A stretch of DNA of 34,645 nt. Origin: a virus. The DNA lies in the IMG/VR virus record IMGVR_UViG_3300027659_000109, positions 1 to 34,645 of that record; one strand, written 5' to 3'. Shown in pieces: positions 1 through 34,645 of the stretch (positions within the stretch are counted from its first letter, which is position 1; each line of letters begins with the position of its first letter). The position numbers and the translations under genes are program-made. The notes beneath the pieces were generated by a model that was not told the origin of the DNA, ran no database searches, and saw only the letters and a program-made list of their open reading frames with translations.

Positions 1-223
1 CGCCCTCCTTGAGTTGGTCGAGTTTTGTCGCGTGTAGCACATCAACCGCCGTTTGGATAATGTGCCACAGAGCATCTGACATACTCGTTTCGTTCTCATC
101 GCGGTTCCAATATTCAACAATGTGTTCCAATGCCTCCCGCGCCTCGTCGCGCTCGCGCAAGATGCGTTCATAATGATTTATTGTCATCGTAGCAATGTTT
201 TCCGATTCTGAAATTATACTCAT
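1..223 (-). CDS. Hypothetical phage protein, C-terminus cut by window edge
   Basis: The reading frame opens with ATG at 221-223 and stays open for 74 codons to the left edge, so the C-terminus is missing. The visible part starts MSIISESENIATMTINHYER and continues with a charged, helix-prone stretch rich in Arg and Glu (RILRERDEAREALEHI) that could form a short coiled coil. It lies 45 bases downstream of the SSB-like gene and is probably cotranscribed with the recombination genes. I do not recognise a family. It is called because it is in phase with the operon direction, has a clear start and has no competing frame. Confidence 0.6.
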   Translation of the reverse strand, partial: MSIISESENIATMTINHYERILRERDEAREALEHIVEYWNRDENETSMSDALWHIIQTAVDVLHATKLDQLKEG

Positions 224-268
224 AAAAAAATGCGCGTATCGCGTCGCGCCCCGGTCTCTGCGGTTAGG

Positions 269-709
269 TTAGAACGGGATGTCGTCTTCGGCTTCTGGTT
301 TACTTGGCTTGACTCCGGCCTTGGCGGGTTCATTCGCTTTAATCCATTTCTCGATTGTATTAAATCGCATGTCTGGATTTGTGCTTCCAGGCTCCTCGCC
401 CAGTATAACCCATGCGGACATCCCGACGAAGTCCTCGGCCTCAATGCTAACGTCTTCGCCTGGGACTACTGCCTGCCCGAGTGCTTGGCGCACTTGGTCG
501 ATCTTCCACGCCGCCTTGACCGTGAAGGTCAGGTGTTCTGCGATCTCCGGCCCGTCTGTTCCGTCTGCTAGTTTGACGCGGCAGGTCAGCTTAATCATGG
601 GGTTTCCAGCTTGGCTGTTTTTCTCAATCCCCTTTGTGATTTCAACTTGGTATTTGCCCGGCTCAACGAAGTAGGTCTCGCGCGGTTCTGATTGTGTATA
701 TGTTGGCAT
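269..709 (-). CDS. SSB-like single-stranded DNA-binding protein
   Basis: 146 residues. The N-terminal and middle part reads as a beta-rich domain (GKYQVEITKGIEKNSQAGNP, then MIKLTCRVKLADGTDGPEIA) of the type annotated in phages as DUF669-like or SSB-like. The last residues, EAEDDIPF, are the acidic tail ending in Pro-Phe that bacterial and phage SSBs use to recruit partner proteins. The gene follows the nuclease and Sak4-type ATPase genes, which fits a role coating ssDNA during phage recombination or replication. The ATG at 707-709 has no SD but an A-rich leader. Family assignment rests on the tail, the size and the context; an OB fold cannot be proven by eye. Confidence 0.72.
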   Translation of the reverse strand: MPTYTQSEPRETYFVEPGKYQVEITKGIEKNSQAGNPMIKLTCRVKLADGTDGPEIAEHLTFTVKAAWKIDQVRQALGQAVVPGEDVSIEAEDFVGMSAWVILGEEPGSTNPDMRFNTIEKWIKANEPAKAGVKPSKPEAEDDIPF

Positions 710-759
710 ATTTATTTTGTGTTGATGTTGGTTTTGTGTGTTTTGGGAGTAATTGCTTA

Positions 760-792
760 GCCTTTACTTGGCCTTTACTTGGCCTTTACTTG
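760..792. repeat. Three perfect 11-bp tandem repeats over a stop codon
   Basis: The plus-strand unit GCCTTTACTTG occurs three times head to tail (760-770, 771-781, 782-792). On the minus strand it reads CAAGTAAAGGC and covers the last codons and the TAA stop (775-777) of the nuclease gene. The unit is not a multiple of three, so gain or loss of copies would shift frame at the C-terminus. Confidence 0.9.
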
Positions 793-1782
793 TCGGAGTG
801 TAGTGATCGGAGCGCCTGCTTTAATTGCTGATTCGTCAACCTCCACGCCACCGGCTGCGCAAAACTCGCGGAATTTTGGTCCAGTCATTTTGCCGCCGAG
901 AGCATGGATGAGTGTTTCCTTGGAGACTCCTTCGGACGCCTTGGCGATGGCGTCAGCTTCGACGTATTCGCGGCCTGCGCTTGTCGAGACCTTCCAGCCG
1001 GGGATTTCCTCGCCGGCGGTTAGGCGTTCTTTAAGCGCGTCCACAAGCGGCTCGGCAATCTCCTTTTCGAAGAATTTGAACCGCTTTGCAAACTCCGAGA
1101 GCTTCAGCGGGTCGGCAAGGATGCGGTCTTTAATGATGGTGAGCGTGTCCTTGTTTGTTGCGTCCACGTCTGCTAGAGCGGCTTTGCTTTGTAGGACTAG
1201 GGCACTGCACTTGTCTTTGTTCGCACACCAGTTGCAATACTCGCAAGGCGTAGGGCGAGCGAATGGCGACGTTGCTGCTGAGATCCACCGCTGCGTTGTG
1301 GCCTCGGCCTCCTCGCGGGTGAAGTCGTAGCTGCGCACGAGCTGCTGATCGACATAGACCACATGGCCCGTCCACGACTCGGCAAAGTTGTCCTCCATGC
1401 AGGCGAGCGCATAGGCCGCCAGCTGCTCGCGGTAGTTACGCACTTGGCCCGTTTTAATGTCTGCCACCCAGCGAGCACGCTTGCAGATTGCATCCGCCGT
1501 GCCGATCTTGGAAAGCCCTGGGACTGCCATCGCAAGGTACTCCTCGCGGGTTTCGACGCGTTCGCCGCCGCTTAGTTGGCGCAAGGTCTTAATCCCCCAC
1601 CGTGCGGCGGCTTGATCTTCCGCTGGAAGTTGCTCGGTCGGTTCGATGTCTCCATTCATCGCCATGCGGATAGCAAAGTCGATTGCCGTCCCGCGCTCGG
1701 CAGCCGCCGACGCACCGGATGCGCCGACGAATACCGCACACTCTGCAAGCTTGGGAGCCATGCTAGGAGTTAGTTCTTTCAC
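775..1782 (-). CDS. PD-(D/E)XK nuclease with four-cysteine cluster
   Basis: 335 residues. Motifs of the RecB/Cas4/lambda-exonuclease superfamily are visible in order: RGTAID near residues 30-35, GTADAI with Asp97, ADIKTG with Asp108 and Lys110 (the D-x-K core), and QLAAYAL with Gln120. Residues 180-192 hold Cys180-x2-Cys183-x2-Cys186-x5-Cys192, recalling the cysteine clusters of Cas4 and AddB nucleases, although here all four lie together instead of being split across the domain. Its start overlaps the stop of the Sak4-like gene (ATGA, 1779-1782). It probably degrades one strand at DNA ends to supply ssDNA for annealing. The last codons and stop lie in a triple 11-bp repeat. Similar phage genes are annotated DUF2800-like. 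Confidence 0.78.
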   Translation of the reverse strand: MKELTPSMAPKLAECAVFVGASGASAAAERGTAIDFAIRMAMNGDIEPTEQLPAEDQAAARWGIKTLRQLSGGERVETREEYLAMAVPGLSKIGTADAICKRARWVADIKTGQVRNYREQLAAYALACMEDNFAESWTGHVVYVDQQLVRSYDFTREEAEATTQRWISAATSPFARPTPCEYCNWCANKDKCSALVLQSKAALADVDATNKDTLTIIKDRILADPLKLSEFAKRFKFFEKEIAEPLVDALKERLTAGEEIPGWKVSTSAGREYVEADAIAKASEGVSKETLIHALGGKMTGPKFREFCAAGGVEVDESAIKAGAPITTLRQVKAK

Positions 1783-2738
1783 GCTCCCTCCTTCGCTTCG
1801 AGAGCCTTTGCAATTAATGCCTCCGGCCTGGCGACAATGTTCGCGCGGAGTTTATCTGAGACATCGCGCCAAGTTTGTCCTGGCTGGATTGATTTGTTGG
1901 CGACAAGGAAGGCGTTCACCGCATCCTCGTTTTCCGCCAACATCTCAAATGCTCGCACATGCTCGGCGCCGACTACAACCACCGCCGGTTCGGATTTTGC
2001 TTTTGGCTTTTCCGCAGCGAATAAATGCGCGACCGAACCCCACTCCATCGGGAGTTCTTCGGATAGGCCGCTGCGGGTCTTGGCGTCGTATGCTGCGCTG
2101 TGCGTTGTCAGGATGATGCGTTGCTTGCCGCCTGTGCCTTTCGCTTTGCCGTTTTCGCTTTCCACTACCTTTGTTTTGAACCTGAAGAACCAAAGTTCGT
2201 CTGCCCATTCCTTAACGAGCGGTGAGCTTTTTTTCTCAAGTTTTAATTCATACCTGTCGTAAGCCGTCATCAAATCCGGCGGCTCGACTTTCTTAATTTG
2301 AGAATGAGCAATTACGACAACATTCTTTCCAACAGATATTATCTTGTCTAATGATGTAAGGACTCTGCTTAAACGCTCTGCAAGCATTGCGTAGCCTTTG
2401 CCATAAGGAATTTCCTCTAAACTTTTCTTCCTTTCTTGCTCGCAAATACATTCACGGCAAATTGTTTCAACTCGATCAATCGAATCAATAATGATCGTTT
2501 GATGCTCTGTTTGCTGAGCTGCTAAAATTCCTTTTTCAAACTCATTCCAAAGCGCAACCTTCTGGTCAGGATTTGTTTCGAGTTCCCATCTCTCCACATC
2601 AATTCTGTGGCTTCCGTTTTCTATATCTATCAACAATGGAGCAGGGAATTGCGCGGCGAACGTTGTCTTGCCGACCGATTCCACTCCGTAAATGACCACG
2701 CGCTGTGGCCTTGTCTGTTTGCCTTTTGTGATTTTCAT
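1779..2738 (-). CDS. Sak4-type RecA-like ATPase (AAA_24 family)
   Basis: 319 residues. The Walker A motif GVESVGKTT is at residues 18-26, Walker B TIIIDSID at 81-88 and a RecA-like strand VVVIAHSQIKK at 140-150. The segment PYGKGYAMLAERL (111-123) is typical of phage AAA_24/Sak4 ATPases. These are RecA-core proteins thought to promote single-strand annealing with a partner SSB. The nuclease and SSB-like genes directly downstream complete a recombination module. The C-terminal part (from about residue 250) is Ala/Glu-rich and probably a separate small domain. Start and stop both sit in ATGA overlaps (2735-2738 and 1779-1782), so translation is probably coupled. DnaB- or RadA-like roles are less likely given size and neighbours. 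Confidence 0.82.
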   Translation of the reverse strand: MKITKGKQTRPQRVVIYGVESVGKTTFAAQFPAPLLIDIENGSHRIDVERWELETNPDQKVALWNEFEKGILAAQQTEHQTIIIDSIDRVETICRECICEQERKKSLEEIPYGKGYAMLAERLSRVLTSLDKIISVGKNVVVIAHSQIKKVEPPDLMTAYDRYELKLEKKSSPLVKEWADELWFFRFKTKVVESENGKAKGTGGKQRIILTTHSAAYDAKTRSGLSEELPMEWGSVAHLFAAEKPKAKSEPAVVVVGAEHVRAFEMLAENEDAVNAFLVANKSIQPGQTWRDVSDKLRANIVARPEALIAKALEAKEGA

Positions 2739-3229
2739 ATGCTGTTAAGTTTTTTTATTTCGTCGAATAATGCGCCGAACTCCAAAAGTTCAGCAAGTTT
2801 TGAGTATTTTGTGCGAAATGCAATTAACTCACTTTTTGCATTTGCGATGACCTGTCGTGTAGCCTCCGCATTGTCCAAAATGTCATTGAAGAGGATAAAA
2901 CTTCCGCGCTTTCCGCTGTCGATTGTTCCATCTGGCTCTAGGTGTTTGATCGGCCAAAAAGCCCGAACTGTAAGCGTTCTATTTTCGGGGGTGATGACTT
3001 CAACCTTTATCCTCCGAATAAGATCGTAGGCTTGTGCTTCACGCCATTTTAATGCGGCTTCGGTGTCATCCCACTCAAAGTATTTGTGTAAACAACTGAG
3101 CGGGTTTGCTGCTTCTGTCAGGAGCGTGCGCGGATTCAGTCCTGCCGGACGATTCGCGATTGCCTCCAACTGTTTTTTGATCTCATCGTTTTTCGATTCG
3201 ATCTCGTTTTCTTCTTTTATCAGTTTCAT
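2735..3229 (-). CDS. Conserved phage protein of unknown function
   Basis: 164 residues from ATG at 3227-3229; an in-frame GTG at 3254-3256 would add nine residues (173). The N-terminal 25 residues are Lys/Glu-rich and probably helical. The rest contains the pattern NPLSCLHKYFEWDDTEAALK followed by WREAQAYDLIRRIKVEV, which I recognise as recurring in phage and prophage proteins of unknown function, often near replication or recombination genes. The C-terminal third is helical (ILDNAEATRQVIANAKSELI). The downstream Sak4-like gene starts inside its stop (ATGA, 2735-2738), suggesting a role tied to the recombination module. The upstream ATG overlaps the stop of the repeat-containing ORF by four bases, which favours this start over the GTG. 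Confidence 0.72.
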   Translation of the reverse strand: MKLIKEENEIESKNDEIKKQLEAIANRPAGLNPRTLLTEAANPLSCLHKYFEWDDTEAALKWREAQAYDLIRRIKVEVITPENRTLTVRAFWPIKHLEPDGTIDSGKRGSFILFNDILDNAEATRQVIANAKSELIAFRTKYSKLAELLEFGALFDEIKKLNSI

Positions 3230-3537
3230 TTTTTTAGTTGGTTTTTTGCGATCCACTTATACCCCGCTCTATCGCTGCGGTTTGTGCTATGCCTGCCATG
3301 CCGAGCCCTGCCTTGCCGCGCCCTGCCAAGCCTGCCTTGCCTCGCCGCGCCGTGCCCAGCCGTGCCCTGCCATGCCTGCCTTGCCGCGCCCTGCCAAGCC
3401 CAGCCGAGCCGCGCCCTGCCTTGCCTGCCTTGCCGAGCCACGCCTTGCCGGGCCACGCCGGGCCTTGCCTGCGTAGGGTTGCAGTCGGATTCCACGGAAT
3501 CCGCTGCGGGTTGTATTGTCGCCGTGGCGAAATTCAT
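3226..3537 (-). CDS. Possible small protein encoded across a GGCNN pentanucleotide array
   Basis: 103 residues from ATG at 3535-3537, one base after the TAA of the 208-residue gene, ending in an ATGA overlap with the next start (3226-3229). The N-terminus (about 1-24, MNFATATIQPAADSVESDCN) and the C-terminal 20 residues look non-repetitive. The middle, about residues 25-81, is encoded by the pentanucleotide array and is a degenerate, strongly basic Arg/Gln/Gly/Ala repeat with Trp. The operon-perfect spacing on both sides argues for a real gene. Against this, arrays of GGCNN contain no stop in any frame, so openness alone proves nothing. If real, it could bind nucleic acid through its basic repeats. 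Confidence 0.4.
   Translation of the reverse strand: MNFATATIQPAADSVESDCNPTQARPGVARQGVARQGRQGRARLGWAWQGAARQAWQGTAGHGAARQGRLGRARQGRARHGRHSTNRSDRAGYKWIAKNQLKK
3284..3472. repeat. Degenerate GGCNN pentanucleotide tandem array
   Basis: On the minus strand GGC recurs every five bases for about 190 bases (GGCAA, GGCCC, GGCGT, GGCTC, GGCAG, GGCGC and so on, roughly 37 units). Occasional four-base units (GGCA) reset the phase. On the plus strand the same array reads as repeated CTGCC/TTGCC/GCGCC words. Composition is sharply more GC-rich than the flanks. It is not a CRISPR array: there is no conserved long repeat and no unique spacers. Confidence 0.93.
3481..3507. repeat. Inverted repeat beside the pentanucleotide array
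   Basis: CGGATTCC at 3486-3493 and GGAATCCG at 3496-3503 form a perfect 8-bp stem with a two-base loop. GCAG (3481-3484) and CTGC (3504-3507) extend it by four pairs if T3485 is bulged. It sits a few bases from the array edge, inside the N-terminal part of the repeat-containing ORF. No T-tract follows on either strand, so a terminator is unlikely. Confidence 0.6.
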
Positions 3538-3538
3538 G

Positions 3539-4165
3539 TTATTCGTTAGCTAAAGTGAATGTGCCCCAGCCCATGCCGGCTGACATCTTAGAGTCTGGGC
3601 GACCTTCGCCGATACCTACCTGCTGACCGACTCGCTGAAGAAGGTTTGCGACGTCTGTCGAAGTGAACTGGTCGCAATCATAGCTGATATTAACATCAGC
3701 CGACCAAGGCCAGAACTTTGCACGCACTCGGATGTCGCAGACGCCTGTTGCGTTTCGAGCGTGCATAATATGCGGCTCGGCAGATCCGTTGATTTTAATA
3801 AGCGGAACGGCATCCACCTTGTCGAATCCATCGCCCTCAACAAAGATCGAGAGTTTTGCCAACGTCATCTTGAACCCTACGAGTCGGCAAGCTGAAATCA
3901 GCCCGTTGCGAAACGCTCCCGCTGGGATACCGTCCCATCCTTCGCTGCTGACATGCTTTGCTGCCAGAAAGTCTGCGTCAAAGTCGCGTGCCTCTTTGGC
4001 TTTTTTCTTGTTCGCTTGGCTTCCGAGCTTGTGTTTTTCGATCATCGTGTTGATCGCCTTCTCCGAAAATCGGAGTTGGATATACGGTGCGGTTCCTTGG
4101 ATTTTGAACCGTGCCTTCACGATATTCGGTGCTTTAATTGTTACGTTTTCAGTTGTTGGTTTCAT
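3539..4165 (-). CDS. Phage protein of unknown function, 208 residues
   Basis: 208 residues. The N-terminal half contains a strongly basic linker (KKKAKEARDFDAD) and the phrase GIPAGAFRNGLISACRLVGF. The C-terminal part reads beta-rich and ends with VGIGEGRPDSKMSAGMGWGT, a Gly-rich signature that recurs in phage proteins encoded near recombination genes. The ending loosely recalls the Gly-rich loops of RAMP/Cas7-like ferredoxin folds, but I cannot support that assignment from sequence alone. It lies between the RuvC-like gene and the recombination module, so a DNA-binding or recombination-accessory role is a reasonable guess. The start follows an A-rich leader with no SD. Confidence 0.72.
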   Translation of the reverse strand: MKPTTENVTIKAPNIVKARFKIQGTAPYIQLRFSEKAINTMIEKHKLGSQANKKKAKEARDFDADFLAAKHVSSEGWDGIPAGAFRNGLISACRLVGFKMTLAKLSIFVEGDGFDKVDAVPLIKINGSAEPHIMHARNATGVCDIRVRAKFWPWSADVNISYDCDQFTSTDVANLLQRVGQQVGIGEGRPDSKMSAGMGWGTFTLANE

Positions 4166-4176
4166 TTTTTTGGTTT

Positions 4177-4614
4177 CTATTTTTTGTTGTTAGCAGTGTA
4201 AACAGCCACTGCCAGCGCCGCCCAAGTATGGGATTTGATGCCGTAGGTTGGCCCCGGCTTATCCTTTGTTCCTTGCAGCCCGATGAGATCGAGTAAGGCT
4301 TGACGAATGTTCGCATCCTTGGCTCGCATCGTTCCGCAGAGAAAAAGTTTGATGTCTTTGCGATAGCAGAGAGTCGGTTCGACTCTTGCGACCTCCGTGA
4401 ATCGCCCGATCCAGACGCAGGTCTCGAAGGTGGAAGCCCCAACCGCCATGCCGTAGGATGCAATCATTTCGATTGCAACGGCGTCGTATTCGCGACCGAT
4501 GAGCACTTGGCGCATCTCAGTGTTTGGAATCCATCCGTGGTCGAGAACTCCGTCACGGTATTGAACAAACGCGCTGTGCGTTGTTCCAGGATCGATTGCG
4601 AGAATGGTTTTCAT
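4177..4614 (-). CDS. RuvC-like Holliday junction resolvase
   Basis: 145 residues with an RNase H-type fold pattern. AIDPGTTHSAF gives the first catalytic Asp (Asp8) on strand 1, VAIEMIASYG gives Glu49, and RAKDANIRQAL (98-108) matches the Lys/Asp helix region of RuvC. The C-terminal helix GIKSHTWAALAVAV corresponds to the RuvC DALAVA segment, but the usual Asp is Ala here; His129 lies nearby and may serve. Phage RuvC-like proteins often vary at this site. It probably resolves branched intermediates from recombination or replication before packaging. The start is inside an ATGA overlap with the 35-residue membrane gene. Twelve bases separate its stop from the next gene. Confidence 0.8.
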   Translation of the reverse strand: MKTILAIDPGTTHSAFVQYRDGVLDHGWIPNTEMRQVLIGREYDAVAIEMIASYGMAVGASTFETCVWIGRFTEVARVEPTLCYRKDIKLFLCGTMRAKDANIRQALLDLIGLQGTKDKPGPTYGIKSHTWAALAVAVYTANNKK

Positions 4615-4718
4615 TTGTCTTTCTTCTCAATCCGCCCTGCCTCGCGCCCGATGTAGTAGCAGGCCACGCATGAACCTAGGGATAGAACTGCAAGCACTAT
4701 TGCAAAAGTGGCGCTCAT
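4611..4718 (-). CDS. Tiny single-pass membrane protein, 35 residues
   Basis: A 35-codon gene with ATGA overlaps at both ends (4715-4718 and 4611-4614). It reads MSATFAIVLAVLSLGSCVAC, then a charged tail ending KKDK. Residues 4-22 form one hydrophobic segment, so it should be a small membrane protein with a cytoplasmic basic tail. Two Cys and a Tyr pair follow the hydrophobic stretch; LGSC resembles a lipobox but lacks a charged n-region before it. Function is unknown. The exact coupling to both neighbours is the main reason to believe it. Confidence 0.55.
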   Translation of the reverse strand: MSATFAIVLAVLSLGSCVACYYIGREAGRIEKKDK

Positions 4719-4912
4719 TCTATCCCCTCCTCGGACGGATAGTTAAACTCTGCCCAGTGAGTGACTATCTCGTGTGGCGGGAGTCCCGTCATAAGCTCCC
4801 ATCCATTTTTTGAATAGCACCCAATCTCCAGAAGATCGAATCCAAAATGAAGGATGACGGTCTTGTTTACCTCCGGCAAAATCGCTGCATCGTTCCAGAT
4901 TAAGGCGCTCAT
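4715..4912 (-). CDS. Small conserved-looking phage protein, 65 residues
   Basis: 65 residues from ATG at 4910-4912, in ATGA overlaps on both sides; an in-frame upstream start would add 26 residues but would overlap the preceding small gene heavily. The sequence resembles the widespread phage small proteins with a KTVILHFGFDLLEIGCY core followed by a Trp-rich segment (WELMTG, then VTHWAEF), usually annotated as unknown. The pattern suggests a compact beta fold. No catalytic motif is evident. It belongs to a run of tiny coupled genes between the metallophosphoesterase and the RuvC-like gene. Confidence 0.6.
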   Translation of the reverse strand: MSALIWNDAAILPEVNKTVILHFGFDLLEIGCYSKNGWELMTGLPPHEIVTHWAEFNYPSEEGIE

Positions 4913-5028
4913 TTCTCTCCCCAGGTTGTGATCCAGTATGTAAGGGCCGCAAACATCGCCACCGGTCCGAAGGCTTTGAATGCTTCCCAAGCAAACTGCA
5001 AATTGTGGGTGATAAAGTCGGGTTCCAT
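4909..5028 (-). CDS. Small membrane protein, 39 residues
   Basis: 39 residues starting MEPDFITHNLQFAWEAFKAF, then a hydrophobic Ala/Phe/Trp-rich segment (PVAMFAALTYWITTW) and a short GEK end. The ATG (5026-5028) follows the preceding TAA by one base, and the stop overlaps the next ATG (4909-4912). One membrane-spanning or amphipathic helix is likely. Function is unknown; it is not near the lysis genes, so a holin role is not favoured. Confidence 0.5.
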   Translation of the reverse strand: MEPDFITHNLQFAWEAFKAFGPVAMFAALTYWITTWGEK

Positions 5029-5029
5029 G

Positions 5030-5179
5030 TTATCGCTCCAAATCGACATTCAACGCATAAATGCCGTGAAGGTTAAAGAATTTTTCTTTTGCCTCTTGAT
5101 AAGAACAGGCGTCTATCATGTCCCGAATTGGACCGAATAGAGGGTCGTAGCCCTCGCAGATGTATGTTTTGGTTTTCAT
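5030..5179 (-). CDS. Hypothetical protein, 49 residues
   Basis: 49 residues from ATG at 5177-5179, starting MKTKTYICEGYDPLFGPIRD. An in-frame upstream start would add 41 residues but would place the coding region over a hairpin and an A/T-rich leader, so the shorter form is preferred. The C-terminal part (SYQEAKEKFFNLHGIYALNV) looks like a helix followed by a strand, a pattern seen in very small phage proteins of unknown function. It is the first gene after the 147-base intergenic region and may head a transcription unit. Confidence 0.5.
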   Translation of the reverse strand: MKTKTYICEGYDPLFGPIRDMIDACSYQEAKEKFFNLHGIYALNVDLER

Positions 5180-5187
5180 ATTTTTAG

Positions 5188-5204
5188 AGCGCAACCCTTG
5201 CGCT
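5188..5204. repeat. Perfect 7-bp hairpin in the leader of the 49-residue gene
   Basis: AGCGCAA (5188-5194), loop CCC, TTGCGCT (5198-5204). On the minus strand it lies eight bases before the ATG at 5179, with no T-run following, so it is more likely a leader structure or protein-binding site than a terminator. Confidence 0.55.
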
Positions 5205-5259
5205 GAAATCAATTTTTCACCTTCCCAAAAAATGAAAAGATTTTTTTTGAGATTTCCCG

Positions 5260-5288
5260 AAAATAAATCTTGAGAAATGTCTTTACAA
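5260..5288 (-). promoter_or_regulatory. Weak sigma70-like promoter candidate
   Basis: On the minus strand TTGTAA (5283-5288) and TATTTT (5260-5265) are separated by 17 bases. Each box matches the consensus in four of six positions. The A/T-rich surroundings and the position before a block of coupled genes support it, but such matches occur by chance in A/T-rich DNA. Confidence 0.25.
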
Positions 5289-5326
5289 GCCCGCGCGTCC
5301 AATGCTGGTGCGGGTGAAACGGCTTT

Positions 5327-5605
5327 TTATTTTACAACAGGCCGGTAAAACGAGAGCTGTTTTATTTGCGATCCGCGCTTTACCTTGGCGAGTTTTTTTT
5401 CAAATCGTCCGGCGTTTACTTCGGATTCGAGAACATTGAACAATGTATTTCGGCATCTCCCAGATTGCTCTGAGATGTCGTAAATGCTCTGCCAGCCCTC
5501 ACTGTGGAGTTGTTCGAGGTCGTCAATTTTTGCATCTTCGAATACCCGCGCCCAGGCGGCGGTTATATTGGGAGCAGCCAGGGGTGATTGTGTTTTCTTT
5601 CGCAT
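5327..5605 (-). CDS. Small protein with possible winged-helix fold
   Basis: 92 residues from ATG at 5603-5605, starting MRKKTQSPLAAPNITAAWAR. A further upstream in-frame start would lie deep inside the phosphoesterase gene, so the later ATG is chosen; even so it overlaps that gene by 43 bases. The middle (WQSIYDISEQSGRCRNTLFN) reads like a helix-turn-helix and is followed by a basic, wing-like segment (KKLAKVKRGSQIKQLSFYRP). Phages often encode such small winged-helix proteins, but I do not recognise a named family. It could be a regulator acting on the intergenic region directly downstream. Confidence 0.6.
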   Translation of the reverse strand: MRKKTQSPLAAPNITAAWARVFEDAKIDDLEQLHSEGWQSIYDISEQSGRCRNTLFNVLESEVNAGRFEKKLAKVKRGSQIKQLSFYRPVVK

Positions 5606-6294
5606 GTGTTTACTGTGATGGTTTTGTCGTTGTAAAAGCCGTAAGCGAAGCCCTGCGACCACGCCAGCGTTGCACGGCGTGTGCTTGCATAGTCCATGTC
5701 AAAGCGTGCGAGCATGCCGGTGCAGTGTCCGGTTGCTCCGTCAAGCGTGCGGGCGCGTTCGCTGCCGACGCGGTGCAGATGAGCGAGCACGCAGTTGCCG
5801 TAGGTCTCGGCGTGGTCGCGGATCGCTTGCACGTTGAACATGTAGCCGTGCAGGAATTTTGTTCCGCCGAGTTCGGCATAGCTGCGGATGTTGTATGGAT
5901 AGAGTCGGGCCTTGAGCTTCTTGGCGGCCTCCTCGATTGCTTGGATAGTGAGCGTGGCGGCGTGAGCTGCCAGCGCGTTTGGCGAGGCTGCGAGCTTGTA
6001 GAGTCGGGCTTCGTGGTTCCCGAATAGGATGTGCTGTGGCCTGAGTTCGTGCAGGAAGTCGATGCCCGCGCTCAGATCGTCGCTCACGCTGGCTGCTCGG
6101 TCGCTGGAGTTCGGGTCATTGACTGCGCCTGATCGGAATGCTGCGAGATCCAAAAAATCGCCCAAGTGAAATGTTGTATCCGGCTTCCATCGGTCGCGAA
6201 ATGTCAGGACGGCTTTGCGAGCTTCGGGGTCGATTTGATCGCCGTGCGAGCAGCCGACTGCCATCCACTTTTTCCAGCCTTTTGAGATATTCAT
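5563..6294 (-). CDS. Calcineurin-like metallophosphoesterase
   Basis: 243 residues. Metal-site motifs are in order: VGCSHGDQ (13-20), FHLGDFLDL (42-50, the GDxxD motif with Asp46 and Asp49), LFGNHEARL (90-98, GNHE), His149 in FLHGYM and LAHLHR (170-175, the final H-x-H). The first motif normally reads D-x-H but here is C-S-H, so one metal ligand is changed. This variant occurs in phage phosphoesterases that I recall starting VGCxHG. Possible substrates include nucleotides, RNA ends or cyclic nucleotides; nothing in the sequence decides. The start overlaps the preceding stop (ATGA, 6291-6294). It may counter host nucleotide signalling or process DNA/RNA ends. Confidence 0.82.
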   Translation of the reverse strand: MNISKGWKKWMAVGCSHGDQIDPEARKAVLTFRDRWKPDTTFHLGDFLDLAAFRSGAVNDPNSSDRAASVSDDLSAGIDFLHELRPQHILFGNHEARLYKLAASPNALAAHAATLTIQAIEEAAKKLKARLYPYNIRSYAELGGTKFLHGYMFNVQAIRDHAETYGNCVLAHLHRVGSERARTLDGATGHCTGMLARFDMDYASTRRATLAWSQGFAYGFYNDKTITVNTCERKHNHPWLLPI

Positions 6295-6518
6295 ATGAGT
6301 TCCTCTTCTTCGTCTTCATCTTCCGGCGGGTGAATGATGTCACTTGCTTGGCCGAGTAGTCCTTCGACTGCGTAGCGGTTGCCGAATTTAATTTCGGAGT
6401 GCAACGTGTCGCCCTCGTGCTCCCATGTGACGATTGCAAGGCCTGCGTCGAAATGTTCGGAGAGGAGCTTGCGGACTTCAACCATTACGGCTTCGCGGCT
6501 CTTCTCCATTTTTTTCAT
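6291..6518 (-). CDS. Small acidic-tailed phage protein
   Basis: 75 residues, coupled by ATGA overlaps to the endolysin gene before it and the phosphoesterase gene after it. The N-terminus is basic and helical (MKKMEKSREAVMVEVRKLLS), the middle has a beta-like HSEIKFGNRYAVEGLLG, and the end is a run of Asp/Glu (PPEDEDEEEELI). Small phage proteins with this organisation are common near lysis genes and have no assigned function. No signal peptide or membrane helix is visible. Confidence 0.6.
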   Translation of the reverse strand: MKKMEKSREAVMVEVRKLLSEHFDAGLAIVTWEHEGDTLHSEIKFGNRYAVEGLLGQASDIIHPPEDEDEEEELI

Positions 6519-6946
6519 CCGTGCCAGTTGCGGAGTGGCCCGCAGTCGATATGAACGAATCCGGCGTAAGTGCCGATTCCGCCGGTAAAGATTTTGTCTT
6601 TGCGGACGTCCTTCGCGATTTTCACAAGGTCGGGGATGGAGACCTTGGCTGTGATGTCCAAGGCCATGAAGCGCGTGTGTAGGCTGTGCCTAGCCCCGCC
6701 GATGGCTTTGTTGTAGGCTTCGTTGCGATAGCCCGAGAGTATCTGGATCGGCACGCCAAGCCGTTCGCGGATCGCGTCGGCTGCGTAGAGGGTCGGAATG
6801 ATGTTAGGCCAGAGCGCCTGTGTGGGGATCGCGTTGCACTTGAGGAACGAATTGGAATTGCCGAGAAAGAAAACCTCTTTCGCCGAGAAGTATTTGATCC
6901 CCTGGCGGTCGAGTAGTTTTTGAAACTCGGCAAATTCTTCATTCAT
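6515..6946 (-). CDS. Endolysin, peptidase M15 (D-Ala-D-Ala carboxypeptidase type)
   Basis: 143 residues of the M15A fold. Visible motifs are ILSGYRNEAYNKAIGGARHS (69-88), matching S-x2-R-x4-N-x3-GG-x3-S, then H90-x6-D97 (SLHTRFMALD) and GFVHIDCG with His132. His90, Asp97 and His132 are the expected zinc ligands. The usual Gly in S-x-H-x2-G-x-A-x-D is Phe93. There is no signal peptide, so release depends on a holin; two holin-like genes and a lipoprotein gene lie just upstream and are coupled. It should cleave peptidoglycan stem peptides, which implies a peptidoglycan-walled host. The start overlaps the lipoprotein stop (6943-6946). Confidence 0.88.
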   Translation of the reverse strand: MNEEFAEFQKLLDRQGIKYFSAKEVFFLGNSNSFLKCNAIPTQALWPNIIPTLYAADAIRERLGVPIQILSGYRNEAYNKAIGGARHSLHTRFMALDITAKVSIPDLVKIAKDVRKDKIFTGGIGTYAGFVHIDCGPLRNWHG

Positions 6947-7143
6947 TTGTCTCGTCTGGTGGGCGAGTCAAATACGTGCGCGCCGTATTTGTTTATAAGT
7001 TCCGGCGGCGGGCTAAATGAAAGCGTGACGTTGCCCGCCTTCGTTGGCCACGAGACGGCGCAGCCGGTCATCAGAAGCATCAGAATACAGAAGATCGCCG
7101 CCGCGAAAAAGCCGATGGCAATCGTGCGGTAGTGGTCAAGCAT
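6943..7143 (-). CDS. Small lipoprotein in the lysis module (possible spanin component)
   Basis: 66 residues. Residues 7-25 form a hydrophobic signal segment (IAIGFFAAAIFCILMLLM) ending in TGC, a plausible lipobox with Cys28. The mature part is only about 39 residues and contains a PPP motif. A short Pro-containing lipoprotein next to holin-like genes and an endolysin recalls o-spanins such as Rz1, which would imply a Gram-negative host, but no i-spanin with a coiled coil is obvious nearby. The ATG overlaps the preceding TAA by one base (TAATG). Alternatively it is a plain membrane protein with one anchor. Confidence 0.6.
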   Translation of the reverse strand: MLDHYRTIAIGFFAAAIFCILMLLMTGCAVSWPTKAGNVTLSFSPPPELINKYGAHVFDSPTRRDK

Positions 7144-7319
7144 TACTGACCCTTTCGGAATACGTTGATTATGCCCACAAGGCCGAGAGCGAGCGCAATG
7201 ATGTGGTTTTGGAGCTCAGGATCAAGCGTTAGCCCGAGGCTGGCGGCAACGAAAATCAGGCCGCGCCAAGTTGAGGTTTGGCCTGCGTAGTCGAGTATTG
7301 TATCAGTCAGTTTTTTCAT
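7143..7319 (-). CDS. Holin-like small membrane protein, 58 residues
   Basis: A 58-codon gene from ATG at 7317-7319 to TAA at 7143-7145, overlapping the preceding holin candidate by 17 bases and the next start by one. It starts MKKLTDTILDYAGQTSTWRG, followed by two hydrophobic segments (LIFVAASLGLTL and HIIALALGLVGIINVF) separated by DPELQN, and ends RKGQ. The pattern STWRG, hydrophobic helix, short Pro-containing turn, second helix, INVFRK recurs in small phage membrane proteins annotated as holin-like. Position within the lysis module supports a role in holin or antiholin function. Confidence 0.7.
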   Translation of the reverse strand: MKKLTDTILDYAGQTSTWRGLIFVAASLGLTLDPELQNHIIALALGLVGIINVFRKGQ

Positions 7320-7497
7320 GGTTTTGGTGCTTAACTTTTCGCGACATGTAAACCGCCGTCAGGATGGCAGCGATGAGGCCCACGCAAGCGGTCGCGAATT
7401 GGACGCCTGCGGTTAGGTGCGGGAGGAGGGAAATGATAAAGCTTGTGGCGGAGGTCGTGGTTCCGACGAGTGCAATGAAGAGAGGGTGGTCGTTCAT
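7303..7497 (-). CDS. Holin-like protein with two membrane helices
   Basis: 64 residues with two hydrophobic helices (about residues 7-26, FIALVGTTTSATSFIISLLP, and 31-51, VQFATACVGLIAAILTAVYM) and a basic/polar tail (SRKVKHQNHEKTD). Size, topology and location upstream of the lipoprotein and endolysin fit a small class II-type holin that would permeabilise the cytoplasmic membrane. It is coupled to the preceding gene by ATGA at 7494-7497 and overlaps the next small membrane gene by 17 bases. With two such proteins in a row, one could act as antiholin. Confidence 0.68.
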   Translation of the reverse strand: MNDHPLFIALVGTTTSATSFIISLLPHLTAGVQFATACVGLIAAILTAVYMSRKVKHQNHEKTD

Positions 7498-7712
7498 AGC
7501 TTTTCAATCCATGCGGGCAGTGTCGTTCCTTCCGGCAGCATCGCGCTCCAAGTCCACTCGGTCGGGTCTTCCGGGTCGTTTGGTGTCGGGATAAGCGTGA
7601 CGCCCCACTGCATTGAACGAGTTTTGTTTGTGACTGTTTGATCCCAGCAAAACCACGGAATGTTGTTGTCGTGCAATTCGGTGGCTCGGTAGCGTGGCAT
7701 TGGGTCGTTCAT
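7494..7712 (-). CDS. Hypothetical protein, 72 residues, at the tail/lysis junction
   Basis: 72 residues starting MNDPMPRYRATELHDNNIPW. It is Trp- and Pro-rich (FCWDQTV, PEDPTEWTWSAMLPEGTTLP) with no membrane helix and no recognised motif. Such short Trp-rich proteins often follow tail-fibre genes in phages and may be fibre chaperones or small structural parts, but that is inference. Both ends are in ATGA overlaps (7709-7712, 7494-7497), so it is a real member of the operon. Confidence 0.6.
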   Translation of the reverse strand: MNDPMPRYRATELHDNNIPWFCWDQTVTNKTRSMQWGVTLIPTPNDPEDPTEWTWSAMLPEGTTLPAWIEKL

Positions 7713-8512
7713 GGCAGTCCGAGACCTTGGCCGAGGGTTTGTTTTGCAAGATTGTAAATATCCTGCATTTTTTGCGCGGTCATTCCAATGTTGGGCTGGA
7801 ATGCCAGTAGGTAGCTAACCCGAGAAGTTGCGGCAGCGGTTGTGTTGTTACGACCTGCCGTCTGAAGCGTATAATTTCCGTTTGTGGGCGTAGAAGAAAC
7901 GAGATTGCTTGTTGTAATATCAGCCCCGCTGGTTTGCAGCGTTAGCGTATCAGCATTCCAGCCATAACCTACGTTTCCTGAAATTGGCAGATTTGCAGTA
8001 GAATTAAAATACCTGTTTCCGTTGTAATTTCTAGACTGAGGTTGCCATGTTGTTCCGCCACCAACGCCTGTTGTAATAGCGTTCTGAAGTTGTAAGCCTG
8101 TCGAACCAAATAAAACAAACGCCCCCTCAGAGTTCGCAATACTGATTCCGAGCGCACTCCATACGGCGTGAACCGAATATCCGCCCTCAGTAAAATCGAC
8201 TGCAAATTGCGGGCTATACTCGATCCGTTGCGTATTGCCTCCAAATGAGATCCCATCCGCCCCCCAAGTCGGCCCGTTGATGAGCGTGCCGTTGTATGTC
8301 CCCAGACCCCCCAGCGAGTAGGCGGTCGAGCCTGTGCCTGCGTTCTGTGTTGATCGGAGCGGCCAACATACCATGCTGCTGTAAAGGCCGAGACGCTTCA
8401 TTCCCTTGACGAAATAATTGATCGCCGCGCGGTCCGTCGCCCCGCTCGTGTTGATATACGCCCGAGCGTCTGCGTCGAAAGAAGCTGAGACAAATGGGAA
8501 GCTGAGAATCAT
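7709..8512 (-). CDS. Tail-fibre-type protein with lectin-like pattern
   Basis: 267 residues. After a short N-terminal helix (DATDRAAINYFVKGMKRLG-like segment, 26-42) the protein is beta-rich and dominated by Gly, Ser, Thr and Asn. The segment containing LGTYNGTLINGPTWGADGIS followed by a Gly-Asn turn is typical of LamG/concanavalin-like jelly-roll domains in phage receptor-binding proteins, where a body of beta strands binds sugar. The end (AFQPNIGMTAQKMQDIYNLA) is helical. It lies after the large repeat protein and before the lysis genes, the usual place for host-recognition proteins. A role in adsorption is inferred. Confidence 0.65.
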   Translation of the reverse strand: MILSFPFVSASFDADARAYINTSGATDRAAINYFVKGMKRLGLYSSMVCWPLRSTQNAGTGSTAYSLGGLGTYNGTLINGPTWGADGISFGGNTQRIEYSPQFAVDFTEGGYSVHAVWSALGISIANSEGAFVLFGSTGLQLQNAITTGVGGGTTWQPQSRNYNGNRYFNSTANLPISGNVGYGWNADTLTLQTSGADITTSNLVSSTPTNGNYTLQTAGRNNTTAAATSRVSYLLAFQPNIGMTAQKMQDIYNLAKQTLGQGLGLP

Positions 8513-8515
8513 TTT

Positions 8516-10123
8516 TTAGAAAATGTCGCCTGCGAATACCCAGCTATCCGTCCCGAGTTTCATAAGAGAAGCCACACTGTGCTGGCTCGAAAGGTTGCTG
8601 GCAGCGCCCGCTGCATTGATCGTGACGCCTGCCCCCGCCGTCACAGCCACGCCGCTGACAGCAGAGCGGTAGAGAAGCACCTGCGAGCCGGTCGGGAATG
8701 CCGCTGTCGAGTTCGGCGGGACGGTTATCGTCATGCCGGTTGTCGCGTTGATGAGGCCGTATGCGTCCGAGAGCGCGAGAGTGTAGGCCGTGACTGCCAC
8801 GGAGTTAATCGGCAGCGAGAATTGAGGGACGGGGGAGAATGCATCCGCGTCGATAAGTTCTTCCGAGACTGAGCAAGGGCTGAGAATCACGGTCTGCCGT
8901 GTTCCGCCTTCGGTGAGTTCGATTTCGAGATCGAGGTCAATGGATGGATCGTTGCCCACCAAATCCCGCAGCGCGTAGGTGGCGAAATTGACGTCTGCGG
9001 TCTTGCCAGGCTTGGCCGTCAGGCCGCTTTGGATCGTCATTACAGGTAGGTCGGCGAAGCCCTTGGCCCCTGCAAAGGTAATGTCGTAGTACTCGCCTTC
9101 AATGCCTGCGACTGTGACGCCTCCAGCGCCGATTGAATCAAGCGCGGCCAATGCCGACGCAACATCTTCCGCCGTTGCGTTGGCTGCAAGCGGATCTGTC
9201 TGGCGAAGTGTCGTCAGAACGCTGCCGGTTGTAGCTGTGCCTGTGAGCGCCGTGCCGCCTGCCGTCACGGATACCGTGAATTGGGTCGGCTGCGGGAGAG
9301 CCTTTACGAAATACTGCGTGCCGTTTGAGTAGCCGGTCAGCGCCGAGAAGCCTGTGAGCGTGACAGGTTGGTTGAGCGCGAGGCCGTGGTTTGCGGATGT
9401 GATAAATACGCCCGCAGTTACGAGCGAGCCGATCGTGATTGACGAGCTTGGTGTTGTCAGGCGGTAAGTGCCTGAGAATGGTTTTTGCGAAAACGATAGG
9501 CGTTGGACTTCGTTGTTCGTGTCGGAGCCTGTGATCGTCGTCACAAGCGTTGGCGTCACGGCAGTCGATAGGTCAATCCAAGTCGATTGAAAGACGGCAG
9601 GAGCCAAGCGCAATTCGATTTCCTGAACCTCTTTTGCGGTTGCGCTCCCTGCTACGCGCTCGCCAATGACGGCAACCGTATCGGGTATGAGCTGAGAGAC
9701 GTCTGCCGTGATGCTCCCGCGCGTGCCTGCTGTTGCAAATCGGACTGTGAACTGCTCCGAGAGTTGGCCGGTCACTGTCACGCCGCCCGCGCTGGAGATC
9801 GCTGCAAGCGCGTTGAGCGCGGTCTGCACTTGTCCGGCAGTTACCGCTGCGTCGAGCGAGCTGGTCGTGTCCCCGCCGAATGTGAGCGTATAAGCTCCCG
9901 TCTCGGGCGTGCCTGTGCGTGAGCCTACGCCAAGTTTGACGCTGGAGCTGGTTTTATCGACTACGGTGAACGGCGCGCCAACGATTCCGGTGGCCTGTAA
10001 AAAGTAAAGATTGAATGTGCCGGTGTCGCCTTTTGTGAATTTCACCGGCGCGGCTGGAGAGAGATTGGTTTCGCTCGTTGCGAGCCGATTATTAGTAAGG
10101 TCGATGAAAAGGTCGCGTGCCAT
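8516..10123 (-). CDS. Large repetitive tail/fibre protein
   Basis: 535 residues, Gly/Thr/Ser/Val-rich and beta-dominated. Residues 78-146 (AYTLTFGGDT, then VQTALNALAAISSAGGVTVT) have a diverged copy around 218-365 (TYRLTTPSSS, then VASALAALDSIGAGGVTVAG), so the gene contains an internal duplication. Between the copies lies a segment with FTVSVTAGGTALTGTATTG typical of phage fibre repeats. The C-terminus (about 455-535) has the pattern of a glycine-rich fibre tip: GLINATTGMTITVPPNS, GSQVLLYRSA, then SVASLMKLGTDSWVFAGDI. It is probably a tail-tip or fibre protein. One base separates its start from the preceding stop. Confidence 0.72.
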   Translation of the reverse strand: MARDLFIDLTNNRLATSETNLSPAAPVKFTKGDTGTFNLYFLQATGIVGAPFTVVDKTSSSVKLGVGSRTGTPETGAYTLTFGGDTTSSLDAAVTAGQVQTALNALAAISSAGGVTVTGQLSEQFTVRFATAGTRGSITADVSQLIPDTVAVIGERVAGSATAKEVQEIELRLAPAVFQSTWIDLSTAVTPTLVTTITGSDTNNEVQRLSFSQKPFSGTYRLTTPSSSITIGSLVTAGVFITSANHGLALNQPVTLTGFSALTGYSNGTQYFVKALPQPTQFTVSVTAGGTALTGTATTGSVLTTLRQTDPLAANATAEDVASALAALDSIGAGGVTVAGIEGEYYDITFAGAKGFADLPVMTIQSGLTAKPGKTADVNFATYALRDLVGNDPSIDLDLEIELTEGGTRQTVILSPCSVSEELIDADAFSPVPQFSLPINSVAVTAYTLALSDAYGLINATTGMTITVPPNSTAAFPTGSQVLLYRSAVSGVAVTAGAGVTINAAGAASNLSSQHSVASLMKLGTDSWVFAGDIF

Positions 10124-10124
10124 G

Positions 10125-10361
10125 TTAAATGGCGGAGGATGTCAAATAATTACGCGCGGAGTCACAGCATCCGCTAATTCTTGTTACGCCGTCAGGGTGT
10201 GATTTTGCATGCATCTCATGTAGGCGTCTGGCATGCTCCTCGGTGTTTTCTCCAAGATGGATGCATGCCACACAGTTTCCCAGAAATGGTTTGCCCCCGT
10301 AAAATCCAAGCCCACACGAAATATGCCCACGTGCGGAATTTTGAAAATCGCATTTATCCAT
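10125..10361 (-). CDS. Cysteine-rich small protein in the tail-tip region
   Basis: 78 residues with six Cys: one in MDKCDF, then the block SCGLGFYGGKPFLGNCVACI, and CC near the end. The block with two Gly-Gly and the C-x2-C pair recalls small Cys-rich phage proteins with CxxGLYGGxPxxGxC patterns and may bind a metal ion such as zinc. It overlaps the preceding gene by eight bases and is followed by the large fibre gene after one base. Function is unknown; a role in assembling the tail tip is possible given position and the Cys-rich neighbour. Confidence 0.62.
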   Translation of the reverse strand: MDKCDFQNSARGHISCGLGFYGGKPFLGNCVACIHLGENTEEHARRLHEMHAKSHPDGVTRISGCCDSARNYLTSSAI

Positions 10362-10923
10362 GAATCACCTCCAGGGAAGGAGACAAGACGATGGTCGAGT
10401 TTACGCACGACGGTTGCCCGTATGGCAGCGGAATTGTTAAAACCAACCGATAATTCCCGTCAGCATCCGCAGGCGGGAGCGATGGAAAAACAATGATTAT
10501 TCCCACGGAGCTTCCGACGGAAATTGTGCCCAGATAAGTCGGCGAACCTAGGAATGGTATGGTAAAAACAGGTCCATATTCATCTCCCGCGATTGCGTAC
10601 GAAATCCCGCCCGAGTTTTTCCCGGTGAGTACTGAGGCCACCCCGAAATTGTATGAAATGAGCAGGCACTCCTCGCCTTCTGGCAATGACTCTGGATCGC
10701 ATTCTGGGTCAGGGCCGCCGTCGATAACCAACTCGCTCTCGCATGCTTTAAGCTGTAATTGAAAAACGTAACCATTGGAGTACACGGGAGGAGATCCGAC
10801 GCCATAGGTTGCATATATTACTCCAGTGACCTGGCCGCAATTACAGCAACAGGCGCATGAGGCTTTCCCGTCTGCTGTGATTATTACATTCTGCGTGCCT
10901 GCCTTTAATTTGATCGACGGCAT
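10354..10923 (-). CDS. Tail-region protein with N-terminal cysteine cluster
   Basis: 189 residues from ATG at 10921-10923; a TTG three codons upstream is possible but would leave GAGG only one base away, while the ATG has GAGG ten bases upstream. Residues 20-33 contain ASCACCCNCGQ, a dense Cys cluster, with further Cys later (KACESEL, ECDPES, EECLLIS). The rest is beta-rich and Gly/Pro-rich (GPVFTIPFLGSPTYLGTISV). Such clusters could bind a metal ion or an iron-sulfur centre, as seen in some tail-tip proteins; this is not shown here. No family recognised. Confidence 0.65.
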   Translation of the reverse strand: MPSIKLKAGTQNVIITADGKASCACCCNCGQVTGVIYATYGVGSPPVYSNGYVFQLQLKACESELVIDGGPDPECDPESLPEGEECLLISYNFGVASVLTGKNSGGISYAIAGDEYGPVFTIPFLGSPTYLGTISVGSSVGIIIVFPSLPPADADGNYRLVLTIPLPYGQPSCVNSTIVLSPSLEVIHG

Positions 10924-10925
10924 AT

Positions 10926-11201
10926 TTAGCAAGCCTCAGTTTCAATCCAAGTGAGCGCCCCATTGACCGATCCGAGGACGTAAGTGCCAGAGGTCGGGAG
11001 TGCCGGAATTTTCAGCCTGCGCTGCGTGTGTCCTCCTTGGCCGGGGAAAGATTCGATAAGCGATTCGTGAGCGTCGAGCGCAGCAAAAACAAAGTTCTGC
11101 ATCAGGTCGGTTGCCTTAATTGCATACGGATAGTCCGACGCTGTTTGCCCTTTCGGGAGTAAAACTTTTTGCTGGAAATCGACTGGGAGCGTTGCTGCCA
11201 T
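10926..11201 (-). CDS. Small tail-region protein, 91 residues
   Basis: 91 residues starting MAATLPVDFQQKVLLPKGQT. The sequence has a helical centre (DLMQNFVFAALDAHESLIES) and a beta-like end with GTYVLGSVNGALTWIETE, a pattern common at the ends of small virion proteins. It sits three bases after the 248-residue gene and just before the Cys-cluster gene, within the block between tape measure and fibre genes. I do not recognise a family. Confidence 0.6.
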   Translation of the reverse strand: MAATLPVDFQQKVLLPKGQTASDYPYAIKATDLMQNFVFAALDAHESLIESFPGQGGHTQRRLKIPALPTSGTYVLGSVNGALTWIETEAC

Positions 11202-11204
11202 AAG

Positions 11205-11951
11205 TTATGCAACGGGCAGGTAGTTTACTGATCCCTCGGAAAACAAACGCGGAACATCTTGGTTGTAGGAAATGGCATACTCACTAAAGGAGCCAAAGTT
11301 TTTCGTCGTATGGCTCGCGTAGGAAATACCCTTCCCGACAGAATAGAGGCTGTATATTGTCGCGCTGCTTCCGCTTGAAAGAAAAGGTTGTTCGGAAACA
11401 ACGAAAGCCTGCGCGGATGCGTCTATTATAAATCGCGTAAATGTATAACCCAGATTTATAGGTCCATCGTATTTTGTAAAAGAAGCAATGCCCGCAGAGG
11501 GTTGCACCTCTGTTACGATATTGATTTGCGGAGGCTCGAAAATTTGACTCAGCGAAACATTGCTTGGGAGCACTCTGGTGAAAATGTAATTTTCATACAG
11601 ATAGTCAAAGTGCTTGGTTCCATAGCTACCTGTGAGCCGCGCGATCAGCCCCTGCCGCTCGATATTGCCCGTCGTATTTGTCCGCCCGTAGGCCGTCACG
11701 CGGAACTCGGTAAACCCATCTTCGCGCGTCTGCTCCTGCGCGTCAGGGTAAATGTAAAGCCCGTCTATTGCAGGCGTCCCCTCGTCATCTGGCAATAGGT
11801 TCCCCACCGCCAACTCTGAGCGGTAGCGAGCCTCGTCCCCGCGTCGGCAGATGTATGTGCGCTCAACCCGCACAAGACCGCTCGGGAATGTCTGCACAGA
11901 TCGCCCTGGGGCTGTTACGAGGTTGCGCGTGCCGTGATATGTATAAGCCAT
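11205..11951 (-). CDS. Minor tail protein candidate
   Basis: 248 residues, directly following the tape measure gene, where siphophages usually place distal-tail or other minor tail proteins. The N-terminal half is mixed (FPSGLVRVERTYICRRGDEA, then LYIYPDAQEQTREDGFTEFR), the second half beta-rich with aromatic residues (YSLYSVGKGISYASHTTKNF). No Dit or gpM/gpL motif is obvious to me, so the assignment rests on position and composition. The start ATG at 11949-11951 has no SD and lies one base after the tape measure stop. Confidence 0.6.
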   Translation of the reverse strand: MAYTYHGTRNLVTAPGRSVQTFPSGLVRVERTYICRRGDEARYRSELAVGNLLPDDEGTPAIDGLYIYPDAQEQTREDGFTEFRVTAYGRTNTTGNIERQGLIARLTGSYGTKHFDYLYENYIFTRVLPSNVSLSQIFEPPQINIVTEVQPSAGIASFTKYDGPINLGYTFTRFIIDASAQAFVVSEQPFLSSGSSATIYSLYSVGKGISYASHTTKNFGSFSEYAISYNQDVPRLFSEGSVNYLPVA

Positions 11952-11952
11952 T

Positions 11953-14346
11953 TTAGTATGCTAGTGCTTGCTGTGGAAGTTTCGGTTCGATTTTTGCGAC
12001 AAGGTTTTTGATTTCGAGCACAAGCGTTTCAAGAGGTTTCTGTTTGTCCTTTTCCATGTCTCGCTTTGTCTTTCCGTCCTCGCCGGGCCTGTCCACTTCC
12101 GGTTGACCGTCCCTTTTTTTCGACCTTCCAAATTTGTCTATGACTTCAGCCTTGCCCTCTTGAACGTCTTTGACGCGCTGGGCAAATTCGGAGCCTGTTT
12201 CTTTGGCCTGCTGACTCAGGCCGAGAGATTTCCCAATATCGTACATGCTGCGGGTGTCGCGGCCTGCTCCTTGCCCTCGAATACTCGACTCGACTTCGCT
12301 TTGACGGATTTGCTCGGCGGTTCTTTTTGCTGACTCAAATTGCCCTTTTTGGATTTGCTTCTCAGCGCGTTGTTGCAAGCGCCCGCCCTTGTCGATGCTC
12401 TGCTGCGATTCAGCTTCCGCAATGCTTTTCAGGATGCTGGCTGATTTTGATAATTCTTTATTCATGCCTGCCTGCTCTTGGCGAGCGCGGGCGATTTCAT
12501 CTGCAAATGATTTTGCCTCCGACTTGCCCATGCCTGCGTCGATGGCCTGCTTTAGCGCGGCGTTGTAATCCTTTTTATACTGCACCGCTTTTTCCTCTTG
12601 CTCGTTTCCGCTGATCTTTGCCTTTAGTGACTGCAGGTCAAGTTCGAGATTTTCGCGGAGATCGGCCTGGCGTTCGGCTTCCTTGGCGGCAGCTTCTTTT
12701 TCTTTTTCGACGCGGACGGTCTTGATGTTGTTGATTTGCTCTTCTAGGTTCTTGGAGAGATCGAGCTGTTTGTTTAAGTCTCCGATCCCCTGAGTTTGTT
12801 CGTCGATTTTTCCAGCGATAGAGTCGGCATACGAATAGTTGCTCTCCAGCAGTGGCGTGGTGCCAGTTATCTCGCTGTTGAAATTCGACCATGCAGAGCT
12901 GATCCCGTCGATGGCAGGCTTAAAGTCTGAGTTGAGATTAAATGCCGATCCAATTTCCGCGCCTGTTTCTTTTGTTTTTTCCCCAAGCTCTTCAATTTTT
13001 CCGGCGACTTTTTTAGAGTTTGCACCTAAGTCTGCGATTTTTTGCACCCCTGCTTGAGTAAGAGTAACAAAATCAGTAACGCTTAAACCTGCTTTTTTTG
13101 CACTTTCAGCTAAACGATTGGATTCGTCGATGTATGTTGTAGTACCGGTGGTAAGGTCGCTAAGAGGACCGACTACGGATGCGACCATTACGCCTAAAAG
13201 ATCCAAAGCTCCGGTAGCCTTGCCAGTTGAATTTGCCGTTTCTGCGTCGCCCCTTGCCGCTGCCGAGGTGACTTTTGCATATTCGCGATATTCTTTTATG
13301 AGTTCACTTAATTTTTTTTGCGATTCTTCAAGAATGGGATTAAGAGACGATCCTATTTCTTGTCCCAATCCAGCGGCGTCCACCTTTTCCATGCTAGATC
13401 CTAAGCCACTCACGGCAGGAATAACCTCGCTTAAAATACCGGCAGCAAATGCCGCCATCTTCCCTTTTACGGCATCGATTGTTTCGCCCGCTGCGTCAAA
13501 CGTCGCAGCGTTTTCGTTCATCACGCGTTCCAAGGAGCCGACTTTTCCGCGAGCATCATCCAACGCCGGTGAAAATCCTATAAGAAGTGGGAGCAACTTA
13601 CCGCCAAGCTTGTCACCAAATACTTCGGATGCCATCGCTGCTCTCTGAGTAGGGTCTTGAATCGCCGCGATCTTGTCGGCAAAAATCTTCATCTGCTCGG
13701 TTGGCGTCTTGCCTTTAAGTTCTGCCAACGAAATCCCCAGGTCGGTCATTGCGGTGGCTTGTTTGTCTCCGCCGTTGGCCGCATCCTGCATGAAGTTTTG
13801 CAGCTTATTTATGACGGTTCCCACCATCTCGGCTCCGAGTCCTGCGTTTTTAAAAGCCGTTTCCAATACGAGCAACTTACCCGCTGCCTCGCCTGTTCGT
13901 GCGCTGAGTTCGCTTAAACGTCCGCCAAGATCAAGCGCGTCACCAAATCCCCGAGCCACCGATTGCGCGCCGCTAAATGCAAGGTTAATCGCCTTGTTAA
14001 ATCCAGAAGCGGCGATATTTCCGAGCGTAAATGCGCTTGTAATTTTTGCGAATGACGCGTCAAATAATCCGCCAGCATTTTCGGATTTGTTGCCAACGTC
14101 CTGCAATTCTTTCCCAAGCCTATCAATTTTGGGCGAGGTGTCTGAAGCTGCACCCCCCATCGACCTGAGTTTTTTCTCCATGCCCTCAAGCTGCTTGGTG
14201 CGGCTAAGAGTTTTTTGAAACTCATCGGCGGACATCGCCGTTGTCCTCTGCTGCGTGTCAAGTTCGGCGAGTTCCTTTTGGACGTTCTTCAACGTCTGCG
14301 ATAGTCCCGCGTCCTTTGCTCCAAATTCGACTGTAACGTCCGCCAT
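11953..14346 (-). CDS. Tape measure protein
   Basis: 797 residues, the longest protein in the window. The N-terminal part (1-75) is coiled-coil (QKELAELDTQQRTTAMSADE), followed by an Ala/Gly-rich hydrophobic region (about 95-140) and a region with typical tape-measure phrases: FGDALDLGGRLSELSARTGE, KTPTEQMKIFADKIAAIQDP and FGDKLGGKLLPLL. A second hydrophobic stretch (LLGVMVASVVGPLSDLTTG) is near residue 380, and the last 250 residues are charged coiled coil. The protein sets tail length and helps DNA ejection; at the common ratio of about 1.5 angstrom per residue it predicts a tail near 120 nm. It is flanked by the chaperone genes and minor tail genes as expected. Confidence 0.93.
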   Translation of the reverse strand: MADVTVEFGAKDAGLSQTLKNVQKELAELDTQQRTTAMSADEFQKTLSRTKQLEGMEKKLRSMGGAASDTSPKIDRLGKELQDVGNKSENAGGLFDASFAKITSAFTLGNIAASGFNKAINLAFSGAQSVARGFGDALDLGGRLSELSARTGEAAGKLLVLETAFKNAGLGAEMVGTVINKLQNFMQDAANGGDKQATAMTDLGISLAELKGKTPTEQMKIFADKIAAIQDPTQRAAMASEVFGDKLGGKLLPLLIGFSPALDDARGKVGSLERVMNENAATFDAAGETIDAVKGKMAAFAAGILSEVIPAVSGLGSSMEKVDAAGLGQEIGSSLNPILEESQKKLSELIKEYREYAKVTSAAARGDAETANSTGKATGALDLLGVMVASVVGPLSDLTTGTTTYIDESNRLAESAKKAGLSVTDFVTLTQAGVQKIADLGANSKKVAGKIEELGEKTKETGAEIGSAFNLNSDFKPAIDGISSAWSNFNSEITGTTPLLESNYSYADSIAGKIDEQTQGIGDLNKQLDLSKNLEEQINNIKTVRVEKEKEAAAKEAERQADLRENLELDLQSLKAKISGNEQEEKAVQYKKDYNAALKQAIDAGMGKSEAKSFADEIARARQEQAGMNKELSKSASILKSIAEAESQQSIDKGGRLQQRAEKQIQKGQFESAKRTAEQIRQSEVESSIRGQGAGRDTRSMYDIGKSLGLSQQAKETGSEFAQRVKDVQEGKAEVIDKFGRSKKRDGQPEVDRPGEDGKTKRDMEKDKQKPLETLVLEIKNLVAKIEPKLPQQALAY

Positions 14347-14354
14347 ATATTAGG

Positions 14355-15143
14355 CTATTCAGTCAAAGTCTTTTTGCGCTTCTTCAGGATTAACGCCATC
14401 TGCTTTTTCATTTTGGAGACTACGACCTGAGAGGCTTTGAGCTGTTGATCTGGCGGGCAGATGCGACTAAGCCACGGCACTTTGTTTGTCATCAGCACGC
14501 GCGGGTTCGATGTGTCGCCGAGGTGGTTTTCTATTTCGCCGGTCGCCTTTGTCTGATCCACGACCCAGTTGGGAATCCCTCGCGTCATCGATTTTTTGAT
14601 AACTTGTGGCAGCTGTTCTGCGCAACGTGCCCAGCCAGACTTTGCAATGCCGACGCGCTTGGCAACTTCTTCGATGTAGCCAGGCAAATCCCCTTCGGTA
14701 ATGTAGAGTTTGTCGCCCCTGTTTCGCGTACGCCCGTCTTTTGGTTTGCGATGCGCTTGGTGTATGGCTTTGAAATCGTTCGTGATTTCAATCTCGCCCC
14801 ACTTCTTTAAAAAACCAATCCGCTCCAGAATGATCTTGATGACATCGTAACGCTTTTCTCGCAATAATTTGAAAAGCCTTTCCCTGATTTTCGTGTTGCC
14901 GACATTGTCAAACATTTCCTCCAACTTGCCGACGTCTTTGATGATCTTTTTAATGTCCTTATCAACACGTCCAATCCCGCTTTCAGGCTTCGTTCCGAAG
15001 GGCTGAGTCCGCCTCGCCAACTCAACGCAAAGCAGGCGAGCATTGAGAGCTACGCAGTCGGGAATGGATTTTTCGACGATCTTGGAATACTCGTCGAGAA
15101 TTTCCACGAACTTCTGTTTGTCGAATTTAAATTTCCCCGCCAT
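14355..15143 (-). CDS. Tail-region protein of unknown function, 262 residues
   Basis: 262 residues, strongly basic and mostly helical, starting MAGKFKFDKQKFVEILDEYS. It lies between the frameshifted chaperone gene and the tape measure gene and overlaps the end of the chaperone extension by 17 bases. A segment LNARLLCVELARRTQPFG near the N-terminus recalls neck or minor tail proteins, and the end is a Lys-rich helix (KMKKQMALILKKRKKTLTE). Siphophages usually have nothing of this size here. Possible roles are tape-measure chaperone or minor tail protein; neither is demonstrated. Confidence 0.6.
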   Translation of the reverse strand: MAGKFKFDKQKFVEILDEYSKIVEKSIPDCVALNARLLCVELARRTQPFGTKPESGIGRVDKDIKKIIKDVGKLEEMFDNVGNTKIRERLFKLLREKRYDVIKIILERIGFLKKWGEIEITNDFKAIHQAHRKPKDGRTRNRGDKLYITEGDLPGYIEEVAKRVGIAKSGWARCAEQLPQVIKKSMTRGIPNWVVDQTKATGEIENHLGDTSNPRVLMTNKVPWLSRICPPDQQLKASQVVVSKMKKQMALILKKRKKTLTE

Positions 15144-15758
15144 TATGAGTTTTGTGAGTTTTGAGAATCCGATCTATTTCGGCGAGCGCGTCAAAATCTT
15201 CCCTCTCATTGCTTCGCGTGTACACGCGCGGGATGCCGCGAGAGAATGAATCGGCGTCGAGAATTTGCAGCCCGGCAGCATACGGGATTTCCCACATGCA
15301 CTCTTTGAACCCCCAGCCGGTCACGCTCGCGAGCCTAAAGACGTAAGACGCGAGCCAGTTGGGGGAGGCTACTTTCCCCCGCTCGGACTCGCTCCTGAAG
15401 CGTGTTGCGCCTTGGTCTCGGCAGCGTTCACTTTGTCCCACGCTGCGGACACGAGCGCGGACAGTTCGTTCTGTTCGTCGATTGTGGTGAGATTGTCGAG
15501 CTGCCAGCGGCGCACCGCCTTGTTGAACGCGATCTGGTCGCTGTCCACGGCAAGCACGTCCTCAAGCGGTGCGATGTGGACAAATGCAAATGCGGCCACA
15601 AACCAAAACTCATCGCGCTTCTCCAGCATGTTTGAGCGAATGATTGAGATTGTGCCAGGCACGCATGGCCTGAGCTTCCACTTGCCTGTTTTGCGGGTTC
15701 CTTCACGCATGCCCGCTTCGCGTAGTACTTCGTCGTCTGTTAGTAGTTCGGTGTTCAT
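15127..15758 (-). CDS. Tail assembly chaperone, -1 frameshift fusion (gpGT-like)
   Basis: Programmed slippage at GGGAAAG (15372-15378), the last codons of the upstream chaperone frame, would avoid the TAG at 15369-15371 and continue in the -1 frame. The product would be 129 residues of the G-like part plus 81 residues starting VASPNWLASY, giving 210 in total. The extension has the helical, aromatic character of gpT (GWGFKECMWEIPYAAGLQIL). The downstream frame has no convincing start of its own. In lambda, gpG and gpGT bind the tape measure protein and recruit tail-tube subunits. The layout before the tape measure gene, with one gene between, fits this. Confidence 0.82.
15369..15758 (-). CDS. 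Tail assembly chaperone, unshifted form (gpG-like)
   Basis: 129 residues starting MNTELLTDDEVLREAGMREG and ending SPSGGK just before TAG. The protein is mostly helical (DQIAFNKAVRRWQLDNLTTI, then ELSALVSAAWDKVNAAETK). Size, acidic-helical character and placement between the tail-tube candidate and the tape measure fit gpG-like chaperones, which coat the tape measure protein during tail assembly. The decisive evidence is the slippery heptamer at its end with an overlapping -1 frame. It is coupled to the 137-residue gene before it by ATGA (15755-15758). Confidence 0.82.
   Translation of the reverse strand: MNTELLTDDEVLREAGMREGTRKTGKWKLRPCVPGTISIIRSNMLEKRDEFWFVAAFAFVHIAPLEDVLAVDSDQIAFNKAVRRWQLDNLTTIDEQNELSALVSAAWDKVNAAETKAQHASGASPSGGK
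15372..15378 (-). other. Programmed -1 frameshift site GGGAAAG
   Basis: On the minus strand the frame reads AGC GGG GGA AAG TAG; the heptamer G-GGA-AAG fits X-XXY-YYZ in the correct phase, and a -1 slip gives GGG-AAA-GTA. The same heptamer is used by lambda for gpG-gpGT. The zero-frame stop follows immediately, and the -1 frame stays open for 81 codons. Confidence 0.85.
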
Positions 15759-16168
15759 AGGTTTTGGATGATTTGTTTCTTGTCTGCATCGGTTGCGTCT
15801 TCGCGGACGAGGAGCCGCTTGCCCTTGATTTCGACTTCGATCCGGCGCGGTGTGTTGCGGATCCAGTCCACGAGCACATCGCGGTTCGCGAGTGCGGCGC
15901 GGATGTAATTAAGCAGATTCTCAGGGTCGCTTTCGTTGAGTGCTTCGCCGCCCTTCGTCATCCCTGTAAAGACATCTTCGGCGCGCTGGCCTTTGGCATT
16001 CACGGCGTCAAGCCAAAAAACAGTTGATTCGCGCCCGTCTGATCGAACGGTTCGCGTGATCGGGCAAGGCATTTTGGGCAGAAAGCCCAGAGTCACGAGC
16101 GCCGTGGCAACCTTCAGGTTCGGCGTGTAAAAGTACTGTTCGCTGTCTCGTATTGTTTCGGTGTTCAT
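15755..16168 (-). CDS. Tail-module protein of unknown function, 137 residues
   Basis: 137 residues starting MNTETIRDSEQYFYTPNLKV. It contains LVTLGFLPKMPCPITRTVRS and a helical LLNYIRAALANRDVLVDWI segment, ending DKKQIIQNL. It sits between the tail-tube candidate and the chaperone gene and overlaps the latter by four bases. No enzyme motif is visible. Its placement suggests a tail-assembly or minor tail protein. A perfect 7-bp hairpin lies just before its start. Confidence 0.62.
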   Translation of the reverse strand: MNTETIRDSEQYFYTPNLKVATALVTLGFLPKMPCPITRTVRSDGRESTVFWLDAVNAKGQRAEDVFTGMTKGGEALNESDPENLLNYIRAALANRDVLVDWIRNTPRRIEVEIKGKRLLVREDATDADKKQIIQNL

Positions 16169-16181
16169 ATTTTAAAGAGGC

Positions 16182-16203
16182 GACAGACTTTAGCCGGTCT
16201 GTC
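16182..16203. repeat. Hairpin in the leader of the 137-residue tail gene
   Basis: GACAGAC (16182-16188) and GTCTGTC (16197-16203) form a perfect 7-bp stem with an 8-base loop, in the 64-base gap after the tail-tube candidate. Beside it, CAGCGGG(C/T)GCG occurs twice (from 16203 and from 16218). No T-run follows, so attenuation or partial termination after a highly expressed tail gene is possible but unproven. Confidence 0.45.
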
Positions 16204-16232
16204 AGCGGGCGCGTGCCAGCGGGTGCGAGAAA

Positions 16233-16604
16233 TTACATGCTCGGATACTGCGTCGCCTGAATCGTCATGGTGCGGAAAGTGTCGCTGCTCTGTTCAGACG
16301 AGACGCTATCGACAACGATCTTGCCGCCGCTCACGCCGAATTCAGTGGTGGCATTTGCGATGGTCAAGAGGCTGCCAACGGATGCTGTGGCGACTCCGCT
16401 TGATCCGTTGATTGCGCCGGAAATCGAGATGGTTGCGGTGCGTCCGTAGGTCGAGATAGCGACAATGTCGCCATCTTCGTCCATGAGTTCAGCCTTCTGG
16501 CCTTGGACGGAACGGTTGAACGAGGAGAGGATGATGCCGGTTTCGGCGGTTGCGCCGAAAGTAACACTTGCGGCAGAAGATGAGGTGATGACAGATGCGG
16601 CCAT
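16233..16604 (-). CDS. Tail tube / major tail protein candidate
   Basis: 123 residues from ATG at 16602-16604; a TTG at 16611-16613 would add three residues, and neither start has a well-spaced SD. The protein is Ser/Ala/Thr/Gly-rich and beta-dominated, with ELMDEDGDIVAISTYGRTAT and ISISGAINGSSGVATASVGS, a pattern I associate with short tail-tube-like proteins encoded before the chaperone/tape measure genes. The end (FRTMTIQATQYPSM) is also typical. Position between head-tail completion genes and the chaperones fits gpV-type proteins, although 123 residues is short. Assignment is therefore provisional. Confidence 0.62.
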   Translation of the reverse strand: MAASVITSSSAASVTFGATAETGIILSSFNRSVQGQKAELMDEDGDIVAISTYGRTATISISGAINGSSGVATASVGSLLTIANATTEFGVSGGKIVVDSVSSEQSSDTFRTMTIQATQYPSM

Positions 16605-16654
16605 ACCTCGCAAAAACTGTCAACTCAGTTGAGGAACTCGGCGAAAATCTCACT

Positions 16655-17125
16655 CTAAAGCAGTCCGGTGTGAACGGTCACGGATACGCTCCGCAAAAAG
16701 TGCCGATCGGTTGTCGAGAGTGCAACCGGCCCGTCTCGCAACACGCCGTAAACTTGGCAGGATTTTGGCTCAATAGCATTCAGCTTGTCCACGATTCCAA
16801 AGACATCGTGAGTCACGCACAGTAATTCTGCCCAGAGATCTTCGAGAGTTTGCGCGTTTGCGTCGTCTGCTTGGACGGCCAAAACAACGTCAATCGTGAA
16901 TTGAAAAATCGCGCTGTTCGTAATCGACTCCGACTGCCGAGTCGCCTTTACAAAGCACGCAGGCAACGTCATCGCGGCGAAGTTCTCCGACGATGTGACG
17001 GTCAAGTCATTCTGAAATTCAGCCTGCAAATATCGGATGAACGCATCCGTAATTGCCTTCTCAAGCGTGCGCGTCGTAGTCGCTGCCTGGCTCTTCGGTT
17101 CGGGAGTTGTGGAGAAGAAAATCAT
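16655..17125 (-). CDS. Tail terminator / completion protein candidate
   Basis: 156 residues starting MIFFSTTPEPKSQAATTTRT. It has a helical N-terminal half (LEKAITDAFIRYLQAEF), a central beta segment (AIFQFTIDVVLAVQADDANA) and a C-terminal strand pattern (HFLRSVSVTVHTGLL). Order and size fit the Z or U position of lambda (tail completion or tail terminator), immediately before the tail tube candidate. No diagnostic motif is visible. It is coupled to the preceding gene by ATGA (17122-17125). Confidence 0.58.
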   Translation of the reverse strand: MIFFSTTPEPKSQAATTTRTLEKAITDAFIRYLQAEFQNDLTVTSSENFAAMTLPACFVKATRQSESITNSAIFQFTIDVVLAVQADDANAQTLEDLWAELLCVTHDVFGIVDKLNAIEPKSCQVYGVLRDGPVALSTTDRHFLRSVSVTVHTGLL

Positions 17126-17430
17126 TTATTCACATCCTGGAGCGCGAAGTCCACTGAGACGGCATCCTGTGCCAGCTCCGCAGAGACGACGCGGAAGCTG
17201 GCAGCGTCAATCGCCACTACGTCGCCAAGGTTGATTTGCTGTGTGACGGCATTGTAAGGAGCGGTGATAACCATCGCAATTTGCGTCATAAATCCGCCGT
17301 CTCCGACGCTGTTCTCGCAACGAAATGTTGTTCGATTGGCCGAGAATGTAGAGCCTTGAAACGTGACGGTGATCGGTAGTTCCCCAAGGACGGCGGCAAA
17401 GTCGGCAGCGAAATAAGTGGCAAGGCTCAC
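17122..17430 (-). CDS. Head-tail connector candidate (gpFII-like position)
   Basis: 102 residues with a GTG start at 17428-17430. It reads MSLATYFAADFAAVLGELPI then VTFQGSTFSANRTTFRC and, near the end, DVVAIDAASFRVVSAELAQD: two beta stretches with a short N-terminal helix, the pattern of small head-tail joining proteins of the gpFII/gp_FII-like type. The location between head genes and tail genes, after the accessory cassette, agrees. No motif makes this certain. The start lies 15 bases after the stop of the GT32-like gene. Confidence 0.58.
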   Translation of the reverse strand: MSLATYFAADFAAVLGELPITVTFQGSTFSANRTTFRCENSVGDGGFMTQIAMVITAPYNAVTQQINLGDVVAIDAASFRVVSAELAQDAVSVDFALQDVNK

Positions 17431-17445
17431 ATTGTGCCGGTTTCG

Positions 17446-18141
17446 TCAAATCAGCCCCACGCTCTTGCAGAGTCGGTGATATTCGCTGCCCCGCGTTGGC
17501 GTTTCCTTGCTCGTATTGTGCGTTGCATTGCTCCAGTGGATGATGTCGTAGGGCGTCGCCGCCGGATGCGTGTATGGAGAGCCTGCCACGCCGCCGCAGT
17601 CGAAATAGTTGTCGAATGTTTTGAACTGAATCCCGCTGCGTTGAAGGCCGTGGATCATTGCGATCATCGCATCGTGCCAGTCGCAACCGGCCATGCCGTT
17701 TTTCAGCATGTCGCCGATGATATCAGACATCTCGGCGGCATAGGCAGAGCCTTTCGGAATGGCCATGACAACGGGTGAAATCATCGAGAGCCACGGTGTG
17801 AACGTGTAGTCCTCCGCGACGATCTTCTTTGTAACGGCAACGTCCATTTGCACCCAGATTCCGCCGTGCTCGTGAAGGGTCTTGAGAGCGAAGTAGTCGC
17901 TCCAATGCGCAAACGAGCCGATGCCGCCGTTTGGAATGCCGGTGTGCGGATTGCCTGCGAATCCGATTGGCTGAACGTAGTCCTTCGGGACTTGGCGCAC
18001 TTCCACCAAGTCGGGAACGCCAGCGACTTTTTGATTGGTCCAGAGAACCGGCTTGTGACCGGCCTCAAGCAAGAGCTGAAGCGTGAGTTTTTCCATGAGG
18101 CCAAGCTTCGGGCCTATCCAGACTGAGTGTGTCGTGCTCAT
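17446..18141 (-). CDS. GT32-like glycosyltransferase
   Basis: 231 residues from ATG at 18139-18141, four bases into the preceding stop (ATGA). The segment FAHWSDYFALKTLHEHGGIW (77-96) matches the hallmark of GT32 enzymes (mannosyltransferase OCH1 and capsular sugar transferases), where S-D is followed by the helix and GG-I-Y/W-x-D-x-D. Here the acidic pair reads Q98-M-D100, so the first Asp of the usual DxD is missing, which may change metal or sugar binding. Later parts contain CGGVAGSPYTH and a Trp (IIHWSNATHNTS) as in the family. A glycan-decorating role, on virion or host surface, is inferred. Confidence 0.72.
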   Translation of the reverse strand: MSTTHSVWIGPKLGLMEKLTLQLLLEAGHKPVLWTNQKVAGVPDLVEVRQVPKDYVQPIGFAGNPHTGIPNGGIGSFAHWSDYFALKTLHEHGGIWVQMDVAVTKKIVAEDYTFTPWLSMISPVVMAIPKGSAYAAEMSDIIGDMLKNGMAGCDWHDAMIAMIHGLQRSGIQFKTFDNYFDCGGVAGSPYTHPAATPYDIIHWSNATHNTSKETPTRGSEYHRLCKSVGLI

Positions 18142-19301
18142 TTGCGGGCGAGGACGGTGAGGCCGTTGCAGTTTTCGTAATGTTCCGCGACTCTCCAATG
18201 CGCGTTGTCGCGAATAAACTCTTGGATCGCGAGATTGATGCCGGTTCCGTTGTCCTCCCCGAGAACGCCGAAGGCTACGGTGTCGTGAAACACGAGGTAT
18301 TTGCGCGCCTGGTTGCCGTGCTTTTCAAGTTCGCCCTTCACCTGTGCGTAGGTGTGCAAGGTATCGATGAAGAGCAGGTCGGTCAGCTCGATTGTTTCGG
18401 CATCGAGCGTGCTGCCCTGCTGGAACGTCCAATCTATTGCGAGCTGTGAGCTGATTCCGTGGACGTTGAAGAAGTCGTGAAGATCGTAGCTGCGGAGCTT
18501 CGCGTTTGGCTTGTTTGAGAGTCCGTGAAGAAATGAATAAGTGGACATTCCTGTCCTCACTCCGAACTCGGTGACGTGCTCGCATTGGCGCGCGAGCTGC
18601 GCAAGGCGAAGCATGTGCTCGTTGATGTCGCCTGCGATGGAGCGTGAGCGGTTGAAGATGTTGATGAGCGGCCACTGCGCAACGAAAGCATTGACGCCGT
18701 ATTGATATGCACGCTCGGAGTTTTGCAGGTCAACGATGGCGTCAGTCGGGCGCGTGCCGTTGATCGGGTGATCGTGCTGCCATTTTAAGCCCTTCACCTG
18801 CAAGACAGGCGCTTCAAGCAGTGCCCGCACGGAAAAATCATTGTCGCAAAAAACGCCAAAATAAGACGGATGGAAAACGTATCCGCGCTTGTTGTAGAGC
18901 GCCCGAGAGAGAACCGGATGGCACATGAGGCCGTCTTCACGGAGCGAGTCGGGCACGTAGCATGCCCACTCTTCACTGCCTGCGGGGAGTTTTTGCAGCT
19001 CTTCATCCCATGCCTGCGGCGGTGTGAGGTCGTCGGCAATGACGACGAGGATGTCGCCGGATGAGATTGCGGCGGCGGCGTTCCAGTTTGCAACGCTGGA
19101 GGATGCCCACTCGGGCGGCGGGACGCTGTTAGCAACATTCTCTTCACCAAAGGCCAAATGTGACTCGGTATCGTCCGACTGAATGCCGAAAATGTGTTCG
19201 ACATTCTCGGGATTTGTCGCGCGCTCAAGCCAGATTTTTTTTGTGGCTAGGGCGCGGACGGGTGTGTTTCGGGTTGCGTGTATTAGGCTGATTTTTTTCA
19301 T
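18138..19301 (-). CDS. GT-A-like glycosyltransferase fused to SAM-methyltransferase domain
   Basis: 387 residues with two domains. Residues 1-200 are a GT-A fold like the second half of the preceding protein: ISLIHATRNTPVRALATKKI, VEHIFGIQSDD (35-44) and GDILVVIADD (82-91). Residues 220-387 read as a class I SAM methyltransferase: motif I TEFGVRTGMST (244-254), then LLFIDTLHTYAQVKGELEKH (309-328) and KYLVFHDT (334-341), the pattern of Methyltransf_24/CmcI-type enzymes. A sugar may be attached and another group methylated by the same polypeptide. It is coupled to both neighbours through ATGA overlaps. Substrate unknown. Confidence 0.72.
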   Translation of the reverse strand: MKKISLIHATRNTPVRALATKKIWLERATNPENVEHIFGIQSDDTESHLAFGEENVANSVPPPEWASSSVANWNAAAAISSGDILVVIADDLTPPQAWDEELQKLPAGSEEWACYVPDSLREDGLMCHPVLSRALYNKRGYVFHPSYFGVFCDNDFSVRALLEAPVLQVKGLKWQHDHPINGTRPTDAIVDLQNSERAYQYGVNAFVAQWPLINIFNRSRSIAGDINEHMLRLAQLARQCEHVTEFGVRTGMSTYSFLHGLSNKPNAKLRSYDLHDFFNVHGISSQLAIDWTFQQGSTLDAETIELTDLLFIDTLHTYAQVKGELEKHGNQARKYLVFHDTVAFGVLGEDNGTGINLAIQEFIRDNAHWRVAEHYENCNGLTVLARK

Positions 19302-20983
19302 GGATTTGTTGGGTTTTTGGTTAGTGTTTCAAAGATTTTCTTTGCGCGTTCGCGCTCAATTGGATCGCTGCACCGCTCATGTGTGGCGTCCTTTGGAACA
19401 GGCTCAAAAGCCGGATGGTGGTGAACGAAAACAACGTCACGAGCGTCCACAATCGTGCCCGCTTTCTCGGCACGAATGGTGAACTCTGCGTCCGAGAATT
19501 GGTTTTTGAAATCGGGGTGAAAGAGTCCGTGTTTGTCATAGAATTTTTGCGTGCAAATCGCCATCGGCAGGAGTTCGTCAGTGCGGTATCCATCCGAGAT
19601 GCGGAGAACCTTCTCGGAATTGATGTCCAAGCGGCTTTCAAGCATGTCGTCCCAGCCAGGCGGACATTCAAAGTCGTCGGAGAATTGCACGAGGATGTCG
19701 CCGGTGCTCACACTAGCCGCAAGATTCCACGCTCCCACTGAGCCGCCGTCGATATCTTGGCAGACCCCGCAGAAGCGTTGCAAAACGGCTGCGGAGGCGT
19801 CGTCTGAATCGACCGCAAAGATGTGTTCAACGCGCTCCGGCTTGTTTGCGCGTGAGAGCCATAGGTTCATGTTCTGAACCGCTTGCAATGGCCTCCCGCG
19901 CGTGGCGTGAAGAAGTGAGATGCGCGGGCGCGGAGCGGCGTTGAGAACCTGCATTTCGAGATTGAATGCTTCTTCCTTCCGGCCTGCCAGCCTGAGCGCC
20001 CAAGCGCGGAGTCGCTTGGCTTTGACGCCGTAGTACTCGGCCTTGTGCGTCCACTGCGTGAAGGAGGGGACGGGTATCTTCTCCATTTCGTCGAGAAGCG
20101 CGAGAGACTCAACCGGCTTGCCTTCGTCGAGAAGAATGGACGCTTCCAGCGCGACGGCTTCGCGACGTGCGGGGTCGAGTTTGCGCGCGGCCTGAGCAAA
20201 GCGAAGCGACGATTCGCCATCCGTCATGTTGCTCATGTTCATCAGCGTTTCGTACTTGTGGACGAGATCCAGATCCTTCATGGCGATAGCCTCCGCGCCG
20301 TAGCGCAAGGACAGGTCTCGCTGTCCGGTGATCATTTTTTCGTAATGCAGATAAAACTTCCAATGCGGGGCGAATTGATCCTGCCATTCCAGGATGCGCT
20401 GGTTGCGCTCGTTGCTCTTGCGCTGGCCTAGTGGCGGCATGTGGTGGATTTCCAAGTCACGCCGCATGTAAATCTTGATCGTCTTCGTCGGGTGGACGTT
20501 CTCATGCACCGCCCGCCACCAGTATCCGGTGCGGTAGCGAAAGAACCGCTCGCGCGGCGCGCGCTTGTGCTGCTCGGGGATAACGTAATCACTGAGTATC
20601 CAGTCACACTCTGCTGGGCAATCGCGGAGCGCCTTCAGCGTAGGCTCAACCATGTTGTCCTGGAGCACGTCGTCACAGTCTGCCCACATAACCCAGCCGC
20701 CTTCGCCGGTCAGGTCGTAGGCTTTTTCAAATGCCACATTGCGCGCGGCGGCGAAGTCGTCGAGGTGCGGCCAATGCCGACAGAGCGGGGAGTTGCGATA
20801 TTCTCCGACGTGACAGCCGAGGCTCTTTGCGATGTTGAGAGTCGCGTCGGGTTCAAGTGCTCCGACGGCGCGGATGATGACGACATCATCACAGATTTTT
20901 TGCAGGGATCGGACGCACCGCTCGATGCGCTCGGCTTCGTTGCCGCATATCAAGCCTGCGACAAGGCGATTTTTTTGGTTCAT
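19298..20983 (-). CDS. Two-headed glycosyltransferase: GT2, TPR-like region, second GT-A domain
   Basis: 561 residues. Residues 5-190 form a GT2-type domain: LVAGLICGNEAERIERCVRS, DDVVIIRAVGA, then GGWVMWADCDDVL with the DxD at Asp102-Asp104. Residues 200-350 are helical TPR-like repeats (RFAQAARKLDPARREAVALE). Residues 353-540 form a second GT-A domain with ISLLHATRGRPLQAVQNMNL, VEHIFAVDSDD and GDILVQFSDD (429-437). This second domain is clearly homologous to the N-terminal half of the next gene product. It probably transfers sugars in two steps. The start is 21 bases after the methylase stop. Confidence 0.75.
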   Translation of the reverse strand: MNQKNRLVAGLICGNEAERIERCVRSLQKICDDVVIIRAVGALEPDATLNIAKSLGCHVGEYRNSPLCRHWPHLDDFAAARNVAFEKAYDLTGEGGWVMWADCDDVLQDNMVEPTLKALRDCPAECDWILSDYVIPEQHKRAPRERFFRYRTGYWWRAVHENVHPTKTIKIYMRRDLEIHHMPPLGQRKSNERNQRILEWQDQFAPHWKFYLHYEKMITGQRDLSLRYGAEAIAMKDLDLVHKYETLMNMSNMTDGESSLRFAQAARKLDPARREAVALEASILLDEGKPVESLALLDEMEKIPVPSFTQWTHKAEYYGVKAKRLRAWALRLAGRKEEAFNLEMQVLNAAPRPRISLLHATRGRPLQAVQNMNLWLSRANKPERVEHIFAVDSDDASAAVLQRFCGVCQDIDGGSVGAWNLAASVSTGDILVQFSDDFECPPGWDDMLESRLDINSEKVLRISDGYRTDELLPMAICTQKFYDKHGLFHPDFKNQFSDAEFTIRAEKAGTIVDARDVVFVHHHPAFEPVPKDATHERCSDPIERERAKKIFETLTKNPTNP

Positions 20984-21004
20984 GTTTCTGCATGGGGCGC
21001 GATG

Positions 21005-21559
21005 TCAAAAATTTGACCACTGATCTGCCATAGCGTCGGCAATCCCTTGAAATGTTCGGCTTCGCTCTTTCCATCGATTAGGACCCGGAGACATTTTATG
21101 AATGCGAGACTCTCGCCCTTCGACAATGTTTGTCGGCACAATCTTCGGAAGGTTTTTCAGCCAAAGGCAAGTCGCCTTTGTCTCGCCATGACCGAATTGC
21201 CAAGGCTGAATCACTTGGTCGGGCCTGCGGATGCGGGAAGATATTATAGAAACAGGATTTTCCAACGCGATACGGTCAATCGGAGCGGCGAGCAACAGCC
21301 GCACAAAGTCGAGTGCCTCGACCTGCTCAGTTTGTTTATATTTAAACCAACGCGCACCACTTACCGCGAGATGAGTGCATGGCGGATGTGCGATCATTAA
21401 ATCCCATCCGTCATTCAAGACTTCCCGGACATCGCCGCAAATGTGATTGCCAGCCGTTTCGCTTGCAAGAATATCACAAGACCACGCATCCCATCCACGC
21501 TTCATAAAAGCATCCCTCACCGTTCCGCTATATTCGCACGCAATCAAAATTCGTTTCAT
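21005..21559 (-). CDS. Cytosine-C5 DNA methyltransferase-like protein
   Basis: 184 residues. ILIACEYSGTVRDAF (4-18) is a SAM-binding motif I of the Dcm type, AHPPCTHLAVSGARW (57-71) contains the catalytic Pro-Cys pair (Cys61) and IALENPVSII (98-107) the ENP/ENV motif. It lacks a large target recognition domain, so it is much shorter than typical Dcm enzymes; phages often encode this compact form. It could modify phage DNA against restriction. It starts the accessory cassette, right after the capsid terminator. The ATG has no SD. Whether it methylates cytosine or modifies another base cannot be told from sequence. Confidence 0.78.
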   Translation of the reverse strand: MKRILIACEYSGTVRDAFMKRGWDAWSCDILASETAGNHICGDVREVLNDGWDLMIAHPPCTHLAVSGARWFKYKQTEQVEALDFVRLLLAAPIDRIALENPVSIISSRIRRPDQVIQPWQFGHGETKATCLWLKNLPKIVPTNIVEGRESRIHKMSPGPNRWKERSRTFQGIADAMADQWSNF

Positions 21560-21572
21560 ATCTCAAACCGCA

Positions 21573-21601
21573 ATCATCCTGCAAACGTGTTATGATGTAA
21601 A
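21573..21601 (-). promoter_or_regulatory. Candidate promoter for the accessory cassette
   Basis: On the minus strand TTTACA (21596-21601) and GATGAT (21573-21578) are 17 bases apart; they match the sigma70 consensus in five and four positions. The site is directly behind the capsid terminator and 13 bases before the methylase ATG, so a transcript would be nearly leaderless. Confidence 0.3.
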
Positions 21602-21603
21602 GC

Positions 21604-21633
21604 AAAAAACCCGCTCCTTGCGAGAGCGGGTTT
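21604..21633 (-). terminator. Rho-independent terminator after the major capsid gene
   Basis: On the minus strand AAACCCGCTC (from 21633), a 7-base loop and GAGCGGGTTT form a perfect 10-bp stem, extended by further T's (six T's from 21609 to 21604). It lies 20 bases after the capsid stop and before the methylase gene, so it separates the head operon from the accessory cassette. Confidence 0.87.
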
Positions 21634-21652
21634 GATGTCGAACCGTGAGATT

Positions 21653-22612
21653 TTACAGTCCGGTCGTGATGCGGATGATCGAGGAGCCGTCGACAACCTT
21701 CTCGGATACGTGCTGACGCACGCGGAGGATGTTCGAGCGGCGGGCTTCGTCGCGGTAGGTCTCGGAGACGAAAGGCACTGGGCTGTCTGCACCCCAGAGG
21801 ATCGTGCGGCCAAAGCCACCGGCGGCGAACTCACCGCCAACTGTGTTGGCGAGTGCAAGGTAGCTGTCACCCCAGACGAATCCGCCTGCGTAGGTTTGAC
21901 CCTTCTTGGCAGTGTTGCGAGGAGCGCGGCCCACGAGGACTTTTTCCACGCCCACGGCCTGAGCAACTTCTTGCTCGGAGAGGAGGCGGGTGGAGTTCGT
22001 GGCGACTACGCCGAACATTTGGTTTTGAACCTTAGTTGAGCGGCGGACGCGCTCGAAGAGGACTGCGGACATAACGAGAGTGTTAGGAAGCACGCCATAC
22101 TTGGCGAGTTCCAACTTGCCTGCGGCAACGTCGGCCGGAAGGTCGAACGATGTGATGTTGGCTTCAGTGTAGGCGGCGGTTGCACCGGCTGCAGAGATGG
22201 CTGTGAGGCCGTTCGCTGCGTAGGTGAGCGAGGCAACGCGAAGCTCGTGGCCGATTTGAATCTGGCTCAGGAGCATGTCGGCAACGGCAACCTCAACGTC
22301 GAGGAAGCGGGCGAGGTCGCGCTGAGTTGCATCGGGGAGGACTTCCTCAAGACCGTACTCGGTAGTGGCGAAGGTGTCCGATGTGAACTTGCGGCCAACG
22401 CGGGGATATGCAGAGCCAGCGGCGATCTTGGTCGCGTCGTCGTTAAGTGCCTCAGATGCGCCCAGGTTGATTTTCAGATACTCGCCAGAGCGAACGTCTG
22501 CAACGTAGATCGGCATGACTTCGGCACCGATGAAAAGGTTTTGCTTGTTCGAGCGGCCCTCGTAAACGGCCTGTGCGATGTCTCCGCGAATTGTGGTAGT
22601 GGTGAGTGACAT
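21653..22612 (-). CDS. Major capsid protein
   Basis: 319 residues, HK97-fold type. The sequence begins MSLTTTTIRGDIAQAVYEGR, with a helix-rich first half (FLDVEVAVADMLLSQIQIGH) and later typical capsid phrases: LVMSAVLFERVRRSTKVQNQ, KVLVGRAPRNTAKKGQTYAG, FVWGDSYLALANTVGGEFAA and, near the end, YRDEARRSNILRVRQHVSEK. This pattern is common in P2/lambda-like major head proteins encoded after a decoration protein gene. Position fits: protease-scaffold, decoration-like, capsid, then terminator. It should form the icosahedral shell. The start ATG at 22610-22612 lacks an SD despite an expected very high expression, a clue about the host. Confidence 0.92.
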   Translation of the reverse strand: MSLTTTTIRGDIAQAVYEGRSNKQNLFIGAEVMPIYVADVRSGEYLKINLGASEALNDDATKIAAGSAYPRVGRKFTSDTFATTEYGLEEVLPDATQRDLARFLDVEVAVADMLLSQIQIGHELRVASLTYAANGLTAISAAGATAAYTEANITSFDLPADVAAGKLELAKYGVLPNTLVMSAVLFERVRRSTKVQNQMFGVVATNSTRLLSEQEVAQAVGVEKVLVGRAPRNTAKKGQTYAGGFVWGDSYLALANTVGGEFAAGGFGRTILWGADSPVPFVSETYRDEARRSNILRVRQHVSEKVVDGSSIIRITTGL

Positions 22613-22646
22613 GGTAGTTGGTTAGTTGAGTGTTTCGGTCAAATGC

Positions 22647-23000
22647 TCAGAGTCGTACTGCGTACTCGATGATGTCGCCGGTCACGCCGGAGTTGATTGC
22701 GGTGCCGAGAGTCACGCCAGAGGTGACGAGCGTTCCGACAATCACGCCGCCGGTTGTGGCGAAAACCGAATTGCCAGCGGTCACGGGACCAGGCGAAACG
22801 ATTCCGAATTGAGTTGCCTTGAAGAGTTTCACTTCGCCAACGCCAGCGGCAGCAACGTCGTCTTGAAGGACGCCGATGACTTCGGAGGCGGTTACGAGTG
22901 CGGCGGCTGCATTGTCGCCGGAGCAACGGACGAGCGTGTTGCCTGAGAGCGCGGACGCGAATGTGAACGAGCGGAATGGGATGTCAGTTTGGGATGCCAT
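22647..23000 (-). CDS. Head decoration-like protein (gpD/DUF2190 type)
   Basis: 117 residues, Ala/Val/Gly/Thr-rich and beta-dominated, with FTFASALSGNTLVRCSGDNA, EVIGVLQDDVAAAGVGEVKL, GNSVFATTGGVIVGTLVTSG and TAINSGVTGDIIEYAVRL. The pattern (short strands, VIGVLQDDVAAG, G-D-x-I-x-Y/V-R-L end) matches small capsid-stabilising or DUF2190-like proteins that sit between protease and capsid genes. It probably trims or stabilises the expanded capsid. Twelve bases lie between the protease stop and this start. Confidence 0.75.
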   Translation of the reverse strand: MASQTDIPFRSFTFASALSGNTLVRCSGDNAAAALVTASEVIGVLQDDVAAAGVGEVKLFKATQFGIVSPGPVTAGNSVFATTGGVIVGTLVTSGVTLGTAINSGVTGDIIEYAVRL

Positions 23001-23012
23001 ATTGTGAGGTGA

Positions 23013-23873
23013 TTAGAGGTTGTGGAGTTGGTTGGAGTCGCGAAGGGCGATGTATTCAGCAGGGTGATTCAACATCGCGAATTTGATTGCGGCGGTCTTG
23101 GAGCCGAGTTCAGCGGTTTTCGCTTCAATCAAATTCTTCAGATCAAATTTGACTTCGGCAGGAACTTCGGCGGCAGCGGATGCCTTCATGGGAGCTGCGC
23201 CAAAGTTTGAAATGATGGTGTCGAGTTTGGCTTCGAGCTTGGCCATTTCAGAATCCTTCATTGGCTCTTCCTTCATCTCTTCCTTTTGCTCTTCGGGAGC
23301 GGCTTCCATTGCCTTCTTGTAATCGCCAAAAGCTGATTCAAGGGCGCTGAGACGGGAGATGATGTCCGCGAGGCTTGGCTCGTCTTTGGACGGTTCGATT
23401 TCGATTTTGGGTGCGTCTTCCATTTGCTTGGAAATTTTGTCAACTGGCTTCGCTTCGAAGCTAAATAGGCCGGTGGGATTTGCTGCGGGTGTCTGCACCA
23501 AATCGGCAGAATAGAGTTCTTCGCACGAGGCGAAACTCTTGCCGTTGATTTCTCGCACAGGCCCGCTGAATGCGATGGATATGCCGAATGTGTCGGGGAG
23601 TTTCTCGGCGATTTCTAAGACGTAGGCGCGCCGGTCTGCGTTTTGCAGAAGGTTCAAATCTCCGAGGAGTTTTTCTCCGACGATGCGGAAGTTATCGACG
23701 AATCCGATGATGTCTTTGATGCCCGCACCGTGATCCAGATTGACTTTGACCCCGCCAGCGTAGGTCTCCGCGCATGCCTTGACCTCGCGCAATGTCTGCG
23801 CGTCCACGTAGAGTCCGTGGCCCTTGGCCTCGCCGACTGATATGATGGAGACTGCTTCTATGACGTCGCTCAT
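23013..23873 (-). CDS. Prohead protease fused to scaffold-like tail
   Basis: 286 residues. Residues 1-140 look like an assemblin-type phage protease: VNLDHGAGIKDIIGFVDNFR (catalytic His48 candidate), FGISIAFSG (96-104, Ser99 candidate) and ELYSADLVQTPAANPTGLFS (119-138, third residue possibly Asp124). From about 150 to 240 the chain is acidic coiled coil (LADIISRLSALESAFGDYKK, then EEQKEEMKEEPMKDSEMAKL), as in scaffold segments. In lambda, C and Nu3 share this arrangement through overlapping genes; here one polypeptide seems to do both. The protease would cleave itself and scaffold after shell assembly. Residue roles are inferred from family patterns. Confidence 0.82.
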   Translation of the reverse strand: MSDVIEAVSIISVGEAKGHGLYVDAQTLREVKACAETYAGGVKVNLDHGAGIKDIIGFVDNFRIVGEKLLGDLNLLQNADRRAYVLEIAEKLPDTFGISIAFSGPVREINGKSFASCEELYSADLVQTPAANPTGLFSFEAKPVDKISKQMEDAPKIEIEPSKDEPSLADIISRLSALESAFGDYKKAMEAAPEEQKEEMKEEPMKDSEMAKLEAKLDTIISNFGAAPMKASAAAEVPAEVKFDLKNLIEAKTAELGSKTAAIKFAMLNHPAEYIALRDSNQLHNL

Positions 23874-23897
23874 GCCGAGGCGGCGATGTCAAAAAAA

Positions 23898-24386
23898 TCA
23901 ATCGTCGTATTGGTCAATGATGCTCTGCAAAAACATTTCTTCAAGCGCGGCCTGAGCGAGTAGCAACATCTCGGCTTCGTCGTCTTCGCGGGAATATACG
24001 ATGTCGAAAGAACATGAAATCGACTGCCGCACGCGATTGGCTGAAATGTTTTGCACGTTGCCCTGCAAGAAAAATTTTTCGCATGTCGATACGTCCGCAA
24101 AGCCGCTTTCCGAAAGGAATGAAAATCCCCGCACGCTTGCGGTTGTCGATATTGAAATGCCGACATCTGCGATGCTGAGTTTTGCAGATACGCCGCGCGC
24201 AATTTCGACGATTACCCTCTGACCGTGCCGATAAAAGCCGCCCGGCAAATCGCGTCCGCTTACGATTGGCGGCGGCGGTGGCGGCGGCGTTACTGCGTTC
24301 GGGTCCAGAAGCCCCTGGATGCCGATTGAAAGCGGCGTGGGGCTTGAAAGCAGGCCCTGCGTTGCGATGAGCAGGCTGACGAGCAT
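23898..24386 (-). CDS. Phage protein of unknown function, 162 residues
   Basis: 162 residues starting MLVSLLIATQGLLSSPTPLS. A run of seven prolines (VTPPPPPPPIV) follows a short repeated N-terminal segment in which TQGLLS and IQGLLD recur. The second half is beta-like (RHGQRVIVEIARGVSAKLSI) and ends in an acidic helix (LAQAALEEMFLQSIIDQYDD). The central part with QRVIVEIARG and CSFDIVYSREDD could be a small head-tail or closure protein, since it lies between structural-looking genes and the protease. I recognise no family. Confidence 0.6.
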   Translation of the reverse strand: MLVSLLIATQGLLSSPTPLSIGIQGLLDPNAVTPPPPPPPIVSGRDLPGGFYRHGQRVIVEIARGVSAKLSIADVGISISTTASVRGFSFLSESGFADVSTCEKFFLQGNVQNISANRVRQSISCSFDIVYSREDDEAEMLLLAQAALEEMFLQSIIDQYDD

Positions 24387-24389
24387 GGT

Positions 24390-25010
24390 TTAGACTCGCG
24401 TGACGGTTGTGCTGGCGACTCCGTCGCCGGTTATGTTTTGCGAGACCGCGCCAGCCGCACGGCTTGAAGGTGTGACGGTCAACGCACTTCCGGATTTTAG
24501 GCCGTGAATAAGGTGGATTTCCTGCAATTCAGGAACAGCAAATGCGGTCAGTACGCCAGCATCAAAAGCACCTGAGACGATTACGCCGGTCTGAAATTGA
24601 TGGACATTGGCGGCGGCATGATTCTGAGCGTTTATTGCCAATTCGTTGTTTGCGTTAGTCGATCGCACGATCCGCCCGCCGTAGGTTCCAGACGTTGTGT
24701 GCCCGCTCGTGGCTTCGTCCCAGACTGCATCCGCAATGCCTGCGGTGGTGGCGGTCGAGAGATCGTTCACCAAAATTTCAGCCGTGCCATTCCACGCGAT
24801 GAGTCCGCTGGAAAGCGGCGTGACGCCGGACTGGTAGAAAACAACTTGATACGTGCCTGCCGTGATTGTCGGCATGTTGGCAGAATAAAACCTTGAGCTG
24901 CCAACTTCCGCGCATGTTATCGCGGAGCCAACTGCTGCGCCCGTCTGGAAGAGTTGCGCGGTGATCGTTAGCCCACTGGTTGCCTGTGCTGTGTTGAGTT
25001 CGTTCGCCAT
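24390..25010 (-). CDS. Virion-type protein with GIADAVWDEA motif
   Basis: 206 residues. The N-terminal half is beta-rich (SGLTITAQLFQTGAAVGSAI, then GTYQVVFYQSGVTPLSSGLI), followed by GIADAVWDEATSGHTTSGTY, a motif I recognise from many phage structural proteins, there often as IADAVWDEALSGH. The end is Ser/Thr/Val-rich (GDGVASTTVTRV). The function of this motif family is not established; it appears in proteins near portals, fibres or baseplates. Six bases separate this start from the preceding stop. Confidence 0.65.
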   Translation of the reverse strand: MANELNTAQATSGLTITAQLFQTGAAVGSAITCAEVGSSRFYSANMPTITAGTYQVVFYQSGVTPLSSGLIAWNGTAEILVNDLSTATTAGIADAVWDEATSGHTTSGTYGGRIVRSTNANNELAINAQNHAAANVHQFQTGVIVSGAFDAGVLTAFAVPELQEIHLIHGLKSGSALTVTPSSRAAGAVSQNITGDGVASTTVTRV

Positions 25011-25016
25011 GGTTTT

Positions 25017-25454
25017 TTAGAATGAGAGTTCAGACATCGCTGCAATGACTGCCGCGTCAAAGGTCACGGGTGGCATTGCCCAGTCATTTCGTGGGCTTTG
25101 GTCTTGCGCGAAAACCGCAAGCACGCCTTGCAAATAGGATTCCAGCGCGTCGAGTTCCGTGCATGTTTTGCCTGCTGCCGTGAGGTTGATGCGGAGGTAG
25201 ATGAGCGTCGGCTGGTAGTCACTGCCGAGTCCAACGCTCTCGAGATGTTCGATGGCAGTTAGAAGAGGGCGTGGGGTCGGGATAAGCGAAAGCGTAGCGG
25301 CATTCCATACCATCGCGCCACTGAGAATGGCGGTGGATTGCTCCTCGCTCAATTCCAGTGCAGTGAGGTTGGCGGGGAGGGGATTGGCAATTACTGTGCC
25401 GATGCTCACGCCTTGGCCCGTTGCTGTGTCGTAGATTAAATTCCAAGTTTCCAT
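25017..25454 (-). CDS. Phage protein of unknown function, 145 residues
   Basis: 145 residues from ATG at 25452-25454, starting METWNLIYDTATGQGVSIGT; an upstream in-frame start would overlap the preceding gene by over 300 bases and give an unconvincing Arg/Ser-rich extension, so the shorter form is chosen. It has a Leu/Ala-rich helix-strand mixture (LTALELSEEQSTAILSGAMV) and a C-terminal helix (TELDALESYLQGVLAVFAQD). The start follows the preceding TAA by one base. No function can be read from it; it is within the unusual structural block between portal and protease. Confidence 0.6.
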   Translation of the reverse strand: METWNLIYDTATGQGVSIGTVIANPLPANLTALELSEEQSTAILSGAMVWNAATLSLIPTPRPLLTAIEHLESVGLGSDYQPTLIYLRINLTAAGKTCTELDALESYLQGVLAVFAQDQSPRNDWAMPPVTFDAAVIAAMSELSF

Positions 25455-25455
25455 A

Positions 25456-26298
25456 TTAAACTTTCGGAACTGCAATGATGCACGCGTCGTATTTGCCAGG
25501 GTTTGCGGTGATGTTGTGACGAATGGAGAGACGCGATCCCGATGGAACTTCGCGTCCGAAAATAAGCGGGCCAACAGGTCGCATGCTGACGCTTTCCGTG
25601 TTGGCGGTCGAGAGGATGATCCGGCCAAATGAAATTTCGCTTCCAGCCGAGCCAACCCCGATTTCGTAGACAAGCGGTTCAATGGCGGCAATGTCCGTAT
25701 CGGAAACTGAAGGCACGATGCTAAAAGCAGAATAATTTTGAGAGGTTGACGCGACAATTTCAACCCATGTTGCTGATGCTCCGCTCATGGCCGTGCCTGT
25801 GCTGGTCGCAGTAGAGGTACCCAATACATCCAGCGTCGTCGGAGTTAGCGCGGAATCCCCAGCATTAAATGCGGCGAAATTTCGTGTGGCTATCGTAAAC
25901 GATTTGCTCGCAACAGCAGACTGGGAGCGAATGCTTATGCGGCTGCCGGATGCTATTTTTACCGGAACCATTATATTTAATGCCGTTGCGCTCCCCACTG
26001 CGATGTTTGGAATTACTACAGTCTCGCTGCCCGCCGCACCGACGCCAATATCAATAAGAGTCGCACTGTTCTGCGCTGAAGTTGCTATACCCGAAACAAA
26101 AAATGCTAAGAGCGTTGTTTCTGTAGTTGTTGATGCGATCGCTTGCGCCCAAGCACCTTTAGTATTGGTACTGGCCGAGGCCGTCACAGTTATTGTGGCT
26201 GTGTTTGAGTTCGAAGCTGTAACTTGTGGCCCCGCAAAAAACGGGATGTTCCGAAAAAGCGGGGTTGAACCGAGGTATCCTTTTTGTAAAAGTGGCAT
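25456..26298 (-). CDS. Virion-type protein with internally duplicated beta domain
   Basis: 280 residues. Two copies of a domain of about 95 residues are visible. Copy one (48-138) has GAWAQAIASTTTETTLLAFF, IDIGVGAAGSETVVIPNI and ASGSRISIRSQSAVASKSFT. Copy two (176-277) has ATWVEIVASTSQNYSAFSIV, YEIGVGSAGSEISFGRII and PSGSRLSIRHNITANPGKYD. The strand-rich, Ser/Thr/Ala-rich copies suggest a surface or fibre protein. Similar two-domain proteins are seen in phages infecting uncultured hosts, function unknown. It lies 5 bases downstream of the fibre-like gene. Confidence 0.68.
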   Translation of the reverse strand: MPLLQKGYLGSTPLFRNIPFFAGPQVTASNSNTATITVTASASTNTKGAWAQAIASTTTETTLLAFFVSGIATSAQNSATLIDIGVGAAGSETVVIPNIAVGSATALNIMVPVKIASGSRISIRSQSAVASKSFTIATRNFAAFNAGDSALTPTTLDVLGTSTATSTGTAMSGASATWVEIVASTSQNYSAFSIVPSVSDTDIAAIEPLVYEIGVGSAGSEISFGRIILSTANTESVSMRPVGPLIFGREVPSGSRLSIRHNITANPGKYDACIIAVPKV

Positions 26299-26303
26299 AT
26301 TAT

Positions 26304-26894
26304 TTATGGGTCTGTTATGAGGTAAAGCGTCGTCGCGTCCGGCGATCCAATGGCGTTGTATTCTGCTTGCGTCAAAGACACGATATTGTTGACGATATCC
26401 GATCCGCTGCCTGCGGTGGTGTCGGAGACAACCATCGTCCCGCTTCGGTTCGGCGCGGTAAATGTGCGAGTGGTTTCGTCGGAAATCCCGTCGGCTTCAA
26501 ATGCTATTTTCCGCGTATCGTCCGCTGATCCGACAATTCGAAAAACATCGTCGGCAGGTTCGTTTGATCCGCCTGCTGGTGCAGCCCACGTACCATCCGC
26601 GCGTAAAAAATTTGACGTGCCTCCGCCTGATGCTGGAGCGAGACCTTTAAGCGTAGAGGTGAAAGCGTCGAGCAATGCGGTTGCTTGCGCGCTCGTCAAG
26701 TCCTCGGGCGAGCCTGTTCCGCCGGTTGCCCTGCCTTTAAATGTAGCAGTGGCAACGTCTGCGAGTTTCGCATTTGTGACGACGCCGTTGTCGATTGTCC
26801 AAGTTGCGCCGGATGCGGAGACTGTGATGTCGCCTTTATCTCCGTCTGAAATCCCGCCGCCGGTGGATGGTTGCTGGATGTTTGCGCCAATCAT
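26304..26894 (-). CDS. Tail-fibre-like Gly/Ser/Thr-rich protein
   Basis: 196 residues. The N-terminal part carries phrases that recur in phage fibre and structural proteins: GGGISDGDKGDITVSASGAT, WTIDNGVVTNAKLADVATAT and a GTGSPEDLTSAQATALLD segment. Near residue 100 comes GGTSNFLRADGTWAAPAGGS, another standard fibre motif. The end, IVSLTQAEYNAIGSPDATTL followed by YLITDP, is a common C-terminal signature of such proteins. Finding it right after the portal gene instead of after the tail genes is unusual. It is coupled to the preceding gene by ATGA (26891-26894). It may project from the capsid surface. Confidence 0.72.
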   Translation of the reverse strand: MIGANIQQPSTGGGISDGDKGDITVSASGATWTIDNGVVTNAKLADVATATFKGRATGGTGSPEDLTSAQATALLDAFTSTLKGLAPASGGGTSNFLRADGTWAAPAGGSNEPADDVFRIVGSADDTRKIAFEADGISDETTRTFTAPNRSGTMVVSDTTAGSGSDIVNNIVSLTQAEYNAIGSPDATTLYLITDP

Positions 26895-27304
26895 GCGAGC
26901 AAGATAAGTGCGTTTTTCTCGGTAGGTTCGGGGAATTTGATTTCAAACGACCCATCGAAAACAGAACGATCCGCGCCAAAATTCAACGCGCAAATCACGG
27001 AGTTGTTTTTCGAAGCGTTGTAGATAATCGCGCCGTGTGCCGTAAAGGATGCGCGGTCGATTTTGAGATCGTTGAACGTCACGAAAGCGCTGCGGCCTGC
27101 CATGCCGTTCTTGAAGCCTGTCAAGACGTAGCCGCCTCGCTCATAGCCTGGCCCGCTGACCTCGCCCGCCTCGGTGTAGTGCGCGAGTTCCGGCCCGATC
27201 GTTGCGCGGCTCGTATAGAGCGCGATCTTGTAGGTGTCAGTCGATTGGTGGATGCCGAGCAAAAATGCTTGCTTGGCTGAGAGTGCGATTCCTTGTGCTA
27301 TCAT
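26891..27304 (-). CDS. Conserved phage virion-associated protein of unknown function
   Basis: 137 residues. STDTYKIALYTSRATIGPEL followed by AHYTEAGEVSGPGYERGGYV is a pattern I recognise from many phage proteins that begin with a short helix, then DTFKIALYTS and EVSGTGYxAGG. Usually they are encoded among structural genes, with function unknown. The second half is beta-like (AFVTFNDLKIDRASFTAHGA). It is coupled to the portal gene and the fibre-like gene by ATGA overlaps (27301-27304, 26891-26894). Confidence 0.72.
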   Translation of the reverse strand: MIAQGIALSAKQAFLLGIHQSTDTYKIALYTSRATIGPELAHYTEAGEVSGPGYERGGYVLTGFKNGMAGRSAFVTFNDLKIDRASFTAHGAIIYNASKNNSVICALNFGADRSVFDGSFEIKFPEPTEKNALILLA

Positions 27305-29520
27305 TTTGATTTAAGTTGTGCGTAGCAGACTGCCGCGCGTTCGGTTGTGTCTGGAAATTCTGCAAGCATGGTGTCATCCGCCATACAGCGAGCAACGAAA
27401 TCTTTTTCAGACTCGCCGCCCGTAGGGGATGGAATGACAAACTCGGTCGGGCTTGGAATCGATAGGCTGGCAACCCGTCCGTGTGCGTCGCGTTGGAATT
27501 TCATGTTCAGGCCATTCTTGGCTGCTTCCTTTGCGGAGATGCGGCGCGCCTTGGCCGCTGCCCATGTCTGGCCAGCGTCACCGCCCCACAATGCCCATGC
27601 AATGCGGCCTGCGGACGGAAAGCCCTCCTCGCCTGGTTGAAAACCCTGCCCCTTCTTATCAACTTCGTGTCGTGAAAAATAGCTGTGCATGCGCTTCACA
27701 GTATCGTCAGGAAGGTTCTTCCCGTTTGATATGTCGCGAGCGCGTGCAACTCCGACATTCGTCCCGCCGCGATTGTATTTCGTACGCCACTCCAATCCCT
27801 TTTTTGCTTCGGCAACCATGCCAGAAGTCGGTTTGTTTTTGCCGTCCTCGAATTGCGAGGCTGTGGCCTGTTGCGGTGCGGGTGTCGGGGCTGGCTCTGC
27901 GTTCGTGATTTGGTTTGCGCTGGCTTCATCCATTCCAAAAACCGTGCGGAGAATAATACCAACCTGTTCGGGCGAAAGTTCGCCGCGTCCCATTGATGCG
28001 AGGATTCCCGAGAGCGCATCCGTGCCACCGATGCCGATGGTTTCGATGAGCGGAGCAACCTCGCCAATCTCAGGCGTAATGTCGATTGCTGACTCAGGCA
28101 CCGAATCAGAAATCCGGCTGGCTTGAATTTCAAATTCCTGCCCGAGTTCTTTTATCATGTTAGCCTCTTTCGCCCTTGCGCGAAGTGCTTCTTCGTAGTC
28201 CTCGCCAGCGTCCGAGTAAATCTGCCCGGCTGTTTTCAGTCCCGCTTTCCAGAGCGCGATGTCGGCAGTCGCTTCGCGTCCGTAATCGATGCTGACCTTT
28301 GCTGGCCAGCACCAGCGGCCGTCAAGCAAAAACTCCGAATCGTCAATCTCCCCACGCGCAGCGGCGTCGAGAAGGACGATGTTCTTAATGCGGTTGAGGA
28401 ATTGTGATTCCAGAAGCCCACGCCACCGAGCAAACGTGCGCTCGGCCATAGCTGCCTCCATGCGGGCCATGGGACCGCTCTTGTCTGCGTCGAACGCGAA
28501 GCCGTAGGGCAACCCGACGCTCATGCAGATGTGCGACTGCACGAGCCGGATGAACTCGCCGAACGCCCCGCCTGGGCGCTCGCTCTGGAACATTTCCATC
28601 TTCTCGCCAGGAGAGAGGTAATTGATCGCGCCGGGGTCGATATTCGAGAGCTTCTCGGTTTGGCCGTTGTCATTCCGTGAGCTGGTCGCGAAGTAGTCGG
28701 ATGCGTCCGCCGATCCGTTCTCGGTGGTGATGACGCCGGTTTGATATGATGCGTATTTGATTGCTTGGATCTCGGCCTTCAGTGCCTCTTGCAAGTCACG
28801 CGCGGCGTTGAGCGCCGTGGCAAATGCGGAGCGCCCGCGATATTCGTCCAGTCGCGTGGCGTCGAATAGATGGATGAACTCCGCGGCGTCGATGTCAGTC
28901 GAATCAATGTATTGGTTGTTTATCGTGCGGACGTAGATTTGATATTTCTCCGGCCTGCCGTATTCGTCCAGCATGATGCCGCCGATGTATTTGTCCGAGT
29001 CGATCAACCGATTGTAAGGCGATCCGATGCGGTCGGCCTCCACGCTCTGCAAGCGGAGTTCGCCGGCTTCGCGGACGATAACGAATCCGCAGTCGCCATC
29101 GCGTAGGATTGCCATGACAGCGAGTTGCAAGAGTGACGTGAAATCATGCCTCCGTAGGAAATCGCACTTGGCGCACCAGTCATTCCAGTATCGCTCAACC
29201 TGCGCGTCGAGGTCTTTGTTTCCGGTGCGGGCTTGGTAGGAGAGTCGGCCCGAGACGTAGGTGGCAAATTTCAGTAGTAACGAGCGCACCGGTGGGAAGT
29301 TGTCGGCAAGATCGCGAGCAGCGCGGATGAGCTTGTAACGCTCGGCTGTGCCGCTCGTGTCCTCGCCACCGGCAATGTTGCGCGATATGCCGCGCTTGCT
29401 GGATTCGAGCGCCGCGTCGAACCGCCCGAAATTGCGCAGGCGGTCTTGCGCAATCATGCGAGCCATTGCCGCCTTCGGTGCGACAACTGCCAGAGCGCGC
29501 GTAAAAAAGTCTTGTTTCAT
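27301..29520 (-). CDS. Portal protein, lambda gpB-like, with C-terminal extension
   Basis: 739 residues, longer than the about 500 typical of the family. Residues 1-500 show lambda-type portal patterns: YWNDWCAKCDFLRRHDFTSL, VIVREAGELRLQSVEADRIG, DATRLDEYRGRSAFATALNA, then VQSHICMSVGLPYGFAFDAD and MEAAMAERTFARWRGLLESQ. From about 559 a separate phage module begins: SGMVAEAKKGLEWRTKYNRG, ARARDISNGKNLPDDTVKRM, then FPSAGRIAWALWGGDAGQTW. The end (700-739) has EKDFVARCMADDTMLAEFPD, another recurrent phage tail segment. Portals form the dodecameric DNA gate. The extension is described elsewhere as a domain of phage head proteins, function unknown. The ATG has no SD. Confidence 0.9.
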   Translation of the reverse strand: MKQDFFTRALAVVAPKAAMARMIAQDRLRNFGRFDAALESSKRGISRNIAGGEDTSGTAERYKLIRAARDLADNFPPVRSLLLKFATYVSGRLSYQARTGNKDLDAQVERYWNDWCAKCDFLRRHDFTSLLQLAVMAILRDGDCGFVIVREAGELRLQSVEADRIGSPYNRLIDSDKYIGGIMLDEYGRPEKYQIYVRTINNQYIDSTDIDAAEFIHLFDATRLDEYRGRSAFATALNAARDLQEALKAEIQAIKYASYQTGVITTENGSADASDYFATSSRNDNGQTEKLSNIDPGAINYLSPGEKMEMFQSERPGGAFGEFIRLVQSHICMSVGLPYGFAFDADKSGPMARMEAAMAERTFARWRGLLESQFLNRIKNIVLLDAAARGEIDDSEFLLDGRWCWPAKVSIDYGREATADIALWKAGLKTAGQIYSDAGEDYEEALRARAKEANMIKELGQEFEIQASRISDSVPESAIDITPEIGEVAPLIETIGIGGTDALSGILASMGRGELSPEQVGIILRTVFGMDEASANQITNAEPAPTPAPQQATASQFEDGKNKPTSGMVAEAKKGLEWRTKYNRGGTNVGVARARDISNGKNLPDDTVKRMHSYFSRHEVDKKGQGFQPGEEGFPSAGRIAWALWGGDAGQTWAAAKARRISAKEAAKNGLNMKFQRDAHGRVASLSIPSPTEFVIPSPTGGESEKDFVARCMADDTMLAEFPDTTERAAVCYAQLKSK

Positions 29521-29521
29521 A

Positions 29522-29770
29522 TTAGGGTCGCTGTGTCGAAAATGCGGTGACGGTACGTTTCACTCTTGAACCACTTGCGTATTCGATGGCAGATTGCAAC
29601 TGCCCGACGATGTTCGAGACCTCGGTCAAATTGGCTCGAGTAAATGACCGTCCCGCGATGCTGTAACTCGCCCCCGCAACGGCGATTGCCTCAAGACATG
29701 CGATATATTTTTCCTGCAAGCTTTGAAGCGTCGCAAGCGGAAGTCCGAAGAAAGTGGAATTTTGCGCCAT
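29522..29770 (-). CDS. Head completion protein, gpW-like
   Basis: 82 residues with LQSLQEKYIACLEAIAVAGA, a GRSFTRANLTEVSNIVGQLQ segment and a basic Ser/Thr-rich tail. The arrangement of a first helix, a short GRSFT hairpin and a second helix matches gpW of lambda, which is 68 residues and sits between terminase and portal, as here. gpW plugs and stabilises the filled head before tail joining. It is one base from the portal gene. The match is structural-pattern level, backed by synteny. Confidence 0.78.
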   Translation of the reverse strand: MAQNSTFFGLPLATLQSLQEKYIACLEAIAVAGASYSIAGRSFTRANLTEVSNIVGQLQSAIEYASGSRVKRTVTAFSTQRP

Positions 29771-29785
29771 CCTTGGGCGCGGGTG

Positions 29786-29974
29786 TCAAAGAAGCCATGC
29801 AATAAACTTCCCTCGCGACTGCGTGCCGCGCTGAAGATCCAGCTTCCTCCATGACTCGGGCTGCATGGAGACAGAGCGTGTGACGGCTGTGCGGCCTCTG
29901 GCGTTGGCGTTCTTCTTTCCTTTCGGACGGCCCGCGCCTCTGCGCGGTCCGCCGTGGGTGGTGTTTTTTTTCAT
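29786..29974 (-). CDS. Small basic protein with GRPKGKKN motif
   Basis: 62 residues, strongly basic. The N-terminus THGGPRRGAGRPKGKKNANA contains the Gly-Arg-Pro AT-hook-like motif seen at the start of many phage small proteins, and the second half (RSVSMQPESWRKLDLQRGTQ) resembles a ribbon-helix-helix or arm-type DNA-binding segment. It may bind DNA or regulate expression, but no function is shown. Its start overlaps the preceding stop (ATGA, 29971-29974). Confidence 0.62.
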   Translation of the reverse strand: MKKNTTHGGPRRGAGRPKGKKNANARGRTAVTRSVSMQPESWRKLDLQRGTQSRGKFIAWLL

Positions 29975-30243
29975 AGCCAGAAAAGCCCTGTCTCGAAAAC
30001 GGTTTCTGTGATGCGCTGGATGTTGTCCTCGATCTCGCTGGGGTCATCGAGACCGCTGTTTTTTATAACGATTGCGTTGGTGTCTGTTGATTCCTCAAAT
30101 TCGATATCAGCGTCAGGATATTCGGCGAGGAGTGCTTTTGTATATTCCCGTTCCAGCGAATCTTTGACCTGGGCAAATTGCTCTTCGGTGTAGGTTGCGG
30201 ATGGGTCGATGCTGTTTTGGTCGTGGCGGATTGTGATTTTCAT
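29971..30243 (-). CDS. Hypothetical acidic protein, 90 residues
   Basis: 90 residues from ATG at 30241-30243, starting MKITIRHDQNSIDPSATYTE; an upstream in-frame start would give an unconvincing 30-residue extension. It is acidic (LLAEYPDADIEFEESTDTNA) with a helical centre (EEQFAQVKDSLEREYTKALL) and ends VFETGLFWL. Proteins with this alternating strand/helix pattern occur near terminase genes in phages without an assigned role. It is coupled to the small basic protein gene. Confidence 0.62.
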   Translation of the reverse strand: MKITIRHDQNSIDPSATYTEEQFAQVKDSLEREYTKALLAEYPDADIEFEESTDTNAIVIKNSGLDDPSEIEDNIQRITETVFETGLFWL

Positions 30244-30254
30244 ATTTTTGAGTG

Positions 30255-30572
30255 TTAAGAGATGGCGGCAATGAACCAGTTGTTGATTGCAGTTTTTTTG
30301 GCTCCGGTGATTCCACCGGCTGCGGGGGTCCATACAACCGAACCGGCGGCAGTTTCAACAACAACATCACACTGGCGAGGGATAGGTGTAGACATAGAAA
30401 TATATGCGCCGGAAACCTCGCTGATGCCGGGAGAGCCGATGGTCAGATATTTGCGGATAACGGTGGCGTCGTCTGATTTCCAATCACGAATTCCGGTGAT
30501 AGCAACTTTGTAGCATTTGGATCCTATTTTGATTTCGGTGGGTTTGTTGATTGGGATTTCAATGGTGTTCAT
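30255..30572 (-). CDS. Hypothetical protein downstream of large terminase, 105 residues
   Basis: 105 residues starting MNTIEIPINKPTEIKIGSKC, with ITGIRDWKSDDATVIRKYLT and a Gly-rich end region (SVVWTPAAGGITGAKKTAIN). It is a mixed strand/helix protein without recognised motifs. It begins a new group of genes after the 187-base gap behind the large terminase, and its leader contains A/T-rich DNA that could hold a promoter. The ATG follows an AACAAAATG context with no SD. Confidence 0.6.
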   Translation of the reverse strand: MNTIEIPINKPTEIKIGSKCYKVAITGIRDWKSDDATVIRKYLTIGSPGISEVSGAYISMSTPIPRQCDVVVETAAGSVVWTPAAGGITGAKKTAINNWFIAAIS

Positions 30573-30759
30573 TTTGTTGATTTGGTTTTTTTGTTTTCGT
30601 CGTCGGCGTGGTGCCTTCGATCTGGAATGACTATCTCACGCATTTGATTTTTTGTAAACAATTATTTTTCAAAAAGTGAAAATAATTTTTACCGCCCGCA
30701 GAGCCGCATGAACACTAGCGCGGCGGGCGGAGACCATTTTCGTGACGCCACGAAAATGG
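30573..30759. other. 187-base gap after large terminase with stacked inverted repeats
   Basis: The largest clear non-coding gap in the right half. Reading leftward it holds a perfect 13-bp hairpin over the terminase stop, an 8-bp GC-rich stem with a 23-base loop (30692-30730), an A/T-rich imperfect hairpin (about 30660-30690) and then the leader of the next gene. No small ORF of interest was seen. Confidence 0.6.
30692..30730 (-). terminator. Possible terminator, GC stem followed by A/T-rich DNA
   Basis: CCGCCCGC (30692-30699) and GCGGGCGG (30723-30730) pair perfectly over a 23-base loop. On the minus strand the stem is followed by TAAAAATTATTTTCAC, A/T-rich but without an uninterrupted T-tract, so a weak terminator is plausible and not certain. 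Confidence 0.4.
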
Positions 30760-30761
30760 TC
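30732..30761. repeat. Perfect 13-bp inverted repeat at the large terminase stop
   Basis: GACCATTTTCGTG (30732-30744), loop ACGC, CACGAAAATGGTC (30749-30761). It overlaps the terminase TGA (30760-30762). There is no T-run at once on either side; it could block transcription, stabilise mRNA or bind a protein. Confidence 0.85.
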
Positions 30762-32490
30762 ACTCCCCAATCGGCAAAACTCCCGCAAGCATAGCGGACG
30801 CAAGCGCGATACACTCGCAGTCGAAAAGATGGTTCGGCCTCCCGCCGATCCGCACCCAGCGCGACTCCACCTGTTTTGTTTTAGAGTTCACGATGTCCTT
30901 TTTCATTTCACTCACCATCTGCGCGCGGTAGTCGGTGGACGCATCCCTTGGAGTTTCCCACTTCGGCATTGCGTCCGGCTGGCGGATTGCGGCCAGCTTG
31001 TCCTTGATCTTTTCGTTCGAGTAAAAAAAGTAGAACGCCCTGAGATTGTCCGATCCGGCGACGGCCGTCTCGATCTTCGACACGAATTTTTTCACGCGCC
31101 GCCCGCTCCCGTCGATATGCGAGAATCCATCCTGTCCCGATCCGTGCGATGCCGTCCAGCCGTTGCGCGCGCATCGCTCGTAAACAAGCGGCGTGTCGTA
31201 TCCCGCGTCAATGACGACGCTCCGCCCTGGCACGTTGTACTGAAGCCCGAGGGATTCAATAGTCTCCCACGTCAGGATTTTTCCTTCTGACAAAAGCATG
31301 GATGACCCATCCGCACGGAAGGCGCGGATGACATACCAGAAGTGATCGCGCTGTTTGTCCACGCATAAAAAGCGCCGGTGCTCGCCGTCGATCTTCTGCC
31401 CGTCGAGAAAATCAAGTTTCGAATAATCTCCGGCGGTAATCTCCGGCAGGTCTGAAACAATCTCCTCCTGCCACGTCTGCGCCTTGCGCTTTTGAATAAA
31501 TTGCTTCAGCGGTTCGAGGTTGCCGTTGCCCTTGGCTTCGCTGGCTTCCAGAAACTCTTTGACGATGGAGAACCACGGAATCCACCATACGCCGTAGGCT
31601 GGCACTTCAAACGAGCGGTGGCCACGCACGGGGTTCGGGTTGAGAGCGCGGAAGCTCGCGCCGGTCGATAGCCCACGCCGCACTGCGGCGGTGTCGGCAA
31701 ATTGAACTTTGCAATGCTCGCACTCCATCCGCACCGAATCTTGCACGGCATCCCAAAGCATCTCGCCCGCTGCGTTCTTCGGTTGCTCAAACTTGATCGC
31801 GTCGAACGTGTACCGCTGCCACGCCTGGCAATGCGGACATTCCCAGCCCCAGACTTCGCGCGTGCCGCTGTCCCACTCGTGCTCCATCTCATCCGTGCTG
31901 CCGCCGCCCTGCGAGCACAGGAACGTCTTGCGGTTCCAGCGGTCGTGATGTCGGGCTTTGAGTTCCTTAATCATCCCATCCTTCCACCGCCAGACCTCAT
32001 CGCCAATGCAATAGCGCATGGATTTCTCCTGGAGGTTGGTCATGTTCGCGCCGCCCGCGAAAAGAACCATGTGCGGAAAGAAGATCGTCGTCTTGCGTAA
32101 TGCATGCCGATCCTCGGGGAACAAGGCGCGGACTGGTTCGCACTCTCGAAAAATCGGAAGCAATCGCGACTCCGTCCAGTCCTTCACCATGTCGTCAGTC
32201 TGCCCCACGAAAAGCGTCGGCCCTGGCTTCTGCGCGACTATGAAACACGCGAGGGTTTCCATCATGGTCGTCTTGCCAGCTCCGGTGCTCGCGCGGAGAA
32301 AGACCTGCGTGGCTTCGTCGTCTGTCACGGCGAGCAAGACATCGTTCATCCACGGCGCAACCGTGCGGTCAAACCGGCTCGCGCGGTCTGAGTTCGGAAA
32401 GCGCACATGCGACTCAGCCCAGTCGAGAATCGTCCCGTCGTAGGCGAGTTTGATCCCCTCGGCTGTGCCTGCGCGTTTCGATCCGCTCAT
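30760..32490 (-). CDS. Terminase large subunit, GpA family
   Basis: 576 residues. The ATPase motor shows Walker A RASTGAGKTT (66-75) and a Walker B region YCIGDE (160-165). A zinc ribbon-like pair follows: CPHC at 218-221 and CEHC at 257-260, typical of GpA/lambda-type terminases. The nuclease half has RRFLCVDKQRD (Asp378) and SVVIDAGYDT (Asp428, Asp432), the acidic residues expected in the RNase H-like fold. It cuts concatemers and drives DNA into the head together with the Nu1-like small subunit encoded just upstream. The start is four bases into the preceding stop (32487-32490). Lambda-type packaging with cohesive ends would fit, but is not shown. Confidence 0.94.
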   Translation of the reverse strand: MSGSKRAGTAEGIKLAYDGTILDWAESHVRFPNSDRASRFDRTVAPWMNDVLLAVTDDEATQVFLRASTGAGKTTMMETLACFIVAQKPGPTLFVGQTDDMVKDWTESRLLPIFRECEPVRALFPEDRHALRKTTIFFPHMVLFAGGANMTNLQEKSMRYCIGDEVWRWKDGMIKELKARHHDRWNRKTFLCSQGGGSTDEMEHEWDSGTREVWGWECPHCQAWQRYTFDAIKFEQPKNAAGEMLWDAVQDSVRMECEHCKVQFADTAAVRRGLSTGASFRALNPNPVRGHRSFEVPAYGVWWIPWFSIVKEFLEASEAKGNGNLEPLKQFIQKRKAQTWQEEIVSDLPEITAGDYSKLDFLDGQKIDGEHRRFLCVDKQRDHFWYVIRAFRADGSSMLLSEGKILTWETIESLGLQYNVPGRSVVIDAGYDTPLVYERCARNGWTASHGSGQDGFSHIDGSGRRVKKFVSKIETAVAGSDNLRAFYFFYSNEKIKDKLAAIRQPDAMPKWETPRDASTDYRAQMVSEMKKDIVNSKTKQVESRWVRIGGRPNHLFDCECIALASAMLAGVLPIGE

Positions 32491-32705
32491 TTCATTCCGA
32501 AAATTGATTTCAGCGCCTCAACCTGATCATTTGGTTGATCCCGACAATATGGTCCGTCTGACTCAATTTCTCCGTCGAAGTAAGCAACGTCCCACGTCGT
32601 CTCAAACATCTTCCGAAGACCGCGCGCGGTCATTGTGACGTTGCCATCGCCGTCGAATGACGGGTTGCGTTTGACATAGATTTTCCAGAGTTGTGAGCGT
32701 GTCAT
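32487..32705 (-). CDS. Small protein between the terminase genes
   Basis: 72 residues starting MTRSQLWKIYVKRNPSFDGD, with GNVTMTARGLRKMFETTWDV and an acidic C-terminal half (DGEIESDGPYCRDQPNDQVE). The N-terminal pattern SQLWKIYVKRNPSF followed by MTARGLRKMFETTWD recurs in small phage proteins next to terminases, function unknown. Both ends overlap neighbours in ATGA (32702-32705, 32487-32490), so expression is coupled to both terminase subunits. Confidence 0.65.
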   Translation of the reverse strand: MTRSQLWKIYVKRNPSFDGDGNVTMTARGLRKMFETTWDVAYFDGEIESDGPYCRDQPNDQVEALKSIFGMK

Positions 32706-33283
32706 GGCTTTTCGAGTTCGTCTTTTATTTCGGAGAGGATTTGTTGCGTGCGCTCGTGCAGCTTCTTTCGCAAGGTCACTTCGTCGAGCCCTGCCAGCGC
32801 CCCGCTTGCGTCATTGACAAGCGCGGCGAGCTTGGCGGTGAATACGGCTCCGATCCGGATGCCGTCTTCGCGCACTTGAGCTTTCGGCTCGTAGTCGCCC
32901 TTCAGAATCGCGAGTTGCATTTCCAGCTTCTCGCATTCGAGGAGCGCCTTCTTTGTCCGTGCTTCGTTGTAATCAGCCGGTGTGCGCTCTTCCAAAAACT
33001 TTTTGCGCCAGGCGGTCGCCGATTCTACGCTGTCCATCGGCATGCCCTGCTTTACCATTTTGTGGATGTTCGGCTGTGTCATGCCCCACAGCTCCGCAAG
33101 CTCGGCCTGTGTCAGTTTCTTTTTTCCGTCACGCTGCTCTGCAAACTCTGCCGCGATCTTCGACTCTCGCGCCGTCAGCGTCTTGCCGTCCTTCAGCTTT
33201 TGCAGGATGTTTTTAAACTCGGCTTCGCGGATCTTGCGCGAGAGGTCGGGAGCGGGTTGTGGTGGTGGGAATTTCTTTTTCAT
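32702..33283 (-). CDS. Terminase small subunit, Nu1-like
   Basis: 193 residues from ATG at 33281-33283; an upstream start in the same frame would read an Arg-rich segment inside the methyltransferase gene, so it is rejected. After a Pro-rich N-terminus there is a winged-helix type HTH (KKKLTQAELAELWGMTQPNI, then HKMVKQGMP) as in Nu1, and then a helix-rich segment with TKKALLECEKLEMQLAILKG and DYEPKAQVREDGIRIGAVF, a hallmark of the Nu1 family. The HTH would recognise the packaging site and the helices oligomerise. The start overlaps the methyltransferase stop (33280-33283). Confidence 0.87.
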   Translation of the reverse strand: MKKKFPPPQPAPDLSRKIREAEFKNILQKLKDGKTLTARESKIAAEFAEQRDGKKKLTQAELAELWGMTQPNIHKMVKQGMPMDSVESATAWRKKFLEERTPADYNEARTKKALLECEKLEMQLAILKGDYEPKAQVREDGIRIGAVFTAKLAALVNDASGALAGLDEVTLRKKLHERTQQILSEIKDELEKP

Positions 33284-34572
33284 GCCAGGCGCTTGGGTTC
33301 TTTGCCGGTGGCGTCGGCCCAGCGCTGGATTGCCACGGCGACATAGGCGGGCGAGATTTCGATGGCGCGGCATTTGCGGCCAAGCTGCTCGCATGCGATG
33401 ATGGTTGTTCCGCTGCCGCTAAAGGGTTCGGCAATAATGTCTCCAGGATTTGTCATTGCTTGCGCGTAATCTTCAACAATGCGAATTGGAAACATTGCTG
33501 GGTGAGAGGTATCTAAATTTCGCGCTAATTGCGGAGGAACTCGTTCTATCGTTCCAAGCTCCCGCATTGGTCTAATTTTAATTGCTCCTTTCTTTTTCGT
33601 AGTTCCGTCTCTTCCTCGGTCATAAACATGGGAATCCACGCTTCCAGCATCTTTGTTTGGGATTGTTGGAATCAGGTCTTTTGGCTTTTCTCCAAAAATA
33701 AAAATCCATTCATGCTCTATCGGAAACATTGCAGTTAGTTTTCCAACTGCTCCATTTTGCCCTTGATCCCATACATTCCAACTTAACAATTTATATCCGC
33801 ATGCCTTTGCAGCGGAAATGTATGTCTGCCAATATTCGACAACCTCTCCTTGGTGTCTTTTTATCCCAAGATTTACAACTTGATAATTTGCGTGAGGCTT
33901 GAACGCAGTTATAAATTGACAAAGGTTTTCTACAGAAAGATCACCGCCTTTATATTCACGCATATCCGCATAAGGGGGTGATGTAAATAAAAGCTCCGCC
34001 TTCTCTCCGCCCATGAGCTTTGCCACATGCTCTGGGATCGTGGAGTCGCCGCACAGAATCCGATGCTCTCCAAGCTCCCAAAGCTGCCCAGGCTCGACGC
34101 CCCACTTGGCGCGGAGTTCGTCGGCCTTATCGATCTGCGGTTCAGCGTCAGCGTCTGAGGTTTCGGGTTCATCTTCCATGTCGAGGCCAGCGAGGTCTTC
34201 CGAGCCAAAACCAATGCTGTCCAGATCAAAATCAAGGTCTCCAAGGTCGGCAAGTTCCAACTTTAAAATCTCTTGATCCCACCCACCGCCGATCTCCGCC
34301 AGCCTATTGTCCGCGAGGATGTAGGCGCGGCGTTGCGTGTCCGTAAGGTGTCCGAGCCGGATGCACGGCACGTCCTTCAGCTCCAACTTCTGCGCTGCCA
34401 TCACGCGACCGTGCCCGGCGATGATGCCGTTGTCTTTATCGATGAGCACCGGATTGTTAAATCCAAACTCGCGGATGCTGCCTGCAAGTTTTGAGACCTG
34501 CGCGGCATCGTGCTTCTTCGCATTTCGTGCGTAGGGGATGAGTTTTTCGGTCAAGATTTGTTCGATCTTCAT
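33280..34572 (-). CDS. ParB-like domain fused to DNA adenine/N4-cytosine methyltransferase
   Basis: 430 residues. Residues 1-110 are a ParB/Srx-type domain: IREFGFNNPVLIDKDNGIIA followed by GHGR (53-56) and HLTDTQRRAYILADNRLAE. The middle to end is a DNA methyltransferase with motif IV TSPPYADM (197-204) and, near residue 390, motif I EPFSGSGTTIIACEQLG and the EISPAY acidic motif. The order motif IV before motif I is the beta class, which methylates adenine N6 or cytosine N4. This fusion is common in phages upstream of terminase genes. It probably protects phage DNA or marks packaging DNA. The start is coupled to a 16-codon ORF (ATGA). Confidence 0.88.
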   Translation of the reverse strand: MKIEQILTEKLIPYARNAKKHDAAQVSKLAGSIREFGFNNPVLIDKDNGIIAGHGRVMAAQKLELKDVPCIRLGHLTDTQRRAYILADNRLAEIGGGWDQEILKLELADLGDLDFDLDSIGFGSEDLAGLDMEDEPETSDADAEPQIDKADELRAKWGVEPGQLWELGEHRILCGDSTIPEHVAKLMGGEKAELLFTSPPYADMREYKGGDLSVENLCQFITAFKPHANYQVVNLGIKRHQGEVVEYWQTYISAAKACGYKLLSWNVWDQGQNGAVGKLTAMFPIEHEWIFIFGEKPKDLIPTIPNKDAGSVDSHVYDRGRDGTTKKKGAIKIRPMRELGTIERVPPQLARNLDTSHPAMFPIRIVEDYAQAMTNPGDIIAEPFSGSGTTIIACEQLGRKCRAIEISPAYVAVAIQRWADATGKEPKRLA

Positions 34573-34619
34573 AGGGTTTTTGTGGATTTTTTATAACTCG
34601 GCATTTTTTGCCTATTCAT
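34569..34619 (-). CDS. Possible 16-residue leader peptide before the methyltransferase
   Basis: ATG at 34617-34619 opens MNRQKMPSYKKSTKTL, ending with TGA overlapping the methyltransferase ATG (34569-34572). GGAAG lies six bases before the ATG, one of the few SD-like signals in the window. The peptide is basic (five Lys, one Arg). An in-frame TAA lies 24 bases upstream of the ATG, so this is not the end of a larger gene unless it starts at an unusual codon. It may couple translation into the methyltransferase. Confidence 0.25.
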   Translation of the reverse strand: MNRQKMPSYKKSTKTL

Positions 34620-34645
34620 AGGAGACTTCCGAGTGTTTAATTACC

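Follow-up and report, generated by a model that had tools for sequence, protein, structure and literature searches.

Organization of the locus

The stretch of DNA analysed here (the window) is the IMG/VR virus record IMGVR_UViG_3300027659_000109, which comprises 34,645 bases and belongs to an uncultivated virus of bacteria. In minus-strand order a protease-like gene (positions 23013-23873) is followed by a small gene (22647-23000) and the gene for the major capsid (major head) protein (21653..22612, minus strand; phrog_1005, E = 6.5e-32), and an intrinsic terminator with an 11-pair stem and a T-run is located 3' of the capsid gene (21607..21633, minus strand). Then follow three intact minus-strand genes, here referred to as A, B and C. 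Gene A (19298..20983; 561 aa) carries a GT2 domain at its N terminus, then a TPR-like region and, towards the C terminus, a second GT-A domain; in gene B (18138..19301; 387 aa) a GT-A glycosyltransferase domain is fused to an O-methyltransferase domain; and gene C (17446..18141; 231 aa) encodes a GT-A fold glycosyltransferase, which is GT32-like with QMD replacing DXD. The A/B and B/C junctions are each an ATGA overlap. We place the start of C at the ATG at 18141, overlapping the stop codon of B; the ORF tool used an upstream TTG (17446-18198). A head-closure-like gene, with a weak match to phrog_161 head closure (E = 0.026) and a conserved position, lies 3' of the cassette (17122..17430, minus strand), and the tape-measure gene (11953-14346) lies beyond it with further genes between.

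The original prediction of three coupled genes with GT2, GT-A and GT32 signatures between the capsid and head-completion genes is borne out by the ATGA overlaps and the profile matches, with the GT32 match of C being below cut-off. It also placed the cassette beside the capsid gene; the neighbours are indeed head genes, but a fourth gene in the capsid-A gap (21005..21559, minus strand; DNA-methyltransferase-like, phrog_757, E = 6e-69) separates A from the capsid gene. This accessory gene is optional and lies outside the core, and the capsid gene is the fixed upstream neighbour of A.

Across A, B and C the dN/dS values, based on pairs with estimable dS only and with several dS values near saturation, range between 0.035 and 0.14 (A, 0.055-0.089; B, 0.035-0.13; C, 0.059-0.144). 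With this purifying selection, and with its position kept in scores of relatives, the A-B-C cassette is not a chance arrangement.

Enzyme classes of the A, B and C proteins

The GT2 domain of A (residues 1-200; 20384..20983, minus strand) matches Pfam Glycos_transf_2 (E = 1.9e-13) at 51.2 bits, above the curated cut-off of 23.3, and A also matches PHROG 13126, beta-1,4-glycosyltransferase (E = 2.2e-11). The DxD-type acidic motif D102xD104D105 is present in 48 of 48 sequences and, with A from further lineages being only 24-35% identical, D102, D104, D105, E145, R146, W155, H160, E161, H181, R193 and N194 are each kept in at least 47 of the 48, mostly in all. The TPR-like region (residues 219-298; 20090..20329, minus strand) is weak by Pfam alone (TPR_16, E = 0.76), and the profile of the A family gives weak matches to designed TPR proteins (E = 0.012-0.019, residues 219-299); the TPR region originally predicted in A is thus no more than TPR-like, with weak profile matches. 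The C-terminal GT-A domain (residues 353-556; 19316..19927, minus strand) is a duplicate of the N-terminal domain of B (35% identity, E = 1e-32).

Searched against every PDB sequence, a profile of A derived from 19 relatives gave GmaR (E = 7.9e-8) and SunS (E = 6.3e-5) as its best matches, followed by the GT2-like 7msk (E = 0.071) and no other glycosyltransferases. The N-terminal domain alone again ranked GmaR and SunS at the top. The similarity of A to GmaR and SunS is remote, and the PDB is poor in GT2 enzymes of that type. SunS is the peptide S-glycosyltransferase of the SPbeta prophage, which acts on a bacteriocin peptide; it shares with A the GT2 domain and its helical continuation (profile residues 5-234 aligned), whereas no such peptide gene is seen at the phage locus. 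GmaR has an N-terminal GT2 domain followed by TPR, an order that A may share. It is the Listeria flagellin O-GlcNAc transferase and antirepressor, in which GT and TPR domains are combined, and its TPR has been proposed to bind flagellin (PMC9638930). In contrast to A, GmaR has a C-terminal antirepressor region in place of the second GT-A domain, and it is encoded by a host gene for flagella rather than by a phage gene beside the capsid gene (PMC9638930). On the basis of these matches A is a probable initiating protein glycosyltransferase.

For B, residues 2-188 match PHROG 14945, glycosyltransferase (E = 5.6e-10), and residues 245-332 match Methyltransf_24 (E = 7e-5), the latter with 24.1 bits for the window protein, below the curated cut-off of 26.3. 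Methyltransf_24 was found in all 18 members of the B family at E-values up to 0.1 (best 1.1e-6). In the predicted model of B (pLDDT 77.9, pTM 0.67) the first half matches glycosyltransferases, i.e. WrtF (Z 17.8) and also chondroitin polymerase, and the second half matches O-methyltransferases including the sugar-modifying MeT1 (Z 17.0), MycF (15.7) and SpnH (15.2). Over 168 residues the C-terminal half aligns with MeT1 at an rmsd of 3.0, corresponding to a class I O-methyltransferase fold. Since the fold agrees with O-methyltransferases, only the strict Methyltransf_24 label fails, and the SAM-methyltransferase domain predicted for the cassette lies in the C-terminal half of B (residues 210-387; 18141..18674, minus strand). 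The motif residues D313, H316, Y318, H339 and D340 of this domain are invariant in 18 sequences. MeT1, MycF and SpnH resemble B in the fold of its C-terminal half, but these enzymes stand alone and belong to natural-product or polysaccharide pathways, whereas the domain in B is fused to a glycosyltransferase.

The C protein of the window matches Gly_transf_sug (PF04488; E = 0.002) with 19.2 bits, below the cut-off of 23, and the same family matches 15 of the 18 C family members (best E = 1.1e-4). Its predicted model (pLDDT 86.4, pTM 0.88) has a GT-A fold, the nearest structures being YeGT, glycogenin, SetA and LtpM (Z 13.5-14.5). These share only 7-14% identity with C, which differs in being shorter and in having QMD at the DXD site (Q98-M-D100, invariant in 18 sequences). 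As the DXD site reads QMD, the activity of C is less certain, and membership of GT32 was dropped on account of the score below cut-off and the DXD site not being intact; we refer to C as GT32-like only. The structural models of B and C thus have the expected GT-A and O-methyltransferase folds. Profiles of B and C compared with PDB sequences gave nothing useful, and a search for membrane-like segments found none in A, B or C (KD19 maximum 1.34).

Conservation of gene A and exchange of the genes around it

Relatives were chosen by the capsid protein alone and were counted if at least 300 bases were available downstream of the capsid gene. Gene A is present within 2.2 kb 3' of the capsid gene in all 63 capsid-selected loci, a count that, like those below, measures retention rather than independent events, the loci being of common ancestry; the start of A usually lies approximately 85-110 bases past the capsid stop codon in these relatives. 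Further scans were seeded with the capsid proteins of two more distant contigs, L131 (capsid 49%) and L067 (capsid 43%). In the L131 lineage all 8 usable loci have an A-type gene after the capsid gene, and among 42 loci of the L067 lineage with at least 1.2 kb downstream A is present in normal orientation in 40. As for individual contigs, L254 seemingly lacked A at first and it was located by tblastn, and in L249 (L067 lineage) tblastn detected the C-terminal part of A in inverted order on an apparently rearranged contig. A is absent from L231 (L067 lineage), and particle formation thus does not depend strictly on A. The only cellular match is L131 itself, a short contig, possibly of a co-binned virus, within a Betaproteobacteria MAG. 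In phiSHP3 and TJ1, phages that are further removed (capsid approximately 25%), no glycosyltransferase is annotated at the corresponding place, and the locus therefore looks like an ancient insertion that became fixed in the group.

The genes following A vary. B and C are clade-specific and are carried by capsid-near relatives (23 and 22 loci, respectively, by clustering). A second clade has instead a 194-aa DUF5672 gene and a 220-aa gene, labelled GT9-like from sequence motifs and without a Pfam match, often preceded by a short gene with coiled-coil repeats; neither the DUF5672 profile nor that of the 220-aa gene gave anything useful against PDB sequences. The distal genes are an FkbM-type methyltransferase (E = 8.4e-10) and a GT2-like gene (E = 1.5e-4) in L120; a sulfotransferase-like gene (motif only, without a Pfam match) and Methyltransf_23 (E = 2e-16) in L151; and GT2-like genes, a HAD hydrolase (E = 4.3e-23) and an NTP_transferase (E = 1.2e-5) in L131. 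Much of the L067 lineage has small genes directly after A, and neither B nor C was recognised there. In L067 itself a 64% homologue of C lies elsewhere, on the opposite strand, and since the L067 capsid is just 43% alike this suggests that C has been transferred separately. On the other side of A, the DNA-methyltransferase-like gene of the capsid-A gap is present in only a few relatives, and other inserts are found in this gap, e.g. a Mom-family gene (L123) and a C5 methylase gene (L098).

Comparison of synteny, which had been suggested as a check of whether the cassette is variable, thus gave a divided result: A is near invariant in presence and position, but the genes after it vary by clade. 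For A the idea of a variable moron is ruled out by its presence in 63 of 63 loci, and only the genes downstream of A and the insert preceding it still fit that description. Judged from the predicted gene functions, the pattern is one of a fixed first step and swappable later steps of glycan synthesis.

Signals for expression

The capsid-A spacers of 69 unique relatives all contain a terminator-like hairpin, compared with 1 of 69 shuffled sequences. In the window the element TTGACA is located 25 nt before the start codon of A (21003..21008, minus strand), and it is present 23-25 nt before the start codon of A in 45 of 55 unique upstream sequences. The same late-type element is found 18-19 nt before the protease-like gene (56 of 57) and 18-22 nt before the gene starting near 16613 (32 of 35), and it was not found upstream of the capsid gene or of B. 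TTGACA before C in some relatives falls within the B coding sequence and was left out of these counts. The element before A was rejected as an ordinary -35 box, the spacing being such that the -10 would be placed on the start codon. Based on the conserved terminator and the TTGACA element, A-B-C appears to open a separate transcription unit that has a signal in common with other structural genes, and the cassette would be expressed late.

A proposed virion-glycosylation locus

We propose, with a probability of roughly 0.7, that this is a virion-glycosylation locus, where A starts glycan synthesis on a protein of the virion, probably that of the capsid, and B and C extend and methylate the glycan. 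Late in infection the TPR-like region of A would bind its acceptor in the virion, the likeliest one being the major capsid protein of the neighbouring gene. The GT2 domain of A would then attach the first sugar to a side chain and its second GT-A domain a second one, after which the GT-A domain of B may add another sugar that the C-terminal domain of B would O-methylate, and C may add one further sugar. This would yield a short oligosaccharide, methylated in part, that the particle carries and for which the host supplies the nucleotide sugars, and the phage might benefit through shielding, adsorption or stability. That the enzymes act on the virion is suggested by position, remote homology and precedent.

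Two other targets appear improbable to about the same degree. The enzymes might glycosylate the phage's own DNA as protection against host nucleases, with the DNA-methyltransferase-like gene before A as part of the same set; DNA glucosylation is the usual role proposed for phage glycosyltransferases (e.g. PMC10202952; PMC12619734), and genes for DNA modification are frequent in the capsid-A gap (phrog_757 in the window, and the Mom-family and C5 methylase genes referred to above). These are optional inserts, however, whereas A is fixed, the solved structures closest to it are of enzymes that modify proteins, and it is grouped with late genes; no gene for making a hydroxylated (hydroxymethylated or other) acceptor base was found among the PHROG-scanned genes of the window, a scan that covered all but some small ORFs of a record that may be incomplete. 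The enzymes could also change the surface glycans of the host late in infection, e.g. to act against superinfection or readsorption of progeny, as glycosyltransferases of temperate phages can alter the host O-antigen and the N-terminal half of B is also similar to the polysaccharide enzymes WrtF and chondroitin polymerase. Against this, membrane-like segments are lacking in A, B and C, no flippase-type gene lies beside them, and a place among late structural genes, next to the capsid gene across three capsid lineages, is unexpected for serotype conversion. Conversion of the gtr kind, with a membrane-bound transferase and a flippase, was rejected since A, B and C lack membrane segments.

We consider it less likely still that the substrate of A is a small peptide or a regulatory protein of the host, in analogy with the SunS bacteriocin and the GmaR antirepressor, and that the downstream genes serve that product. 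This would draw on the same remote relatives of A, but no precursor-peptide gene is evident next to A, and it leaves unexplained both the fixation by the capsid gene in three lineages and the downstream swaps of glycan-tailoring genes. The original prediction had named both a virion surface component and the host surface as targets; the enzyme classes and the virion target are favoured by the GT2-TPR likeness, the fixed place, the common late element and the folds, and the host-surface part is disfavoured by the absence of a membrane-like segment.

Extending virion glycosylation beyond the window, we tentatively suggest, with somewhat less than even confidence, that capsid glycosylation is near-universal in a broad group of uncultivated phages, with a GmaR/SunS-like initiator locked in place by the capsid gene in at least three capsid lineages and with distal genes swapped by clade, giving glycan types like bacterial surface serotypes. 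Comparative genomics points to a locus present throughout the lineage, with an initiator that can be recognised and tailoring genes that can be exchanged, in phages without an isolated close relative. A GT2-TPR-GT-A gene directly 3' of the capsid gene may serve as a rule for finding glycosylated virions in metagenomes, and the locus names a likely acceptor and supplies candidate protein glycosyltransferases that are soluble and amenable to tests away from the phage.

Comparison with known virion glycosylation systems

Glycosylation of phage virions is documented for a few mycobacteriophages. In the cluster O mycobacteriophages, an O-methyltransferase and three glycosyltransferases are encoded among the head genes and modification of the capsid has been proposed (PMC4351075). 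According to the account in PMC11600133, which cites Freeman et al. 2023, these enzymes modify the capsid and the tail tube, and modified capsids elicit a weaker neutralising antibody response. The cluster O genes (Corndog gp35-gp38), an O-methyltransferase, two glycosyltransferases and an N-acetylglucosaminyltransferase, are the closest precedent for an O-methyltransferase and several glycosyltransferases embedded in head genes. They differ from A, B and C in lying between the genes for portal and protease rather than 3' of the capsid gene, and in being separate single-domain genes, whereas A and B are fusions. A tblastn search with A, B and C (1e-3) against 50,697 phage records, which may or may not include cluster O, gave no match. 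Kinship by descent between A, B and C and the cluster O enzymes is unsupported at the sequence level, where they are not detectably homologous, and the function of the cassette is likely analogous to that of the cluster O genes. What is new is an unusually fixed form of a known idea, in which the first enzyme is kept and the later ones are swapped.

Accessory genes between the capsid gene and the cassette

The gap between the major capsid gene and A, the first gene of the minus-strand glycosyltransferase-type cassette (A, B and C), is an insertion slot, and the accessory genes found there are unrelated to one another and mostly DNA-modifying. In the window it holds a methyltransferase-like gene (21005-21559; phrog_757), while inserts in related phages (L123:9038-9664, L098:9106-10260 and L243:6574-7287 among the loci) include a Mom-family gene (1.3e-34), a C5 DNA methylase (1.9e-29) and a homing-endonuclease-like gene, the last so labelled from its sequence. 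Elsewhere in the window, 33280-34572 encodes a 430-aa protein with a ParB-like N-terminal part and a DNA methyltransferase (phrog_498, 9e-102; phrog_620, 1.8e-49).

Several structural genes, in the window as well as in relatives, carry TTGACA at a near-fixed distance upstream of the start codon (window 21003-21008, 23887-23892, 16618-16623 and 10140-10145, minus strand). The start codon is too near for an ordinary -35 box, and the element may belong to some different type of late promoter.

Cassette variation, possible transfer and genome form

Relatives of the second clade, which have a DUF5672 gene and a GT9-like gene after A instead of B and C, often carry a RERDEARE-type coiled-coil repeat gene between A and the DUF5672 gene (L155:6803-7108, L156:3067-3753 and similar); the repeat number varies and the product ranges from 98 to 228 aa across relatives. 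A of one relative (L120:8403-10748) has an extra C-terminal domain of approximately 220 residues, GT25-like on visual inspection of the sequence; for this protein the GT2 domain was the only one that Pfam reported.

L067 has a solitary C homologue (64%; 7980-8699) close to its terminase gene and encoded on the opposite strand, and its occurrence there despite just 43% capsid likeness suggests lateral transfer of C. With respect to genome form, both ends of the 36,876-base contig IMGVR_UViG_3300043416_000189 (loci L007 and L079) lie within the cassette: A is cut off at the first of them and B is close to the second. This arrangement suggests a circularly permuted, nearly complete genome of ≈37 kb.

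Finally, a phage genome from Manatee Spring (L187, MW202497.1; region 3472-7791) has an A-like GT2 gene (27.6% over part of the gene) between the terminase and portal genes, adjoining genes annotated groeL and glycosyltransferase.
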